A DNA stretch of 64,000 nucleotides from Clostridia bacterium (GTDB taxonomy: Bacteria; Bacillota; Clostridia; Oscillospirales; QAMX01): assembly GCA_017441705.1 (NCBI GenBank), contig JAFRWU010000056.1, positions 1-64,000 of the forward strand, read 5' to 3'. Made by a program: the position numbers and the translations under genes. The notes beneath the pieces were generated by a model that was not told where the DNA came from, did no database searches, and worked only from the letters and a program-made list of their open reading frames with translations. The stretch's first letter is position 1. The number at the start of each line of letters is the position of its first letter. Of this stretch, positions 1-64,000 are shown in pieces.

Positions 1-16
1 ACGCGCCGGGGAACGT

Positions 17-676
17 TCATTGAACGATCAGCTTTGCCGCCTTGGACGTCACGCTTCCGACGCTGTTTTTCACGATGCAATGGAAGAGAAGCCCGTTCCG
101 CACTTTGATCGCTTCCACCTTGATCGTGGCGGTATCGCCGGGAAAGCTGGTGTTTTCCCAGGTCTTGCCGCCGTCCGAGGAGAACTGCCACTGGTACGTG
201 AGGCCCGTGCCTGACGCGACGACCTTGAACGAAACCGTTTTTCCCTTCTCCGCAGTCGCCGATACGGGCTGACCGGTGATCCGGGGCTTGACGCCTGATA
301 CGATCAGCCTTGCGGCCTTGGACGTCACGCTGCCGACGCCGTTTTTGACGATACAGTGAAACAGCAGCCCGTTCCGTGCCGCGGTCGCTTCCATTTCGAC
401 GGCGGGAGAATTGCTGGGGAAGCTGGTGTTTTTCCAGGTCTTTCCCTCGTCCGTCGAATACTGCCACTGGTATTCCAGAGCGGAACCGACCGCTTTGATG
501 CTGAATTTGGCGGTTTGATTCACCTCGGCGGTAACCGAGACGGGCTGAACCTTTATCGTTTGTTCGACTCCGGAGGGCAAAAAGGAGATGAACAGCAAGG
601 TAAGAAAGAATACGAACAGAAGAACAACGATAACACGAGACCACTTGCTCAATCGTATTCTGCTGATACGCAACAT
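17..676 (-). CDS. Membrane-anchored protein with two Ig-like domains
   Basis: Predicted 219-residue surface protein of unknown function. A basic N-terminus precedes one hydrophobic segment (about residues 14-33), which reads as an uncleaved signal anchor. Two tandem Ig-like modules of about 85 residues follow (about 41-126 and 131-218). Each has the pattern QPVS..TA, YQWQ(Y/F)S.D.GKTW, RNGLLFHCIVKN and a closing VGSVTSKAA. The start at 676 follows GGAGGTCAGCC; a longer reading frame upstream has no such site. The same modules form the C-terminal half of the LRR protein at 34879-37398, so the two probably share a binding partner or role. It has its own consensus promoter at 737-765 and looks monocistronic. 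There is no LPXTG or SLH motif. Being real and surface-exposed is well supported; the ligand is unknown. Confidence 0.8.
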   Translation of the reverse strand: MLRISRIRLSKWSRVIVVLLFVFFLTLLFISFLPSGVEQTIKVQPVSVTAEVNQTAKFSIKAVGSALEYQWQYSTDEGKTWKNTSFPSNSPAVEMEATAARNGLLFHCIVKNGVGSVTSKAARLIVSGVKPRITGQPVSATAEKGKTVSFKVVASGTGLTYQWQFSSDGGKTWENTSFPGDTATIKVEAIKVRNGLLFHCIVKNSVGSVTSKAAKLIVQ

Positions 677-736
677 GGCTGACCTCCTGAAGAATGGACC
701 GGGAAAAAACGCCCGCAACTTATCATCCCACTCTTC

Positions 737-765
737 ATTGTAACAGAATCCGGCGGATCTGTCAA
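737..765 (-). promoter_or_regulatory. Sigma-A promoter for the Ig-like membrane protein
   Basis: On the minus strand TTGACA (765-760) and TACAAT (742-737) are separated by 17 bases. They lie about 60 bases upstream of the start codon at 676. This is a near-perfect vegetative promoter. Confidence 0.8.
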
Positions 766-897
766 CAGAAACGGGAAAAAGGAAATCCGCGGTTCCCTGA
801 GGCAGAACGGGAAGAGGAGAAGGCGGAAACGTATCCGGCCGCATGCCGCGCCGGACGGCTCTGCGCATGGAAAAGACGGGCCGCAGCCTCTCTTCCG

Positions 898-2481
898 TCA
901 TTCTCCGGGACCGGAGATCCCGCGCCCGATCAGGAAGTATTCCATCGAATCCACCAGGGCTTTCCAGCTCGCGCGGATGATGTCGCGGGAGGTGCCGACG
1001 GTGGTCCAGGTGCGCACGCCGTCGGTGCTGTTCATCAGGACGCGCACACGCGCGGCGGTGGCCTCGTTGGGCGTGATGACGCGGACCTTGTAGTCCACCA
1101 GACGCACCCCGGTGATGGCGGGGTAGAAGGAGGTCAGGCACTTCCGGAGCGCCATATCCAGCGCATGGACCGGACCGTCGCCCTCGGCGCTTTCCAGGGC
1201 GGCCTTTTCGCCCACGAAGATCTTTACCGTGGCAAGACATCCGGTGGTCCCTTCCGAGAAGGGATAGTTGTCTGTCACGTCGAAGAATTCCAGACGGTAG
1301 AATCTCGGGATCCGGTTCAGGCTCCGCCGGATCAGGAGCTCCAGACTGGCTTCGGCCGATTCGTACTGCCAGCCGTTCCGCTCCAGCCTTTTGATTTCGC
1401 CGAGGACCAGATCCACCTCGGGGGAGCGGCGTTCGATCTCCGGGAAAACGCGCCGGATCTTCTCATAGACGGCGGCGCGGCCCGCGAGCTCGCTGGCGAT
1501 CGCACGCCGTTCGTTGCCCACCGCTTCGGGATCGATATGCTCGTATGCGCCGGGCAGCTTCAGCATGGCGTCCACGTGCGTCCCGGCCTTGTGCGCGAAG
1601 GCGCTTTCGCCCACGTAGGGGGTGTTCGAGGGAAGAGTGGTGTTGGAAACGTCTGCGACGTAGCGCGCCGCAAGCGCGAGTCTCGGCATCTCCTCGGGCA
1701 GGATGCAGGCGTAGCCGAGCTTCAGCTGCAGAGAGGGGATCAGCTGACAGAGCGACGTGTTCCCGCACCGTTCGCCGAAGCCGGTGAAGCTTCCCTGCAC
1801 GTGTACGGCGCCGGCCTTCACCGCCACGAGGGTACAGGCGACGGCGAGTCCCATGTCGTTGTGGCAGTGGATGCCGATGCTTTTCCCGGGGAAGGCGGCG
1901 CACACGGCGCCGACGGTCTTTCCGATCTCCCCGGGGAAATTCCCGCCGTTGGTGTCGCAGAGAACGAGCACGTCGGCGCCGGCTTCCGCGGCGGCTTCGA
2001 GAGAAGCCAAGGCGTAAGCCGGATCGGCCTTATAGCCGTCGAAAAAGTGCTCGGCGTCGAAAAGCACCCGCCGCCCGGCTTTTTTCAGGAAAGCGACGCT
2101 TTCCCGGATCATGGACAGGTTTTCCTCCCGCGTGACGCGCAGGATCTTTTCCGCGTGCAGCGGATGGCTTTTGCCGTAAACGGTGAGGGAGCGAGCGCCA
2201 GAATCCAGAAGGGCCCGCAGCGCGGGATCCTCCCCGGCCTTCATCCCGGCGCGCCGGGTCTGGCCGAAGGCGGAGACGGCCGGGAAGCAGGGAAGAGAGG
2301 CGAGTTTTTCAAAGAGCGACGCGTCCCGCGCGTTCATGCCGGGCGCGCCGGCCTCGATCATGCCGACTCCGAGGCGCGCAAGGACCGTCGCGATCCCGAG
2401 CTTGTCCTCTTCGGAAAAGCTGATCCCTTCGCCCTGGGCGCCGTCGCGCAGGGTCACGTCGCAGATCTCAATGGTTTTCAC
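898..2481 (-). CDS. cimA: (R)-citramalate synthase
   Basis: A 527-residue enzyme of the LeuA/HMGL family. It condenses pyruvate with acetyl-CoA to (R)-citramalate, the threonine-independent entry to isoleucine. The TIM-barrel catalytic domain opens with CDVTLRDGAQGEG (catalytic Arg12 and metal ligand Asp13). It carries the metal-binding HCHND motif near residue 206 and GSFTGFGERCGNTSL after it. The C-terminal third matches the LeuA regulatory/dimerisation domain. The spacing of LRDGAQGEG and the length favour the CimA branch over 2-isopropylmalate synthase or homocitrate synthase, which I cannot exclude by eye. It overlaps folC by 14 bases and appears to be the last gene of the valS-folC-cimA operon, placing branched-chain amino acid synthesis under the valS T-box. 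Confidence 0.88.
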   Translation of the reverse strand: MKTIEICDVTLRDGAQGEGISFSEEDKLGIATVLARLGVGMIEAGAPGMNARDASLFEKLASLPCFPAVSAFGQTRRAGMKAGEDPALRALLDSGARSLTVYGKSHPLHAEKILRVTREENLSMIRESVAFLKKAGRRVLFDAEHFFDGYKADPAYALASLEAAAEAGADVLVLCDTNGGNFPGEIGKTVGAVCAAFPGKSIGIHCHNDMGLAVACTLVAVKAGAVHVQGSFTGFGERCGNTSLCQLIPSLQLKLGYACILPEEMPRLALAARYVADVSNTTLPSNTPYVGESAFAHKAGTHVDAMLKLPGAYEHIDPEAVGNERRAIASELAGRAAVYEKIRRVFPEIERRSPEVDLVLGEIKRLERNGWQYESAEASLELLIRRSLNRIPRFYRLEFFDVTDNYPFSEGTTGCLATVKIFVGEKAALESAEGDGPVHALDMALRKCLTSFYPAITGVRLVDYKVRVITPNEATAARVRVLMNSTDGVRTWTTVGTSRDIIRASWKALVDSMEYFLIGRGISGPGE

Positions 2482-3775
2482 GGGCTGCCTCCTTTCCGTT
2501 CAGGACCGCCAGAAGCTCGCGCTTCATGGCGCCGATATAGTAAAGCGAACCGAGAGCGAGCAGCACGCCGCCACATTTTTCGCGGACGGCGATCGCCTTT
2601 TCCGCCGCCTCCCGGAGGGAGGAACAGGCCTCGGCGGAAGGGACGAAGGGCTTTGCCTCCCGGGCGGTGATCTCCGCGGACTGGGCGCGGGGCGAATCGG
2701 GGGTGACGGCGAAGAAGAAATCGGCCGCACGGGCGATCTTTTCCACGCAATAGGCGTGGTCCTTGTCGGCGAGCATCCCCATGACGATCACAAGCTTCCG
2801 CCCGGGAAAGAGCTTTTCGACGGTGTCGCTCACCGCGTCCACGCAGTCCGGGTTGTGCGCCGCGTCGATGTAGAGATCCGGGGCGACCTTTTCAAAACGC
2901 CCGCCGAAGGAAACGCCGCTCAGAGCCTCGCCGATCCGGCCGCCGATCCCGGGAAAGAGCGGGTCGAGCGCAAGGCACCCCTCGATCACCGAAAGGGCGT
3001 TTTTGACGATATGCTCTCCGGGGATCGCGAGGCGGTAACGCTTTTTCCGGTAGAGGAACTCGCTTCCTTCCGGCGAAAGCGAAAGGATCTCGAGCGCGCC
3101 GGGATCGGGCAGAAGGAGCGGACTCTCTTTTTTCCGGCATTCCTCCCGGATGACCGCCAGAGCCTCGGGACGCTGCCGGGCGTAGGAGACGACGGGGCAT
3201 CCTCTTTTGATGATGCCGCATTTTTCAAAGGCGATCTTCGCATAGGTGTCGCCGAGGATCGCCGTGTGATCCAGACCGATATAGCAGATCACCGAAAGAA
3301 GCGGCTTTTCGATCACGTTGGTGGCGTCGAACCTTCCGCCGAGGCCGACCTCCATGACCGCGAGATCGCACTTTTCCTCCGCGTAGTAGGCGAAGGCCAG
3401 AGCGGTCTCCAGTTCGAATTCGGTCACCGGCGTCCCGGTGATCCTTTCGGTTTCTTCGGCGAGAGGGATCAGCGTTTCCACCCACCGCGCGAGATCCCTT
3501 TCGGGGATCAGGCGGCGGTCGATCTGGATCCGTTCCCGGAAATCCTCCACGTAAGGGGAAACGTAAAGCCCGGTTTTGTAACCGGCGCGGGTGAAGACCT
3601 CGGCGAACATGGCCGAGGTGGAGCCCTTGCCGTTGGTGCCCGCCACGTGGATGCATTTCACGCTTCTTTCGGGATTCCCGAGAAGCGCGAGAAGCGTTTC
3701 GATCCGCTCCAGTCCCAGGGTGGAGCCGAAGCGCCTGCGGGAGTGAATATATGCCAGAGCATCGGAATAATCCAT
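2468..3775 (-). CDS. folC: Bifunctional folylpolyglutamate/dihydrofolate synthase
   Basis: A 435-residue Mur-ligase-like enzyme that adds glutamate to dihydropteroate and reduced folates using ATP. The P-loop reads GTNGKGSTSAM at residues 46-56, preceded by the family's IHVA strand. Other landmarks are the EVGLGGRFDATN segment and DAAHNPD near residue 310 in the C-terminal Rossmann-like domain. Length is normal for FolC. The start follows AAAGGAGACAACCC. It sits 65 bases after valS and overlaps cimA. The valS-folC pairing is a common Bacillota arrangement. Confidence 0.93.
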   Translation of the reverse strand: MDYSDALAYIHSRRRFGSTLGLERIETLLALLGNPERSVKCIHVAGTNGKGSTSAMFAEVFTRAGYKTGLYVSPYVEDFRERIQIDRRLIPERDLARWVETLIPLAEETERITGTPVTEFELETALAFAYYAEEKCDLAVMEVGLGGRFDATNVIEKPLLSVICYIGLDHTAILGDTYAKIAFEKCGIIKRGCPVVSYARQRPEALAVIREECRKKESPLLLPDPGALEILSLSPEGSEFLYRKKRYRLAIPGEHIVKNALSVIEGCLALDPLFPGIGGRIGEALSGVSFGGRFEKVAPDLYIDAAHNPDCVDAVSDTVEKLFPGRKLVIVMGMLADKDHAYCVEKIARAADFFFAVTPDSPRAQSAEITAREAKPFVPSAEACSSLREAAEKAIAVREKCGGVLLALGSLYYIGAMKRELLAVLNGKEAARENH

Positions 3776-3794
3776 CGGGTTGTCTCCTTTTGCG

Positions 3795-3825
3795 CCGGAG
3801 AAGCACCCGAAAGGCGCTTCTCCGG
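3795..3825. other. Hairpin between valS and folC
   Basis: CCGGAGAAGC (3795-3804) and GCTTCTCCGG (3816-3825) form a perfect 10-bp stem with an 11-base loop. No T-run follows on the minus strand, so it is more likely an mRNA processing or stabilising element, or a weak pause, than a terminator. It lies in the only gap of the valS-folC-cimA operon. Confidence 0.5.
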
Positions 3826-3840
3826 AAGCGGAATGCGGCG

Positions 3841-6468
3841 TTATGAAAGCGCCTTCAGAGAGGCGAGAAGACCGTCGCGGGTGGCCTCGGCGCGGCGGAG
3901 CTTTTCACGCTCGGCTTCCACCACCGCGGCGGGCGCCTTTTCCACGAAATTGCGGTTGGAAAGCTTCTTTTCCTCAAATGCCACGTCGCTTTCGGCCTTC
4001 TCCAGTTCCTTCTGCAGTCTGGCTTTTTCCTTTTCCAGATCCACCAGATCGCTCATGGGCATGTAGAAAGCGGCTTCCGCGGTGACGGCAGATGCCATCT
4101 TCTGCGCATCGGCGGGCGCTTCTCCCGCGATTTCCAGAGAGGCGGCGGAGGCCATGCGGGCGAAGAATTTTTCCGCGTTCCGGAAGAGCGCGGGGCGGGC
4201 GGTGACCGCGATGACGTGCGCCTTGCGGGAGGGGGGAACGTTGAGTTCCGCTCTTCTGTTCCGGACGGCGCGGATACCGGCCATGACCGCTTCGGTCTCC
4301 TCGGCGGCCTCGGGGAAATCCAGAGCCGGATCGGCCTTCGGCCAGGCGGCGGTGATCAGAAGGCCTTCTTCATGCGGCAGGGAGGAGTAGATCTCCTCGG
4401 TGATGAAGGGCATGAAGGGGTGAAGAAGCTTCAGAAGGTTTTCCAGGACGTGGATCAGCACGCGCTGGGCGTTCTCGCCCTCGGGAGTGCCGAGGCGCAG
4501 CTTGGAAAACTCGATGAACCAGTCGCAGTACATATCCCAGACGAAATCGTAGATCTTGCCGGCGGCCACGCCGAGCTCATACCGTTCGATGTTTTCGGTG
4601 ACCTCGCGGATCAGGGTATTCAGACTCGAAAGGATCCACTTGTCCTCGGCGGCGAGGGCTTCCGGCGCGGGAAGCGCGTCGTCCTCCGCCGTGAGGTTCA
4701 TCTGCACGTAGCGGGAGGCGTTCCAGAGCTTGTTGGCGAAATTGCGCATGGCCTCCACCTTTTCGGTGGTGAAGCGGGTGTCGTTGCCCGGGGAAATCCC
4801 GCTGACCAGCGCGAAGCGCAGAGCGTCGGCGCCGTACTGATCGATGATTTCCAGAGGATCGACGCCGTTGCCGAGGGATTTGGACATTTTCCGGCCCAGA
4901 GCGTCGCGCACGAGCCCGTGGATAAAGACCGTGCCGAAGGGCTTTTCGCCCATATGCTCCATGCCGGAGAAGATCATCCGGGCGACCCAGAAGAAAATGA
5001 TGTCGTATCCGGTGACCAGGACGCTGGTGGGATAGAATTTCTCCAGCGTTTTCGTCTTTTCGGGCCAGCCCATCGTCTCAAAGGGCCAGAGGGCGCTGGA
5101 GAACCAGGTGTCCAGCACGTCGGGGTCCTGGTCGATATGCGTCGATCCGCACCTGGGACAGACCTTCACGTCCTCCCGCGCCACGGTCAGCTCGCCGCAG
5201 TCGCCGCAGGTGAAGGCCGGGATCCGGTGCCCCCACCAGAGCTGACGGGAGATGCACCAGTCGTGGACGTTTTCCATCCAGTTGGTGTAGGTCTTGGTAA
5301 AGCGTTCCGGGACGAAGCGGATCTCGCCGTCGCGCACGACCTTCAGCGCCTTTTCGGCCAGCGGCGCCATCCTCACGAACCATTGATCGGAGGTGATGGG
5401 CTCCACCGTGGTGCCGCAGCGGTAGCAGGTCCCCACGTTGTGGGCGTGAGGCTCCGTCTTGACCAGATAGCCTCCGGCTTCCAGATCGCGCACGATGGCT
5501 TTCCTCGCCTCGTACCGGTCCATGCCCCGGTATTTGCCACCGTTTTCGTTGATCTTCGCCTTGCCGTCGAGGATCAGGATGTGCGGCAGGTCGTGCCTTG
5601 CCGCCACCTCAAAGTCGTTGGGATCGTGGCAGGGGGTGATCTTCACGCAGCCGGTCCCGAAATCCTTGTCGACGTATTCGTCGGCGATGACGGGGATCTC
5701 GCGGTCGCAGAGCGGCAGGATCAAGGTCTTGCCGACGACGTCCTTGTATCTTTCGTCGTCGGGATTCACCGCCACGGCGGTATCGCCGAGAAGGGTCTCG
5801 GGGCGCGTGGTGGCGATGGTCAGGTATCTGCCCGAACCGTCGGCGAAGGGATAGCGGATGTGCCAGAAGAAGCCCGGCTGGTCCTCGTAAACGACCTCGG
5901 CGTCCGAGAGAGCCGTGGTGCAGGAGGGACACCAGTTGATGATCTTCTCGCCCTTGTAGATCAGGCCTTTTTCATAAAGCGAGACGAACACCTCGCGCAC
6001 CGCTTTCGAGCAGCCCTCGTCCATGGTGAACCGTTCCCGGTCCCAGTCGCAGGAGGAACCGATCTTTTTGAGCTGGGTGATGATGTTGGAGCCGTAAAGC
6101 TCCTTCCAGGCCCAGACCTTTTTCAGGAATTCCTCCCGGCCGTAGTCGTAGCGGGTCTTTCCTTCTTTTTCGCGGATCTCGGCCTCCACCTTGATCTGGG
6201 TGGCGATGCCGGCGTGGTCGGTGCCGGGCATCCAGAGCGTCTCGTATCCCTGCATCCTCTTGGTGCGGATCAGGATATCCTGCAGAGTTTCGTCCAGGGC
6301 GTGTCCCATATGAAGCTTGCCGGTGACGTTCGGGGGAGGGATCACGATGGTGAAGGGTTCTTTCGGAGAATTCTCGTCAGCCCTGAAGCTGCCGGAATCG
6401 AGCCAGGTTTGGTAAATCCGGTCTTCCGTGCTTTTCGGATCGTAGATCTTGGGAAGCTCTTTTGCCAT
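3841..6468 (-). CDS. valS: Valine-tRNA ligase
   Basis: An 875-residue class I aminoacyl-tRNA synthetase that charges tRNA-Val. The HIGH box is HMGH at residues 53-56 within [12 protein letters not shown]. The KMSKS box lies near residue 527 in [11 protein letters not shown]. Between them are the CP1 editing domain and Cys-rich clusters (WCPSC, CYRC, CGDC, CPRC) of the kind that bind zinc. The C-terminal 65 residues form the usual ValS coiled-coil arm. I chose the start at 6468 because AAAGGAA lies just upstream; an ATG 14 codons earlier falls in the T-box terminator. Expression is controlled by the T-box leader upstream. Confidence 0.97.
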
Positions 6469-6485
6469 GTCGGTATTCCTTTCTT

Positions 6486-6770
6486 TCGATAAAAAATACC
6501 TCCCGTCCACACTGGGACGAGAGGAAATTCCTTTCGCGGTACCACCCGGTTTCGCCCTTTCCGGAGAAAGGACGCGCTTTTCTCGGCACGAAAATGCCAG
6601 AGCCCATGATAACGGGGGCGGCCGGAAGAGCTTAATGGAATTCGGCTCTTCTGCTCACAGGCGACTTCGTGATCTCCCTTCTCCGGTACGCGCGCTTTCA
6701 GTCGCGGCGCGCGCTCCCTTTCCCGCGGGGGAAAACTACTCTTCCTGATCACCGCATTTTGCGATATAAC
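6486..6770 (-). promoter_or_regulatory. T-box riboswitch leader of valS
   Basis: The minus-strand leader contains the T-box core GGGTGGTACCGCG (6547-6535). Near its 5' end is AGGAAGAGTAG, the usual Stem I GA/AGTA motif. Between them is a GC-rich Stem I closed by GTGATC/GATCAC. It ends in the terminator listed separately, 22 bases before the valS start. Uncharged tRNA-Val should favour the antiterminator and allow read-through into valS-folC-cimA. I could not assign the valine specifier codon with certainty by eye. Confidence 0.9.
6491..6524 (-). terminator. T-box-controlled terminator of the valS leader
   Basis: On the minus strand CCTCTCGTCC, loop CAGTGT and GGACGGGAGG form a 10-bp stem with one G-U pair. 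TATTTTTTAT follows. Its 5' strand would be sequestered by the T-box antiterminator. Confidence 0.88.
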
Positions 6771-6776
6771 GGAGAG

Positions 6777-6805
6777 AGTATAGCACTTCGCGCGGGGCTT
6801 GTCAA
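6777..6805 (-). promoter_or_regulatory. Sigma-A promoter of the valS operon
   Basis: TTGACA (6805-6800), a 17-base spacer and TATACT (6782-6777) on the minus strand. Transcription would begin near 6770, at the base of the T-box leader. Confidence 0.88.
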
Positions 6806-6838
6806 GCTCTTTTCCCCGGGAAGAAGAAAAAAAGACGC

Positions 6839-6870
6839 AAAAAACCGGCTCCAGGCGCGCCCGGAGCCGG
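6839..6870 (-). terminator. Terminator after the DUF362 gene
   Basis: On the minus strand CCGGCTCC and GGAGCCGG pair around a 10-base loop and are followed by six T. It lies 21 bases downstream of the DUF362 stop codon. Confidence 0.85.
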
Positions 6871-6890
6871 CTGACGAATGAAAAACGGGT

Positions 6891-7979
6891 TTATTTGACG
6901 ACGACGGTCTCGTATTCCTGGGTCCCGAGGCCCTGCTCGACGAGCTTTTCCAGCTGTACGTAGGGATTTTTGCCGTGAAGCTGCTGGAAGAGGTGTCCTT
7001 CGCCGGAAAGCTCCATCCCGGCGGGTACGCCGACCGGGATCAGATCCTCCATCTTGATGGCGTCGAGGCTGGCGCGCTCCACCGCCACGATGTCGTCGGA
7101 GGCCATGATGCCGATGTCGGGCACCAGGGACGGGGTGGTCATGCCCCAGCAGTCGCACAGGGCGGTGATGCTGGTCAGGACGTTGATGAAATACGTGTTG
7201 CCGGGAGCGAAGGTATCCAGGACCGTTTTCGTACAGATCGCCATACCGGTCTGGAAGTCCACGTAATCGTGGCTGTCCAGCGTGATGGCGCCCACCGGAC
7301 AGACCTTCACGCAGTGCTGGCACATGGTGCAGTGATGGTAATTGACCTCGTACTCACCCTCCCCGTTGAAGGAATTGGCGTAATGGTTGCAGGCTGTGAT
7401 GCATTTGCCGCAGTGCACGCACTTGTCCGCGTTCCAGACCAGCCCGCCCTCCAGGGCGTGGATCTCGTGGCGGGTGCGGTCGGTGACGCAGCCCATGGCG
7501 ATGTTCTTGCAGGCGCCGCCGTAGCCGCAGGCGCCGTGGCCCTTCACGTGGGAGAAATCGAGGAAGAAATCGGCGTCGTGGATCAGACCGGCCACGTCCA
7601 CGTGACGGAAGGTCTTGAAGTTCACCGTTTTTTCGTAATAATACTTGCCCAGATGCCCGCAGTCGTCCAGCACCGGGCAGCCGAGGTTGGATTCGGTGTA
7701 GCCCCGCTCCTCGGGATGGCGGTTGTAGACGTAGTGATCGGTGATGAAACAGTCGCCGCCGTTTTCGTGGATGAAGCTCACCAGCTTGCGCACGAAGACC
7801 GGGGGGATGGTGGAATAGGTGACGCCCTGCCCGACGTGCATCTTGATGGCGACCGATTTGCCCTTGACCTTTTCGGCGAGGCCGCTTCTTTTCAGAAGAC
7901 GCGTGAATTTTTCGGGAAGGGTCTGGCTGGCCTCGTAACGGGAATAGGCCATGGGGGCGAAAAGAACTCTGGATGCCAT
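6891..7979 (-). CDS. DUF362 domain protein with 4Fe-4S ferredoxin clusters
   Basis: A 362-residue predicted cytoplasmic iron-sulphur protein. The N-terminal half and the C-terminus match DUF362, a family of unknown reaction. Between them, at about residues 187-235, are two ferredoxin motifs: CVHCGKCITACNH and CTMCQHCVKVCPVGAI. The first has the usual final CP replaced by CN, so one cluster may be atypical. The start at 7979 follows AAGGAGGAAACGACCC. It is monocistronic, with promoter at 8037-8065 and terminator at 6839-6870. A redox role is likely; the partner is unknown. Confidence 0.85.
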   Translation of the reverse strand: MASRVLFAPMAYSRYEASQTLPEKFTRLLKRSGLAEKVKGKSVAIKMHVGQGVTYSTIPPVFVRKLVSFIHENGGDCFITDHYVYNRHPEERGYTESNLGCPVLDDCGHLGKYYYEKTVNFKTFRHVDVAGLIHDADFFLDFSHVKGHGACGYGGACKNIAMGCVTDRTRHEIHALEGGLVWNADKCVHCGKCITACNHYANSFNGEGEYEVNYHHCTMCQHCVKVCPVGAITLDSHDYVDFQTGMAICTKTVLDTFAPGNTYFINVLTSITALCDCWGMTTPSLVPDIGIMASDDIVAVERASLDAIKMEDLIPVGVPAGMELSGEGHLFQQLHGKNPYVQLEKLVEQGLGTQEYETVVVK

Positions 7980-8036
7980 GGGTCGTTTCCTCCTTGGTTC
8001 AGCTTATTAAAAAACGGCTGAAATCTTTTAAACCCT

Positions 8037-8065
8037 ATTTTACAGCATGAAGGAAGTTTTGTAAA
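8037..8065 (-). promoter_or_regulatory. Promoter of the DUF362 gene
   Basis: TTTACA (8065-8060), 17 bases and TAAAAT (8042-8037) on the minus strand, about 60 bases upstream of the start codon. Confidence 0.7.
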
Positions 8066-8401
8066 GAAGGCAAATTCGATCCGGGAAGGGAATTCGCAGC
8101 GTTGCGGCAGAAGCGAGACTGAGGGGATAAAAAGCGGTTGAATGTGCTTCCTCAATACACAAGAATCGATTGAAGCCTGTCAGCCCGTCCATTACGCTGT
8201 GCTCTGAAAGCCCGGAGGAGGCGCTTCCCCATGAGGCGCCGCCACGGGACAGACAATTGTTGAGGCGAGATCTTTGCCGTGGTACAAACGGCCTTTCCTT
8301 CGGATTCGATCGGGAATTCCGGATGCTGAAAGTTCGGAAAGCGCTGCGAAGGAACGGGAAAGGGAAAAGGCGGCGGATATCCGCGCATGTGGAAACATCT
8401 C
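8066..8401. other. Intergenic stretch with no recognisable gene
   Basis: About 340 bases between divergent promoters. No frame here has a convincing start, ribosome site or recognisable protein. I see no tRNA, repeat or riboswitch. It may hold regulatory sites or degraded sequence. Confidence 0.5.
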
Positions 8402-8430
8402 TTGCAATTGTCGGCATAATGGGGTAGAAT
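8402..8430 (+). promoter_or_regulatory. Promoter of the aldo/keto reductase-nucleosidase operon
   Basis: TTGCAA (8402-8407), 17 bases and TAGAAT (8425-8430). A small GCCCC/GGGGC hairpin lies in the leader before the ribosome site GAAAGGA. Confidence 0.7.
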
Positions 8431-8475
8431 AAAGAAAAAAGAAGCCCCCCTGCGGGGCGGGAAAGGACGGCAATT

Positions 8476-9444
8476 ATGCTCGAAACCGGAAAGATCCCCT
8501 TTGTGGACAAGCCCGTGTCCCGGCTTTTCGCCGGCACGATGCTGGACACCATGCGCGACGGAAGCGACAATTCCGAATACCTGGATCAGGTTTTCGCGCT
8601 CGGCATCAACGCCTTTGACTCCGCCAACGTCTACGGCCTTGCGGAGGCTTCCTTCGGTCTGTGGCTGGAAAAGCGCCGCAACCGGGAGGAGATCGTCGTG
8701 CTGACCAAAGGCGCCCATCACGACATGTTCCACAAGCGCGTCACGCCCTACGACATCGAATCCGACGTGCACACCTCGCTGGCCAGGCTCCGCACCGATT
8801 ACATCGATATCTATCTTCTCCACCGGGACGACGAGACCAAGGAGGTCGGCCCCATCGTGGAGAAGCTGAACCAGCTTCTGGAGGAAGGACTGATCCGCTC
8901 CTTCGGCGGATCCAACTGGACGCACAAACGCGTGGCGGAAGCCAACGCCTACGCCGAAAGCCACGGGCTCCGCGGCTTTACGGCCGTCAGCCCCTACTAC
9001 GGTCTTGCAGTGCAGTATGCGGATCCCTTCGGCGGCGGCTGCATCGGCATCTCCGGCCCGGAAAACGCCGAAGCGCGCGCGTATTACAAAGAAAACGACA
9101 TCCCCGTCATCCCGTATTCCTCCATCGGCGCGGGCTTCTTCTCCGGACGAATCAAAAGCGGCGATCCCGACGGCGCGCGGGAGGTCCTCAGCCGTTCCAC
9201 AGTGCGCGGCTACTGCTTCCCGGAAAACTTTGAAAGGCTCAGAAGGGCCGAGATCCTGGCATCCGAAAAGGGATATACGGTGGCGCAGATCGCCATGGCG
9301 TTCGTCCTGAATCAGGATCTGCCGATGTTCCCGATCGTCAGCTCGCACCGCATAGAGGCGATGAAGGAGAACGTGGAAGCCACGAAGATCAAACTGACCA
9401 GGGAAGAGCTTGACTGGCTGGATCTTCTGAGAGAGGAAAGATGA
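8476..9444 (+). CDS. Aldo/keto reductase
   Basis: A 322-residue NAD(P)H-dependent oxidoreductase of the aldo/keto reductase superfamily. The tetrad is visible in order: Asp and Tyr in FDSANVYG, Lys in VLTKGAHH and His in YLLHRDDE. The nucleotide-binding C-terminal part includes SHRIEAMKENVEATKIKLT. The length suits a bacterial AKR acting on sugars or small aldehydes; the substrate cannot be read. The start follows GAAAGGACGGCAATT. The nucleosidase gene begins three bases after its stop, so the two are co-transcribed. Confidence 0.9.
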   Translation: MLETGKIPFVDKPVSRLFAGTMLDTMRDGSDNSEYLDQVFALGINAFDSANVYGLAEASFGLWLEKRRNREEIVVLTKGAHHDMFHKRVTPYDIESDVHTSLARLRTDYIDIYLLHRDDETKEVGPIVEKLNQLLEEGLIRSFGGSNWTHKRVAEANAYAESHGLRGFTAVSPYYGLAVQYADPFGGGCIGISGPENAEARAYYKENDIPVIPYSSIGAGFFSGRIKSGDPDGAREVLSRSTVRGYCFPENFERLRRAEILASEKGYTVAQIAMAFVLNQDLPMFPIVSSHRIEAMKENVEATKIKLTREELDWLDLLREER

Positions 9445-9447
9445 CTC

Positions 9448-10137
9448 ATGAAAATCGGCATTCTGGGACCCAGCGGGGGCGAAGTCGGCAAACTGATCGA
9501 GAGCCTGGAGGAAAGACGGGACAAGGTCCGCGGCCAGGTGCGCCTTTATGAAGGAAGGCTGGAAGGCCTTCCGGTCGTGATCGGCGTCAGCGGCGTATGC
9601 AAGGTCAACGCCGCCATCTGCGCGGAGACTCTTCTTCTGGAAGGCGCCGAATGCCTTCTGGTGTGCGGCGTCGCCGGCGGGATCGACCCGCACCTCCGGA
9701 TCGGCGACACGGTGATCTGCCGGGAAATCGCCTATCACGACGTGGATATTTCCTTCCTGCGGGACGATCCGCCCTATCTGGATTCGCCCTGGTTCCATGC
9801 CGACGGGAAGCTTGTTCTCGCCGCGGAAAAGGCGCTGGGGAGCGAGCAGGACGGCAAAAGGATCTATTCCGGCAAATGCGTCACCGGCGAGGCCTTCATC
9901 GCCGACGAGGGAAGAGAGGAGATCGTAAAGAGATTCGATCCCCTCTGCACCGATATGGAAACCGCCGCGGCGGCGCACGTGGCGAAGGCGCACGGGATCC
10001 CCTTCCTTGCGTTCCGTTCCATCACCGACACCGCCGAAAAAAGCGGTCTTGAGAATTTTCACGAGAATTACCTGACGTCCTCCGCGATGGCGCAGAAAGC
10101 AGTGACGCTGTTCCTTCGCGAAATTGCCGCGGAATAA
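9448..10137 (+). CDS. mtnN: 5'-methylthioadenosine/S-adenosylhomocysteine nucleosidase
   Basis: A 229-residue purine-nucleoside phosphorylase-like enzyme. It hydrolyses MTA and SAH to adenine plus the thioribose product, which relieves SAH inhibition and feeds methionine salvage. Visible landmarks match the E. coli enzyme with a small offset: Glu12 (general acid/base region), Met170-Glu171 in TDMETAA (ribose contact) and Asp194 in SITDTAEK (catalytic acid). The GVAGGI strand is also present. It is the second gene of a two-gene operon ending in a hairpin at 10156-10199. Confidence 0.9.
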   Translation: MKIGILGPSGGEVGKLIESLEERRDKVRGQVRLYEGRLEGLPVVIGVSGVCKVNAAICAETLLLEGAECLLVCGVAGGIDPHLRIGDTVICREIAYHDVDISFLRDDPPYLDSPWFHADGKLVLAAEKALGSEQDGKRIYSGKCVTGEAFIADEGREEIVKRFDPLCTDMETAAAAHVAKAHGIPFLAFRSITDTAEKSGLENFHENYLTSSAMAQKAVTLFLREIAAE

Positions 10138-10155
10138 CCGTACCGCAAGCCATAT

Positions 10156-10199
10156 AAGGCGCAAACCCCGGAAGACGTTCCCCGTGTCTGCGCCTTTTT
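10156..10199 (+). terminator. Terminator after mtnN
   Basis: AAGGCGCA (10156-10163) and TGCGCCTT pair across a loop of about 25 bases, and the second arm runs into TTTTT ending at 10199. The long loop makes it a moderate rather than textbook terminator. Confidence 0.6.
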
Positions 10200-10249
10200 G
10201 ATACGCCGGAAACGTGAGGCGATCCACCGGAAGAAAGGATGAACGAAAC

Positions 10250-11128
10250 ATGAAGGTCAGAAAGGCCGTCATCCCCGCGGCGGGGCTCGGGACCCGTCTT
10301 TTGCCCGCGACAAAATCGGTCCCCAAGGAAATGCTGCCCATCGTGGACAAGCCCACTCTGCAGTACGTGGTGGAGGAAGCGGTGAAGAGCGGGATCGAGG
10401 ATATCCTGATCCTGACCAACCGGTCCAAATCTTCGATGGAGGATTATTTCGACTATCATCCGGAGCTGGAAGAGAAACTGCGCGCTTCCGGCCGGGAGGA
10501 GGAAGCCGACGCGATCCGCGGGATCGCGGATCTGGCGAATATCGTTTTCATGCGGCAGAAGGAAACGCTGGGGCTCGGACACGCGGTGTACTGCGCCAGA
10601 AGCTTCACCGGAGACGAGCCTTTTGCGGTGCTTCTCGGCGACGACGTCATGGATGGAGAGAAGCCGGTGACCCTTCAGCTCGTCGAGGCGGCGGAAGAAT
10701 ACGGATGCTCAGCGGTGGGAGCACGGCACGTGGCGCTGGACCAGATCGGGAAATACTGCACGCTCCGCTATGAGGAGATGCCGGGGGAGGACAAGATCTT
10801 CCGCCTTCTGGATGCGATCGAAAAACCGCGTCCCGAGGAGATCTTTTCGGATTTCGCCATTCTCGGCCGGTACGTATTCACGCCCGGGATCTTCACGGCT
10901 CTCGCCGATCAGAAGCCCGGCTACGGCGGCGAGATCCAGCTGACCGACGCCATCGCGCGGCTCGCCAAACGGGAAACGGTGCTGGCCGTGGATTTCGAAG
11001 GAAGGCGCTTTGACACCGGGAACGTTCCGGGGTATCTGGAGACGGTCGTGGAATACGCGCTCAGTTCGCCGGAATACGGCGGCTGGATGAGGGAATTCAT
11101 CCTGAAAAAAGCGAGGGAGCTTTCGTGA
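10250..11128 (+). CDS. galU: UTP-glucose-1-phosphate uridylyltransferase
   Basis: A 292-residue nucleotidyltransferase that makes UDP-glucose from glucose-1-phosphate and UTP. The signature GLGTRLLPATKSVPKEML is at the N-terminus, followed by VDKPTLQYVVEEA and later LGDDV, GGEIQLTDAI and RFDTGN. I chose the start at 10250 because AAGAAAGGAT lies nine bases upstream. ruvX overlaps its stop by four bases. It can supply UDP-sugars for the polysaccharide locus that begins 1.2 kb downstream. Confidence 0.96.
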   Translation: MKVRKAVIPAAGLGTRLLPATKSVPKEMLPIVDKPTLQYVVEEAVKSGIEDILILTNRSKSSMEDYFDYHPELEEKLRASGREEEADAIRGIADLANIVFMRQKETLGLGHAVYCARSFTGDEPFAVLLGDDVMDGEKPVTLQLVEAAEEYGCSAVGARHVALDQIGKYCTLRYEEMPGEDKIFRLLDAIEKPRPEEIFSDFAILGRYVFTPGIFTALADQKPGYGGEIQLTDAIARLAKRETVLAVDFEGRRFDTGNVPGYLETVVEYALSSPEYGGWMREFILKKARELS

Positions 11129-11565
11129 AAGCGCTGGGGATCGATCTCGGCGACGCGCGCACCGGCGTCGCCTCCACCGAAGGTCTTCTTGCGCGGGGCT
11201 TCTGCCTGATCAGGGAGAGCGGACTTCGCAGGACCGCCCGGCGCGTTGCGGATATCGCCCTTGCCGAAAAAGCGGACACGGTGGTGATTGGCGATCCTCT
11301 CAACATGGACGGGAGCGCCGGTGAAAAAAGCGGGAGGGCTCACGCCTTCGGAAAGCTTCTGGAGGGCCAGCTTTTTGCCCGCGGACTGGAAAACGTCCGG
11401 ATCGTCTATCAGGACGAAAGGCTCACCAGCGTGGAAGCGCACGCCGTTTTGAAGGAGACGGGGAATACCGACGCCGGTCACCGGGAGAAGGTGGACATGC
11501 TGGCCGCCGAACTGATCCTGGAGCGTTTTCTGGAGGAGGAAAAGCGGAGAAAACCCGAAGAATAG
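11125..11565 (+). CDS. ruvX: RuvX/YqgF family Holliday-junction resolvase-like nuclease
   Basis: A 146-residue RNase H-fold protein. The first acidic site is in ALGIDLGDARTGVA and the DERLTS motif is typical of the family. The aspartate in the closing helix (REKVDMLAAELILERFL) completes the set. In bacteria this family is tied to 16S rRNA 5'-end maturation and to resolvase-like activity. It starts with GTG overlapping the galU TGA (GTGA), so it is translationally coupled to galU. Confidence 0.92.
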   Translation: MKALGIDLGDARTGVASTEGLLARGFCLIRESGLRRTARRVADIALAEKADTVVIGDPLNMDGSAGEKSGRAHAFGKLLEGQLFARGLENVRIVYQDERLTSVEAHAVLKETGNTDAGHREKVDMLAAELILERFLEEEKRRKPEE

Positions 11566-11596
11566 CGAGGATCCCATAAACGGAATCGATCGCGGG

Positions 11597-11630
11597 ACGG
11601 ACGGGAGCGCGGCTGCGCGCTCCCGTCCGT
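11597..11630. other. Perfect 15-bp hairpin downstream of ruvX
   Basis: ACGGACGGGAGCGCG and its exact complement flank the tetraloop GCTG. No T-run follows (ATGCATT), so intrinsic termination is uncertain. It lies 31 bases after the ruvX stop codon and may protect the mRNA 3' end. Confidence 0.6.
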
Positions 11631-11679
11631 ATGCATTCCGGGAACGCACAGCGCTCCGGCGGCATAGGATGATGCGGGG

Positions 11680-11973
11680 GTGAAGCCTGTGGAGACGTTT
11701 CTGGCGCTGACCGCCGCTTTCGGGATCGTGACGGGACTGTGGCTCCTTTTCGGCGCGGTATTTCTTCGGGCGGCGGCGGGGAGAGTGGTGACTCTGGTGG
11801 AATCCCGGACAGACCGGGATCTTTCCAGCCTTCTGGCCGCGTGGATCTCCTCCTTCCTCTCCGGCGTGGAGGTGATCGTCCTTCCCGACGAGAGGGAAAA
11901 GGCCGGAAGGATCGTGGCCGAAATTCTGAAAGAGAGAGGAGCGGAGCCTGCTGAAAAAGCAGGGGAAGGGTGA
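11680..11973 (+). CDS. Small membrane protein of unknown function
   Basis: A 97-residue hypothetical protein starting at GTG. It has one hydrophobic segment (about residues 7-32) and a soluble tail with a second weakly hydrophobic stretch (about 49-66) and a charged C-terminus. I do not recognise the family. The ribosome site is weak (GATGATGCGGGG). Support comes from codon-like composition, the absence of a better frame on either strand, and a strong terminator just downstream at 12010-12064. It may be a fragment or an exaggerated frame. Confidence 0.45.
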   Translation: MKPVETFLALTAAFGIVTGLWLLFGAVFLRAAAGRVVTLVESRTDRDLSSLLAAWISSFLSGVEVIVLPDEREKAGRIVAEILKERGAEPAEKAGEG

Positions 11974-12009
11974 CGCGGCGTTCCCGGTGGGAAACGTCGC
12001 CGGCGGGCC

Positions 12010-12064
12010 GGCGCAAAAAACGAAAACGCGGCGGGAAAGGACGCGTCCGCCGCGTTTTTGCGCC
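12010..12064. terminator. Large bidirectional terminator before the polymer locus
   Basis: AAACGCGGCGG (12024-12034) pairs with CCGCCGCGTTT (12047-12057) around a 12-base loop. An outer arm pairs GGCGCAAAA with TTTTGCGCC. T-rich and A-rich flanks serve both strands. It insulates the galU-ruvX side from the polysaccharide operon. Confidence 0.8.
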
Positions 12065-12127
12065 CGAACGGACGCGGAAAAGCCGGGAGAAGCGCCGCAG
12101 GGATCGGGCGGAAAAAGAAAGAATCGC

Positions 12128-12156
12128 TTGCTTTTTGCCGCAGTACGTGGTACAAT
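12128..12156 (+). promoter_or_regulatory. Distal promoter of the surface-polymer operon
   Basis: TTGCTT (12128-12133), 17 bases and TACAAT (12151-12156). It is followed by a leader of about 200 bases before the first gene. Confidence 0.6.
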
Positions 12157-12231
12157 GCAAAGGATAATTCGTTGGTTGTATTGTACTGCGTTCCCGCCCG
12201 GAGAGACGTCTGGATTGGCAGGAATCGCCTG

Positions 12232-12260
12232 TTGCATTTATGCGGCGGATTTGTTATAAT
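12232..12260 (+). promoter_or_regulatory. Proximal promoter of the surface-polymer operon
   Basis: TTGCAT (12232-12237), 17 bases and TATAAT (12255-12260). Transcription would start near 12267, giving a leader of about 95 bases that carries the hairpins at 12272-12340. Confidence 0.75.
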
Positions 12261-12271
12261 AAAGTATGGTA

Positions 12272-12340
12272 GGCAGAACTGCTGCCTTTTGCCTGTAACA
12301 AGCGGGCAGAATGCTTCCGGCGTACCTGCCGGAAGATTTT
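12272..12340 (+). promoter_or_regulatory. Attenuator-like leader hairpins
   Basis: GGCAG/CTGCC (12272-12286) is followed by TTTT. CTTCCGGC (12314-12321) and GCCGGAAG (12328-12335) form a perfect 8-bp stem followed by ATTTT. A second GGCAG at 12305-12309 can pair with CTGCC at 12326-12330 and would break the second hairpin. The T-runs are short, so control by attenuation is only a possibility. Confidence 0.4.
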
Positions 12341-12362
12341 GATACATATTAGGTGTGATCGA

Positions 12363-14327
12363 ATGAAAAAACTCTGGAGCGTTTTCTTGAACGGGAAGAT
12401 GCGCCGGCTGGTGCTGGTCCTTTTTGACGTCTGCTGCTTTGCGGGAGTCAACGCCGCATATTACTGGGTCTGTACGGTGGCGGACGGATCCCCCCGATAC
12501 AACAAAGAGGCGTATATCGTCGATTCGATTCTGCTTCTGGTGGGAATCTTCGGATTCCGGATCGCCCTGCAGGTCAACCAGAACGTCTGGCGCTATACCA
12601 ATACGCTCGCTTATTTCGTCATGGTGGCCGCGGACGCGTCCGGCGGCCTTGCCGCCATGCTGATTTCCCGCACCATCGGATACTATCACGGCGTCTGGCA
12701 TTTCGTGGTCGTGGCGTCTATGACCGACCTTCTGGCGCTGGTGTCCCGCTTTGCCTATCAGGTGGTCTACCGCAGACGCAACGCCATGCAGAACCTGTCC
12801 CATAAACGCAGCAACGTGGCGATCGTCGGCGCGGGACAGCTCGGATTCCTTCTCGCCAACGACCTTCTCGGCAACGTGACCTCCCGGTACAGACCGGTCT
12901 TCTTTATCGATCGGGACAACGCGAAGATCGGCAGCAGAGTAGCCGGCCTCGAGGTGTTCGGAGAGAATATCGACGTTTACGCGATCATCCGGAAATACGA
13001 CGTCGAGGAGATCTTCATCGCCCTGACCGAGCTCGACAACGAAAAAGCGTCCGCCATCTACGAATTCTATCGTCCCACCGGCTGCAAAATCAAAATATAC
13101 GATATGCCTCTGAAGGAGGCGGACGCGAAGAACCGGCAGAAGGCTGCGCTTCGCGATTTCCAGATCGAGGACCTCCTTTTCCGGAAGCCTTTGACCATCA
13201 ACAACCTGGAAGCCCGTTATTACTATACGGGAAAGACGGTGCTGGTGACCGGAGGCGGCGGCTCGATCGGCAGCGAGCTTTGCCGTCAGGTTGCCGCCTG
13301 CCGTCCGGATAAGCTGATCATCTTCGACATTTATGAGAATAACGCTTACGATATCCAGCAGGAGCTTCTCCGTAAATACGGCGACGATCTGAACTTCAGC
13401 GTTGAGATCGGCTCCGTAAGAGACCGGGAGAGGCTTCGCGCCGTGTTTTCCAACTATCGTCCGCAGATCGTTTTTCATGCCGCCGCGCACAAGCACGTCC
13501 CACTGATGGAACACAGCAGCGCCGAAGCGATCAAGAACAACGTCCTCGGAACGTACAATACGGCCGATATGGCGGAGGAATACGGCACCGAAAAATTCAT
13601 CCTGATTTCCACCGACAAGGCCGTCAACCCCACCAACGTCATGGGCGCCTCCAAAAGAATGTGCGAGATGGTGGTCCAGAGCCGCACGGACAGCGCTACG
13701 TCCTTTGCGGCGGTGCGCTTCGGCAACGTCCTCGGATCCAACGGATCGGTGATCCCGCTTTTCAAAAGGCAGATCGCCGCAGGCGGCCCCGTCACCATAA
13801 CGGACAAGCGTATCATCCGGTATTTTATGACCATCCCGGAGGCAAGCCAGCTGGTGATGCACGCCGGCGCCATGGCCAAAAAGGGCGAGCTCTTCGTCCT
13901 GGATATGGGGAAACCGGTCCGGATCTACGATCTGGCGGTCAATATGATCCGGCTTTCCGGACTGGAACCCGAAAGAGACGTGGAGATCCAGGAGATCGGC
14001 CTTCGCCCCGGCGAAAAGCTTTACGAGGAGCTCCTGATCAAGACCGAGGATCTGGAAACGACCGAAAACAAGATGATTTTCGTGGAAAAGGATACTCCGC
14101 TTTCCCGGGCGGAGGTCGACCGCCGCATCGAGATCCTGACGGACGCCGTCAGGAAGTCGGAGGGGGAGATCTCCTCCTCCGAAATCAAGAAGGCTTTCGC
14201 CAGAGTGGTCCCGACCTTCCACGATCCGGACGAGATCAACAGCAAGGCGGCCGAGGCCGAGGAAATGAAGGAGTTCACGCTCCTTTCCTCCAAAGCGCCG
14301 CATAATCCCGGACGAAAGCTTTCCTGA
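12363..14327 (+). CDS. pglF: PglF/WbpM-type nucleotide-sugar 4,6-dehydratase (membrane-bound)
   Basis: A 654-residue inner-membrane enzyme predicted to convert UDP-GlcNAc to the 4-keto-6-deoxy intermediate, the first step to bacillosamine. Four N-terminal transmembrane segments span about residues 15-135. A CoA-binding-like Rossmann domain follows (IVGAGQLG), then the catalytic short-chain dehydrogenase domain with TGGGGSIGSEL near residue 297. STDKA and the later MGASKR show the Met-x-x-x-Lys form of the catalytic motif used by WbpM/PglF. The start at 12363 follows TTAGGTG; a TTG eight codons earlier is less likely. It heads the polymer operon. The exact hexosamine product is inferred from neighbouring pglE, pglC and pglD. 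Confidence 0.9.
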   Translation: MKKLWSVFLNGKMRRLVLVLFDVCCFAGVNAAYYWVCTVADGSPRYNKEAYIVDSILLLVGIFGFRIALQVNQNVWRYTNTLAYFVMVAADASGGLAAMLISRTIGYYHGVWHFVVVASMTDLLALVSRFAYQVVYRRRNAMQNLSHKRSNVAIVGAGQLGFLLANDLLGNVTSRYRPVFFIDRDNAKIGSRVAGLEVFGENIDVYAIIRKYDVEEIFIALTELDNEKASAIYEFYRPTGCKIKIYDMPLKEADAKNRQKAALRDFQIEDLLFRKPLTINNLEARYYYTGKTVLVTGGGGSIGSELCRQVAACRPDKLIIFDIYENNAYDIQQELLRKYGDDLNFSVEIGSVRDRERLRAVFSNYRPQIVFHAAAHKHVPLMEHSSAEAIKNNVLGTYNTADMAEEYGTEKFILISTDKAVNPTNVMGASKRMCEMVVQSRTDSATSFAAVRFGNVLGSNGSVIPLFKRQIAAGGPVTITDKRIIRYFMTIPEASQLVMHAGAMAKKGELFVLDMGKPVRIYDLAVNMIRLSGLEPERDVEIQEIGLRPGEKLYEELLIKTEDLETTENKMIFVEKDTPLSRAEVDRRIEILTDAVRKSEGEISSSEIKKAFARVVPTFHDPDEINSKAAEAEEMKEFTLLSSKAPHNPGRKLS

Positions 14328-14392
14328 AAAAGCGTATTCAAAAAACGCAGTACGGTATTGGCATCATGTACTGAGGAGGAGAAAACACGGAT

Positions 14393-15148
14393 ATGGAAAC
14401 CTATCAGAACGTCAGGACGGTGGATCTGAGGCATCTCATAGTAAGGATCCTTTCAAAGTGGTACTGGCTTGTCGGCGCGATGGCGTTCGGCGCGATCGCC
14501 GCGCCCCTGGTGCGGTTCCTGAAACTGCGGTCTGATTACAACACGCAGATGGAAGCGTTCAAAAGCGGGACGTCCAACGTGATCGAGCCCGTAGCCCCGT
14601 CCTTTCCCTTCCTCTATATCCTGACGGGACTGCTTGCCGGCGCCGTCGCCGCGATCCTGGTGTTCTGGGTGATCGAGCTTCTGGACAACAAACTGAAAAG
14701 CGCCGCGGAGCTGGTCATCCCTGAAGGCGTTCAGGTCCTGGCCGAGGTAAAGATATCCAGAGACGATAAAACGACGCGCTTCGCCAAGAAGCTGATGCAC
14801 ATCGATCAGCCGCGTCCGGAAAAGAAGGAAACCGAGCTCCTGTGCGCCAAGCTTGTGGCTGCGTCCCGCAACAAGGAATACAAGGCGCTTTTGCTGGCGG
14901 GCAGGATCGAAGGACGCGCGAACGTGGTCGTCAGGACGGTCATCGACGTTCTGACACAGGCCGGCGTTTCGATCGAATGGATCGGAGACGTCCTTCAGGA
15001 TCCGCGCGCGATCCTGAAGCTCAACCCGGATGCGGGCGTCGTGCTGGTGGAAACGGTGGGCAAAACGACTTACCAGACGCTGGACGGAGAGCTTGCGGAG
15101 TGCCGGAATCAGGGCGCGGAGCTCGTCGGCTTCGTGGCCCTCAGCTGA
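14393..15148 (+). CDS. Wzz-like membrane protein fused to a P-loop-less BY-kinase-like domain
   Basis: A 251-residue protein with two transmembrane segments (about residues 22-42 and 73-95) separated by only about 30 extracytoplasmic residues, far fewer than a normal Wzz. The cytoplasmic part (about 145-251) follows the order of a CpsD/BY-kinase: KALLLAG strand, VIDVLTQAGVSIEWIGD, DAGVVLVETVG, then LAECRNQGAELVGFVAL. The Walker A position reads GRIEGRANVV, without the GKS/T, and there is no tyrosine-rich tail. I read it as a catalytically dead regulator of chain length or export. The kinase-like assignment rests on pattern matching by eye. The ribosome site GAGGAGGAG lies about 13 bases upstream of the start. 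Confidence 0.65.
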   Translation: METYQNVRTVDLRHLIVRILSKWYWLVGAMAFGAIAAPLVRFLKLRSDYNTQMEAFKSGTSNVIEPVAPSFPFLYILTGLLAGAVAAILVFWVIELLDNKLKSAAELVIPEGVQVLAEVKISRDDKTTRFAKKLMHIDQPRPEKKETELLCAKLVAASRNKEYKALLLAGRIEGRANVVVRTVIDVLTQAGVSIEWIGDVLQDPRAILKLNPDAGVVLVETVGKTTYQTLDGELAECRNQGAELVGFVALS

Positions 15149-15243
15149 CGGCGGATCGCGGCCGCGTTTCGGTAAATCGAATTGAATTGATTCCGGACGG
15201 CAGATACCGCGCGTATCCGTCCGTCTGATCCAAAGGAAAAGAT

Positions 15244-16560
15244 ATGGATAAAGATACCATCAGAAACGATCCGAGATTTCGAGGACTGACCCCTTTTTCT
15301 TCCCGTATCTGGCTATCCTCCCCGACGATGCACGGCGAGGAACAGAAATGGGTGGACGAAGCGATCCGGACGAACTGGGTCAGTACCGTCGGAGAAAATA
15401 TCAACGAAGTCGAGCGACAGATGGCGGAATACGTCGGCTGCAGATATGCGGTGGCGCTGTCCGCCGGTACTGCCGCTCTGCATCTTGCTACCAGGCTTGC
15501 CGGAGAAAAGCTTTACGGCCAGGCGCGGCCCGAACGGGGCACGCTTTCGGGCAGAAAAGTCTTCTGCTCGGACTGCACCTTCGACGCATCGATCAACCCG
15601 GTGGGATATGAAGACGGCGAGGCCGTATTCATCGACACGGAATACGATACGTGGAATATGGATCCCGTCGCGCTGGAAAAAGCGTTTTCGCTCTATCCGG
15701 ACGTCCGGCTGGCGGTCGTGGCGCATCTCTACGGGACGCCCGGCAAAATGGACCGGATCAGGGAGATCTGCGAGGAGCACGGCGCGCTGATCGTCGAGGA
15801 TGCGGCCGAAAGCCTCGGGGCGAAATACAGGCTGGGGGACCGGTGGGTAGAAACCGGGACCCTCGGACAGTATAACTGCATCAGCTTCAACGGCAACAAG
15901 ATCATCACCGGCAGCGCGGGCGGCATGTTCCTGACCGATTCCCGCGAGGATGCGGAAAAGGTCCGCAAATGGTCTACCCAGAGCCGCGAGGCCGCTCCCT
16001 GGTATCAGCACGAGGAGATCGGCTACAACTACCGGATGAGCAATATCGTCGCGGGCGTCATTCGCGGACAGCTCCCGTACCTTGCGGAGCATATCGCCCA
16101 GAAAAGGGCGGTATGGGAACGCTATGAGAAGGGTCTCGCCGATCTGCCGGTCAGGATGAATCCCTGGGACCGGGAAAAGAGCGTTCCGAATTTCTGGCTG
16201 AGCTGCATGATCATCGACCGGGACGCCATGGCGCCGTCGATCAGGGGAGAGCGGGAATATCTCTATCAAAGCGAAGCCGGAAAAAGCTCGCCGCACGAAA
16301 TCCTGGACGCATTGGCGGCCTTCGGCGCGGAGGGACGGCCGATCTGGAAGCCCATGCATATGCAGCCGATCTACCGCTCGAATCCCTTCGTAACGGCGGA
16401 GGGAAGCGGACGCGGAAAAAGCAACGCCTACATCGCGGGGACCGGCGTCGACGTCGGCGCGGATATTTTCCGGCGCGGTCTGTGCCTCCCGTCTGACAAC
16501 AAGATGACGAAAGAGCAGCAGGACGTCATTATCGAGATCATTCACAGGTGCTTCGAGTAA
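15244..16560 (+). CDS. pglE: DegT/DnrJ/EryC1/StrS-family sugar aminotransferase (PglE-like)
   Basis: A 438-residue PLP-dependent enzyme expected to aminate the 4-keto-6-deoxy sugar made by PglF, using glutamate. The cofactor lysine is Lys219 in SFNGNKIITGSAGG. The upstream EDAAESLGA motif is the usual PLP-contacting DAA. The N-terminal SLSSPTMHGEEQKWVDEAI-like region is characteristic of the family. It is somewhat longer than typical PglE (about 390), with extra sequence in the C-terminal third. The start follows AAAGGAAAAGAT. Position between pglF and pglC supports the pathway assignment. Confidence 0.88.
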   Translation: MDKDTIRNDPRFRGLTPFSSRIWLSSPTMHGEEQKWVDEAIRTNWVSTVGENINEVERQMAEYVGCRYAVALSAGTAALHLATRLAGEKLYGQARPERGTLSGRKVFCSDCTFDASINPVGYEDGEAVFIDTEYDTWNMDPVALEKAFSLYPDVRLAVVAHLYGTPGKMDRIREICEEHGALIVEDAAESLGAKYRLGDRWVETGTLGQYNCISFNGNKIITGSAGGMFLTDSREDAEKVRKWSTQSREAAPWYQHEEIGYNYRMSNIVAGVIRGQLPYLAEHIAQKRAVWERYEKGLADLPVRMNPWDREKSVPNFWLSCMIIDRDAMAPSIRGEREYLYQSEAGKSSPHEILDALAAFGAEGRPIWKPMHMQPIYRSNPFVTAEGSGRGKSNAYIAGTGVDVGADIFRRGLCLPSDNKMTKEQQDVIIEIIHRCFE

Positions 16561-16669
16561 ACGGTTGAATGCGAATCGGGCGTCGCGCAAGGGGAAACTC
16601 CATCGACATATCCTGCGGGAGGAGCGCCCGCGTTTTGAAAAGCAAGTACACGATTGGAGAGAATTGGCA

Positions 16670-17305
16670 ATGACACACAAGCCCAAAGGGCCCTATGAAC
16701 GGTTTATAAAGCGTCCGCAGGATTTCCTTCTTGCACTGGCCGCGTTGATTGTACTGAGTCCGGTGTTGATTGTGACTGCCATTGTCGTACGAATCAAGCA
16801 CGGCTCTCCGGTTTTGTTCTCTCAGGAAAGGCCGGGGCGGAATGGAAAGCTGTTCAGGATTTACAAATTCCGGACCATGAAGGATATCTTTGATGAGAAG
16901 GGAAATCCGTTTCCGGATGAGGACAGATTGACCGCTTTCGGACAAAAGCTGCGCAGCACGTCTCTTGACGAACTGCCGGAACTGTTCAATATCCTGAAAG
17001 GCGATATGAGCATCGTCGGACCGCGCCCTTTGCTTGCGCGATATCTCACCAGATACAATAAACATCAGGCGCGCCGGCACGAGGTCCGGCCGGGCCTGAC
17101 GGGATTGGCACAGATTCACGGCAGGAACGCGATCAGCTGGGCAGACAAATTCAACTGGGACGTCAAATATGTCGACAACGTTACGTTTCTGGGCGACTGG
17201 AGCATCATCCTGAAAACGGTATTGAAGGTTTTCAAACGGGAAGGGATCAGTCTGGAATCGTTTGCGACTACCGAAGAATTTATGGGGAATCCAGAAGATG
17301 AATGA
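16670..17305 (+). CDS. pglC: PglC-type undecaprenyl-phosphate sugar phosphotransferase
   Basis: A 211-residue monotopic phosphoglycosyl transferase. It transfers the sugar-1-phosphate (by context a bacillosamine derivative) from UDP-sugar to undecaprenyl phosphate and so initiates the repeat unit. An N-terminal re-entrant helix (about residues 15-40) is followed by SQERPGRNGKLFRIYKFRTM. The catalytic Asp-Glu pair is in SLDELPELFNILKGDMSIVGPRP, close to the family consensus. The small size and lack of extra membrane domains fit PglC rather than WbaP. The start at 16670 has GGAGAG upstream; an in-frame upstream extension lacks a site. pglD starts eight bases before its stop. Confidence 0.92.
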   Translation: MTHKPKGPYERFIKRPQDFLLALAALIVLSPVLIVTAIVVRIKHGSPVLFSQERPGRNGKLFRIYKFRTMKDIFDEKGNPFPDEDRLTAFGQKLRSTSLDELPELFNILKGDMSIVGPRPLLARYLTRYNKHQARRHEVRPGLTGLAQIHGRNAISWADKFNWDVKYVDNVTFLGDWSIILKTVLKVFKREGISLESFATTEEFMGNPEDE

Positions 17306-17960
17306 CGTAAAAAAGATCGTATTGATAGGAGCCGGGGGATTCGGCCGTGAAGTGGCTTCCATGATTGAAGTACTCAACGAAATAAAGCCGACGTATGAGC
17401 TTTTGGGTTTTCTGGACGATGGCAGCCAGTATCACGACGGGGTTGTGATCAATGGGTATCCGTGGCTCGGGAACCATGATTGGATCGTTGAGCATAAAGC
17501 GGAAACGGTTTGCACGTGTTGTATCGCCAATCCGAAGATCAAAAAGAAAATCCAGGAGGAGCTCACAGAAAAAGGGGTCGTATTTGAAACGATCATTGCG
17601 TATAAGGGATTCGGCTACATCGGACCGGGGACCGAGATCGGACCGGGCTGCGTCTTTTACGGAGGCGTCACCATCTCCGTCGATTGCAAAATTGGCGCCG
17701 GAGTCGTGATGAACCAGATGGTGAATATCGGACACGACGTTTCTATCGGGGATTATACGACGATCATGCCGTTTACCGGGATCAGCGGAAACTGTAAGGT
17801 CGGCGAGACGGTCAATATCGGAGGGCATGCTTTTGTCGTTCCCGGCAGGAAGATCGGCGACGGCGCTACGGTGGCTGCAGGAAGCATCGTATTTGCAAAC
17901 GTGAAGGCCGGCACGACTGTGCTTGGAAATCCCGCAAAGAGGATGAGGGAACTGGAATAA
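17298..17960 (+). CDS. pglD: PglD/NeuD-family sugar O/N-acyltransferase
   Basis: A 220-residue acyltransferase. The N-terminal Rossmann-like domain begins IVLIGAGGFGREVASMIE. The C-terminal left-handed beta helix has hexapeptide repeats (GPGTEIGPGCVFYGGVTI, IGDYTTIMPFTGISGN, VNIGGHAFVVPGRKIGDG). PglD acetylates the C4 amine of UDP-4-amino sugars using acetyl-CoA. Given the acyl-carrier module in the same operon, this enzyme or a variant could take a 3-hydroxyacyl donor instead; nothing in the sequence settles that. It overlaps pglC by eight bases (ATGAATGA), so the two are coupled. Confidence 0.88.
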   Translation: MNDVKKIVLIGAGGFGREVASMIEVLNEIKPTYELLGFLDDGSQYHDGVVINGYPWLGNHDWIVEHKAETVCTCCIANPKIKKKIQEELTEKGVVFETIIAYKGFGYIGPGTEIGPGCVFYGGVTISVDCKIGAGVVMNQMVNIGHDVSIGDYTTIMPFTGISGNCKVGETVNIGGHAFVVPGRKIGDGATVAAGSIVFANVKAGTTVLGNPAKRMRELE

Positions 17961-17990
17961 CGATAAGGACAGGACCGAACGTCAGGTTGA

Positions 17991-19463
17991 ATGATCATGG
18001 GTGAAAACAAAGTAAACAACAGGCTTTTGCTGAAAACGAGCTTTTGGTATACGCTGTCCAATTTCCTCACTCACGGCATATCGTTTATTACCATACCGAT
18101 TTTCACACGGCTGATGTCAAAGGCCGAATATGGGGATTTTTCGGTTTATTCCAATTGGCAGCAGATACTGGCTATCATATGCGGCGTCGAGGTGGCGGCC
18201 ACCATGAACCGGGCGCGGTTTGATTTCCAGAAGAAGGAGGAATTTGACGCCTATACGACCTCGAGCCTTTTTTTATCTACGGTCGTTACCAGCTCGTTTT
18301 TGATTTTATACTTACTGTTTCCCGATTTTTTTGGCAGCTGGTTCCTGATCAAGCGCGAATACATGATGATCATGTTCGCATACCTGTTTACTCTGCCGGC
18401 GGTTTCCGTGTTTCTTGTCAGGCAGCGGATCGGGTATAAGTACAAGCTGAGCGCGGCGTATACGATCACGGTGACCGTTGTTTCTTCACTTGCCGCTTTG
18501 GCGCTGGTTCTGGTCATTCAGTCCGACAGGATACTCGGAAGGATCATAGGGCAGTATACCTTGCCGGTCATTGCAGGACTCGTTTTTTACATCGCGTATC
18601 TCTGCAAAAGCAGAACGATCAGGAAGAAGTATCTCCAATACGCGCTGAGAATGGGACTGCCGCTCGTATTCACGTATCTGGCAAGCCGCATTCTGCTGAC
18701 CTCGGACACCATCGTGCTGAAGCATATGTGTTCTGCCGAAGAGGTCAGCTCCCTGTCGGTGGCGCATTCAGCGGCTCAGATCATCATGCTGTTTGTCCAG
18801 GCCCTGAATATAGCGTGGGCTCCCTGGCTTTATGATATGCTGAAGATCAAAGAGTACAAGAGTATTAAAAAACTATACGTTTTGTATCTTTGGGGCGTGA
18901 CAGCTTTCACGCTTTGCATTCTGCTGGTGGGGCCGGAAGTGATAACGGTTCTGGGGGGCGAAAAATATAAAGACGCCTTGTATCTGCTTCCGCCATACAT
19001 CCTGACCGGCATCTTTACCGCCTTTACGTCCCCGTTCGGATACCTGGAGACGTACAATAAGAAACCGGAGATATCCGCTGTGCTGACCGGAATCGTGGCG
19101 GCTTTGAACGTGGGGCTGGATATTGTCGGCGTTCACTTCTTTGGCTACCAGGCGGTTTGCTATGCGACGGTGCTCTGCCAGATCCTGCTCATTGTTCTGC
19201 ATTACGTGTTTACGAAAAAATACGGTATAAAGGAGATTCTTCAGGTCGGTACGCTGGGAAGCGTGCTTGCCGCAGCGCTTGCCCTGATCCCGTTCAGCTT
19301 TCTGATATATACCAATACCGCGGTCCGGGTAGGAGCAATCATCCTGTTCGCAATCGCCGTGATCACGGCTGCAGCTTTCAATTTCAAAAGGATAAAGTCT
19401 TTTCTCGATAAGCTTCTCCGGTCAAGAAGAAAGGACAAGGATACAACAGGAGGTCAAACATGA
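17991..19463 (+). CDS. wzx: Wzx-type lipid-linked oligosaccharide flippase
   Basis: A 490-residue integral membrane protein of the MOP/polysaccharide transporter superfamily, with about 12-14 hydrophobic segments across its length. The N-terminus (LLKTSFWYTLSNFLTHGISF, then PIFTRLMSKAEYGDFS) is characteristic of the Wzx/RfbX family. It should flip the undecaprenyl-linked unit built by PglC to the outer face for the Wzy protein at 23792-25153. ATG codons at 17991 and 17997 are both possible. Base composition here is visibly lower in GC than the flanking housekeeping genes. Its last codons overlap fabD (ATGA). Confidence 0.88.
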   Translation: MIMGENKVNNRLLLKTSFWYTLSNFLTHGISFITIPIFTRLMSKAEYGDFSVYSNWQQILAIICGVEVAATMNRARFDFQKKEEFDAYTTSSLFLSTVVTSSFLILYLLFPDFFGSWFLIKREYMMIMFAYLFTLPAVSVFLVRQRIGYKYKLSAAYTITVTVVSSLAALALVLVIQSDRILGRIIGQYTLPVIAGLVFYIAYLCKSRTIRKKYLQYALRMGLPLVFTYLASRILLTSDTIVLKHMCSAEEVSSLSVAHSAAQIIMLFVQALNIAWAPWLYDMLKIKEYKSIKKLYVLYLWGVTAFTLCILLVGPEVITVLGGEKYKDALYLLPPYILTGIFTAFTSPFGYLETYNKKPEISAVLTGIVAALNVGLDIVGVHFFGYQAVCYATVLCQILLIVLHYVFTKKYGIKEILQVGTLGSVLAAALALIPFSFLIYTNTAVRVGAIILFAIAVITAAAFNFKRIKSFLDKLLRSRRKDKDTTGGQT

Positions 19464-20386
19464 AAATCGGAGTATTGTTTTCGGGCCAGGGAGCCCAGTA
19501 TCCCGGCATGATGAAAGATCTTTACGAGTCGGAGCCTGCCGCGAAGGATCTTTTTGACAAAGCAGATGCGGCGCTGGGAAGAGAGATCTCCAAGGTATGC
19601 TTTGAAGGCACCCAGGAGGAGCTGAATCTTACCCACAATACACAGCCGTGCATGCTGGCCGGGGATCTTGCGGCTTCTTTGATCCTGAGGGCTCACGGCA
19701 TTGAAGCCGATGCGGTCGCCGGTTTTTCCCTCGGAGAGTATGCCGCCCTTGCATACGCCGGGGCTATTTCCATCGAAGAGGTTTTCCGCATCATCCAGAT
19801 ACGGGCGGACGCCATGCAGGAAGCCGTTGCTCCGGGAGAAGGGGCGATGGCGGCGTTTGTCGGCGCCTCTGCAAAGCAGGTAGAGGAAATATGCGGCAAG
19901 GTCACGAGAGGATATGTCGTGCCCGCCAATTACAACAGTCCGGTACAGACGGTCGTGTCCGGCTCGGTGAGCGGAGTCGACGAAGCCTGTGAACTTGCGG
20001 AGGCTTCCGAACTCCGGTGCGTCAGGCTCGCGGTAAGCGCTCCGTTCCACTGTGCTTTGATGGAGCCGGCGGCAAAAAGGCTGGAAAAGGAATTCGGGTC
20101 GACAAGCTTCCGGAATCCCTCGGTCCCGGTTTATATGAACGTCGACGGAAAGCCGGTCACAGACGGCGCTCTGATCGCGGAACTGCTTGTAAAACAGGCG
20201 ATGAGTCCGGTCCGCTGGGTGCAGACGCTTGAGAATATGCAGGCGGATGGGATCGACACCTTTATTGAGTGCGGCGCGGGGAAGACGCTTTCCGGCCTTG
20301 TCAAGAAGACGCTGAAGGACGTAAGGATTCTCCGGGTCGAGAACGTAAAGACCCTGAAGGAAACTCTGGAGGAACTGACGGCTTGA
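19460..20386 (+). CDS. fabD: Malonyl-CoA:ACP transacylase
   Basis: A 308-residue acyltransferase that moves malonyl from CoA to an acyl carrier protein. The N-terminal FSGQGAQYPGM is diagnostic. The nucleophile is Ser90 in GFSLGEYAAL, with His197 in SAPFHCALM. Arg115 in IQIRADAMQ is the residue that salt-bridges the malonyl carboxylate, so malonyl specificity is likely kept. It starts at an ATGA overlap with wzx, which couples it directly to polysaccharide genes rather than to a housekeeping fab operon. Ribosome site AGGAGGTC. Confidence 0.93.
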   Translation: MKIGVLFSGQGAQYPGMMKDLYESEPAAKDLFDKADAALGREISKVCFEGTQEELNLTHNTQPCMLAGDLAASLILRAHGIEADAVAGFSLGEYAALAYAGAISIEEVFRIIQIRADAMQEAVAPGEGAMAAFVGASAKQVEEICGKVTRGYVVPANYNSPVQTVVSGSVSGVDEACELAEASELRCVRLAVSAPFHCALMEPAAKRLEKEFGSTSFRNPSVPVYMNVDGKPVTDGALIAELLVKQAMSPVRWVQTLENMQADGIDTFIECGAGKTLSGLVKKTLKDVRILRVENVKTLKETLEELTA

Positions 20387-21015
20387 TCGGGATAAAAAGG
20401 TTTGAGTCGGACCTTTTATCCTCCAATATGTACCTGGTCGTTGAAGGAGAGCATGCGATCGTCATAGATCCGTTTGCGGATACGTCCCCGGCGCAGGGCC
20501 TGACAGTTGATTATATTTTTCTGACGCATGAGCACTATGACCACATATCCGGCGTAAACGCATGGAAAAAGGAAAGAAATATTCCTGTCGTCTGCAGCAG
20601 GGCGTGTGCAGAAAGGATTCGGGATCCCAAAAAGAATCTGGCGTTCTATTTCAAAGAATTCTGCGAGATTCAGACGTGGGTAAAGCTGGAAGAGATTCCG
20701 GCCTATGATCCGGACTATTCGTGTCAGGCGGACAAGGTCTTCGAGGATGAAATGGTTATGGAATGGCTCGGGCATACGTGGCGTCTTTTTGAATTGCCGG
20801 GGCATTCAATGGGCAGCATCGGGATCCTTCTGGATAACGGCAGGTTCTTTTCGGGGGACAGCCTTATTCAGAACTGCGAGACGGCCTTGAGGCTTCCGGG
20901 CGGAAGCCGGAAGAAGTGGAATGACGTAAGCATCCCCAGGCTGAACGCGATCCCGCAGAGTGTTCGTGTGTACCCGGGACACTTTACGGATTATGACCGG
21001 GTTGGTATGGATTGA
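20383..21015 (+). CDS. MBL-fold metallo-hydrolase
   Basis: A 210-residue metallo-beta-lactamase-fold hydrolase. The metal-binding core is THEHYDH, with later ligands in LPGHSMGS and SGDSLI, and YPGHFTDY at the end, the glyoxalase II-like pattern. I chose the TTG at 20383, overlapping the fabD stop (TTGA), because GGAGGAACTGACGGC precedes it. Glyoxalase II-like proteins often cleave thioesters. Lying between fabD and fabG, it may hydrolyse acyl-ACP or acyl-CoA, either proofreading or releasing product; that role is inferred only from position. Confidence 0.82.
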   Translation: MIGIKRFESDLLSSNMYLVVEGEHAIVIDPFADTSPAQGLTVDYIFLTHEHYDHISGVNAWKKERNIPVVCSRACAERIRDPKKNLAFYFKEFCEIQTWVKLEEIPAYDPDYSCQADKVFEDEMVMEWLGHTWRLFELPGHSMGSIGILLDNGRFFSGDSLIQNCETALRLPGGSRKKWNDVSIPRLNAIPQSVRVYPGHFTDYDRVGMD

Positions 21016-21065
21016 CGGTATCGCAGTTTCGGAAATTGAATCTGACAATGTTTAGGAGGTTCGTT

Positions 21066-21836
21066 ATGTACGATTACATTCAAATGGAAGGCAAGCACGT
21101 CCTGGTCACCGGCGGCGCTTCCGGCATTGGCCGGCAGACCGCCATCACGCTCAGTGAGCTTGGCGCCAGAGTCTCGATCCTGGACCTTCAGGAAGAGGGA
21201 TTAAAGGAAACGCTGTCCATGCTGAAGGGCGAGGGCCACACCGTTCATGCCGTGGATTTGTCCAGGATCGAGGAGCTTGAGCCCCTGATTGTGGGGATCG
21301 TTCAGGAAACGGGTCCGTTTGACGGCTATGTCCAATGCGCGGGCATCGTCAAGAGCCTTCCGCTCATCAACTATAAGTTTGAGCGCCTTCATAAGATCAT
21401 GCTCGTCAACTTCTATTCTTTCTTTGAGATTTGCAGGATCCTCAGCAAGAAGGGACGTTTCAACGAAGGCATGAGCATCGTCGGTATCTCTTCGATCCAC
21501 GCCACGCACGGCGCAACCGCCCAGGCGGCTTACAGCGCGTCCAAGGCCGCGATGGACGGGGCGATGCGCAGTCTGGCCAGGGAGCTCGGTGAGAAAGGCA
21601 TTCGCGTGAATACCGTCCAGCCTGCGGCGACCACGACGGCGATGTACACCGATTTCATGGCGCTGAAGGCTACGGCAAAGGAGACCGAGATGAAGGTCAA
21701 GGAAAGTCCGCGTCAGTTCCTGGGCATGAACGCACCGTTGGACGTGGCGAATGCGATCATTTTCCTGCTTTCCCCTGCTTCCCGCACCATCACAGGCGTT
21801 CATCTGCCGGTTGACGGCGGATTCGCTGCTTGCTGA
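21066..21836 (+). CDS. FabG-like short-chain dehydrogenase/reductase 1
   Basis: A 256-residue NAD(P)-dependent reductase. The cofactor motif is TGGASGIG (residues 15-22). The catalytic Ser142/143, Tyr156 and Lys160 are in GISSIHATHG and YSASK. The C-terminal FLLSPASRTITGVHLPVDGG is typical of 3-oxoacyl-ACP reductases. It would reduce a 3-oxoacyl-ACP made by the adjacent FabH. The start at 21066 is fixed by TTTAGGAGGTTCGTT. It resembles the second SDR at 29859-30611 in the (F/N)FNEGM(S/G)IVGISS segment, so they are likely paralogues. Confidence 0.88.
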   Translation: MYDYIQMEGKHVLVTGGASGIGRQTAITLSELGARVSILDLQEEGLKETLSMLKGEGHTVHAVDLSRIEELEPLIVGIVQETGPFDGYVQCAGIVKSLPLINYKFERLHKIMLVNFYSFFEICRILSKKGRFNEGMSIVGISSIHATHGATAQAAYSASKAAMDGAMRSLARELGEKGIRVNTVQPAATTTAMYTDFMALKATAKETEMKVKESPRQFLGMNAPLDVANAIIFLLSPASRTITGVHLPVDGGFAAC

Positions 21837-21856
21837 ATTTTTAGGAGGTTGTTGAG

Positions 21857-22942
21857 ATGATTTTTAGTAAGTTTGACGATGTCAAGATTGCGGCTATTTC
21901 CGCTTCCGTTCCGGAAAATATCGTTGATATTGCTGCGAAGCTTGATGATCCGAATGAAGATCCGAAGTTCATTAAGCATTTTATGAAAAATACCGGAATC
22001 AAAGCGAAGCATAAGAGCGGATATGAGCAGACGGCAGCGGATTTTTCGTTTTCTGCCGCCAAGCAAATCATGGAAGCTGGATACTATAAGCCTGAAGAGA
22101 TTGGTATCCTTATCAATATCACACAGACTCCTGACTATCGTACCCCTTCTACTGCTATGACGATTCAGAAGCGCCTTGGCCTTTCGAAAGACTGTATGGT
22201 TTTCGATATCAACCTTGGCTGTTCCGGGTTCGTTTATGGTGTTTCTCTTGCGGCAAGCGTGCTGAAAACCTCTTCAGCGACGAAAGGCTTAGTAACCGTA
22301 GGGGACACTCTTGCACGCGGCAGAAAGCACATAAAACTGAAAAGATCATCTAACACGGGGCTTCTGTTCGGAGATGCGAGTGCTGCGATTCTGCTGGAGA
22401 AGGATGCAGATCGTGGTTTTTGCTCTGCTTTGATGAGCGATGGCACGGGGCATAAAGCGTTGTCAATTCCGTATAATGCATGGAAACATCCTGAAGGCCC
22501 GGAGAGTGTTCCAGGAGATGATATTGCTGTCTTCAATTTTACTATCAACGAAGTACCTGCCATCCTTAACGCATACTTGGAGAAAACTGGTACGATAATT
22601 GAGGATTATGATGACCTTGTTCTGCATCAGGCGAATATGATGATTCTTAAGAACGTGGCAAAGCGGGTAGGGATGCCTATGGATAAAGTGCCTGTTTGTC
22701 TTGATCGCTATGGTAACACGAGCGGTTGTTCGGTACCGTTGACTATTGTTGATAAGTACGGAGAGTCAGATGATGACAAGGAAGTCAATCTGTTGACCAG
22801 TTCGTTCGGCGTGGGCCTGTCATGGGGCGTGATAGGCTTTAAGATGAATGTGAAAGATATCCTTCCAATAACAATTGGAAAGGATACATACGAAGACGGT
22901 TATTCTGACGATGCAGAGATGGATCAGGTAGCAGAGGAATAA
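21857..22942 (+). CDS. FabH-like 3-oxoacyl-ACP synthase III, copy 1
   Basis: A 361-residue ketosynthase III that condenses an acyl-CoA starter with malonyl-ACP. The triad is complete: Cys122 in NLGCSGFVYG, His257 in VLHQAN and Asn287 in RYGNTSG. It is longer than E. coli FabH (317) because of an acidic C-terminal tail of about 30 residues. It is preceded by AGGAGGTTGTTGAG. Codon use is noticeably richer in T-ending codons than fabD or fabG beside it, suggesting a different origin. A divergent homologue lies at 28762-29847. Confidence 0.9.
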   Translation: MIFSKFDDVKIAAISASVPENIVDIAAKLDDPNEDPKFIKHFMKNTGIKAKHKSGYEQTAADFSFSAAKQIMEAGYYKPEEIGILINITQTPDYRTPSTAMTIQKRLGLSKDCMVFDINLGCSGFVYGVSLAASVLKTSSATKGLVTVGDTLARGRKHIKLKRSSNTGLLFGDASAAILLEKDADRGFCSALMSDGTGHKALSIPYNAWKHPEGPESVPGDDIAVFNFTINEVPAILNAYLEKTGTIIEDYDDLVLHQANMMILKNVAKRVGMPMDKVPVCLDRYGNTSGCSVPLTIVDKYGESDDDKEVNLLTSSFGVGLSWGVIGFKMNVKDILPITIGKDTYEDGYSDDAEMDQVAEE

Positions 22943-22952
22943 ACTGGCTTTT

Positions 22953-22966
22953 CCAGCACGTGCTGG
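22953..22966. promoter_or_regulatory. 14-bp palindrome upstream of the acp pair
   Basis: CCAGCACGTGCTGG is a perfect palindrome centred on CACGTG. It lies 36 bases before the first ACP start, just upstream of an AT-rich TATTATACTAATTAA stretch that could hold a -10 box. It could be an operator or a short hairpin. No -35 match is convincing. Confidence 0.35.
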
Positions 22967-23001
22967 TGAGCATATTATACTAATTAAGGGAGGATACCAA
23001 T

Positions 23002-23223
23002 ATGACCGAACGCGAAAAGCTGGCGCTGCTCGAAGACATGATGGAGCTGGATGAGGGCGACCTTACCGTGGACAAGGCTCTCGACGATATCGACGAGTAC
23101 GATTCCATGGCGAAGCTTTCCCTGATCGTTCTCATGGAGGATGAATTCGGCGTGAAGCTGACCGGCGACGTGATCAAGGGCTTTGAGACCGTCGGCGATA
23201 TCGTGGCCTTGATGAATAAGTAA
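23002..23223 (+). CDS. Acyl carrier protein, copy 1
   Basis: A 73-residue acidic four-helix carrier. Ser35 in EYDSMAKLSL is the phosphopantetheine attachment site (DSM in place of the usual DSL). The final helix reads GDIVALMNK. It follows GGGAGGATACCAAT. Its protein sequence is identical to that of the second copy 71 bases downstream. It should carry malonyl, 3-oxoacyl and 3-hydroxyacyl groups for the FabD/FabH/FabG proteins of this operon, after activation by the transferase at 34320-34901. Too divergent at DSM to be the obvious housekeeping AcpP. Confidence 0.93.
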   Translation: MTEREKLALLEDMMELDEGDLTVDKALDDIDEYDSMAKLSLIVLMEDEFGVKLTGDVIKGFETVGDIVALMNK

Positions 23224-23294
23224 ACAGGTTCAAAGCAGGGGAATCTCAAGAGTATCGAGGTTGTCCGCAATTGAGGAAAATGGAGGAAAGAAAA

Positions 23295-23516
23295 ATGACC
23301 GAACGCGAAAAACTGGCGCTGCTCGAAGACATGATGGAACTGGACGAAGGCGATCTTACCGTGGACAAGGCTCTCGACGATATCGACGAGTACGATTCCA
23401 TGGCGAAGCTTTCCCTGATCGTTCTCATGGAGGATGAATTCGGCGTGAAGCTGACCGGCGACGTGATCAAGGGTTTTGAGACCGTCGGCGACATCGTGGC
23501 TTTGATGAACAAGTAA
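23295..23516 (+). CDS. Acyl carrier protein, copy 2 (identical protein)
   Basis: A second 73-residue carrier with exactly the same amino-acid sequence as copy 1. The two reading frames differ only at third codon positions (nine by my count), while the middle stretch of about 120 bases is identical. It has its own ribosome site GGAGGAAAGAAAA. The start at 23295 is preferred over an ATG eight codons earlier. The duplication could raise ACP dosage relative to the single-copy enzymes. Confidence 0.93.
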   Translation: MTEREKLALLEDMMELDEGDLTVDKALDDIDEYDSMAKLSLIVLMEDEFGVKLTGDVIKGFETVGDIVALMNK

Positions 23517-23524
23517 ACGGAATT

Positions 23525-23571
23525 GCCCGGGACGATCGTCCGGGACCAATGCATATGCAGGCGTCCCGGGC
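23525..23571. other. Inverted repeat in the acp-wzy gap
   Basis: GCCCGGGAC (23525-23533) and GTCCCGGGC (23563-23571) form a 9-bp stem with a 29-base loop. The 5' arm can alternatively pair locally with GTCCGGG. No T-run follows. It may attenuate transcription or stabilise the acp mRNA. The remaining part of this 275-base gap shows no convincing gene. Confidence 0.45.
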
Positions 23572-23791
23572 GATTGCCCCGCGAAAAAAACAAAAGGAAC
23601 AGGAAAGCGTGAAAGACGGCGCCGTATGAAAACGCGACCGATCCGGATGAGGATTCATGACGGAAACGGATGGGGGGAGACGATGCGGCGCCATCGCAGC
23701 GAAACGGGACCGAATACGGTCTTATTCGGATCCTGTTATGCGGCATTCTTTGCGTCAGGCATTAAGATTTCAGGAAAGGAGGAGTTATACC

Positions 23792-25153
23792 GTGCTGTTG
23801 ATCACGATCGGGGTCGTTTTTCTGCTGTTCGTCGTCTCTTACCTGATCTTTGACAAGGACTTGCTTGCCCCGCCGACCGTTGTTGCGTTGACTTTTTTGT
23901 TTGGCTGCTTATGCTGCCTCTATAATGAGAATACATGGGGATTGAATTTTTCTCTTGATTCCATGGAATTGATTTCAGCGGGGATCGTTGCGACCATGCT
24001 CGGCGGTATCGTAGGGGTTATCCTGTCAAACCGCCCCAAATTGACCACGTATTCCTTCTTTCACGGGATCAGCAAGCCTGAAGAAATAGAGGTGCATCCC
24101 CTCAAAACGTGGATTGTCATCGCTTTCCAGCTGGTGACGGTCGTTCTGGTCTTCAATCATATCTGCAGGGTGACCGGGTATTCGAGCTGGGGTCTCGCGG
24201 TTGCAAAGTACAAGCTTATAACCGGATATCAGGCGGACGTAAACGATACTTCCACGTATATGTCTTTCCTGACCAGAAATATGAATGAAGCCAGCAGATT
24301 GATTGCCTTTGTGTATGCGTATATTATCGGAAACAATCTGGTGGCGTCCAAAAAGAAAATATCGATAAACTGGATCCCCGTCGTTGTGTACACGATCCTG
24401 TCCTTTATGCAGGGGGGGAGAGCGAATCTTGTCCGGTTATGGCTGGTGGTTTTGATCACAGCGTATACGGTCCATAAGAGATCGGTTGGATGGGTGAACA
24501 ACAAGGCGACCAAAAGAGTGATAAGAATAATAGCCTTATCGGTTATTGCGGTAGGGATCCTCTTTTCGGGAGTAAGAGGAATAGTAGGGAGGACGGCGGA
24601 TTCAAATCTGCTTGACTACGTGACTTTTTACGCCGGCTCGCCGATTGCGGTACTCAATCAGGTTTGGGAAGCTCCCGTCACGCAGCCGGCTGTTTTTGGT
24701 GAAAGGATACTGTATTATTTCAATCAAACGACGAGAGTGCTGTTCGGCGTCCCGGAACGGTATACGTTTTATTACAGATATATGCAAAGCCCGAACGGAT
24801 CTCATATCGGGAATGCGCCGACGGCGTTCAGACCCGCCTTTGTTGAATTTGGCCCCGTGGGCTTCCTGCTGTTTTTCATTGCGTGCGGCGCTTTCTTTAC
24901 GTACCTGTATTGCAAGTGCAGACAAAAGAGAGGAAACTCTTCGTTTGATTTCAGGCTTTTGGTCTATTCCTATATTTCCTACACCTTCATGATGTATTTT
25001 TATTCAACGTTCTTTGACTTTTTATCGCATCTCTTTATCAAGTATCTGATTGAAATGTACCTGATTAAGTGGTTCCTGGTCGGGTGGCAGATAAAACCCG
25101 ATATACGCGTATTAGTGAGCAAACGAACAAGAAGCTCGAACCAATTCCTTTAG
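23792..25153 (+). CDS. Wzy-like oligosaccharide repeat-unit polymerase
   Basis: A 453-residue polytopic membrane protein with about 11-12 hydrophobic segments and a larger soluble loop in the second half (QAP-rich region with MQSPNGSHIGNAPTAFRPAF). This pattern fits the Wzy/O-antigen polymerase superfamily, which is recognised by topology rather than sequence. It would join lipid-linked units flipped by Wzx. The GTG at 23792 is chosen because GGAAAGGAGGAG precedes it and the hydrophobic part starts there; an upstream extension is unlikely to be coding. Its place between acp and the transcarboxylase genes shows how interleaved the two functions are. Confidence 0.75.
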   Translation: MLLITIGVVFLLFVVSYLIFDKDLLAPPTVVALTFLFGCLCCLYNENTWGLNFSLDSMELISAGIVATMLGGIVGVILSNRPKLTTYSFFHGISKPEEIEVHPLKTWIVIAFQLVTVVLVFNHICRVTGYSSWGLAVAKYKLITGYQADVNDTSTYMSFLTRNMNEASRLIAFVYAYIIGNNLVASKKKISINWIPVVVYTILSFMQGGRANLVRLWLVVLITAYTVHKRSVGWVNNKATKRVIRIIALSVIAVGILFSGVRGIVGRTADSNLLDYVTFYAGSPIAVLNQVWEAPVTQPAVFGERILYYFNQTTRVLFGVPERYTFYYRYMQSPNGSHIGNAPTAFRPAFVEFGPVGFLLFFIACGAFFTYLYCKCRQKRGNSSFDFRLLVYSYISYTFMMYFYSTFFDFLSHLFIKYLIEMYLIKWFLVGWQIKPDIRVLVSKRTRSSNQFL

Positions 25154-25198
25154 TGTATTCGATCGGCTGAATCCAGATATACGGGAGGTATAAACCGA

Positions 25199-26749
25199 AT
25201 GGACCAAAAGTGGAAAGACGCTGTTGAAAAGCTGATTCAAAAAAGAGAAACAGTTTTGGCGGCAGGCGGTTCGGAACGTATCGCAAAACAGCATTCATCG
25301 GGTAAGCTGACCGCAAGAGAACGCATGGAAGCTCTTTTTGATGACGGTACGTTTGTGGAAATCGACGGCATGATTACGTCTCGCGCGGTGGATTTCGGCA
25401 TGGACAAGAAAAAACGTCCCGGCGACGGCGTGGTCACAGGCTATGGCCGCATCCATGGCAGAGTTGCATTTGCATCGTCTCAGGACTTTACTGTCGGAGG
25501 CGGATCTTTGGGAGAGGCTCAGGCCATGAGGATCTGCCGGGCCATGGATAAGGCAATGGAGATGAAGGTGCCGTTCATTTCCATCAATGACAGCGGCGGA
25601 GCAAGGATCGAAGAGGGCATTGACGGCTTGTCCGGCTACGCCGATATTTTCTATCGCAATACCATTGCTTCCGGCGTGATCCCGCAGATTTCGGTTATTC
25701 TCGGCCCCTGCGCGGGGGGCGCCTGTTATTCTCCCGCCATTACCGACTATATCTTTATGACGGAAAAGAACAGCCAGATGTATATTACCGGCCCGGCTGT
25801 TGTGAAGTCCGTAACGGGAGAGGTCATTTCAACTTCCGACCTTGGCGGCGCCGGAGTTCACAGTTCTGTGTCGGGCGTATCTCATTTCGTATATCCTGAC
25901 GATCTCTCCTGCCTGAATGGAGTGCGTCAGCTTCTTGGTTATCTGCCGCAGAACAACGAAGAGATGCCGATGACTGTAAAAGGACATGCGATCGACGGAA
26001 GCGCGGCTCTGTCCGGGATTGTACCGGTGGATTCCAAAAAGCCGTACGACGTCAGAAGCGTGATCAACGCGTTCGTTGATCAGAACAGCTTTTTTGAAGT
26101 GCAGCCGGATTTTGCCCGGAATCTTGTGGTGGGTTTCGCAAGACTGGACGGAGATACGGTCGGTATTGTGGCCAATCAGAGCCAGGTTATGGCAGGCTCG
26201 CTTGAAATCAACGCTTCTGACAAAGGCGCGCGGTTTATTCGATTCTGCGATTGCTTTAACATCCCGCTTCTTACCCTCGTAGATGTTCCGGCTTTCCTGC
26301 CCGGCAGTCAGCAGGAGCATGGCGGAATCATCCGGCACGGTGCGAAGCTGCTTTTTGCGTACTCTGAAGCGACGGTGCCGAAGGTGGGGCTTATTATGCG
26401 AAAGGCATATGGCGGCGCCTACATTGCCATGAACAGCAAAGGGACCGGTGCGGACGTGGTATACGCATGGCCTATCGCCGAGATAGCGGTTATGGGGGCC
26501 AGCGGCGCGGTGTCCATTATCGGGAAAAAGGAAATCGAAAAGGCGGATAATCCGGCGGAGAAGAGGGAAGAGCTGCTGGATGCTTACAACAATAAGTTCA
26601 TGAATCCATATATCGCCGCAGAGCGGGGGTATGTGGATGAAGTTATCCTGCCGGAAGAGACAAGAGAAAAAATAGCGGCTGCTTTCAAAATGCTCAAGAC
26701 GAAGAAACGGTCGCTTCCGCGTAAAAAACATGGGAATATCCCGCTGTAA
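25199..26749 (+). CDS. Acyl-CoA carboxyltransferase, 12S transcarboxylase/PccB-like
   Basis: A 516-residue biotin-dependent carboxyltransferase. It moves CO2 between carboxybiotin and an acyl-CoA such as acetyl- or propionyl-CoA. It has the two crotonase-like domains: N-terminal SGGARIEEGIDGL and GPCAGGACYSPA, and C-terminal GGIIRHGAKLLFAY and GGAYIAMNSKG, which form the two oxyanion holes. The N-terminal GKLTARERMEALFDDGTFVE is typical of PccB/MmdA/12S. The next three genes supply an MmdE-like peptide, a biotin carrier and a 5S-like subunit. With no biotin carboxylase and no membrane beta subunit, a transcarboxylase complex is the best fit. Acyl-CoA choice (acetyl versus propionyl) cannot be read. 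Confidence 0.88.
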   Translation: MDQKWKDAVEKLIQKRETVLAAGGSERIAKQHSSGKLTARERMEALFDDGTFVEIDGMITSRAVDFGMDKKKRPGDGVVTGYGRIHGRVAFASSQDFTVGGGSLGEAQAMRICRAMDKAMEMKVPFISINDSGGARIEEGIDGLSGYADIFYRNTIASGVIPQISVILGPCAGGACYSPAITDYIFMTEKNSQMYITGPAVVKSVTGEVISTSDLGGAGVHSSVSGVSHFVYPDDLSCLNGVRQLLGYLPQNNEEMPMTVKGHAIDGSAALSGIVPVDSKKPYDVRSVINAFVDQNSFFEVQPDFARNLVVGFARLDGDTVGIVANQSQVMAGSLEINASDKGARFIRFCDCFNIPLLTLVDVPAFLPGSQQEHGGIIRHGAKLLFAYSEATVPKVGLIMRKAYGGAYIAMNSKGTGADVVYAWPIAEIAVMGASGAVSIIGKKEIEKADNPAEKREELLDAYNNKFMNPYIAAERGYVDEVILPEETREKIAAAFKMLKTKKRSLPRKKHGNIPL

Positions 26750-26763
26750 TGCCGGAGGGGAAC

Positions 26764-26943
26764 ATGGAGACAGAAAAGATTCTTGCGATGGCCGTCGCTG
26801 CAGCGGCGGAAGAAAACGGAGTCGAGCCTAAGAGGATCATTGTCCGGTCCTTTCGGGAGATCCATAAGAGCAGTCTGGAAAAGTTTATTGCGGACAATCA
26901 CATCACCTATCACAAATATCAATTGGAGGATTCGAGAGCATGA
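26764..26943 (+). CDS. Small soluble MmdE/OadG-C-terminal-like subunit
   Basis: A 59-residue protein. Its ILAMAVAAAAEENG...RIIVRSFREI pattern resembles the C-terminal tail of OadG/MmdD and the 55-residue MmdE subunit, which in decarboxylases helps hold the complex together. There is no transmembrane segment. I prefer the ATG at 26764, behind GGAGGGGAAC, over one at 26749 that overlaps the previous stop. It ends in an ATGA overlap with the biotin carrier gene. It likely bridges the carboxyltransferase subunits; similarity is judged by eye on a short sequence. Confidence 0.6.
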   Translation: METEKILAMAVAAAAEENGVEPKRIIVRSFREIHKSSLEKFIADNHITYHKYQLEDSRA

Positions 26944-27332
26944 GTAAGTATCGTATCATAATGGATGGAAAGACGTACGAAATGGAGATCGAGCTCATCG
27001 ATGAAAACGGCGCCGAACAGCCCGTAATCAGGAAAGAGCAAAAAGAAATCAAAAGTGCTCCGAAGGCTCCCGCAGTAACCGCGGCCGCTCCCCTTGAGCA
27101 GAAACAGGCCGCGACCGGCACGGGGGCGGTTCTTGCTCCGATGCCCGGAACCGTCATTAAGATTGAGAAGAATAAAGGAGAGCCCGTAAAGTCCGGAGAA
27201 GTTGTCCTGATTCTTGAAGCAATGAAGATGGAAAACGAGATCCTGGCGCCCGCCGACGGTACGATCACGGCAATGAACTGTGTTGCCGGCGGGACCGTTG
27301 CCGGCGGGGATGTATTGTTCGAGGTCAAGTGA
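26940..27332 (+). CDS. Biotin carboxyl carrier subunit (1.3S-like)
   Basis: A 130-residue biotinyl protein. An N-terminal segment (about residues 1-35) is followed by an Ala/Pro-rich linker (about 36-60) and a biotinyl domain (about 62-130). The biotinylated Lys96 is in EAMKMENE, and the APMPG and GD..FEVK boundary motifs are present. It would shuttle carboxylate between the 5S-like and 12S-like subunits. A biotin protein ligase must act from elsewhere in the genome. Overlap with the preceding gene (ATGA) and a 10-base gap to the next show tight coupling. Confidence 0.92.
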   Translation: MSKYRIIMDGKTYEMEIELIDENGAEQPVIRKEQKEIKSAPKAPAVTAAAPLEQKQAATGTGAVLAPMPGTVIKIEKNKGEPVKSGEVVLILEAMKMENEILAPADGTITAMNCVAGGTVAGGDVLFEVK

Positions 27333-27342
27333 GGATCCTTTG

Positions 27343-28743
27343 ATGAGTGAACTTTTTGAGAGTAAAAAGCCTCTGCGGATTACGGATACGATATTGCGCG
27401 ACGCACACCAGTCTCAGGCCGCGACTCGTATGAGGATTGAGGATATGCTCCCTGTCTGCGAGGTGCTGGACAGCATCGGCTACTGGTCTGTTGAATGCTG
27501 GGGAGGGGCGACCTTTGATTCCTGCATGCGTTTTCTTCACGAGGATCCGTGGGAGAGGCTGAGGAAACTGAGGAAAGCTTTGCCGAACACAAGGCTTCAG
27601 ATGCTTCTTCGCGGGCAGAATCTTCTTGGATACCGCCACTATGCGGATGATATGGTGGATGCCTTCTGCCGGAAATCGATCGAAAACGGTATCGACGTCG
27701 TACGTATATTCGACGCTTTGAACGACGTCCGCAATATGGAAGCGTCCATGAAAGCCGTAAAGAAGTACGGCGGGATGGTTGAAGCGGCCATGAGCTATAC
27801 AACCAGTCCTGTCCACAGTGAGGAATACTTTGTGGACAAGGCTGTTGTGCTGGAACAGATGGGTGCGGATACGATTTGCATCAAGGACATGGCCAACCTT
27901 CTTCTGCCGGTAAATGCATACAGCCTGGTGAAAAGGCTGAAAGAGCGAGTGTCTATTCCGATCCACTTGCATACACACAATACGACGGGCACCGGCTCTA
28001 TGGTGTATCTCATGGCTGCCATGGCCGGAGTGGATATCATCGACTGTGCTTTGTCGCCCTTCGCCAACGGCACTTCTCAACCCGCCACGGAGTCGGTTGT
28101 TGCGACTCTGAAAGGAACGGAGAGGGACACCGGCCTTGATCTGATGAGGCTCAACGAGGCGGCCGTTCATTTCAAAGGCGTAGCTGCCAGGATGGAGAAG
28201 GAGGGGACGATCAGTTCCAAGGTTCTCCGGGTCGATCCGAATACTCTTCTCTATCAGGTGCCCGGCGGGATGCTTTCCAACCTGCTGTCTCAGCTCAAGC
28301 AGGCGAAAGCAGAGGAACGGCTGGACGAGGTGCTGGCAGAGGTGCCGCGAGTGAGAGCCGATTTCGGCTTTCCTCCGTTGGTGACTCCGACAAGTCAGAT
28401 AGTAGGTACGCAGGCGGTGCTGAATACTCTGATGGGACGCTACAAGAGCTTTACAAAAGAATCGAAAGCTCTTCTGCGCGGGGAGTATGGCGAGCTGCCG
28501 GGTAAGGTGAACGATACGGTCCGGAGGATGGCGATCGGGGACGATACGGTGATCCGCTGCCGCCCCGCGGATCTTCTGGAACCTGAGTTGGACAAAATAA
28601 AAGCACAGTACGGCGATATGGCAAAGACCGAAGAAGATTTGCTGAGTTGTGCTATGTTCCCGCAGGTCGCGCCGGACTTCATCAAAAAGCGGGACGGCCT
28701 GGACGTTCATGAGATTTTTGTGGAATGGGTCGGGAATTCCTGA
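27343..28743 (+). CDS. Oxaloacetate/pyruvate carboxyltransferase subunit (5S/OadA-like)
   Basis: A 467-residue HMGL-like TIM barrel plus PYC_OADA domain. It transfers the carboxyl group of oxaloacetate to biotin, leaving pyruvate. Visible features are TILRDAHQSQ (metal ligand Asp20), the lysine that is carbamylated in the family (Lys181 in CIKDMANL) and the metal ligands His210 and His212 in HLHTHN. It has no C-terminal biotin domain; that function is in the preceding gene. Length and layout match the Propionibacterium transcarboxylase 5S subunit or free OadA. Without OadB it is unlikely to be a sodium-pumping decarboxylase. Confidence 0.88.
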   Translation: MSELFESKKPLRITDTILRDAHQSQAATRMRIEDMLPVCEVLDSIGYWSVECWGGATFDSCMRFLHEDPWERLRKLRKALPNTRLQMLLRGQNLLGYRHYADDMVDAFCRKSIENGIDVVRIFDALNDVRNMEASMKAVKKYGGMVEAAMSYTTSPVHSEEYFVDKAVVLEQMGADTICIKDMANLLLPVNAYSLVKRLKERVSIPIHLHTHNTTGTGSMVYLMAAMAGVDIIDCALSPFANGTSQPATESVVATLKGTERDTGLDLMRLNEAAVHFKGVAARMEKEGTISSKVLRVDPNTLLYQVPGGMLSNLLSQLKQAKAEERLDEVLAEVPRVRADFGFPPLVTPTSQIVGTQAVLNTLMGRYKSFTKESKALLRGEYGELPGKVNDTVRRMAIGDDTVIRCRPADLLEPELDKIKAQYGDMAKTEEDLLSCAMFPQVAPDFIKKRDGLDVHEIFVEWVGNS

Positions 28744-28761
28744 CAGAGAAAGGCGATTGCG

Positions 28762-29847
28762 ATGGCTTTTTTTCATTTCGATTCTGTACGTATTGCCGGA
28801 GTAGCCTCTGCTGTTCCTACAAAAAGAGTAAAAGTTGAGAGCTTTACAGAGAGATTCGGACAGGATACCGTCGAAAGATTTTCCAAAATGACGGGAGTGA
28901 AGGAGTTCAGGCAGACTCTGGAACACCAAACGGCTTCAGATCTTGGTTTCGCGGCAGCGGAGCAGCTGCTCCGGACAAAGCAGGTCTGCCGGGATGAGAT
29001 TGGCGCGTTGATTTTTATCGCGCACAGCGTCGATTACCGGAGGCCGGCAACTGCCTGCGTACTGCATAAAAGACTTGGACTCTCAAAGGACTGCGCGGCT
29101 TTTGATATTGGTCTGGGCTGTTCTGCAACGGTTTACGGTCTGCAGGCAGCAGGTTCGATGATGGCGAATTCCGATATATCCAAGGCGTTGCTGATAACGG
29201 GAGAAAGCCTGACAAAGATGGTCAATCCCGGCGATAAATCCGTAGCCATGCTGTTCGGCGACGGAGGATCGGCGATCCTGCTGGAGAAGCAAAAGGATTC
29301 TCCGATGGATATTCTTCTGCGGACCGATGGCAACGGTTATAACGCTATTATTGCACCGGCCGGCGGATACAGAAATATGGATGCCCCGCGTCAGGACGCA
29401 GTCTGGCCGGACGGCAATATCAGAAACCTGTACAACACCTATATGAACGGGACGGACGTGTTCAGCTTTACGATCACCGAGGTGCCGGCTGCAATCAGGG
29501 ACTTCGTTGAAAAAACCGGCGTTGGAATTGATGAATATGATTGCTTTGCTTTTCATCAGGCCAATCAGTATATCTCGAAGCAGTTAGCCAAGAAATTCAA
29601 GATCCCTATGGAGAAGATGCCGTTATGCCTTGACCGTTATGGGAATACGTCGGCTCCGGCCGCGACAATGGCACTGTGTGATCGTTACGGAGAGGAAAGC
29701 GGTTCAGAGATCAAGACCATGTTTTGCTGTTTTGGCGTAGGCTTGTCCTGGGGGGTTGCTTCTGCTGCAATCAACACGGAGGACATCCTTCCGATCATTG
29801 AAACGGATGAGATCTTTGAAGAAGGGATCATCAACGAACCGTTTTGA
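28762..29847 (+). CDS. FabH-like 3-oxoacyl-ACP synthase III, copy 2
   Basis: A 361-residue ketosynthase III with triad Cys120 (GLGCSATVYG), His265 (FHQAN) and Asn295 (RYGNTSA). It shares with copy 1 the length, the RLGLSKDC segment, GLSWGV and an acidic tail, but many residues differ. It is a diverged paralogue rather than a recent duplicate. Two active KAS III enzymes beside one FabD suggest either two starters, a heterodimer, or one carrying out condensation and the other acyl transfer to a hydroxyl or amine, a known activity of some KAS III-like enzymes. FabG copy 2 follows at once. Confidence 0.9.
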   Translation: MAFFHFDSVRIAGVASAVPTKRVKVESFTERFGQDTVERFSKMTGVKEFRQTLEHQTASDLGFAAAEQLLRTKQVCRDEIGALIFIAHSVDYRRPATACVLHKRLGLSKDCAAFDIGLGCSATVYGLQAAGSMMANSDISKALLITGESLTKMVNPGDKSVAMLFGDGGSAILLEKQKDSPMDILLRTDGNGYNAIIAPAGGYRNMDAPRQDAVWPDGNIRNLYNTYMNGTDVFSFTITEVPAAIRDFVEKTGVGIDEYDCFAFHQANQYISKQLAKKFKIPMEKMPLCLDRYGNTSAPAATMALCDRYGEESGSEIKTMFCCFGVGLSWGVASAAINTEDILPIIETDEIFEEGIINEPF

Positions 29848-29858
29848 GGAGAAGTGGT

Positions 29859-30611
29859 ATGATTCAGTATAATTTTACCGGAAAGCGGATATTGGTGACG
29901 GGAGCGTCGTCCGGGATAGGGGCCGCTGTCACCAGGACCCTCGCCGACGCGGGGGCGGAAGTGATTATGGTCGCAAAAAATGCCGAGAAGCTGGCTTCAG
30001 CAGCGGAATCGTTGGGCGTTAAGGCGTTTTACCCCATCGACTTATCGGACGTCGCGAGCCTTGGCGCGCAGGTAGAAGCGATCATAAAAGAGCGCGGCCC
30101 TCTTGACGGCTTCGTTCACAGCGCGGGGATCGGAACAGTACGTCCGATTAAAATGTGCACCTATGATTATATGAAGCAGATGATGGATATCAATTTCTTC
30201 TCTTTCATTGAAATCATCCGGGTGATCACGAAGAAGAAAAACTTCAATGAGGGCATGGGCATCGTCGGAATCTCTTCCGTGGCCGCAGAGGAGGGGAATC
30301 AAAGCAAGACGGGTTACTGCGCTTCAAAAGCCGCGATGAATGGAGCGATCAGATGCCTGGCGAAGGAACTGGCGCCCAAGAAGATCCGGGTGAATGCCGT
30401 GATGCCGGGAATCACGAGAACGGCAATCTTTGATCAGATCATGGACAACGGCGGAGACTCGGACGACCTGAAGGGGATCCTTCAGAGACAGTATCTGGGC
30501 GTCTGCGAGCCGGATAATATCGCGAATACAGTGGCGTTTCTTCTGTCAGAGGAATCAAACTTCATCACCGGGTCTGCCGTCGCGGTGGATTCGGGAAGGC
30601 TGTCGTCCTAA
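29859..30611 (+). CDS. FabG-like short-chain dehydrogenase/reductase 2
   Basis: A 250-residue reductase with TGASSGIG (residues 14-21), Ser139/140, Tyr153 and Lys157 (GYCASKAAM). The end reads FLLSEESNFITGSAVAVDSG, as in 3-oxoacyl-ACP reductases. The start at 29859 follows TGAGGAGAAGTGGT. It pairs with FabH copy 2 just as SDR 1 precedes FabH copy 1, giving two ketosynthase/reductase sets. I cannot read the stereochemistry of the 3-hydroxy product; the two reductases may differ in that respect or in chain length. Confidence 0.88.
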   Translation: MIQYNFTGKRILVTGASSGIGAAVTRTLADAGAEVIMVAKNAEKLASAAESLGVKAFYPIDLSDVASLGAQVEAIIKERGPLDGFVHSAGIGTVRPIKMCTYDYMKQMMDINFFSFIEIIRVITKKKNFNEGMGIVGISSVAAEEGNQSKTGYCASKAAMNGAIRCLAKELAPKKIRVNAVMPGITRTAIFDQIMDNGGDSDDLKGILQRQYLGVCEPDNIANTVAFLLSEESNFITGSAVAVDSGRLSS

Positions 30612-30634
30612 TACGGGGTAACGGGAGAAAAGAC

Positions 30635-31822
30635 ATGGATAAGATCATCACGCTTGCCGAAAAAGAACGGTGTACCGGCTGCGGCGCCTGTAAAGAAACC
30701 TGTCCCAAAGGGGCGATTTCTTTTTTGCCGGATCAGGAAGGGTTTCCTTCGCCGGTGATCGACGACGAAAAATGCATTCGGTGCGGAATGTGTGAAAAGG
30801 CTTGTCCCGCTTTGCATTTGCCGGAAACGCACGCCATACAGGCGGCCTATGCCGCACAGATCAACGATGAAGCTGCCCTCAAGGACAGCACGTCGGGCGG
30901 TCTGTTTACCGCTTTCGCGCGCGAAGCGTTCCGCCGCGACGGCGTTGTCTATGGCTGCGTATGGGACGACGAGTATCATGCCGTGATCCGCAAAGCGGAG
31001 AACGAAGAAGAGATCAAGCCTATGCGCGGTTCCAAGTACGTCTGGAGCTGGGCGGGCGACGCCTTCCCGGAAATCAAAGCGTATCTGGAGAGCGGACGGA
31101 CGGTGCTGTTTACCGGACTGCCCTGTCAGGCGGCCGGCCTGAAAAGCTATCTGAAAAAGGATTATGATAATCTGCTGCTGGTCGATTGCCTCTGCAGCGG
31201 TGCGCCGAGCCCTATGGCGTTGGATTTGTATCTGGATACGATTTGCAAAAAAGAGGATCGAAAAAATCTGAACCTGAAGTTCAGAGATAAAGATCCTTAC
31301 GGCGTCGGCGTGCATATCACGTATACCGGCAAGAAAAAGAGAATCAAAAAGGGAGAACACATCAGGAATCCCTACTATTGGAGCTTCTATACGCGGCTGG
31401 TAGATCGCGAGTCCTGTTATCAGTGCCCTTACGGTTCCGGCGATCGGGTTTCGGATATCACCATAGGGGATTTTTGGGGTATTTCAGAGTATCATCAGGA
31501 ATTCAAGGTGCGGGACGGCGTCAGCGCGCTGTTAGTCAATTCAGACAAGGGAAAACAGTTCCTTGCCGGGCTTACACCGGGATTAAACCTGTCTGAAACA
31601 GACCCAATGAACATAGCCAAAGAAAACAACCTTTTTATCGGAAACAGGAAGAGAAACATTCATAAACCCCTTAATCGCGCAGACTTTTTTTCCGTACTCA
31701 AGGAAAAGGGCTGGAAAGCTGCGGAACGCAGGTTCCTGTTTACAAAGGGCAGGATGCTCCGGATGGTTTATACGGCCCTTCCGGCACGCGGTGCAAAATT
31801 GATACGAAAAATCGTGCGGTAA
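30635..31822 (+). CDS. Fe-S protein with F420 hydrogenase/dehydrogenase beta-subunit domain
   Basis: A 395-residue protein with two N-terminal 4Fe-4S motifs, CTGCGACKETCP and CIRCGMCEKACP. They are followed by a domain of the coenzyme F420 hydrogenase/dehydrogenase beta family (DSTSGGLFTAFAREA, FTGLPCQAAGL, later CYQCPYG and ISDITIGDFWG). Members in bacterial surface-polysaccharide loci commonly sit beside polysaccharide pyruvyl transferase genes, as here, but their reaction is not established. A redox modification of a sugar or acyl group is possible. The gene follows fabG 2 by 23 bases. Confidence 0.82.
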   Translation: MDKIITLAEKERCTGCGACKETCPKGAISFLPDQEGFPSPVIDDEKCIRCGMCEKACPALHLPETHAIQAAYAAQINDEAALKDSTSGGLFTAFAREAFRRDGVVYGCVWDDEYHAVIRKAENEEEIKPMRGSKYVWSWAGDAFPEIKAYLESGRTVLFTGLPCQAAGLKSYLKKDYDNLLLVDCLCSGAPSPMALDLYLDTICKKEDRKNLNLKFRDKDPYGVGVHITYTGKKKRIKKGEHIRNPYYWSFYTRLVDRESCYQCPYGSGDRVSDITIGDFWGISEYHQEFKVRDGVSALLVNSDKGKQFLAGLTPGLNLSETDPMNIAKENNLFIGNRKRNIHKPLNRADFFSVLKEKGWKAAERRFLFTKGRMLRMVYTALPARGAKLIRKIVR

Positions 31823-31835
31823 AGAGGTGTCGTTC

Positions 31836-32927
31836 ATGTTGCGAGTGTGCGGAATCACATTTGTTCGTACCACTAATTACGGTACCTGTTTTCAGGCGTA
31901 TGCTTTGCAAAAGGCAATTGACGGGATAACTGTCGGGAACGGGGTAAAATGCCAATGTGAGTTCGTCCCGCTTTGGCGCTGCAAAGATCATTTTTCAAAC
32001 AAACAAAGTACGTTTTTTTACTCGCACTTTTTCCGCTTTTTCAAAAGGTTTCAGGAAGACGGCATCCGGTATGCCGATTGTAAGAGTATTCGTGAGCTGC
32101 CTTCTCTGAATCAGGAATACGATGCTTTTGTATGCGGAAGCGACGTAATCTGGAATCCTGTTTTCAATCGACGACTGGGATTGTATTATTTGGATTTCGC
32201 AAACAAGTATAAGTTTTCTTACGCGCCAAGCTTCGGCAAGGCGAATATAGAGGATCCTTTTCTGAATGAAGCGGGACGATGGATATCGGAGTTGGCAGAG
32301 ATTAGCGTAAGGGAACCGTCTGCCGTAGAGATAGTAAAAGAATATGCCGGCCGGGAAGCACAGGTGGTTACCGATCCGGTTCTGCTTTTAGCACCGGACG
32401 AATGGAAACGGATCACTGAAATCAGAAGGGATACTGGCCGTTATATTTTTTCCTATACGACTCACAGTACGTCTGAATATGAACAGTTTCTCCGAAAACT
32501 GTCGAAGCAGACCGGACTGAAGGTGATAAGGGCGGTTTGGGTCAGAGGCACGAAAGCCGCGCTTAAGCAAAAGAGAATCATGATTCAATCACCTGAAAAA
32601 TGGCTTAGTCAGCTTTGCGGTGCGGAATATGTTGTAACGAACTCATTCCATGCAACCGTCTTTTCATCCATGCTGCATAAGAAGTTCTTTACGGTCGTAC
32701 ATGGAGAAAAAGACGAAGGGTCAAACATCAGGATGTATGACTATTTAAAAGCAACGGGCTTGCAGGATCGGATGTATTGCTCGATTCCGGAGACGATCGA
32801 TCTGTCCGACGTCGATTTCTCAGGCTCGGACGATTCGATTCATGAAATGCGCGAGAAGGGGCTTGCCTTCCTGCGGGAAAACCTGGAAGCCGCCTGGAAA
32901 GAAAAGAACCGCGAAAAAACGCCGTGA
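31836..32927 (+). CDS. Polysaccharide pyruvyl transferase family protein 1
   Basis: A 363-residue GT-B-like protein of the pyruvyl transferase family (PF04230 type), expected to use phosphoenolpyruvate to put a pyruvyl ketal on a sugar. Landmarks are GITFVRTTNYGTCFQAYAL near the start, the FVCGSDVIWNPVFN core, SFGKANIE, and VVTNSFHATVFS in the C-terminal donor-binding part. The start at 31836 follows AGAGGTGTCGTTC. GC content is clearly lower than in flanking DNA. Some family members may act as glycosyltransferase-like enzymes; function here is by family only. Confidence 0.82.
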   Translation: MLRVCGITFVRTTNYGTCFQAYALQKAIDGITVGNGVKCQCEFVPLWRCKDHFSNKQSTFFYSHFFRFFKRFQEDGIRYADCKSIRELPSLNQEYDAFVCGSDVIWNPVFNRRLGLYYLDFANKYKFSYAPSFGKANIEDPFLNEAGRWISELAEISVREPSAVEIVKEYAGREAQVVTDPVLLLAPDEWKRITEIRRDTGRYIFSYTTHSTSEYEQFLRKLSKQTGLKVIRAVWVRGTKAALKQKRIMIQSPEKWLSQLCGAEYVVTNSFHATVFSSMLHKKFFTVVHGEKDEGSNIRMYDYLKATGLQDRMYCSIPETIDLSDVDFSGSDDSIHEMREKGLAFLRENLEAAWKEKNREKTP

Positions 32928-33090
32928 TGGACGGCGCGCGAAAGCAACGATCTGCGGATCAATGCGTACTTCAGCCGGATCATATGCCTTCCCCGCAGCG
33001 GCGGACAGGCGATCACATCCTGTGAACGATTCCTGCATGGAGAAGAAACTCTTTTTCCGTGCAGAATATGTTGAAAGACGAGGTAATAGC

Positions 33091-34221
33091 ATGATTAAAG
33101 TATGCGGCGTGACCTTTGCAAACGGCGTGAACTACGGCAGCGAGATGCAGCTCTATGCCTTGAGAACGGCGATTGACAGGATCACCGTTGAGGGCGAACC
33201 CTGCGAATACCATCTTGTGTTTTCGGTCCAGGATTATGTGCGGTATCACAACGCTCTGAAACGGGAATTCGCAAAATTTATCAAGAATGTTTTGAGAAGG
33301 CCCTTCGCCCGGTTTGAGAAAAAATGGCTGGTTTACGCGCCTGCGAAAAAACCGCAGGATCTGCCGGCGCTGAACCGTTATTATGACGCATTCGTTTGCG
33401 GCAGCGACGTCATATGGAACCCTGATTTCAACAATAAACTGGAGCACTACTATCTGGGCTTTGCGGAAAAGTACGCGTTTTCCTATGCGGCAAGCTTCGG
33501 AAAGCAGAAACTGTCCGATTCGGAAATCGAGTTTGCCCGAAAGCGTCTGAGCAGACTGTCGGCGATAAGCGTTCGGGAAAAAAGCGGCGCTTTGCTTGTA
33601 CAGGAAAAGCTGGGTATTCCGGCCGTTATGATGCCGGATCCGGTGCTTCTCTTGAACCGCGAGGAATGGGAAAAGACCGCATCCCCGGCCAAACCCAAGG
33701 AAAAGTATGCGCTGATTTATTCAACCGCGCCGCAGCTGCCCGGCTTTAAGATCATGAACGAACTGGCGGCACAAACCGGATGCAAGGTAAAAACCGTCAA
33801 GTGGGTCATGGGCGTGGCACAGAAGATCAAGCAGGGCGTGTTTCGCTTCGAAGCGCCGGAGGAATGGCTGGAGCTTATCCGGGACGCGGAATATGTTTTT
33901 ACCAACTCCTTCCACGCGACGGTTTTCTCTGTGATCTTCCACAAAAAAGTGTTCGCCATTGTCGAAGGCAAGAAAACGGATGGCTACAACGTTCGTATTT
34001 ATGACTTTATGGAGGACGTGGGGTTGGGGGATCGAATCCTTTCCTCCATGCCGGAAACGTTGGATCTGTCCGAGCCTGATTTCGCCCGGGCCGATCGCGT
34101 AATGGAAGCGTGGCGGGAGCAAGGCACGACCTATCTGAAAAACAATCTGGAAGCTGCTTATCGGGAAAAACAAGCTCTTGAGCAAAAGCTCCGTAAGCAG
34201 CCGGAAAAGGATTGTCAGTAA
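33091..34221 (+). CDS. Polysaccharide pyruvyl transferase family protein 2
   Basis: A 376-residue paralogue of the preceding gene. It has the same core motifs: GVTFANGVNYGSEMQLYAL, AFVCGSDVIWNPDFN, SFGKQKLS and VFTNSFHATVFS. It also ends in the same NLEAA(W/Y) C-terminal helix. The start at 33091 follows GAGGTAATAGC; in-frame sequence upstream (from 32842) looks non-coding. Divergence from copy 1 suggests a different acceptor. A fragment of a third copy follows at 34255-34326. Confidence 0.82.
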   Translation: MIKVCGVTFANGVNYGSEMQLYALRTAIDRITVEGEPCEYHLVFSVQDYVRYHNALKREFAKFIKNVLRRPFARFEKKWLVYAPAKKPQDLPALNRYYDAFVCGSDVIWNPDFNNKLEHYYLGFAEKYAFSYAASFGKQKLSDSEIEFARKRLSRLSAISVREKSGALLVQEKLGIPAVMMPDPVLLLNREEWEKTASPAKPKEKYALIYSTAPQLPGFKIMNELAAQTGCKVKTVKWVMGVAQKIKQGVFRFEAPEEWLELIRDAEYVFTNSFHATVFSVIFHKKVFAIVEGKKTDGYNVRIYDFMEDVGLGDRILSSMPETLDLSEPDFARADRVMEAWREQGTTYLKNNLEAAYREKQALEQKLRKQPEKDCQ

Positions 34222-34254
34222 GCGATCGGCACGCAGCTGACAGGGGCGAAAGAG

Positions 34255-34326
34255 CCGTTCTGCCTTCGCGAGAATCTTGAAATTGCGTATCATCAGAAAC
34301 AGGACCTGGAGAAACAGAATTGCTGA
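34255..34326 (+). pseudogene. C-terminal remnant of a third pyruvyl transferase gene
   Basis: An in-frame stretch ending in TGA encodes FCLRENLEIAYHQKQDLEK and a short tail. It matches the last helix of the two intact paralogues (FLRENLEAAWKEK and YLKNNLEAAYREKQALEQ). No start codon or body of the gene is present upstream, only about 35 bases after the previous stop. It is best read as the residue of a deletion or recombination between tandem copies. Its end supplies the ribosome site of the next gene. Confidence 0.65.
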
Positions 34327-34901
34327 TTGAATGGGCTCCGATTACCGAATTTATTGCCCCCCCTCCGTTTGACGGCGACTTGCTGAATCACCTGAAAAAA
34401 CGGAAAGGGGCGGGTAAAACCGCTTCGTATTCCGCGTGGTGGTTGTTGTATCGGATTTTGAAGAATAACGGCATGTCCATAGGAAGGGTTGCCTTCACCG
34501 ATACAGGAAAACCGTTTTTTGTCGGCGACGCGGTATTCTTCAGTCTTTCTCACAGCAAAGAGCTTTGCGCCGTGTCCGTTTCCGACCGCCCGGTCGGCGT
34601 AGACATGGAGATCTGCCGTGAGGATTATAATCCGCATCTGGTCGAGCGATCTATGACAAAAGGGGAGCGCGCGGCTTTCGACGGGGATTTCACGCGGCTC
34701 TGGTGCAGAAAAGAGAGCGTTGCCAAGTTGACCGGCGAAGGGATCGCGGGATATCCCAACCGGATCGACACGCTTTCGCCTCGATACGCCTATATCGAAA
34801 GAAAACTGGAATTCAACGGTCATACCTACTGGCTCGTCACAGCCGGGATAAACTCATATCAGGTTCAGGGAGAGGAGAATGGATATGAAACGGGCAAATA
34901 A
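34320..34901 (+). CDS. 4'-phosphopantetheinyl transferase (Sfp type)
   Basis: A 193-residue enzyme that attaches the phosphopantetheine arm of CoA to carrier proteins. The two family signatures are present: GVDMEI and, about 45 residues later, LWCRKESVAKLTG. The SLSHS motif comes just before the first. It starts at TTG behind GGAGAAACAGAA. Being in the same operon as two ACPs, it is the likely dedicated activator of those carriers. Its last 23 bases overlap the LRR gene. The N-terminal half is short for Sfp (about 225), as in many small bacterial members. Confidence 0.88.
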   Translation: MLIEWAPITEFIAPPPFDGDLLNHLKKRKGAGKTASYSAWWLLYRILKNNGMSIGRVAFTDTGKPFFVGDAVFFSLSHSKELCAVSVSDRPVGVDMEICREDYNPHLVERSMTKGERAAFDGDFTRLWCRKESVAKLTGEGIAGYPNRIDTLSPRYAYIERKLEFNGHTYWLVTAGINSYQVQGEENGYETGK

Positions 34902-37398
34902 GTGGTTGGTTGTTTTCCTGGGCATTCTGTTCATCGCCGCGCTCTTGCCGGCTGTTCCTGCAAATGCAGAGTACACAAGCGGGGACTGGACGTATGAGAC
35001 CGCAGGCGGAAAAGCAGAGATCATATACTACGACGGGACGTCGTCGTCTCTCTCGATCCCGTCGACGCTCGGCGGCTGTACGGTGACGTCGATCGGGGAG
35101 TTTGCCTTCTCGGGCAATCAAAACCTTGTGACGGTGACGATCCCGAATTCCGTCGTTACGATCGGATATGGGGCGTTTGAAGACTGCGCGAGCCTGAAAA
35201 CAGTGACTTTCGGGACCGGTTTGAGGACTATCGAGGAGATTGCTTTCCGGGAATGCACGAGCCTGACAAACGCCCAGTTGCCGGAGGGACTTCTGACGGT
35301 CAAGGATGAAGTCTTCATGGATACCGCGCTTGCGTCTGTGACCATCCCGAAGAGCCTGAAGACCATAGAAGGCAATCCCTTTTCCGGATGCGCCAAGCTC
35401 AAATCTTTCACGGTGACCAGCGGGAACGGCTATTTCGCCGTCAAATCGGGCTCGCTCTATTCCAAGGACGGGACGAAGCTCCTTGCGTATCCGGACGGAT
35501 TGGTCTCGACGTCGTATACCATCCCGAGCGGAACGACCACCGTCGGTTCGGGCGCCTTTTCCGGGGCGGACAAGTTGACCTCCATAACGATCCCGAGTAC
35601 CGTCAAAGTCATTGAAAGCTTTGCGTTTGCCTCCTGCTCCGAGCTTACCGGCATTACGCTTCCCTCCGGGCTTACGACGCTTGGCGGTTATACGTTCAGC
35701 TATTGCTACGGACTGTCTGCGCTTTCGATCCCGAAGGCCACGACGAGTATCGGAAACGGGATTGCGGCGGCCAGCGGAATCAAAAGCTTTACGGTGGCAA
35801 GCGGGAATACTGCCTACAGTGCGGAAAACGGTATCCTGTACAACAAAGCGGGAACGAAGATCGTTTCGTATCCGGCCGGCAAGACTTCCACGTCTTTCAC
35901 GGCCGACAGCAAGGTGACCTCGACGGGAGACTACGCCTTTGCCGACTGCTGTTATCTGTCTTCCGTTGCTCTGCCCGGCCTCAAGACCATGGGAGAATGC
36001 ACCTTTTCCGGGTGCGAGGGGCTGAAATCTTTTTCCTTCCCGTCGGGCATCACGTCGATCCCGGGCGGCACATTTGAATTCTGCACATCGCTCAAATCGA
36101 TCACGATTCCTTCCCAGATCACGTCGATCGGAGAGGGAGCCTTTTACGGATGCGAAAGCCTGATCTCGGTGAAGATCCCGGCGACCGTCAAGACGATCGG
36201 GGAGGACGCCTTCGGAAACGGATGCGACTCGCTGAGGATCATCTGCGCCTATAATTCCGCGGCTTACAAATACGCCGTGGAGGAAAACATCAGTTACGTC
36301 CTTATCCCGACGATCACGGCGCAGCCGAAGGCGGCGACCGTCGCCCTGAACGGGACCGCAAGTTTTTCGGTGACGGTGAAGGGGACGGAGCTTTCCTACC
36401 AGTGGCAGTACTCGGCGGACGGAGGAAAGACCTGGAAGACGCCGAGCTTTACGAGCACTACGCCGACGATTACGATGACGGCGACTTCCGCGCGGAACGG
36501 ACTGCTTTTCCGCTGCACCGTAAAAAACAGCTACGGGACCGCGACGTCAAGCGCGGCCAAGCTGACGGTGGCGACGAAACCCGTGATCACGGTACAGCCG
36601 AAGGCGACGACCGTGGCTCTGAACGGGACGGCGAAATTCTCGGTGACGGCAATCGGCCCGTCGCTCACTTATCAATGGCAGTATTCGTCGGACGGAGGGA
36701 CGACCTGGAAGAAGCCGAGCTTCACGAGCAACACGCCGACGATTTCGATGACGGCGAGCTCGGCGCGGAACGGGCTTCTTTTCCGCTGCCTGGTCACGAA
36801 CAGCTACGGGACCACGGCGTCCGCCTCCGCGAAGCTGACGGCCATGGCAAAGCCGGCGATCACAGCGCAGCCGTCGTCCGTTACCGCTGCAAACGGGAAG
36901 ACGGCGACCTTTAAGGTAACGGCGACCGGGACGGGTCTTTCCTACCAGTGGCAGTATTCTGCGGACAACGGAAAGACCTGGCACAACACGAGCTTTGCCG
37001 GCAACGCTGCGACCGTATCGATGGAGGCGATCTCTGCGCGGAACGGGCTGCTTTTCCACTGCGTCGTGAAAAACGCCGTGGGGAGCGTGACGTCCGCCGC
37101 CGCCAGACTGACGGTATCGGGCGTGAAGCCCGCGATCGTCGGTCAGCCGGTATCCGTCACGGTAGGGAACGGGAAGACGGCGAAATTCTCAGTGACGGCG
37201 GCCGGGACGGGGCTTTCCTATCAGTGGCAGTACTCAGCGGACGGAGGGAAGACGTGGAAGAAGCCGAGCTTCGCGAGCAATACGGCGACGATCACGATGA
37301 CGGCGAACTCGGCGCGGAACGGGCTTCTCTTCCGCTGCCTCGTCACGAACAGTTACGGGACCACGGCGTCCGCCTCCGCGAAGCTTACCGTGAGCTGA
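34879..37398 (+). CDS. Secreted BspA-type LRR protein with four Ig-like domains
   Basis: An 839-residue extracellular protein. A signal peptide ends at about VPANA-E (residue 30). Leucine-rich repeats of the BspA/LRR_5 type follow (about 45-470), built on SIPST..VTSIGEFAFSGC-like units. Four Ig-like modules (about 474-838) follow, with repeated YQWQYS(A/S)D.GKTW and ARNGLLFRC. The modules match those of the gene at 17-676. There is no sortase, SLH or GW anchor, so it may be held by the polymer made by this operon or be released. Start codons at 34879 and 34885 both fit GGGAGAGGAG. It overlaps the phosphopantetheinyl transferase gene, so it is co-transcribed with the polymer operon. Confidence 0.9.
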   Translation: MDMKRANKWLVVFLGILFIAALLPAVPANAEYTSGDWTYETAGGKAEIIYYDGTSSSLSIPSTLGGCTVTSIGEFAFSGNQNLVTVTIPNSVVTIGYGAFEDCASLKTVTFGTGLRTIEEIAFRECTSLTNAQLPEGLLTVKDEVFMDTALASVTIPKSLKTIEGNPFSGCAKLKSFTVTSGNGYFAVKSGSLYSKDGTKLLAYPDGLVSTSYTIPSGTTTVGSGAFSGADKLTSITIPSTVKVIESFAFASCSELTGITLPSGLTTLGGYTFSYCYGLSALSIPKATTSIGNGIAAASGIKSFTVASGNTAYSAENGILYNKAGTKIVSYPAGKTSTSFTADSKVTSTGDYAFADCCYLSSVALPGLKTMGECTFSGCEGLKSFSFPSGITSIPGGTFEFCTSLKSITIPSQITSIGEGAFYGCESLISVKIPATVKTIGEDAFGNGCDSLRIICAYNSAAYKYAVEENISYVLIPTITAQPKAATVALNGTASFSVTVKGTELSYQWQYSADGGKTWKTPSFTSTTPTITMTATSARNGLLFRCTVKNSYGTATSSAAKLTVATKPVITVQPKATTVALNGTAKFSVTAIGPSLTYQWQYSSDGGTTWKKPSFTSNTPTISMTASSARNGLLFRCLVTNSYGTTASASAKLTAMAKPAITAQPSSVTAANGKTATFKVTATGTGLSYQWQYSADNGKTWHNTSFAGNAATVSMEAISARNGLLFHCVVKNAVGSVTSAAARLTVSGVKPAIVGQPVSVTVGNGKTAKFSVTAAGTGLSYQWQYSADGGKTWKKPSFASNTATITMTANSARNGLLFRCLVTNSYGTTASASAKLTVS
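36300..37395 (+). repeat. Four tandem Ig-domain coding repeats
   Basis: Four units of roughly 260-275 bases inside the LRR gene share long near-identical blocks, such as those coding for SYQWQYS, SARNGLLF and TNSYGTTASASAKLT. Units two and four are the closest. The pattern suggests expansion by unequal recombination and could vary in copy number between strains. Confidence 0.8.
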
Positions 37399-37414
37399 AG
37401 ACAACATGAAAAAC

Positions 37415-37449
37415 AAGCCGGAGAAAGCGTACGCTTTCTCCGGCTTTGC
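37415..37449. terminator. Bidirectional terminator between the polymer operon and the GH43 operon
   Basis: A perfect 16-bp inverted repeat, AAGCCGGAGAAAGCGT and its complement (37415-37446), followed by TTTGCT. It sits between convergent genes and can end both operons. Confidence 0.82.
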
Positions 37450-37495
37450 TGTGAAAAGGCCGTTATTTGCGGCAGAATAAGGGTAAACGCGCCGG

Positions 37496-38869
37496 TCAGG
37501 CCGCCGGATCCAACCGGAACCAGTCGACCGCGATCTTTCCCGTAAGGCGCAGGGTGACGTCGTGTTCTCCCGCTTCGTTGTTGAGGGGGAAAGCGACCGG
37601 TTCAAAATCCGGAAGAGTCCGTGTAAGCGCCGTGCCGCCGGCGATCCGGCCGTCGATCAGAACGTCGGCGCAGGCTCCCTCCTCGCCCCGGAGAAAAAGC
37701 GTCATGCCGGCGTTCTCCGGCATCCCGTAAACGTGAGGGTAGAAAGCGTCGTGAGTCCCGTCGATCTGGGCGACGGCGAAGCCCAGATGCTTCCCGTTTT
37801 CCCGGAGCTCGATCTTCTTCAGGGCAGGGGAGTCGATCGCAAGATACCATTCGGCCTCGATCCGGTCCCAGGAAGCGGCATACTGCCCGACGCCGGATGA
37901 GCGGATCTTTTCGTCGAACATCAGCGTGCCGTCGTCCGCAACGTGGAGATACATGACGAAGGTCTGCCGGAAGGACCAGTTTTCGATGCCCTGGCAGGTC
38001 ACGTAGTACCACTGTCCCCGCCATTCGACGAAGGAGCCGTGGTCGATGAAGGCGCGTCCGTCGGGATAATGCGGGATATCCGCGCCGATGTTCCCGCGAA
38101 AGATATACGGACCGAGGCGATTTTCGGAAACGGCGTACCGGCCTGCCCAGTAGAGATACCAGACGTCGCCGTACCGGAAGGCCTCCGCCTGATCGGAGCG
38201 CAGAACGCCCAGAAGCTCTTCCTTTGTGTTCTCGTCGGGATACACCGGGACCTTCCGCGCGGAACCGGGTTCCACCTCGGTCATGTTTTTCCGGAGCTCC
38301 ATCGCCCAGTAATGATCGGTCCAGTCGCTTCCGAAAAGGATCCATGCCCGCGGATCCTCCCCGTCCGGCAGGATCACGTCCGGGTCGTAGGAATTGGTGG
38401 GGGTGATCCCCTTCGGCAGGATCGGCGTTTTGCCGCGCGCGTCGCGGAAGGGACCGTCCGGCCGGTCGCTGACGGCGACGCCGGTGGACTCCCCGCCGTG
38501 GGAATAATAGAGATAATACTTCCCGTCGAAAGGGCTCTGCACCGCGTCGCATGCCCAGCATTCGACGGAATCGGGCGGCAGATAGGTGTCTCTGCGGTCC
38601 AGCGCCTTCTTTACCTGCCAGTGGACCAGATCCTCGCTCCACAGAACGTACCAGTCCCGGAGGACGAAACGGTCGATCCCCTCGTCGTGACCGGCGTAGA
38701 TATACATGGCTTCCCGCCCGGTATCCGGATTCCGGAAGATCTTCGCGTGAGGATCGGGAAAACGGTTGTCCTGCGCACCGGCGGGGCAAAGGGGATTCCC
38801 GCGCCGTTCCGTTTCCGCGTCCGCCTGAAGGCGTTTTTTTCGTTCCATATCGCCGGTTCCCCGCGTCAT
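37496..38869 (-). CDS. GH43-like glycoside hydrolase
   Basis: A 457-residue predicted cytoplasmic glycosidase with a five-bladed propeller pattern of family GH43. Candidate catalytic residues are Asp in FPDPHAK, Asp in SYDPDVI and Glu in DQAEAFRYG. Repeated blade motifs (YIYAGHDE, YYLYYSHGG, YLYWAGRYA, WYYVTCQG) follow. The C-terminal part (about 350-457) looks like a beta-sandwich carbohydrate-binding domain. The ATG overlaps the upstream gene's stop (ATGA), which decides the start; a later ATG at 38848 is possible. No signal peptide. Substrate (arabinan, xylan or similar) cannot be read. Confidence 0.8.
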   Translation of the reverse strand: MTRGTGDMERKKRLQADAETERRGNPLCPAGAQDNRFPDPHAKIFRNPDTGREAMYIYAGHDEGIDRFVLRDWYVLWSEDLVHWQVKKALDRRDTYLPPDSVECWACDAVQSPFDGKYYLYYSHGGESTGVAVSDRPDGPFRDARGKTPILPKGITPTNSYDPDVILPDGEDPRAWILFGSDWTDHYWAMELRKNMTEVEPGSARKVPVYPDENTKEELLGVLRSDQAEAFRYGDVWYLYWAGRYAVSENRLGPYIFRGNIGADIPHYPDGRAFIDHGSFVEWRGQWYYVTCQGIENWSFRQTFVMYLHVADDGTLMFDEKIRSSGVGQYAASWDRIEAEWYLAIDSPALKKIELRENGKHLGFAVAQIDGTHDAFYPHVYGMPENAGMTLFLRGEEGACADVLIDGRIAGGTALTRTLPDFEPVAFPLNNEAGEHDVTLRLTGKIAVDWFRLDPAA

Positions 38870-39765
38870 TTCCGCTTCCCCTGGTATCCGCGGTATTCCT
38901 CGGGACCGGGATAATACGCAACGCCGCCGCGGCAGCGCTTGAGATAGTCCAGAGCGGTGAGCTGCGCCGTCCATTCCATGTCGTCAAAGTGCACAGGATC
39001 GTGATAGCCTTCGATATCGCAGGAGCCGGTGAAGCCCGCGCGGATCAGGATCGTGAAGAAATCGGCCCAGTTGGAATCGCCGAAGCCCGGAGTGCGGTCG
39101 TAGAAGAGATCCGATCCGCCGTCCAGTCCCTTTTCCCGGATCAGGTCCCAGTTTACCGTGCCGTCCTTGCCGTGGACGTGGGAGACCTTTCCGGCGTATT
39201 TCCGGAGCTGCGCGACGGGATCCATCAAACGCGTCACCGCGTGCGCGGGCTCCCATTCCAGCGTCAGGGCCGGGGAGGGGACGGCGTCGAAGATCAGGTC
39301 CCAGGCGGCGGGACAGTAGGCGATATTGGTGCTTCCCCCGTGCCATCCGCCTCCGCAGCCCTCCAGCGCGAGCTTTACCCCTTCGCTTTCGGCGACGGCG
39401 CAGAGCCCGGTGAAGACCTCCCGGAAAAGCGGGATCGTATCGGGAACGCTTTTGGAGGGATCGCCGCCGGCAAAGGTGGAAACCACCGGCGCGTGATAGA
39501 GCTTCGCCTTCGTGATCAGCTTTTTGAGATTTTCCCGGAAATCCGGATCCAGGAGCGGATTTCCGTAGTATCCGAGCGAGGAGATCACGCTTCCGTCCGC
39601 GGCGTTCAGGACCGCCTTTGCGTGTTCCTCCATGCCCTCGAACATCCGGGGGAGCCTGCCGTTGAAATCGAGTTCGTAGCTTTCAAAGCCTTTGGGATTC
39701 AATTGCGCCATCATCTCCGGGGCCTTGTCCGCCGGGATCACGGTCCCGATTCTGATATCGAACAT
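38866..39765 (-). CDS. Sugar phosphate isomerase/epimerase family protein
   Basis: A 299-residue TIM-barrel protein of the xylose isomerase-like/AP endonuclease 2 family. The likely metal-binding positions are Glu in ALEGCGGGWHG, Glu and His in LTLEWEPAH, His in VSHVHGKDG, and Glu in CDIEGYHDPVH. Such proteins interconvert keto and aldo sugars or epimers. The start at 39765 follows GGAGGCGATAAAA. It is the first gene of a two-gene operon with the GH43-like gene, which suggests breakdown of the released sugar. Confidence 0.82.
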   Translation of the reverse strand: MFDIRIGTVIPADKAPEMMAQLNPKGFESYELDFNGRLPRMFEGMEEHAKAVLNAADGSVISSLGYYGNPLLDPDFRENLKKLITKAKLYHAPVVSTFAGGDPSKSVPDTIPLFREVFTGLCAVAESEGVKLALEGCGGGWHGGSTNIAYCPAAWDLIFDAVPSPALTLEWEPAHAVTRLMDPVAQLRKYAGKVSHVHGKDGTVNWDLIREKGLDGGSDLFYDRTPGFGDSNWADFFTILIRAGFTGSCDIEGYHDPVHFDDMEWTAQLTALDYLKRCRGGVAYYPGPEEYRGYQGKRK

Positions 39766-39793
39766 TTTTATCGCCTCCGCGTGTTTTTCTTTG

Positions 39794-39822
39794 ATTCTAC
39801 CATCCCGCCGGAGGCAAGTCAA
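39794..39822 (-). promoter_or_regulatory. Promoter of the isomerase-GH43 operon
   Basis: TTGACT (39822-39817), 17 bases and TAGAAT (39799-39794) on the minus strand. It is divergent from the regulator promoter 22 bases away, so shared control is possible. Confidence 0.75.
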
Positions 39823-39843
39823 GCGGAAAAGGCAAAGGGGCGC

Positions 39844-39872
39844 TTGCAAAAGCAACAAACCTGTGTTATGCT
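39844..39872 (+). promoter_or_regulatory. Promoter of the LytTR regulator-kinase pair
   Basis: TTGCAA (39844-39849), 17 bases and TATGCT (39867-39872). The leader is short and ends in GGAAGGAGGG. Confidence 0.65.
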
Positions 39873-39907
39873 GAAAACGGAAATGATTCCGGAAGGAGGG
39901 AACGGGA

Positions 39908-40609
39908 TTGCGCCTGAGGATAGCGGTAGTGGACGACGAGACGGCGGAAAGAGAATTTGTCGCGTCTCTGGCGAATGACTGGGCGGAAAAACGCCGCGTT
40001 TTCGTTGAGACGCGATCCTATCCCGATGCGAAGGCGTTCCGGTTTGATTACGAGGATAAACAGGATTTCGACATCCTTCTTTTGGACGTGGAAATGCCGG
40101 GTGAAACCGGGATCGAGCTTGCAAAATGGATAAGGTCTCGCAATAAGACCATGCAAATCGTGTTCATCACCGGATACTACGAGTATTTCAGCGCCGGATT
40201 CGACGTATCGGCGCTCCATTATCTGATTAAACCGGCAAACGAGGACAGATTGTTCCCGGTATTGGATCGCGCGTCGGAAAATCTCAGGACCCGGGACCGG
40301 GCGGTGACGGTAAGCGATGGAGAGGGCGTCAGGAAGCTTGCGCTAACCGATCTTCTCTACGCCGAAGCGGATAACGTCAGGATTCGGATCGTCGGTACCG
40401 ACGGAGTCTATTCGGTGCGTGCGCCTCTCGGGAAATGGAAGGAGAATCTGGATGATTCTTTTCTGCGCGTGCACCGTTCCTATATCGTCAATCTGAGACA
40501 CGTCAAGAGGATCGACCGGCGGGAGATCCTGATGGATAACGGTGACAGAGTACCCATAAAACGCGGAAGCTACGACGACGTTTATCACGCCTTGATCCGT
40601 ACGCTTTGA
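39908..40609 (+). CDS. LytTR-family response regulator
   Basis: A 233-residue regulator. The receiver domain (about 1-120) has acidic VVDDE at residues 7-11, the phospho-acceptor Asp60 in LLLDVEMPG and the lysine in YLIKPA. The LytTR DNA-binding domain (about 135-233) includes ADNVRIRIVG, FLRVHRSYIVNLRHV and RVPIKRGSYDDV, typical of AgrA/VirR-like proteins. TTG is used as start behind GGAAGGAGGGAACGGGA. The kinase gene begins 12 bases downstream. Targets are unknown; the divergent sugar operon is the nearest candidate. Confidence 0.92.
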   Translation: MRLRIAVVDDETAEREFVASLANDWAEKRRVFVETRSYPDAKAFRFDYEDKQDFDILLLDVEMPGETGIELAKWIRSRNKTMQIVFITGYYEYFSAGFDVSALHYLIKPANEDRLFPVLDRASENLRTRDRAVTVSDGEGVRKLALTDLLYAEADNVRIRIVGTDGVYSVRAPLGKWKENLDDSFLRVHRSYIVNLRHVKRIDRREILMDNGDRVPIKRGSYDDVYHALIRTL

Positions 40610-40621
40610 GGGAGGAGAGGA

Positions 40622-41266
40622 ATGCTGTTTGACCGGCTTGCCGCCAGGCGGATGGCGGCCTTTGAAAAAGAGATCTCCGCAAAGTATTACGCCGAAGTGG
40701 AGAACATGTATAAGAAAATGCGCGGCTGGCGTCACGATTACCGCCACCACATCCAGACCATGAAGGCCCATGCGAAAAACGGCGAATATCAGGAAATCGA
40801 CCGCTATCTCGATATGCTGGATCACGATCTGACCACGGTGGAAACGGTGGTCAAAACCGGCAATCCGATGACCGACGCCATTCTCAACAGCAAGCTTTCG
40901 ATGGCGGATGAAAAGAAGATCAAAATCAAGGCCGAAACGAAAATTCCGGTCGAACTCACCATATCCGAGCTGGATCTGGCGATCATTCTGGGGAATCTCC
41001 TGGATAACGCCATCGAAGCGGCGTGCGAGCTTCCGGAAGAGGAACGCCTGATCCGCCTGTATATGGAAATGAAGGGGAATTTCCTGTATCTGTCTCTGAC
41101 CAATACGGCGAAAGGAACCAAAAAACGTGATTTCCGTACCGCGAAGGGTGAAGGTCACGGATTTGGCCTTGCAAGGATCGACGCCGCCGTAAAAAAATGC
41201 GGAGGATATCTGACCAGAGCGTCGGAGGACGGCGCTTTCTCCACCGAGATCATGCTTCCGCAATGA
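40622..41266 (+). CDS. Soluble GHKL histidine kinase lacking a membrane sensor
   Basis: A 214-residue AgrC-like kinase core. The phospho-acceptor is His38 in GWRHDYRHHIQ. The dimerisation helix follows, then the ATPase with N-box NLLDNAIEAA and G-box GHGFGL. Typical partners of LytTR regulators have 5-7 N-terminal transmembrane segments; here the protein begins about 37 residues before the histidine and none are present. It follows the regulator with GAGGGAGGAGAGGA as ribosome site, so truncation by a missed start is unlikely. It may sense a cytoplasmic signal or act as a phosphotransfer relay. Confidence 0.88.
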   Translation: MLFDRLAARRMAAFEKEISAKYYAEVENMYKKMRGWRHDYRHHIQTMKAHAKNGEYQEIDRYLDMLDHDLTTVETVVKTGNPMTDAILNSKLSMADEKKIKIKAETKIPVELTISELDLAIILGNLLDNAIEAACELPEEERLIRLYMEMKGNFLYLSLTNTAKGTKKRDFRTAKGEGHGFGLARIDAAVKKCGGYLTRASEDGAFSTEIMLPQ

Positions 41267-41319
41267 ATCGAAAAGCGGCCCGCAGGAGATCCGGAGGGCC
41301 ACTTGCCGGAAGAAGCCGT

Positions 41320-43845
41320 TTACTCTTCAAAATCGAAGAGGAGCGAACGGGACGCCGTTGTTTCCGCAAAGAAGACCGTATCGCCTTCCTGCCGGAAGGG
41401 GATCTCCGCTCCGTCGCAGGAAAGCGTACGGAGCTTTTTTCTTCCGCCGAGGGAGACCGAGGAGAGCTCGAGGCTTCCCGCCCTGATCACGATCTCATCG
41501 CGCTTTCCTTTCCGGAGGAAGTCGCCCCAGCCGGTCCCGAGGCTCCAGAAAACGCGGAAGTCGCCGGGCAGGACCGGGGCGAAGCCCACGCGTTTTCCGG
41601 GCAGATCGAAGGAGAAGTCCGCGAAGATCGGAAGCAGCGCGAAGCTCGCCATGGGCCGCGCGTAGTTGCTGCCGCATTCGATCTCGTTATACGGGTTGCG
41701 CTTTTTCCCGTCGTAGCGGTCCCGGATCGCCTTCACCGCACGGATCCCCTCGTCGACGAAGCCCTCGCCGATCAGGAGGCCCGCGAAGGCGTATTCGAAT
41801 CCGGTCATGCACTCCTCGCAGTAGGGGATGGGGATGACGGGCTTTTCGGTCCCCACGGGATAGTCGCAGATCACGCTGCCCGCCTCGTCGTTCAGGGCGA
41901 AGACGCGCCACATGTTGGTGAAATCCCGGAGCGTCGGCTTGAAGTTGTTCCGGATCATGGAGCGGAGGGCGGTCTTTCGCTCCGCGGGATCGAAGATGTC
42001 GCCGAGGTGAGAGATGTTCGCGTGCCACTGACCGAGCATCTGGTCCAGCGCCGATCCTGCGGCGATCTGATACTTCATCTGCCCCTTTTCTTCGTTCCAG
42101 TAGGCGGGACAGTCGAATCTCACCGCAGGCGTCTTGTCGCGAATATCGATTTTCTGGATGAAGTATGAGCCGTTGAAAAGCTCCTCTTTCGTATAGGCGT
42201 ATCCTTTTTGGAAAAGGTCCTCATATTCCTTCGCCTTTTCCCGCTCACCGAGAGCCGAAGCCATGAGGCCGGCGGCCTTCAGCGCCGCGAGGTACAGCCC
42301 TTCCAGCCACGCAGAGGGGCCGAAGAGCTCCATGTCCAGCGTGTGGTGCTGCCGTCCCTCCAGGACGCCGTCCTTGTCCCGGTCCCAGGCGTGATCGTTT
42401 TCGGGGCTCCACGCGAATTCCAGGATGCGCCTGACGTTCTCCCAGTTTTCCCGGAGCCAGGCCGTATTCCCGGTGATCTTCCAATCCCGGTAGATCTTGA
42501 TCACCGTCGCCATCTGACCGTCCACACAAGGATAGAAATCGTTCCCTTCGCGCCCCAGAGGGAGACGCGTGCGGAACCGGACGCGTCCGGAAGGAGCCGT
42601 GTCATACCGGAATTCGGTGTCGCGCAGGCTCCGCTCCAGCTCCGGGAACAGGAAGCAGAGCGCGTAGGCGTAGCTCCACACGTGGGTGCAGGTGCCTTCG
42701 CAGGAGCCGGCGTTTTCGTGAACGCCCTCCCACCCGTAGAAGGTCCCGTCCTCCAGACGCAGGACGGTGGGGGATTTCAGGACCGCGAGCGACGCGCTTG
42801 CGGCGTCGATCACCGCGGGATCCAGAGTCGATCCGTGAAGCGAACGGGTGAATTCGCGCGTTTCGCGCGAAAGCCGCGGCCAGCGGGAAAGCGCGTAGCG
42901 CGCGGTGTCCGCCGAGGTCCGGAACAGGGTCGCGTAGTAGTTTTTCCAGGTGACGTCCCTGCCGTTCCCGTCCTTCAGGGGATCCCAGTAGTTAACCTGG
43001 TTCGGCTTGTTCCACGCGATCAGGAAACGGAACTTTCCGGACTTTCCGGCGGGAATCGATTTTTGAAGCCCGACCGTGGCGGTATCGCCCTGCCCGGGCT
43101 CGCCGTACCGGCGCGGGGGCAGCTCGCCCGCTTCCAGCTCCCGCCAGAAGGAGGTCGCCTTGTCCTGCCATCCGCCGCGGTACCAGTATTCCTGGACGAT
43201 CCCGCCGTCGCCTTTCACGGCGATGGTCATATCGCCGTATTCGGTCTCGTCCTTCCCGTGCGCGGCGTCCGAAAGAAAGACCGCCGTCGCCCCTCTGACC
43301 TGGATTTCCCGGTTCCGGGAAGAGGAGAAGGGGTTGGTCGCCGAAAGCAGGACGGTATACCGCGCGCCTTCCGCGCAGCTTTTGATCCCGATCTCGAAGA
43401 AGGCGGCGGGAAGGCTGGAATCGTCGGCGTTCAGAGGGATGAAGGGATTGAAGGCGCGAAGGGTCACACGCGCGGGGAACCCCGGATCCTCAAAAGTCAG
43501 GACCGCCTCGGGAAACTTCCCGTCGAAGGTCACCTTGCGGAAATGCGGATAGCCTGCCATACTGCCGCTGGCCGGACCGTAGCCGAAGCCGGCGTATTTC
43601 GTTTTGGAATAGGTCCCGGAAAGGTCTTTGGTCACGTCTCCCATCAGGACCCGGACGACGCTTTTCCCGTCCGGGGTCTCGGCCTTGACGGCAAAAAAGC
43701 TGTAGGGATTGATGCTGCCCTTGTTCGGCCGGTTGAAGATTTCCCAGTCCACGAAGGCTCCGTTGCCCGCAAGCCCCAGCGAGCCCGTGCCGATCCCGCC
43801 CAGAGGAAAGCTGATCTCCCGCAGATGTTCTCCCGTGTACCGCAT
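41320..43845 (-). CDS. GH116-family beta-glycosidase (GBA2-like)
   Basis: An 841-residue predicted cytoplasmic enzyme of the bile-acid beta-glucosidase family. The N-terminal beta-sandwich domain begins ISFPLGGIGTGSLGLAGNGA. The (alpha/alpha)6 catalytic domain contains GSCEGTCTHVWSYAYAL and HTLDMELFGPSAWLEGLYL, whose Glu and Asp are my candidates for nucleophile and acid/base. GH116 enzymes cleave beta-glucosides, beta-xylosides or N-acetylglucosaminides; the substrate is not readable. No signal peptide. It is monocistronic, with its own promoter at 43887-43916 and a start behind GAGGATGGAGC. Confidence 0.87.
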   Translation of the reverse strand: MRYTGEHLREISFPLGGIGTGSLGLAGNGAFVDWEIFNRPNKGSINPYSFFAVKAETPDGKSVVRVLMGDVTKDLSGTYSKTKYAGFGYGPASGSMAGYPHFRKVTFDGKFPEAVLTFEDPGFPARVTLRAFNPFIPLNADDSSLPAAFFEIGIKSCAEGARYTVLLSATNPFSSSRNREIQVRGATAVFLSDAAHGKDETEYGDMTIAVKGDGGIVQEYWYRGGWQDKATSFWRELEAGELPPRRYGEPGQGDTATVGLQKSIPAGKSGKFRFLIAWNKPNQVNYWDPLKDGNGRDVTWKNYYATLFRTSADTARYALSRWPRLSRETREFTRSLHGSTLDPAVIDAASASLAVLKSPTVLRLEDGTFYGWEGVHENAGSCEGTCTHVWSYAYALCFLFPELERSLRDTEFRYDTAPSGRVRFRTRLPLGREGNDFYPCVDGQMATVIKIYRDWKITGNTAWLRENWENVRRILEFAWSPENDHAWDRDKDGVLEGRQHHTLDMELFGPSAWLEGLYLAALKAAGLMASALGEREKAKEYEDLFQKGYAYTKEELFNGSYFIQKIDIRDKTPAVRFDCPAYWNEEKGQMKYQIAAGSALDQMLGQWHANISHLGDIFDPAERKTALRSMIRNNFKPTLRDFTNMWRVFALNDEAGSVICDYPVGTEKPVIPIPYCEECMTGFEYAFAGLLIGEGFVDEGIRAVKAIRDRYDGKKRNPYNEIECGSNYARPMASFALLPIFADFSFDLPGKRVGFAPVLPGDFRVFWSLGTGWGDFLRKGKRDEIVIRAGSLELSSVSLGGRKKLRTLSCDGAEIPFRQEGDTVFFAETTASRSLLFDFEE

Positions 43846-43886
43846 GCTCCATCCTCGCTTCCCGGCGGATTTCCGCCTTTTTCCGT

Positions 43887-43916
43887 ATTATATCCCCCGC
43901 GGATTCGCTCTGTCAA
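43887..43916 (-). promoter_or_regulatory. Promoter of the GH116 gene
   Basis: TTGACA (43916-43911), 18 bases and TATAAT (43892-43887) on the minus strand. Confidence 0.8.
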
Positions 43917-44023
43917 GATTTCGGGATACGAAGAAAGGAATACGGCCGGTTCCATGGGAGCGGCATACCGTTCACATCAAAAAAACGACGATTCGCAACA
44001 AAACGGTGTTTTTTGTGTAAACA

Positions 44024-44034
44024 GGTGGTATACT
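44024..44034 (+). promoter_or_regulatory. Extended -10 element before the ABC exporter operon
   Basis: TGGTATACT (TG-n-TATACT) with no convincing -35 box. It lies 19 bases upstream of the first ABC gene start. Confidence 0.45.
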
Positions 44035-44053
44035 CGCGGCAGGTGGTGAGAAT

Positions 44054-45886
44054 ATGAAACGGAACGACAAGCGCCCTGAGGCGGTGAAGAGGTACAAAAA
44101 GGCCGGGAACGTCCTCTGGGCGGCGAAAAAACTCTGGAAGCTGGAACCGAAATTTTACTTCTTCCTTCTGGCGCTCATACCGGTCACGGTGGCGACGCCG
44201 CTCCTGAACGGTATGTTTCTGCGCACGCTGGTGAACGGGATCGGGGAGGGGAAGCGCTTCACCGAACTTCTCTTTCCGCTGTTCGCTTTTCTCCTCGGCC
44301 TCCTCGCTCTGCGCATTCTGGAAAAAATCCTCACGTCAGAGCGCGACGGACGCACCTACTACCCCACAAGCGTGTATCAAGCTGAGCTTGAATGCCTTGA
44401 AAAAGACGTGCTGGATTACGAAAGCACCGAAAAGCAGGACTGCCGGGAGCTTTTGGGATATGTACGGGAGGATGCGAATCAGGGGAATTGCTCGATGGAG
44501 TTTTTCTGGAAGGAACTCTCGCAGATCCTTACCGATCTGCTCGGCATCCTGACCTACGCTTCGCTCTTTGCGGCGCTGCAGCCGGTCCTGCTCCTGGTGA
44601 TCCTTCTTACGGCTTCGGCTTCCTGGTTCCTTGCCCGGTGGGAGCCGGTCTACACCGAAAAGAATCATAAAAACTGGGAAAAAGAGGACAGAAAAAAGAG
44701 CTATCTGGAGAGCATTTCCATGGATTTTGCCCTGGCCAAGGAGATCCGGCTTTACGGTATGGAGAAGTGGATCCTGAAAATGACCCGGGATTTTCAGAGC
44801 TTCCGGCTTTTCTGGGCAAGCAAATGCAATCTCCGCGGATTCTGGTCGGCGGTGTTTGCGGCGATCCTCACCATGCTCCAGAACGGCGCGGCATACTTTT
44901 ATCTGATCTCGTCGCTTCTCCGGGGAGAGATGAGCGTGGGTGATTTCGTCTTCTATTTCGGGATCGTCGGAACGCTCGCAGGATATATTGGCGGCGTCGT
45001 GACGGATTTCGCGAAACTTGCAAACCGGGCGGACAAGATCGCTTACTGGCGGGCTTTTTACGATTACCCGGTCCGGTTTTGCCGGGAAGACGGCGCGCCT
45101 CTTCCGGTCTCTCCCGTACGCATCGAATGCAGAAACCTCTCTTACCGCTATCCCGGCGCGGAGGAAGACGCGCTGCAATCGATCGATCTGGTAATCGAGC
45201 CCGGCGAAAGCCTTGCCCTGGTGGGCCTGAATGGAGCGGGCAAGACCACGCTGGTCAAGCTCCTTTGCGGTATGTACGCTCCCACAGGAGGAGAGATCCT
45301 TGTGAACGGCGTTCCCCTTGACGGTTACGTCCGGGAGGACTATTATTCCATGATCTCGGTGGTCTTTCAGGAGATCCAGCCGGTGGCCTTCACCATCCGG
45401 GAATACGTTTCTTCATTTGATCCGGAACGGGAAAGCGCCGCGGAAGATGCGGAGACAGCCCTGCGAAAAGCCGGACTCTGGGAAAGGATCTCTTCCCTCC
45501 CGAACGGTATGGAGACCCATCTGGTCAAGGGGGTGTACGAGGACGGCGTCGATCTTTCGGGAGGGGAGATGCAGAAGCTGGTCCTGGCCCGCGCGATCTA
45601 CAAAGACGGACCGATCCTGATCCTCGACGAGCCGACTTCTGCGCTGGATCCCATTGCGGAGGACGCGCTCTATCGGGAATACCGGAGCCTGACCCGCGGA
45701 AAGACGTCTCTCTATATCTCTCACCGTTTTGCTTCCACCCGCTTCTGTGACCGGATCGTGCTTCTGGAAAGAGGAAGGATCGTGGAAAGCGGGACGCATG
45801 CAAGCCTGATGGCGCAAAAGGGCCGCTATGCCGAGATGTTCGAGGCGCAGAGCAAGTACTATAAGGAGGGGACCGGAAATGCGTAA
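44054..45886 (+). CDS. ABC exporter half-transporter 1
   Basis: A 610-residue type IV ABC exporter half. Five to six transmembrane helices cover about residues 30-320. The nucleotide-binding domain (about 350-600) has Walker A GLNGAGKTTLVK, signature LSGGEMQKL, Walker B LILDEP with the catalytic Glu, and the switch His in SHRFAST. It follows GGTGGTGAGAAT. The second half-transporter overlaps it by eight bases, so a heterodimer is likely. No peptide maturation or bacteriocin gene is beside it, and the substrate is unknown. Confidence 0.92.
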   Translation: MKRNDKRPEAVKRYKKAGNVLWAAKKLWKLEPKFYFFLLALIPVTVATPLLNGMFLRTLVNGIGEGKRFTELLFPLFAFLLGLLALRILEKILTSERDGRTYYPTSVYQAELECLEKDVLDYESTEKQDCRELLGYVREDANQGNCSMEFFWKELSQILTDLLGILTYASLFAALQPVLLLVILLTASASWFLARWEPVYTEKNHKNWEKEDRKKSYLESISMDFALAKEIRLYGMEKWILKMTRDFQSFRLFWASKCNLRGFWSAVFAAILTMLQNGAAYFYLISSLLRGEMSVGDFVFYFGIVGTLAGYIGGVVTDFAKLANRADKIAYWRAFYDYPVRFCREDGAPLPVSPVRIECRNLSYRYPGAEEDALQSIDLVIEPGESLALVGLNGAGKTTLVKLLCGMYAPTGGEILVNGVPLDGYVREDYYSMISVVFQEIQPVAFTIREYVSSFDPERESAAEDAETALRKAGLWERISSLPNGMETHLVKGVYEDGVDLSGGEMQKLVLARAIYKDGPILILDEPTSALDPIAEDALYREYRSLTRGKTSLYISHRFASTRFCDRIVLLERGRIVESGTHASLMAQKGRYAEMFEAQSKYYKEGTGNA

Positions 45887-47708
45887 AGACGGAAAAAAAC
45901 ACGTGATCGGCCGCGCCGCCCGCCGGTATTACGGCTATAACCGGCGCTATCTCCCCGTAAAGATCCTGGAGGTCCTTTCAGAGGTGTTTTCTCCGTATTT
46001 CAATCTTTGGCTTTCATCGGAGATCGTCACCGCGCTTTACGAAGGGAGGGAGCATAAGGAGATCTGGCTTCTCGTGGCGATCGCGCTTCTGGGGAATCTC
46101 GCGCTGGCAGCGGGCAAAGCGGTGCTTACCCGGGCGGCGTCTCTTGAATGGACAAAGCTGCAAAACGCCGAAAGAACGGCCTTTACTGAAAAGACGCTGA
46201 CGCTTGACTATCAGAAAATGGAGGATCCGGAGATTCACGCTCTGCGTACCGGGATCCTGCACGACAGCTGGATCAACGGCAACGGCACCGGAAAGCTGCA
46301 GGTGCAGATCGAGCGGCTCATCCGAAACGGTATGCATGTGCTTCTTTCGCTTTTCTTTTTTGCCGAGATGATGGTCAGCCTTCTCCGGGGCGGGATCACG
46401 CTTCCTGCCGTTCTGCTGCTCCTCGGGATACTCCTTTCGATCACAGCCGCGATCCTTCTTTCGCGCCGGTATGCCGCGAGGCAAAGCCAATACTGGGAAG
46501 ATGCCATGAAGACCATGCTGTGGGAAAACGCGCTCAGCATGGGGACCAAAACGAATGGCGCCGACTGCCGGCTGTACCGGCAGATCGGGCTTTTGAAGAA
46601 GATCTGGGATAAGACAAACCGCCGGCATCTTTTGACGTTCATCGAAGCATTCAGGCGGGAGGTAAAGGGCTCCGTTCCGATCTATCTGGCAGGGACTCTG
46701 TCGGAGCTGTTTTCCTATCTTCTGGTGCTTTATCACGCCGTCAAAGGCGTTTTCCCCGTGGGCGGCGTCATCAAATACGTGGGATATCTCACCAATTTCA
46801 CCGGAAGCGTCGGGGAACTGTTTTTTGCCGTCGATGATCTGCGTACCGATATACCGTATCTGGAAAACTATCTTGCTTTCTTCGATCTGCCGGACGACAC
46901 CTATCAGGGAAGCCTTACGGTGGAAAAACGCAGCGACCGGAAATTTGAGATCTCTTTCCGCGACGTGAGCTTCCGTTACCCGGGAGCGGAAGACGATGCG
47001 CTGAAGCACGTGACTCTGGACCTGAAGGTCGGGGAAAAGCTGGCCGTGGTGGGACGGAACGGATCGGGTAAGACGACTTTCATCAAATTGCTGACCCGCC
47101 TTTACGACCCCACCGAAGGCGAGGTGTTCATGAATGATTTCAACGTGAAAAAATACGGGCACCGGGAGTATCCCTCGCTGTTTTCCGTCGTGTTTCAGGA
47201 TTTCAAGCTTCTCGCTCTGCCCCTCGGCAACAACGTGGCGGCGTCGGATGTATGGAACGCGGAAAAGGCCGAGCGCTATCTGGAAGAAGTCGGTTTCGGG
47301 GACCGGTACCGGGAAATGCCGAAAGGACTCTCCACGCCGCTCTACAAGAACTTTGACGAGGACGGCGTGATCGTTTCGGGCGGTGAAGCGCAGAAGATCG
47401 CTCTGGCGCGGGCGCTGTATAAGGAGGCGCCGATCGTCGTCCTGGACGAGCCGACTGCCGCTCTCGATCCGATCGCGGAGGCCGCGATCTACGAAAGCTT
47501 CGATTCCATCGTAGGAGGAAGAACCGCCATATATATCAGTCATCGACTCTCCTCCTGCCGTTTCTGCGACCGGATCGCGGTATTCGAGGAAGGAAGGCTG
47601 TGTCAGCTCGGCACCCACGAGGAGCTTCTGGCCGACGAAGAAGGCGTTTACGCAAAGCTCTGGCACGCTCAGGCGCAATATTACGCGGAAGAGCGGAAGA
47701 AGGCCTGA
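45879..47708 (+). CDS. ABC exporter half-transporter 2
   Basis: A 609-residue partner of the preceding gene with the same layout: membrane domain about 20-330, Walker A GRNGSGKTTFIK, signature VSGGEAQKI, Walker B VVLDEP with Glu, and switch SHRLSSC. The signature starts with Val instead of Leu and has Glu for Gln, also seen in gene 1 (LSGGE). Both sites look catalytically intact, unlike asymmetric BmrCD-type pairs. ATG at 45879 overlaps the upstream stop. A hairpin terminator follows at 47730-47767. Confidence 0.92.
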   Translation: MRKDGKKHVIGRAARRYYGYNRRYLPVKILEVLSEVFSPYFNLWLSSEIVTALYEGREHKEIWLLVAIALLGNLALAAGKAVLTRAASLEWTKLQNAERTAFTEKTLTLDYQKMEDPEIHALRTGILHDSWINGNGTGKLQVQIERLIRNGMHVLLSLFFFAEMMVSLLRGGITLPAVLLLLGILLSITAAILLSRRYAARQSQYWEDAMKTMLWENALSMGTKTNGADCRLYRQIGLLKKIWDKTNRRHLLTFIEAFRREVKGSVPIYLAGTLSELFSYLLVLYHAVKGVFPVGGVIKYVGYLTNFTGSVGELFFAVDDLRTDIPYLENYLAFFDLPDDTYQGSLTVEKRSDRKFEISFRDVSFRYPGAEDDALKHVTLDLKVGEKLAVVGRNGSGKTTFIKLLTRLYDPTEGEVFMNDFNVKKYGHREYPSLFSVVFQDFKLLALPLGNNVAASDVWNAEKAERYLEEVGFGDRYREMPKGLSTPLYKNFDEDGVIVSGGEAQKIALARALYKEAPIVVLDEPTAALDPIAEAAIYESFDSIVGGRTAIYISHRLSSCRFCDRIAVFEEGRLCQLGTHEELLADEEGVYAKLWHAQAQYYAEERKKA

Positions 47709-47729
47709 ACAGAGACAAAAAGCTCCGGG

Positions 47730-47767
47730 GGAGGCGCTTCGTGAGGAAGCGGCCTCCTTCGGGTTTT
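47730..47767 (+). terminator. Terminator after the ABC exporter operon
   Basis: GGAGGCGCTTC (47730-47740), loop GTGAG and GAAGCGGCCTCC, with one bulged base, followed by TTCGGGTTTT. Confidence 0.65.
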
Positions 47768-47819
47768 CGGAGCGCAGCACAATGGATGGACTGACAAGCT
47801 TCAAACGACTGTATGGCGG

Positions 47820-48056
47820 ATGCGTCTTTTGAGCCTTCCCCTTGAGGTGCGCGTCCCCCAATACCTTCCCCTTGGAGGGCGCGGGTCTCCGCCGGAGACC
47901 TTTGAGCGCAAGCTCAAAAGCGCCGACCGAGCCGACAGGCGAGACATGCGGCCCTTCGTACTCCGTCCCTCGTTCCAAAAGCCTTCCCCTCGGAGGGGAA
48001 GGTGGGTCGGCGTCAGCCGAGCCGGATGAGGTGGAACCCACGCGGATGAGGTGGAA
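47820..48056. repeat. Palindromic intergenic repeat island
   Basis: Three copies of CCTTCCCCT(T/C)(G/GG)AG occur near 47836, 47861 and 47982; the last forms a full hairpin with GAGGGGAAGG. Between them are GGTCTCC/GGAGACC and TTTGAGC/GCTCAAA hairpins, and CGGC/GCCG follows. CGGATGAGGTGGAA is repeated at 48023-48036 and 48043-48056, a 20-base spacing. It resembles mosaic intergenic repeats common in gut Clostridia genomes. There is no protein-coding frame I would support in 47709-48232. The rest of this gap is the terminators on either side. Confidence 0.7.
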
Positions 48057-48121
48057 ACGATCTCCTGTCCGCAGCTTTAGCGAGCATGCGGTTTATACAC
48101 TCCAAACCGCAGCAGACAGGG

Positions 48122-48156
48122 AAAACGGGAGCGACCGCTGCGGTCGCTCCCGTTTT
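48122..48156. terminator. Strong bidirectional terminator
   Basis: AAAACGGGAGCGACCG and its perfect complement flank the loop CTG, giving a T-run on both strands. It closes the pgi operon from the minus strand and isolates the repeat island. Confidence 0.85.
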
Positions 48157-48232
48157 ATGTTCTTTTCAGCCGGTCGCCGCCGGAAGCGCCTTTCATACGG
48201 AGTGGGCGCCGGCAGGCCTTTTGCGGTTTCGA

Positions 48233-48643
48233 TCAGAAATACTTGTGAATCCGTTCCGGAAGCTCGGAAGCGTCGGCCGAGATCGTGATGGTGAAGTCGA
48301 TCTTCAGGTTTTCGCTCTTTTCTTCCAGAAGAGCAAGGAAGTCGGCCATCTTCTCAAAGGAATCCTCCTGCGAGATCTTGCGCAGGTTGTCGATGAAAAC
48401 GTGATTCAGATCGTAGTTCTGCGCATAGCAGCCGTAGAGGAATCCGAGCAGGGCGTTGTAGCCGGTGAGGGGATACTCACCGTAATCGATCAGACGCGCG
48501 CCGTAATGCACGTCGAAGGTGAGGGCTTTGCCGCGTTCCAGGCAGAGGACGGTTCCCGCGTTTTCACGCGCCGCCTCGTTCACCAGTTCGATGAGCTGCT
48601 TGGTTTTTCCGGATCCCTTTTTTCCGACGATGAGTTTGATCAT
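48233..48643 (-). CDS. Small P-loop ATP-binding protein
   Basis: A 136-residue protein with Walker A GKKGSGKT at residues 7-14 and a Walker B-like VFIDN near residue 80. No membrane segments. Homologues in Clostridia are often labelled PilT-like, but nothing else links it to pili. It follows pgi by 27 bases and has CTGAAGGAGGTACGAC as ribosome site, so it is the last gene of a pgi operon. The cellular role is unknown; it could be a nucleotide-dependent regulator. Confidence 0.85.
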   Translation of the reverse strand: MIKLIVGKKGSGKTKQLIELVNEAARENAGTVLCLERGKALTFDVHYGARLIDYGEYPLTGYNALLGFLYGCYAQNYDLNHVFIDNLRKISQEDSFEKMADFLALLEEKSENLKIDFTITISADASELPERIHKYF

Positions 48644-48670
48644 GTCGTACCTCCTTCAGATTTGGTTGGT

Positions 48671-50008
48671 TTATCTGGCAAGCCGCGCGTCAAGCTCGGC
48701 CTTCTTTTCTTCATAGCCCGGTTTGCCGAGAAGAGCAAACATGTTGATTTTGTAGGCTTCCACGCCGGGTTGGTTGAAGGGGTTGACCTCAAGCAGATAC
48801 CCGGAAAGCCCACAGGCGTATTCGAAGAAATAGACGAGACTGCCGAAATCGTATGCGCCGTTCGAGGGGATGGTGACGCCGAGGTTCGGAACGCCGCCGT
48901 CCACGTGCGCCAGGACCGTGCCGAGGGATGCGGTTTTGTTGATGGCGTCCAGACCTTTGCCCGCAAGATAGTTGAGTCCGTCGGTGTTGGCGGCGTCCGC
49001 TTCGACGAGGCGGTCGCATGCCGGGGTTTCAACGGTGACTACGGTCTCGAAGAGATTGCGCAGGCCGTCCTGAATGTACTGACCCATGGAATGCAGGTCG
49101 GCGGTCAGATCCACCGAGGCGGGGAAGATGCCCTTGCCGTCCTTGCCTTCGCTTTCGCCGTAAAGCTGTTTCCACCATTCGGACATAAAGCGGAAGGAGG
49201 GCTCGTAGCAGCCGAGGATCTCGGTGGTGAAGCCCGCGTGATAAAGGGCGTTGCGGGTGGCCGCGTAGATCCAGGCGGGATTTTCCCTGCCGCCTTCGGC
49301 AAGAAGCTTCATCTCGTCCCTGGCGCCTTCCATCATCCTGTCGATATCCACGCCCGATACGGCGATGGGCAGAAGACCGACGGCGGTCAGGACCGAATAC
49401 CGGCCGCCCACGTCGTCGGGGATCACGAAGGTCTCGTAGCCTTCGGCGTCGGCGAGCTTTTTCAGCGCGCCGCGGGCCTTGTCGGTGGTGGCGTAGATGC
49501 GCTTCGCGGCCTCCTCCTTGCCGTAACGCTCCTCGCAGAGCTTCTTGAAGATGCGGAAGGCCACGGCCGGTTCGGTGGTGGTACCGGACTTGGAAATCAC
49601 GTTGATCGAAAAATCCTTGCCCTCCAGAAGCGAGAGGATCTCGGCGGTATGGACGGGGGACAGGTTGTTGCCTGCGAAGTAGATGTTCGGGGTGTCTTTC
49701 CTGAGCAGGTTATAGTTCGGCGAACGCATGAATTCCACCGCGGCGCGGGCGCCGAGATAGGAACCGCCGATGCCGATCACGACCAGAGCGTCGCTGTCGC
49801 TTCTGATTTTTTCGGCGGCCTTTTTGATGCGGGCGAATTCTTCTTTGTCGTAGTTTTCGGGAAGCGAGACCCATCCGAGGAAATCGCTCCCCGCGCCGGT
49901 CTTGTCCCTAAGCTTCCGCGCGGCGTCGGCAAGAGGAGAAAGATAAGAATCGACGGTTTCCTGAGAGACGAACTTCAGGGCGTTTTTGGTGGTGATCTGA
50001 ATGGACAT
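48671..50008 (-). CDS. pgi: Glucose-6-phosphate isomerase
   Basis: A 445-residue enzyme that interconverts glucose-6-phosphate and fructose-6-phosphate. The phosphate-binding SIS motifs are visible: [18 protein letters not shown] and [14 protein letters not shown]. The [14 protein letters not shown]-like segment ([17 protein letters not shown]) and the catalytic His region near ANTDGLNYL follow. Length matches the short Bacillota form. The start at 50008 is preferred over longer frames that run through its own promoter. It feeds both glycolysis and, through fructose-6-phosphate, the amino-sugar supply for the surface polymer. Confidence 0.95.
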
Positions 50009-50048
50009 GACTTCGTGATCCCTTTCCTTGTATTTCAGTTCTGATACT

Positions 50049-50077
50049 ATTCTACCACAAAGCGGGCCTTTTGTGAA
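50049..50077 (-). promoter_or_regulatory. Promoter of the pgi operon
   Basis: TTCACA (50077-50072), 17 bases and TAGAAT (50054-50049) on the minus strand, about 40 bases upstream of the pgi start. Confidence 0.7.
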
Positions 50078-50179
50078 GAGCAAAGAGCCTGTTTTTTCGG
50101 CGGCGGCTCCGATGGCGGCGCGGCCCGGACCCGGGCCGCCGGGCAAAACGTCTCCGGACCCGGAAGAGACGCGGCGTTT

Positions 50180-52630
50180 TCAAAGCAGGGTGATGAATTT
50201 GACGGCGGTTTTCGCCATGAATTTCTTTTCGGTCCCGTCGTCGAACCGGACCGTGACCAGCATATCGCCGCCCATGGGAAGCGACTGGATGACCTTGCCC
50301 GGACCGAATACCGCGTGGGAGATCCGCGCTCCGGCGCGGAGGCTTGCGATCGGGATCGCATCGTCCCGCTCTTCCCGGATCCCGGCGATCCCCGCCCGGG
50401 AAACGCGGCCGCCGTACCGGGGGACGATACGCGCGCTCCGGGACGCGGGAACGGCGAAAAGACCGTCTTCCCCGGCCTTTGCGCGGAAGGAAGCGGAGGA
50501 CCCGGCACGGGTCTTCGGAAGCCTTTCCAGAAGGTCGTCAGGGATCTCGTCCAGAAAGCGGGAGGGCATGTTGGCGGCGGTGTGTCCGAAGAGCATCCGC
50601 CGCCGGGCGCAGAGAAGGGTCAGATGCTTTTTGGCGCGGGTGATGCCCACGTAGGCGAGCCGCCGTTCTTCCTCCAGATCCTCAGGCTCCGAGGAGGAGC
50701 GGTAGGAGGGGAAGATGTCCTCCTCCATGCCGCAGATGTACACGGAGGGGAACTCCAGTCCCTTGGCGTTGTGAATGGTCATCAGGATCACCGCGTCGGC
50801 GGTTTCGTCGTATTTGTCGATGTCCGAAATCAGCGAGACCTCCGAGAGAAAATCCTCCAGGCTCGGATCCTCGTGGGACGAGACGTATTCGATCAGGTTG
50901 GATTTCATCTCGTCGATGTTTTCCAGGCGGGATTTGGCTTCCTCGTCGTTTTTGATCTCGTACATCTGCCGGTACCCGGTGGCGTCCAGCATGGCGTCGT
51001 AGAGATCCGGGAGCGACGCGGTGAGCGAAAGCTCGGAAAGCTTGTCGATCATTTCAAAGAAGCGCGCGATCGCCTTGGCCGGGCGGGCGAGCGGGGGATA
51101 GAAGGCGGCGTTCCGGAGGACGTCGATCAGGGATACGCCGTTTTCGGCGGCGACGGCGCGGGCCTTGTCCAGCGTCGCGTCCGAAATGCCCCGGGTGGGC
51201 ACGTTGACGACGCGGGTCAGGCGCAGCTCGTCCGACGGGTTTGCGATGATCTGCAGATAAGCCAGGACGTCCCGGATCTCGGCCCGGTCGTAAAAACGCG
51301 TGCCGCCCACCATCCGGTAGGGCACGGCGTTTTCACGGAGCGCGCGCTCCAGGGCGTTGGACTGGGCGTTCATGCGGTAAAGCACCGCGTGATCGCTCCA
51401 TTTGCCGTTCTGCAGCCGGGCCTGCAGGATCTTTTCGGCGATATAGCGGGCTTCGCCGTTTTCGTCCTCGGCGGTATAGAGCGTGACCTTGTCTCCCGGC
51501 TTGTCCGCGGTCCAGAGGGATTTTCCCTTGCGGCCCCGGTTATGGGCGATGACGGCGTTGGCGGCGTTGAGGATGTTGCCGGTGGAACGGTAATTCTGCT
51601 CCAGCTTGATCACCCTTGCGCCGGGGTATTCCTTTTCAAAGTCCAGGATGTTCCGGATGGTGGCGCCGCGGAAACGGTAGATCGACTGATCGTCGTCTCC
51701 CACCACGCACAGGTTCTGACTGCCCGAGGCGAGAAGGGAGGTCAGACGGTACTGAGCGTAATTCGTATCCTGATACTCATCCACCAGAATGTAGCGGAAG
51801 CGCCGCTGATAATAGGAGAGAACGTCGGGGAAATCCTCCAGAAGCCGGACGGTGTTCAGGATCAGATCGTCGAAATCCATGGCGCTGGCGCTTTTCAATC
51901 TCGCGGCATAAGCGTCGTAAAGCCTTGCGATCACCGAAAGGCGGTAATCGCTTCCCACGCTCTTCCGGTAAGCCTCGGGGGACAGAAGGCTGTCCTTCGC
52001 CCGGGAGATCTCGGAGAGAACGCTCTTGGGAGGAAACTGCGTGGTAGAGATCCCCCGGTCCTTCATGATCTCCTTCATGGCGCGGAGCTGGTCGTCGGTG
52101 TCGTAGATGGTAAAGGACGACGCGTAGCCGAGTTTTTCCGCGTGTCTTCTGAGGATGCGCACGCAGGTGGAATGGAAGGTGGCGGCCCAGACGTCGTCGG
52201 CCGCAGGACCGACGGCCCGGCGGATGCGCGCTTTCATTTCGGACGCCGCTTTGTTGGTGAAGGTGATGGCAAGGACCTGCCACGGCTCGCACTTTTCAAC
52301 CGAGAAGACCGCCTCGGCGCTCACAGGATCGAGAGACGCGTGAGGATCCTCCATCCCCGAGAGCGTTTCGACGTCCTCGTCTTTCAGATCGACCGGCGTC
52401 AGATCGCTTTCGTAGGCGTTCCCGAACCGGAGCAGATAGGCGATCCGGGCCACCAGAACGGTGGTCTTTCCGCTTCCGGCTCCCGCCAGGACCAAAAGAG
52501 GACCTTCCACGGCAAAGACGGCCTTTTTCTGCATGTCGTTGAGATAACCGTATTCTTCCTCCAGATAAAGGCGGCGCAGACGGAGGTATTCGCTGACGTT
52601 TTCGATCCCCGGCATAAGGCTACTTCCCAT
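50180..52630 (-). CDS. pcrA: PcrA/UvrD superfamily 1A DNA helicase
   Basis: An 816-residue 3'-5' helicase for repair and replication restart. Motifs in order: GAGSGKTT, ITFTNKAA, DEYQDTNYAQ, GDDDQSIYRFRGA, QNYRST, TIHNAKGLEF and RLAYVGITRA. The C-terminal tail VFGPGKVIQSLPMGGDMLVTVRFDDGT is the Tudor-like RNA-polymerase-binding domain of PcrA. Between motifs I and Ia there is an acidic insertion of roughly 45 residues (around LKDEDVETLSGMEDPHASL) absent from the classical enzymes. ATG at 52630 or 52615 may be the start; neither has a strong site. Confidence 0.95.
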   Translation of the reverse strand: MGSSLMPGIENVSEYLRLRRLYLEEEYGYLNDMQKKAVFAVEGPLLVLAGAGSGKTTVLVARIAYLLRFGNAYESDLTPVDLKDEDVETLSGMEDPHASLDPVSAEAVFSVEKCEPWQVLAITFTNKAASEMKARIRRAVGPAADDVWAATFHSTCVRILRRHAEKLGYASSFTIYDTDDQLRAMKEIMKDRGISTTQFPPKSVLSEISRAKDSLLSPEAYRKSVGSDYRLSVIARLYDAYAARLKSASAMDFDDLILNTVRLLEDFPDVLSYYQRRFRYILVDEYQDTNYAQYRLTSLLASGSQNLCVVGDDDQSIYRFRGATIRNILDFEKEYPGARVIKLEQNYRSTGNILNAANAVIAHNRGRKGKSLWTADKPGDKVTLYTAEDENGEARYIAEKILQARLQNGKWSDHAVLYRMNAQSNALERALRENAVPYRMVGGTRFYDRAEIRDVLAYLQIIANPSDELRLTRVVNVPTRGISDATLDKARAVAAENGVSLIDVLRNAAFYPPLARPAKAIARFFEMIDKLSELSLTASLPDLYDAMLDATGYRQMYEIKNDEEAKSRLENIDEMKSNLIEYVSSHEDPSLEDFLSEVSLISDIDKYDETADAVILMTIHNAKGLEFPSVYICGMEEDIFPSYRSSSEPEDLEEERRLAYVGITRAKKHLTLLCARRRMLFGHTAANMPSRFLDEIPDDLLERLPKTRAGSSASFRAKAGEDGLFAVPASRSARIVPRYGGRVSRAGIAGIREERDDAIPIASLRAGARISHAVFGPGKVIQSLPMGGDMLVTVRFDDGTEKKFMAKTAVKFITLL

Positions 52631-52667
52631 CGTTTCCCGGCGGCAGAGACGGCCGCTGTTTTTCCCT

Positions 52668-52696
52668 ATTATACAGGAAACGGCTCTCTTTGGCAA
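52668..52696 (-). promoter_or_regulatory. Promoter of pcrA
   Basis: TTGCCA (52696-52691), 17 bases and TATAAT (52673-52668) on the minus strand. Confidence 0.75.
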
Positions 52697-52741
52697 GCCG
52701 GGGTTTCTTCCTCGCGCCGGCGAACGGCCGCGAAAAAGAGA

Positions 52742-52770
52742 TGGACGGCGGCGGAAAAAGGGTGTATAAT
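52742..52770 (+). promoter_or_regulatory. Promoter of the amidotransferase-oxidoreductase operon
   Basis: TGGACG (52742-52747), 17 bases and TATAAT (52765-52770). The -10 box is consensus and the -35 is weak. Confidence 0.55.
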
Positions 52771-52825
52771 AACAAAAACGGAAATCCGTCCGGATCTGTT
52801 TGCGGACGGGGAAAGGGTGGGATCT

Positions 52826-53524
52826 ATGTCGGCTCGGCCCCTGATCGCGGTCACTGCGACGCCGGAGGAGGGACGCATGTCGCTTCCCGTCCGGTATTTC
52901 GAGGCGCTTTGGGACGCGGGCGCCATGCCCGTCGCGCTCCCGCACGGCGCTGACTGGACACGTATCGAAGAATACGCCGACCGCTTCGGGGGATTCCTCT
53001 TTTCCGGGGGCGGGGACGTCGATCCGAAGTATTACGGGGAGGAGCCTTCCCCGAAGCTCGGAAGCGTTTCCGAAGAGAGAGACCGGTTTGAATTTGCGCT
53101 GTTGTCTTCGGTGATGATCCGGGAAAAGCCCGTCTTCGGCATCTGCCGGGGAGAGCAGCTTCTGAACGTCGGCCTCGGCGGGAGCCTGTTCCAGCATATC
53201 GAGGGGCACGCCAGGACTTCTCCCGACGGGCCCTGGATCTGGCACCGGGTGACGGTCAGACCGGGAAACCTTCTTGCCGACATCGTGGGAGCCGGCCCGC
53301 TCCGGGTCAATTCCTCCCATCATCAGGCGGTGAAAGCCGAAGCGAAGCCGCTCCGGATCGCGGCAGAGAACGAGGAGGGCATCACGGAGGGCTTTGATCT
53401 TCCGGGGCATCCTTTCTTCCTGGGAGTACAGTGGCATCCCGAGGTATATTATAAAGAGGACGAGAAGGCGGCCGCGCTTTTCCGCGCGTTTACGGAGGCG
53501 TGCCGCGGAAAGGAAGGGGCATGA
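52826..53524 (+). CDS. Class I glutamine amidotransferase-like hydrolase (PuuD family)
   Basis: A 232-residue hydrolase of the gamma-glutamyl-GABA hydrolase type, which cleaves gamma-glutamyl amides. The nucleophile is Cys107 in FGICRGEQLLN, with His204 and Glu206 in VQWHPEVY completing the triad. FSGGGDVDPKYYGE and NSSHHQAVK are family marks. The start at 52826 follows GAAAGGGTGGGATCT; the open frame continues far upstream only as a shadow opposite pcrA. It is coupled to the next gene through an ATGA overlap. Substrate here is uncertain. Confidence 0.88.
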   Translation: MSARPLIAVTATPEEGRMSLPVRYFEALWDAGAMPVALPHGADWTRIEEYADRFGGFLFSGGGDVDPKYYGEEPSPKLGSVSEERDRFEFALLSSVMIREKPVFGICRGEQLLNVGLGGSLFQHIEGHARTSPDGPWIWHRVTVRPGNLLADIVGAGPLRVNSSHHQAVKAEAKPLRIAAENEEGITEGFDLPGHPFFLGVQWHPEVYYKEDEKAAALFRAFTEACRGKEGA

Positions 53525-54804
53525 TGGCAAAAACCGTCAGAGAACCCGCCCGGGAGATCCCCGTCGCGGCCGAGGTCGACGTGCTGGTGATCGGCGCGGG
53601 CCCCGCGGGGCTCGGCGCGGCGATCGCCGCCGCCCGCAGCGGCGCAAAGGTCCTGGTCCTGGAACAGAGCGGCATGCCCGGCGGCGTTTCCACAGCGGGG
53701 CTGATGAGCCATTGGACCGGCACCTCCGGCAGCAGGCTTTACCGGGAGGTCCTTCGCCGCTCGGCGGAGATGAACGAGGGGGAGCTTCACGGCAGACCCG
53801 TGATCGAGATCGACCCGGAAAAGCTGAAGCTTCTGTATCTTGAGATGCTGGAGGAAGCCGGGGCTGCGCTCCGGCTGTATACCTTCGTTTCCGAACCGGT
53901 CATGGAAAGGGACAGGATCCTCGGCGTGATCGCCGAAAGCAAATCGGGCCGGGAAGCTTTCCTGGCGAAGATCGTGATCGACGCCTCGGGCGACGGCGAC
54001 GTGGCGGCAAAGGCCGGCGTCCCCTACACGCTCGGCCGCGAGGAGGATCACAAAATGCAGCCTGCGACCCTGATGTTCAAGGTTGCCGGAGTGGATACCG
54101 AAAGAGCCGTGTTCCTGCCGAGCTTTGAATCCACTTACGAGACGCCGAAGGGCGAGCTGCAGGCTCTGGCGCGGGAAAAGCTGCCGCATCCCGCGGGTCA
54201 CGTGCTTCTCTACCGCTCGACCCTTCCGGGGATCGTCACCTGCAATATGACCAACTGCACCGGCGTCGACGGCACGAAGGCGGAGGACCTGACGCGTGCG
54301 GAGATCGTCTGCCGCCGGCAGATCTACGCCATCGAGGCGTTTCTCCGGGAATACGTGCCGGGATATGAAAACTGCTACGTCATTTCGGCGGCGCCGATGG
54401 TGGGGATCCGGGAGACCCGGCATTTCGAGGGACGGTATACCCTGACCGGCGAGGATATCCTGGCGGCCAGGACCTTTGACGACTGGATCGTGCGCGGCGC
54501 GCATTTCAATTTCGACGTGCACAATCTGGACGGCGCGGGCCTTGACAGGACCGGCGCCCAGAAGGAATTTCCCGAGGTGGGCGGCTATACGATCCCGTAC
54601 CGGTCTCTGCTGCCGAAAAAGATCAAAGGTCTGATGCTGGCGGGACGGAACATCTCCGGCACGCACATGGCGCATTCCAACTTCCGCGTCATGCCCATCT
54701 GCCTCGCCATGGGCGAAGGCGCCGGGACCTGCGCGGCTCTGGCGATCCGGGACGGGGTGGATCCCGACGGGATCGACGTCCGGGAAGCGCAGGCGCTGCT
54801 CTGA
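53521..54804 (+). CDS. FAD-dependent oxidoreductase
   Basis: A 427-residue flavoprotein of the FAD_oxidored (GidA-like fold) group. The dinucleotide motif VLVIGAGPAGLGAAIAAA is near residue 25. The second FAD contact is VIDASGDGDVAAKAG and the C-terminal FAD site is KIKGLMLAGRNISGTHMAHSNFRVMP. Such proteins occur in carbohydrate and secondary-metabolism loci and their substrates are mostly unknown. It overlaps the amidotransferase gene (ATGA) and is followed by GH95 after 24 bases, giving a three- or four-gene operon. Confidence 0.88.
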   Translation: MMAKTVREPAREIPVAAEVDVLVIGAGPAGLGAAIAAARSGAKVLVLEQSGMPGGVSTAGLMSHWTGTSGSRLYREVLRRSAEMNEGELHGRPVIEIDPEKLKLLYLEMLEEAGAALRLYTFVSEPVMERDRILGVIAESKSGREAFLAKIVIDASGDGDVAAKAGVPYTLGREEDHKMQPATLMFKVAGVDTERAVFLPSFESTYETPKGELQALAREKLPHPAGHVLLYRSTLPGIVTCNMTNCTGVDGTKAEDLTRAEIVCRRQIYAIEAFLREYVPGYENCYVISAAPMVGIRETRHFEGRYTLTGEDILAARTFDDWIVRGAHFNFDVHNLDGAGLDRTGAQKEFPEVGGYTIPYRSLLPKKIKGLMLAGRNISGTHMAHSNFRVMPICLAMGEGAGTCAALAIRDGVDPDGIDVREAQALL

Positions 54805-54828
54805 TCAAAGACAAAGGAGGTCCGGAAG

Positions 54829-57138
54829 ATGAAGGACGGCCATTTTCTCTTTTACGATCGCCCTGCCGGTTACTGGCAGGAGGCCCTGCCGCTCGGGAAC
54901 GGCAGCCTCGGCGCCATGGTATTCGGCGGCGTCTTTGAAGAAAAGATCTCGCTGAACCACGACACGCTCTGGAGCGGGCGCCCGGGTCTGGAAAACGGAT
55001 TCCCGGGAACAAACGACTATTCCGCGTCCCGCGCGGAAATCTACCGGAAGGCGAGAGAACTCTCGCTCGCCGGGAAAAACGCGGAAGCGGAAAAGCTTCT
55101 GGAGGAAAAATTCGAGGGCGAGGACTCCGAGGCCTATCTGCCCCTCGGCGATCTTTTGCTGGACTTCGGGGAAAGGCAGGATTTTTCGGGTTACCGCCGT
55201 ACCCTCGATCTTTCCCGCGCCGTGGCGGAAACGGGATTCCGGGCAAACGGGAAGGAAAGGATCCGCCGCGCCTTCGTTTCACATCCCGACGGCGTCCTGG
55301 TCCTCACGATCCGGAGCGAAGAGGCGGAAACATTCCGGCTCTCCTTCTCGTCGCCCCTGAAAAGCGAAACCGGCTGCCGGGAAGGAGTCCTGCTTCTCAC
55401 GGGCGAAGCGCCGTCCTATTACGACCGGCGGCACGAGGAACGGGCCCACCGGTATCTGCCCGAAGAGGAAAACCGCGGGATGCGTTTCGCCGCGGCTCTT
55501 TCGGTCCGATCCGACGGGGAGACGGCGGTCACGCAGGACGCGGTATCCGTGAAAAACGCGAAAAACAGCGTGATCCTGCTCGCCGCCGGAACCAGCTTTC
55601 GGGGCTTTGACCGGCATCCGCATCTTGAGGGAAAGGACCCGGTCCCGGATCTCCTGGAAACGCTGAAAAAGGCGGAGAGGATCCCGGCGGAGGAGCTTCT
55701 GGCGCGCCACGAGGCCGATCACCGGGCATTTTACGACCGGGTGGATCTGGATCTCGGGAGCGACGGGAAGGAGGAGCTTCCTACCGACGAACGGCTGAAG
55801 GCCTTTCTGAAAGACAAAAACGACCGCGGTCTTTACACGCTGATCTTCAATTTCGGCCGCTATCTGATGATCGCCGGCTCCCGGGCGGGAAGCGAGCCTT
55901 TGAATCTGCAGGGGATCTGGAACGATCAGCCGATTCCTCCCTGGAACGCCAACTATACCACCAACATCAATACGGAGATGAACTACTGGCCGGCGCTCCC
56001 CACGGGCCTTTTCGAGATGACCGAGCCTCTGACCCGCATGATCCGGGAGCTCCGGGTCACCGGACGGAGGACGGCGGAGCAGTATTACGGCGCGCCGGGC
56101 TTTACGGTGCACCACAATTCCGATCTCTGGCGCCATTCGGTCCCGGTGCAGGGCCTGGCGCAGTGGTCCTTCTGGCCGATGGGATCGGGATGGCTCTGCC
56201 GGCATCTTTACGAGTATTATGCCTATACCGGCGACAAGGAATTCCTGAAAAACGAGGCTTATCCCGCGATGCGGGAGGCGGCGGAATTCTATCTTGCGCT
56301 CCTCACGGACGACGGAAAGGGAAGACTGATCCTCGCCCCGTCGACTTCGCCCGAAAACGGCTACCGGAAGGACGGGAAGAGGATCACGGTGTCGGAAACC
56401 ACCGCCATGACGGCGGAGATCCTGGCGGATCTCTTCCGGAATCTTCTGGCCTCGGAAAAGGCTCTCGGCATATCGGAGCTCACTCCGAAGCTGCAGAAGG
56501 TCCTGGAAAAGCTCTGGATGCCGGGGATCGGCAGCCGCGGACAACTCAACGAGTGGTATTCCGAGGAGGAGGACGACGAGCCGCATCACCGCCACGTCTC
56601 CCATCTCTACGGGCTTTATCCCGCGGCGCTTTTTACGGAGGACACGCCCTCCTATCTGGAAGCGTGCAAAAGATCGCTGGAAGAGAGAGGGGACGACGGG
56701 ACGGGCTGGTCGCTCGGATGGAAGATCAATCTCTGGGCGCGCCTGTCGGACGGAGATCACGCGCTGAAGCTTCTGGACACGCAGCTCCGCTACAAGGCGC
56801 CGGAAGGCACCGGATACAATATGGTCAACGGGGGAGGGACCTACCCCAATCTCTTCGACGCGCATCCGCCTTTCCAGATCGACGGCAATTTTGCCTGCGT
56901 TTCGGGGATCGCCGAAATGCTTCTCCGGTCCGGGGAGGATAAGATCGTGCTTCTGCCGGCGCTGCCGGCCCGGTGGAAGGACGGCTCGGTCAGAGGGCTT
57001 CGCGCGAAGGGAGGGCTGATTTTCTCCTTCGCATGGCGTGAAGGGAAACTCACCGGCCTGAGGATCGAAGGGAAAACCGGAGAAATGCCGCCGGTCTTTT
57101 ATCAGGGACGGGAACTCGATCCCGCAAGCGTATCGTAA
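54829..57138 (+). CDS. GH95-family alpha-L-fucosidase or related glycosidase
   Basis: A 769-residue glycoside hydrolase. The N-terminal domain begins RPAGYWQEALPLGNGSLGAMVFGG...LNHDTLWSG, the diagnostic GH95 opening. The (alpha/alpha)6 catalytic domain contains NYTTNINTEMNYWP (substrate-binding Asn pair), STSPENGY (candidate acid Glu) and LFDAHPPFQIDGNF (base-activating Asp). GH95 members cut alpha-1,2-L-fucose or alpha-L-galactose. There is no signal peptide, so it would act inside the cell on imported oligosaccharides. The start follows AAAGGAGGTCCGGAAG. Confidence 0.9.
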   Translation: MKDGHFLFYDRPAGYWQEALPLGNGSLGAMVFGGVFEEKISLNHDTLWSGRPGLENGFPGTNDYSASRAEIYRKARELSLAGKNAEAEKLLEEKFEGEDSEAYLPLGDLLLDFGERQDFSGYRRTLDLSRAVAETGFRANGKERIRRAFVSHPDGVLVLTIRSEEAETFRLSFSSPLKSETGCREGVLLLTGEAPSYYDRRHEERAHRYLPEEENRGMRFAAALSVRSDGETAVTQDAVSVKNAKNSVILLAAGTSFRGFDRHPHLEGKDPVPDLLETLKKAERIPAEELLARHEADHRAFYDRVDLDLGSDGKEELPTDERLKAFLKDKNDRGLYTLIFNFGRYLMIAGSRAGSEPLNLQGIWNDQPIPPWNANYTTNINTEMNYWPALPTGLFEMTEPLTRMIRELRVTGRRTAEQYYGAPGFTVHHNSDLWRHSVPVQGLAQWSFWPMGSGWLCRHLYEYYAYTGDKEFLKNEAYPAMREAAEFYLALLTDDGKGRLILAPSTSPENGYRKDGKRITVSETTAMTAEILADLFRNLLASEKALGISELTPKLQKVLEKLWMPGIGSRGQLNEWYSEEEDDEPHHRHVSHLYGLYPAALFTEDTPSYLEACKRSLEERGDDGTGWSLGWKINLWARLSDGDHALKLLDTQLRYKAPEGTGYNMVNGGGTYPNLFDAHPPFQIDGNFACVSGIAEMLLRSGEDKIVLLPALPARWKDGSVRGLRAKGGLIFSFAWREGKLTGLRIEGKTGEMPPVFYQGRELDPASVS

Positions 57139-57177
57139 TCATGACGGCAACCGTCTGAGAATAAAGGAGGAAGAATC

Positions 57178-57516
57178 ATGAATCAAGTGCCTTATCAACC
57201 GATGCAGCCGCAGACCACCGTCGTTCAGGTCCAGCAGCCGCAGATCCCCGCGGAGTACAAGCCTATCGGCGCCTGGGCGTTTTTCGGCTGGCAGCTTCTC
57301 TTCAATCTGCCGATCGTAGGGACTATTATGATCCTGGTTTTCGCGCTGGGCGGAACGGCGAATATCAACCTCAAAAACTTCGCCCGCTCTTACCTGATCG
57401 CCTGGCTCATTATCGGCGGGATCGTTCTGCTCACCTTCCTGGTCATTTTGCTCATCGCGCTGATCACGGGGGTGGGGATCTCGGCGCTCATCCCGTGGGA
57501 TGAGATCATGCGGTAG
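57178..57516 (+). CDS. Small membrane protein with Gln/Pro-rich N-terminus
   Basis: A 112-residue protein of unknown function. The first 35 residues are rich in Gln and Pro with no charge clusters. Two transmembrane segments follow (about 41-60 and 77-99), separated by a short loop. Ribosome site AAAGGAGGAAGAATC. It follows GH95 by 39 bases and ends before a separate promoter at 57543, so it is probably the last gene of the GH95 operon. I do not recognise a family beyond general similarity to small Clostridia membrane proteins. Confidence 0.75.
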   Translation: MNQVPYQPMQPQTTVVQVQQPQIPAEYKPIGAWAFFGWQLLFNLPIVGTIMILVFALGGTANINLKNFARSYLIAWLIIGGIVLLTFLVILLIALITGVGISALIPWDEIMR

Positions 57517-57542
57517 GTTCGCTAAAAAAACCGCGGCGCCTC

Positions 57543-57572
57543 TTGCACACAGGATCGCCGGTGTGGTATAAT
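57543..57572 (+). promoter_or_regulatory. Promoter of the ManD/RspA-like gene
   Basis: TTGCAC (57543-57548), 18 bases and TATAAT (57567-57572), preceded by TGG as an extended -10. Confidence 0.75.
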
Positions 57573-57629
57573 ACTTACGGCCATACCGACAAATGCGGCT
57601 CACGCCGCCGAAAAGAAAGGAAGTCAAAA

Positions 57630-58826
57630 ATGAGCAACGTAACCATTCGTGACGTGCGCGCCATCTGCACCGCACCGGAGCGGATCAACCTCATCGTCGT
57701 AAAGGTCGAAACCAGCGAACCGGGTCTCTACGGCCTCGGCTGCGCGACCTTCGCCTACAGACACGAGCTGGTTGCCGACTTCGTCGACAAGTACCTCAAG
57801 CCCCTCCTGGTCGGCCGCGACGTCTCCAATATCGAAGACCTTTGGCAGATGATGATGCACAATTCCTACTGGCGCAACGGGCCCATCACCAACAACGCGA
57901 TTTCCGGCGTCGATATGGCGCTCTGGGACATCAAGGGCAAGATGGCCAATATGCCGGTGTACGATCTGCTCGGCGGCAAGTGCCGCGAAGCGGCGCCGAT
58001 CTACCGTCACGCCGACGGCAGGACCAAGGAAGACGTCATCGAAAGAGCGCGCCAGTTCATCGACGACGGCATCTCCCACGTCCGCATCCAGTGGGGCGGC
58101 TACGGCGGGAACAAGCAGGTCAAGGAAGGCCCGTCTCTCAGCGGCCTGTACAGCGATCCCGACGCCTATATCCGCAACACCGTCGAAATCTTCGAATATG
58201 CCCGCAAGGAGCTGGGCGACGCCGTCGAGCTCTGCCACGACGTCCATGAAAGGATCACCCCGTCCGACGCGGTCCGCCTCGCCAAGAGACTCGAACCCTA
58301 CCGCCTGTTCTTCCTGGAGGACGCGCTCGCTCCCGAACAGTGCGATTATTTCCGCAACATCCGCGCCGTCACCTCCACTCCTCTCGCCATGGGCGAGCTC
58401 TTCAACAACCCCAAGGAGTGGGATTATCTGATCGCCAACCGTCTGATCGACTTCATCCGCTGCCATATCAGCCAGATCGGCGGCATCACGCCGGCCAAGA
58501 AGCTCGCGGTCTTCTGCGAAGCCTTCGGCATCCGCACCGCCTGGCACGGCCCCGGCGACGTCTCCCCGGTGGGACACGCTGCCAACGTGCATCTTGACCT
58601 GTGCAGCTGGAACTTCGGTATCCAGGAATGGGGCATCCGCGAAGGCATCCTCAATGAAGTCTTCCCGGGCACCCCGGTGGCGAAGAACGGCTACGTTACC
58701 GTCAGCGACAAGCCGGGCCTCGGCGTCGATCTCGACGAGGAGCTCGCCAAGAAGTATCCCGCGGTCAATACGGTCACCTTCTGGACCCAGAACCGCCTGC
58801 CCGACGGGACCTTCCAGCGTCCGTAA
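57630..58826 (+). CDS. D-mannonate dehydratase/RspA-family enolase
   Basis: A 398-residue enolase-superfamily enzyme of the ManD subgroup, expected to dehydrate D-mannonate or a related aldonate to the 2-keto-3-deoxy acid. The sequence WRNGPITNNAISGVDMALWDIKGK is typical of this subgroup. Metal ligands are readable in ELCHDVHER, FFLEDALAPEQ and AMGELFNNP, and the catalytic His is in TAWHGPGDVSPVG. RspA was first described as a starvation-sensing protein; many members have low or no mannonate activity, so substrate is open. Codons here are more strongly C-ending than in neighbours, suggesting high expression. Start follows AAGAAAGGAAGTC. Confidence 0.9.
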   Translation: MSNVTIRDVRAICTAPERINLIVVKVETSEPGLYGLGCATFAYRHELVADFVDKYLKPLLVGRDVSNIEDLWQMMMHNSYWRNGPITNNAISGVDMALWDIKGKMANMPVYDLLGGKCREAAPIYRHADGRTKEDVIERARQFIDDGISHVRIQWGGYGGNKQVKEGPSLSGLYSDPDAYIRNTVEIFEYARKELGDAVELCHDVHERITPSDAVRLAKRLEPYRLFFLEDALAPEQCDYFRNIRAVTSTPLAMGELFNNPKEWDYLIANRLIDFIRCHISQIGGITPAKKLAVFCEAFGIRTAWHGPGDVSPVGHAANVHLDLCSWNFGIQEWGIREGILNEVFPGTPVAKNGYVTVSDKPGLGVDLDEELAKKYPAVNTVTFWTQNRLPDGTFQRP

Positions 58827-58846
58827 CCTGTCTCCATACCGAACGC

Positions 58847-58881
58847 AAAAGGGGAGAGGCAGCCTTCTGCCTCTCCCTTTT
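58847..58881 (+). terminator. Terminator after the ManD-like gene
   Basis: AAAAGGGGAGAGGCAG, loop CCTT and CTGCCTCTCCCTTTT form a long stem ending in T. Confidence 0.85.
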
Positions 58882-58920
58882 CACTTTCCCCGCGCCGCGG
58901 GGAGAAAGCGAGGAAAAACT

Positions 58921-59640
58921 GTGTTCAGACTTACCTGGCTCGGGCAGGGGGGCTTCCTTCTGGAATGCGGATCGGGGACCCTTGCCATCGATCCGTATCT
59001 ATCCGATCTGGTGGAGATTTCCGACGGCCTGAAAAGGCTGGTACCGGCGGCTTTCCCCATGGAAAGCTTCGCTCCCGACTTTATCTTTCTCACCCACGAG
59101 CATATCGACCATCTGGACAGCATTTACGTGGATCGCATGCCGAAGGGGAAAACGGTTTTTCTCTGCCCGGAGGCATGCCGGAAGATCCTTCTTGCCCACG
59201 GCGTGTCCGACGAGCGGATCCGCGTCCTGAAGGAAAACGATGAAATCACAGCGGCGGGCTTTGCGCTCCGCGCGGTTTATGCGGAGCATACCGAGGGAAG
59301 TCTCGGCGCCGTCGTCGGAAAAGACGGGCTTTCTGTCTACTTTACCGGGGATACGGTCTGGTCGGAAAGGCTCGCAGAAGGGGTAAAGGCCGACGTGATC
59401 AATACCTGCATCAACGGCAGATGGGGCAATATGAACCATGAGGAGGCGGCTCTGGTCGCAAAAAAGGTCGGCGCCCGGCTCGCGATCCCCAATCATTACG
59501 GCATGTTCCGGGAAAACACGGCCGACCCGGAGGACTTCCGACGCGCGCTGGAAGGAAGCGGGATCGCGTATTACGAAATGACCTGGAACCGGCCCTTTGA
59601 TCTCCGGGAAATCTACGGGAGCCTGGTTTCGGCCGGGTGA
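58921..59640 (+). CDS. UlaG-like MBL-fold metal-dependent hydrolase
   Basis: A 239-residue metallo-beta-lactamase-fold hydrolase similar to L-ascorbate-6-phosphate lactonases. The metal site is THEHIDH, with further ligands in AEHTEGS, FTGDTV and IPNHYGMF. GTG at 58921 behind GAAAGCGAGGAAAAACT is taken as start. It lies 39 bases after the terminator of the ManD-like gene and may be expressed by read-through. Lactonase activity on a sugar acid lactone would fit next to an aldonate dehydratase, but that is inferred from position. Confidence 0.82.
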   Translation: MFRLTWLGQGGFLLECGSGTLAIDPYLSDLVEISDGLKRLVPAAFPMESFAPDFIFLTHEHIDHLDSIYVDRMPKGKTVFLCPEACRKILLAHGVSDERIRVLKENDEITAAGFALRAVYAEHTEGSLGAVVGKDGLSVYFTGDTVWSERLAEGVKADVINTCINGRWGNMNHEEAALVAKKVGARLAIPNHYGMFRENTADPEDFRRALEGSGIAYYEMTWNRPFDLREIYGSLVSAG

Positions 59641-59728
59641 GGCCCTGCGTCCCGTGCGCTTCGCCGGGCAAGGGAACTTATCCGTGCGGGAAACGTCATA
59701 CGGAAAAAAGACCTCGCAGATTTTCCAC

Positions 59729-59757
59729 TTGTACGGAACCGGCTTTTGTGATATAAT
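59729..59757 (+). promoter_or_regulatory. Promoter of the LCP gene
   Basis: TTGTAC (59729-59734), 17 bases and TATAAT (59752-59757). Confidence 0.78.
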
Positions 59758-59814
59758 CAATACCTGACTTGCCCGGGCGCGCCGTCATGCCGCCCGATAT
59801 CACGGGAGGTGCTT

Positions 59815-60954
59815 ATGAACAATCGTATAAACGGAGGGCCCCGGAGACCGAGGAAGATGTCGGCAGGGAAAAAGGCCGCTTTGGCGGCCGGTCTCGCCGT
59901 TTGCATAGTGCTTGTGTTCTTTTCCGCCGTCTACGGCGTTTTCAGCCATTACGTCAGCAAGATGAACTTCGTGGATCCGGACAGGGACACCGGCGTGTAC
60001 CTGGACGAGAAGGACCTGGAGATCAAAGCGGGAGAGGAAGAAACCGAGAATTCGGATACGGAAGCCGTCAGGATCCTGGAAGAAGAGCTGAAGGAAAATG
60101 AAACTGAGGATTACGGCCTGGATTTTGACGACAAGAACGTCTTCAATTTCCTCCTCGTCGGCTCCGACACCCGCGGAAGCGACCGCGGCCGCAGCGATAC
60201 CATGATCATCCTGTCCATCAACAAAGAAACCAAGAAGATCACGATGACCTCCCTGATGCGCGACACCTATCTGACGGTGCCCGGTCTTTCCAAGGGAAAC
60301 CGCATCAACGCGGCTTATTCCACCGGCGGCATCAAGCGTCTGTTCGCGACGATCAAGCTCAACTACAAGATTGATCTTCAAAAGTACGTGGCGATCGATT
60401 TCTTCGGGTTCATCGACGTGGTGGATATCCTTGGCGGCGTTACGGTCAACGTGACGAAAGGCGAAAAGGAAGACATGCTGAACCACATGAAGGAGATCTG
60501 CCGGATCAAAGGCGTGAGCTACAGCAAGTATTCCGATTTCGGTACCGGCAACGTTCATCTCAACGGTCTGCAGGCGCTCTGCTACGCCCGCGTCCGCCAT
60601 ACCGGCAACGGCGAGTATCAGCGTACCGAGAGACAGAGAGAGATCCTGACGATCCTCTTCAACAAAATCAAAAAGAAGGGGCTCAGCGCCACCGAGATCG
60701 CGGCTCTGGCAGACAAGCTGCTGCCTTACGTGACCACGAACTTCTCACAGGGCGACATCCTGGCGCTGCTTTCCTCCGCACCGTCCTATCTCAGCGATTA
60801 CGAACTGGTTTCCTTCCGCATACCGTATAAGGGGACCTACCGCAATATGGGTGTTCGCGGGATGTCCGTTATCGGGATCAATTTCGAAAAGAATATCAAG
60901 AAGTGGCACGACGTCGTATACAACGGCGCGTCGGTGGAAGGTCTGGTCGACTGA
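59815..60954 (+). CDS. LytR-CpsA-Psr family wall-polymer ligase
   Basis: A 379-residue type II membrane protein. A basic N-terminus is followed by one transmembrane helix (about residues 20-45). The LCP domain contains NFLLVGSDTRGSDRGRSDTM, SLMRDTYLTVPG, RINAAYSTGG and, later, LCYARVRHTGNGEYQRTERQR with the arginines that bind the polyprenyl diphosphate. These enzymes move glycopolymers from undecaprenyl carriers onto peptidoglycan. It is the best candidate in this window for attaching the polymer made at 12-37 kb, although LCP proteins are usually several per genome. It is monocistronic. Confidence 0.93.
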   Translation: MNNRINGGPRRPRKMSAGKKAALAAGLAVCIVLVFFSAVYGVFSHYVSKMNFVDPDRDTGVYLDEKDLEIKAGEEETENSDTEAVRILEEELKENETEDYGLDFDDKNVFNFLLVGSDTRGSDRGRSDTMIILSINKETKKITMTSLMRDTYLTVPGLSKGNRINAAYSTGGIKRLFATIKLNYKIDLQKYVAIDFFGFIDVVDILGGVTVNVTKGEKEDMLNHMKEICRIKGVSYSKYSDFGTGNVHLNGLQALCYARVRHTGNGEYQRTERQREILTILFNKIKKKGLSATEIAALADKLLPYVTTNFSQGDILALLSSAPSYLSDYELVSFRIPYKGTYRNMGVRGMSVIGINFEKNIKKWHDVVYNGASVEGLVD

Positions 60955-60973
60955 TCCGCCGTCAGGACGGAAC

Positions 60974-61016
60974 AACCGCCCTTTCCGGTTTTCGAAGAGC
61001 CGGAAAGGGCGGTTTT
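60974..61016. terminator. Bidirectional terminator between LCP and feoB
   Basis: AACCGCCCTTTCCGG and CCGGAAAGGGCGGTT pair around an 11-base loop with T-runs on both strands. Confidence 0.85.
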
Positions 61017-62989
61017 CATATGGGAAGACGGGCCGCCAGAAAGGTCAGAGCAAGACCGCTCAGGAGCGGGACCGCCACGGAAAGAATAAGCAGGCGGCAG
61101 CTTTTCGTTTCACGCCAGACGGCGAAAAGGGTCGGCGCGCAGGGGAAATGGAACATGGTGAAGATCAGAAAACAGAGGGCGGTCCTCTCTGTCCAACCGC
61201 CTGCGGCAAGAAGCGGGAAGAGGCCGCCGCCCGCTTCCGGCAGGGAGGAGGCGCCGGCGTATCCGGCGAGGACCAGCGGGAGAACGATCTCTCCGGCGGG
61301 GAATCCGAAGAGGAACGCCGCCAGGATCACTCCGTCCATTCCGAAGAAGCGGCCGACGGGATCGAGCAGGGCCGTCAGGCGGGCGTAAAGCGAAGGCCCC
61401 TCGGCGGGGAAATGGGAAAGCAGATAAAGGATCGCGCCGGCAGGGGCGGCCACCGCCGCCGCACGGAGGAGAGAAGAGAGGACCTTTTCCGTCATGGTGC
61501 GCCAAAGGGTCTTTGCGATTTCAGGCTTCCGATACCGCGGGAGCGGCAGAAGGAAGCGCGAGGGGAGCCCCTTGAAGACGCAGGCGGTCAGAAAACGCGT
61601 CGCAAACAAGACCGCGACGCCGCTGCCGAGGAGCAGAATGCCGGTGAAAAGAGCGCCGTTTCCGCTGCCGAAGGCGAAAAAAGCGCCGGAGACCGCAAGC
61701 AGCGCCGGGAATCTTCCGTTGCAGGGCGTCATCGCGTTGGTGACGATACAGGCCGCCCGCTCCCGCGGGGACGAGATGATCCGGCATCCCGAGACGCCCA
61801 CCACGTTGCACCCAAGCCCCATGCACATGGTCAGTCCCTGTTTCCCGCACGAACCGGCGGCGGAGAAAAAGGAATCCAGATTGAACGCGATCCGGGCCAG
61901 GTATCCGCTGTCCTCCAAAAGAGAAAACAGGGAAAAAAAGATGACCATCGGCGGAAGCATTACCGCGATCACCCTGCCGACCAGACCGAGAACGCCGGTG
62001 ATCAGAAGCTCCTCCGTCATGGAAAGCGGGGAAAACACGGCGGTCAGCCACGTTTCGATCCCCGAAAAAGCGCTATCCAGAAGCTTTGAAGGCAGATTGG
62101 ATGCTGCGGCGGTGAGGAACAGCAGAAAGAGAAGGGCGATCGCCATCAAAGGATACGCCGTGAATCTGCCGCAGAAAAGCCGGTCGAGCGCCGAATACCG
62201 GGGACTCTTCTCTTGAGATGCGGCTCTTTTCAGGACTTCTTCGGAAAAAGCGTAACGGGCGCGGACGGTCTCCTCCCGGAAATCGCCTCCGGGAGGAAGG
62301 AGCCGCGTCACCTCCCGATACAGCGCGGGAGAGGAAAGGTCGACCCCGGTTTTTTCGGTCAGCCTTTCCAGAAATGGACCGTCGTTGTCCAGAAGCCTCA
62401 GCGCCAGATAACGCGGCGGCAGCGGCGAGGCCGGCAGAAGAGGAAGAAGAGCGGAGATCCGCTCTTCGACGCTTTCCGGAAAGACAAACCTCGGGGCTGC
62501 CGCGGGGTTTTCCTCCAGAAGCGCAAGCAGGCGGTCCAATCCGCGCTTCCTGCGGGCGGAGATCAGTACCGCGGGGATCCCGGTCAGCTCCCGGATCAAA
62601 GCCGCGTCGGGGCAGGGATCGGCTTCGTCGGAGAAATTCAGGGCGAGGATCAGACGCTCGGTGGATTCGGAGATCGCGAGGGCAAGCGCCAGAGAAGGAA
62701 GCGGATCGTTCGCGTCCCCTACGACGAGGATCTGGTCGTATGTGCCGAAGGCCAGAAAATCGCGGGCGACCTCTTCTTCGTCGCCTTCGCCCGTCAGATC
62801 GGAGATCCCGGGCAGATCGATCAGCGTCGCGCGGAAGCGCTTGCTCCGGATCGGCGCGCTGTTCAGGGAGACCGTCTTTCCGGCCCAGTTTCCGGTGTGT
62901 ACGCGAAGTCCGGTCAGCCGGTTGAACAGCGTGGATTTTCCCACGTTGGGATTCCCGGCCAGAACGATCACACGCGGATCCTGACCCAT
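61016..62989 (-). CDS. feoB: Ferrous iron transporter FeoB
   Basis: A 657-residue inner-membrane transporter with an N-terminal GTPase. G1 is GNPNVGKS (residues 13-20 region), G3 is DLPG and G4 is NFSD, in place of the usual NMxD. A helical linker domain and two Gate domains with about eight transmembrane segments follow (for example MGLGCNVVGVSGCR and SPRERAACIVTN). The pore segment reads CNVVGVSG where typical FeoB has CNVPAI, so this belongs to a variant clade. The start follows AAAGGACGCAAG. It overlaps feoA by 22 bases. Confidence 0.9.
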   Translation of the reverse strand: MGQDPRVIVLAGNPNVGKSTLFNRLTGLRVHTGNWAGKTVSLNSAPIRSKRFRATLIDLPGISDLTGEGDEEEVARDFLAFGTYDQILVVGDANDPLPSLALALAISESTERLILALNFSDEADPCPDAALIRELTGIPAVLISARRKRGLDRLLALLEENPAAAPRFVFPESVEERISALLPLLPASPLPPRYLALRLLDNDGPFLERLTEKTGVDLSSPALYREVTRLLPPGGDFREETVRARYAFSEEVLKRAASQEKSPRYSALDRLFCGRFTAYPLMAIALLFLLFLTAAASNLPSKLLDSAFSGIETWLTAVFSPLSMTEELLITGVLGLVGRVIAVMLPPMVIFFSLFSLLEDSGYLARIAFNLDSFFSAAGSCGKQGLTMCMGLGCNVVGVSGCRIISSPRERAACIVTNAMTPCNGRFPALLAVSGAFFAFGSGNGALFTGILLLGSGVAVLFATRFLTACVFKGLPSRFLLPLPRYRKPEIAKTLWRTMTEKVLSSLLRAAAVAAPAGAILYLLSHFPAEGPSLYARLTALLDPVGRFFGMDGVILAAFLFGFPAGEIVLPLVLAGYAGASSLPEAGGGLFPLLAAGGWTERTALCFLIFTMFHFPCAPTLFAVWRETKSCRLLILSVAVPLLSGLALTFLAARLPI

Positions 62990-63192
62990 CTTGCGTCCTT
63001 TTTCCGGAGGGCGACGACGGTACCGCCCAGAGCGTAGGCGACGGGATCGCCCGTCGGCGCGGCGAAAAGCGCCGTGATCCTCGGATGGGAAAGAAATCCC
63101 AGCTCCAGAAGCTTGCGGCGCAGGGGAGACGGCATGATCTCCGCCGGCTCGCCGCTTTCCCCCGGCAAAAGGCGGGAAAGATCGGAAAGCAT
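62968..63192 (-). CDS. feoA: FeoA-domain ferrous transport accessory protein
   Basis: A 74-residue SH3-like protein that helps FeoB take up Fe(II). RRKLLELGFLSHPRITALFAAP and DPVAYALGGTVVALRKKDA match the family. GGAGG lies eight bases before the ATG at 63192, which decides the start over two nearby ATGs. Overlap with feoB shows co-transcription. No FeoC or Fur box could be identified. Confidence 0.88.
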   Translation of the reverse strand: MLSDLSRLLPGESGEPAEIMPSPLRRKLLELGFLSHPRITALFAAPTGDPVAYALGGTVVALRKKDARWVRIRV

Positions 63193-63363
63193 GGTCATTA
63201 CCTCCATGATATCGAATCGGAAAAGAGTTCCTTGTTCAGCGTATGCCGCGGGATCCCTGCGCGTGAAGGAACCGCGGGAGGAGAAAACGCATAGAATAAA
63301 GAAACCGCCCTGCCTGAACGGCGGACGGAACCGAAAGGGAAGGGATGATGGAGGTTGCTTCTT

Positions 63364-64000
63364 TTGAAAAGAGGGAGCAGAGGATCGGAAACGGCGCTTC
63401 TGCAGCTGGGGCTTGTGCGGACGGGAGATCTGAAGGGGGAAATCGACGGCGTTTTCGGACCGCTTACCGAAAACGCTCTGCGCGCCTTTCAGAGAAGAGA
63501 GGGGATCGCTCAGGACGGGATCGCCGGAGAAGAGAGCTGGAAGAGGATCGCGCCGTTCCTTTGCGGATACCGGGTGGTCCGGATCCGGGAAGGAGATACG
63601 TATTTCAAAATCGCCGAAGCCTTTCAGACGTCCCGGGAGGCGGTCGAAGGCGCCAATCCCGGGTATGACGCGGAGAATCTGCCGGTGGGCGGAGAGCTTG
63701 TCGTGCCGCTCGGATTTGAGCTGGTACCGGACGGGGTCCCCATGTCTTCTTCTTTTTCTGCGTTCCTGACGGCGGGACTTGCCGCCAGATATCCCTTTAT
63801 CGAATCGAAAAGCGTCGGGAAAAGCGGCGCGGGGCGGCCTCTTATGTGCCTCACGGTGGGAGAGGGAGGGAAAAAGGTCCATTTCGGCGCGGCGATCCAT
63901 GCGAACGAGTGGATCACGTCGCTGCTTCTGTTCCGCTTTCTGGAGGAATACGGACGGGCGATTCTGGCGGACGATCGGATCGAAGGAATACCCGCGCGGT
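63364..64000 (+). CDS. M14 peptidase with peptidoglycan-binding and LysM domains (partial)
   Basis: The gene runs off the window; about 212 residues are visible. A peptidoglycan-binding_1 domain (about residues 8-55: LLQLGLVRTGDLKGEIDGVFG...LRAFQRREGIAQDG) is followed by a LysM domain (about 66-115: REGDTYFKIAEAFQTS...AANP-like, ending VPLG). The start of a zinc carboxypeptidase domain contains FGAAIHANEWIT, the His-x-x-Glu zinc site. This layout matches gamma-D-glutamyl-diamino acid endopeptidases that trim peptidoglycan stems. The start is taken as TTG at 63364 because GGAGG lies nine bases upstream; no signal peptide is evident. Confidence 0.8.
   Translation, partial: MKRGSRGSETALLQLGLVRTGDLKGEIDGVFGPLTENALRAFQRREGIAQDGIAGEESWKRIAPFLCGYRVVRIREGDTYFKIAEAFQTSREAVEGANPGYDAENLPVGGELVVPLGFELVPDGVPMSSSFSAFLTAGLAARYPFIESKSVGKSGAGRPLMCLTVGEGGKKVHFGAAIHANEWITSLLLFRFLEEYGRAILADDRIEGIPAR

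Follow-up and report, generated by a model that had tools for sequence, protein, structure and literature searches.

Tandem genes encoding identical acyl carrier proteins in a putative polysaccharide acylation cluster of a Clostridia bacterium

Described acylation systems and the cluster of the window

Two sugar acylation systems that are backed by structural or mutant data serve as precedents (PMC6519341, PMC3927599). The polysaccharide of Flavobacterium psychrophilum carries 3,5-dihydroxyhexanoyl on Qui2NAc4N, and next to the genes of the Qui2NAc4N pathway, wfpC-G provide two KAS genes, one ketoreductase, an acyl carrier protein (ACP) specific to the locus and an acyltransferase of the PglD type (PMC6519341). 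In Pseudomonas syringae, a vioR mutant of the viosamine island (vioS/vioR/acp/vioB) lost modified viosamine. This island and orfB-E of P. aeruginosa PAK have a KASIII, a reductase, an ACP and an acyltransferase, and the product there is an amino sugar that bears a 3-hydroxybutanoyl amide (PMC3927599). A precedent for multiple carriers comes from an unrelated pathway: in PUFA synthases, output rises with the number of tandem ACP domains and the product is unchanged (PMC5067506, PMC3585217).

We analysed a window of 64,000 nucleotides from a Clostridia bacterium, in which two ACP genes sit in a Wzx/Wzy-type polysaccharide cluster at about 12.4-34.9 kb. The earlier note on this DNA recognised the pair itself and missed the cluster around it. 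Judged by sequence, the closest described system is F. psychrophilum wfpC-wfpG with pglE/pglF homologues (PMC6519341). The genes that mark a system of this type, namely KAS genes, a reductase, an ACP and a PglD-type acyltransferase in one polysaccharide locus, are all found in the window. The two systems also differ. One ACP gene (wfpD) is given in the published description of F. psychrophilum, whereas the window has two that encode identical proteins; in addition, the window has two SDRs, its own FabD, a transcarboxylase-like set, an MBL-fold hydrolase and a PPTase, in a Clostridia-type genome. A Flavobacterium haoranii MAG (L090) shows the gene order KAS-ACP-KAS-SDR-PglD-PglC-PglE-PglF. The P. 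syringae and PAK systems share the enzyme types of the window but act through dTDP-viosamine on flagellin, with a single acp and fewer enzymes (PMC3927599), and the ACPs of PUFA synthases are domains of one polypeptide, unlike the separate genes of the window. In the literature searched, tandem ACPs were only found as domains in larger proteins or in unrelated uses. The acylation module is of a known kind, and its multi-copy separate carrier genes appear to be undescribed in that literature.

On the + strand, the sugar and export part of the cluster encodes a PglF-like nucleoside-sugar 4,6-dehydratase (12366-14327), a PglE-like DegT-family aminotransferase (15244-16560), a PglC-like initiating sugar-phosphate transferase (16565-17305, PF02397), a PglD-like hexapeptide N-acyltransferase (17262-17960, PF17836 and PF00132), which is predicted to receive the acyl group from the ACP, and a Wzx-like flippase (17991-19463, PF01943). 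The four Pgl homologues correspond to the pathway for N-acylated bacillosamine. The PglF- and PglE-like proteins match PF02719 and PF01041, which give families only, the UDP-Qui2NAc4N substrate not being readable from sequence. The acyl-building genes are interleaved with this part and begin, on the same strand, with a FabD-type malonyl-CoA:ACP transacylase (19460-20386, TIGR00128 above cut-off), a metallo-beta-lactamase-fold hydrolase that recurs in the module (20269-21015, start uncertain), the ketoacyl-reductase-like SDR1 (21057-21836, start uncertain, YSASK motif) and KASIII-1 (21857-22942, with GCSG, HQAN and YGNTS motifs). Beyond the ACP pair, again on the + strand, lie a Wzy-type oligosaccharide repeat-unit polymerase (23792-25153, TIGR04370 above cut-off, with a probable GTG start in an ORF that opens at 23657), an MmdA-like, 12S-like carboxyltransferase (25199-26749), a 64-aa protein with no Pfam match (26749-26943), a biotin carrier protein (26940-27332, EAMKM biotinylation motif), an OadA/5S-like carboxyltransferase subunit (27337-28743), KASIII-2 (28762-29847), SDR2 (29844-30611, YCASK motif) and an Sfp-type 4'-phosphopantetheinyl transferase (34320-34901). 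Sequence motifs are intact in both KASIII (Cys/His/Asn), both SDRs (YxxxK-type) and FabD (GFSLG), and so is the biotinylation motif.

Within the polysaccharide cluster, the MmdA-like, biotin carrier and OadA/5S-like genes (25199-28743) make up a set that resembles transcarboxylase and has no biotin carboxylase. This set is conserved in the related loci L013, L021 and L051, and an ORF homologous to the 64-aa protein adjoins mmdA in some relatives. The region 30635-34221 encodes an FrhB/FdhB-like iron-sulfur protein and, after it, a pair of polysaccharide pyruvyl transferase homologues, and genes of these types recur together in several related clusters.

The two carrier genes and their relatives

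ACP1 (23002-23223) and ACP2 (23295-23516), both on the + strand, translate exactly into the same 73-aa protein. The genes differ at 9 of 222 nt (CDS positions 18, 45, 51, 54, 60, 180, 198, 207 and 216), and all nine differences are synonymous third-codon transitions (P = 6e-5 for 9/9 synonymous if transitions fell at random). Between them lies an identical block of 119 nt, at 23062-23180 in ACP1 and 23355-23473 in ACP2, which is a candidate conversion tract (permutation P = 0.005 under random placement of nine changes). An AGGAGG-like site precedes each gene, and that of ACP2 lies in the 71-nt spacer (23224-23294), which is without homology to either outer flank. The earlier note had described the identical proteins, the nine silent differences, a shared middle block of about 120 bases and separate ribosome sites, and all of these were confirmed.

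The window ACP matches PF00550 at 29.9 bits (cut-off 20.8), indicating that it is a real, divergent ACP. Its phosphopantetheine serine (D34-S35-M36) is invariant in five homologues. The earlier note had singled out DSM as unusual, but relatives have DSM, NSM, DSI or DSL, and DSM recurs among close relatives; a functional oddity is thereby not supported, and by sequence DSM is ordinary within this subfamily. Duplication of a housekeeping ACP was rejected. The AcpP-type ACPs of the same genome, on contigs C33 and C101 (the latter adjoining plsX), share the PP-binding fold and the serine site with the window ACP but have a DSL motif, are single copies at other loci and show 30-37% identity to it, and the window ACP falls far below the cut-offs of the NCBIfam housekeeping AcpP equivalogs (NF002147, 35.2 vs 84 bits; TIGR00517, 21.6 vs 70).

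An alignment-based scan of named genomes gave 79 related loci (numbered L013 and so on), mostly from draft genomes of gut and rumen Clostridia, and the closest ACPs among them are 86-99% identical to the window ACP. Scans of the same genus, the same family and the first order and phylum sets with the window ACP gave no or only distant matches, and none of the four same-genus relatives carries the cluster ACP. Relatives were absent from the viral contigs and plasmids searched, and a mobile or viral origin was rejected. KASIII and SDR occur in all 59 near-full-length loci (at least 18 kb of sequence), a PglD homologue in 45/59 and two or more KASIII in 40/59.

Nine loci of other species have two or three matching ACPs (L015, L019, L020, L024, L025, L030, L054, L059 and L060). 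Except in L059, the copies are closely related, with 0-8 residue differences where lengths match; L056 has two diverged copies. Downstream of KAS1 there is one copy in L013, L014, L016, L017 and L018, two in L015, L020 and L030 (whose KAS1 is a more distant homologue) and three in L024, and L019 has three copies near the KAS1-linked site. Single-copy loci may be fewer than counted, because copies that are identical can be merged in short-read assembly. L054:222-916, from a Phascolarctobacterium draft genome, contains three ACP genes in tandem that encode identical proteins, and the 19-nt spacers between them are identical as well.

Conversion, duplication and other explanations of the pair

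The earlier note had proposed that selection keeps the protein fixed. This is supported by the L013 orthologue, which differs from the window ACPs by 1 residue but 36-40 nt (pS 0.71-0.79, pN 0.015), a pattern that points to strong purifying selection. It had also suggested gene conversion and proposed asking whether copies within a genome are closer to each other than to orthologues. In the comparison with other species, no same-genus orthologue pair having been found, dS is 0.22 between ACP1 and ACP2 and at least 0.85, in some cases saturated, between either copy and the closest other species (pN 0.015-0.055). Furthermore, the spacer and flank gave an anchored score of 2, within the shuffled range, whereas a homologous spacer with 18% divergence should score about 46. 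Between species, the 119-nt block takes a share of differences proportional to its length; these differences are spread throughout the block, and local nucleotide constraint was for this reason rejected as the source of its identity. The pair thus has a homogenised tract, variable between species, next to flanks that are not homogenised, as expected for conversion.

In the ACP tree, copies from one genome fall together with strong (starred) support in L015, L024, L025, L030, L054 and L060. The window pair (96% identity) has moderate branch support (62/91), and the copies of L019 and L020 are not cleanly grouped by genome. The sole positional orthologues are the two copies of L015, from another, distant lineage, at the same KAS1-wzy position. 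In AU tests of pairing by position, ACP1 with the first of these copies was rejected (p 0.017), and ACP2 with the second was not (p 0.11).

Conversion within the coding sequence alone would explain the dS, spacer and block data, and its main rival is a recent CDS-limited duplication. A recent tandem duplication without any conversion would leave two copies too young to have diverged, with the protein conserved as in all ACPs. The modest dS and the grouping of copies by genome are consistent with such an event, and evidently fresh tandem duplications exist in L024 and L054, where the spacer was copied along with the gene. The window spacer was not copied in this way; it is unrelated to either flank despite coding sequences that differ at 19% of synonymous sites, and the differences flank the identical tract, so we regard a duplication without conversion as rather unlikely. 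As none of the same-genus relatives carries the cluster ACP, conversion is not rigorously separable from a duplication limited to the CDS. The sequence data favour gene conversion within the CDS, or a recent CDS-restricted duplication, together with strong purifying selection, and conversion itself is supported but not proved. That the second copy is false, by misassembly or by a chimera of strains, is very unlikely. This is a draft genome of 120 contigs, and the identical block is near short-read length. On the other hand, the copies carry nine specific differences, the 71-nt spacer and the flanks on both sides are unique, and the pair is interior to a 78.7-kb contig. Moreover, tandem copies occur independently in other species, including Phascolarctobacterium faecium DSM 14760 (L060).

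The copies might instead differ in expression, for example with one basal and the other tied to a transcript that ends in a hairpin or to a promoter-like site upstream, in which case the pair would serve regulation and not bulk dosage. Their upstream sequences and ribosome sites differ, a promoter-like match (22950-22978) lies ahead of ACP1, and a strong RNA hairpin lies 3' of ACP2 on the + strand (23517-23620, -41.3 kcal/mol, z -3.6), possibly a processing or attenuation signal or an mRNA 3' end. However, shuffled sequences would yield 0.8 promoter-like matches where 1 was found, no more than chance, and the two genes are co-directional and only 71 nt apart. Differential expression is therefore possible but unsupported, and we consider it improbable. 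The hairpin is GC-rich and lies within the 275-nt non-coding gap from ACP2 to the Wzy-type gene; no T-run terminator was called after it on the + strand.

Predicted pathway, carrier dosage and genome context

Our preferred reading is that ACP1 and ACP2 are paralogous, dedicated type II carriers of the acylation module, that the pair raises carrier dosage, and that purifying selection and conversion within the CDS keep the copies alike; we consider this reading, as a whole, fairly probable. Both the order of the pathway and its product are predictions. The Sfp-type PPTase would arm the ACP, the transcarboxylase-like set would supply malonyl- (or methylmalonyl-) CoA, and FabD would load this unit onto the ACP. 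The two KASIII and two SDRs would then make a short hydroxyacyl-ACP, such as 3-hydroxybutanoyl or 3,5-dihydroxyhexanoyl, and the PglD-like enzyme would move the hydroxyacyl group from the ACP to a bacillosamine-type UDP-amino sugar. A hydroxyacyl rather than a saturated product is expected, because the whole of the 98%-complete genome yielded no dehydratase of the FabZ/FabA type. A pair of condensing enzymes and a pair of reducing ones match two cycles of malonyl extension with ketoreduction, which makes 3,5-dihydroxyhexanoyl the leading guess; 3-hydroxybutanoyl or a methyl-branched product is a possible alternative. The case also points to surface glycans of gut bacteria, a widespread family, that probably carry short hydroxyacyl groups.

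Because the two proteins are identical, a division of labour by specificity is excluded, and dosage is the simplest reading of identical carriers. Two genes, each with its own ribosome site, would most likely raise carrier dosage, against a background of repeated gain and loss of ACP copies among related clusters. The idea of extra carrier supply in the earlier note is made plausible by the recurrence of two to three copies in related loci and by the PUFA-synthase precedent (PMC5067506), while the role itself is a prediction. The pathway does not require the second copy, since many homologous clusters have a single one.

The cluster holds the only PPTase (PF01648), FabD (TIGR00128) and KASIII (PF08541) detected in the genome. 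FabF and FabZ were not found in this genome, and FabF is absent from all five genomes of the genus, this one included (72-98% complete), whereas it is present in 10/21 genomes of the family; a PPTase is present in some members of the genus. In Clostridia, the fab genes are often grouped in a single operon, so one missing contig could mimic their absence in one genome, but less likely in five. The genus appears to be without FabF, fatty-acid auxotrophy is possible, and the acylation cluster may be the only acyl-ACP chain builder of the cell, which would explain its own FabD, malonyl supply and PPTase. If the genus is without housekeeping elongation, the cluster would amount to an independent acyl pathway that serves the cell surface. 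A bolder reading, which we consider less likely than not, is that gut Clostridia have repeatedly adapted carrier dosage in their mini fatty-acid-synthase clusters for glycan acylation by amplifying separate carrier genes, with conversion keeping the copies uniform, and that in this apparently FabF-less genus such a cluster is the sole acyl-ACP chain builder. Related clusters with one, two or three copies at the same site offer a natural series in which the effect of carrier dosage on a discrete type II pathway can be tested. Many relatives have, directly 3' of the cluster ACP, another type of ACP (beginning MSNIEKYNE; WDSVAHLSLISELED) that is absent from the window, at L019:11521, L020:10234, L024:10523, L026:10227, L031:10233 and others.
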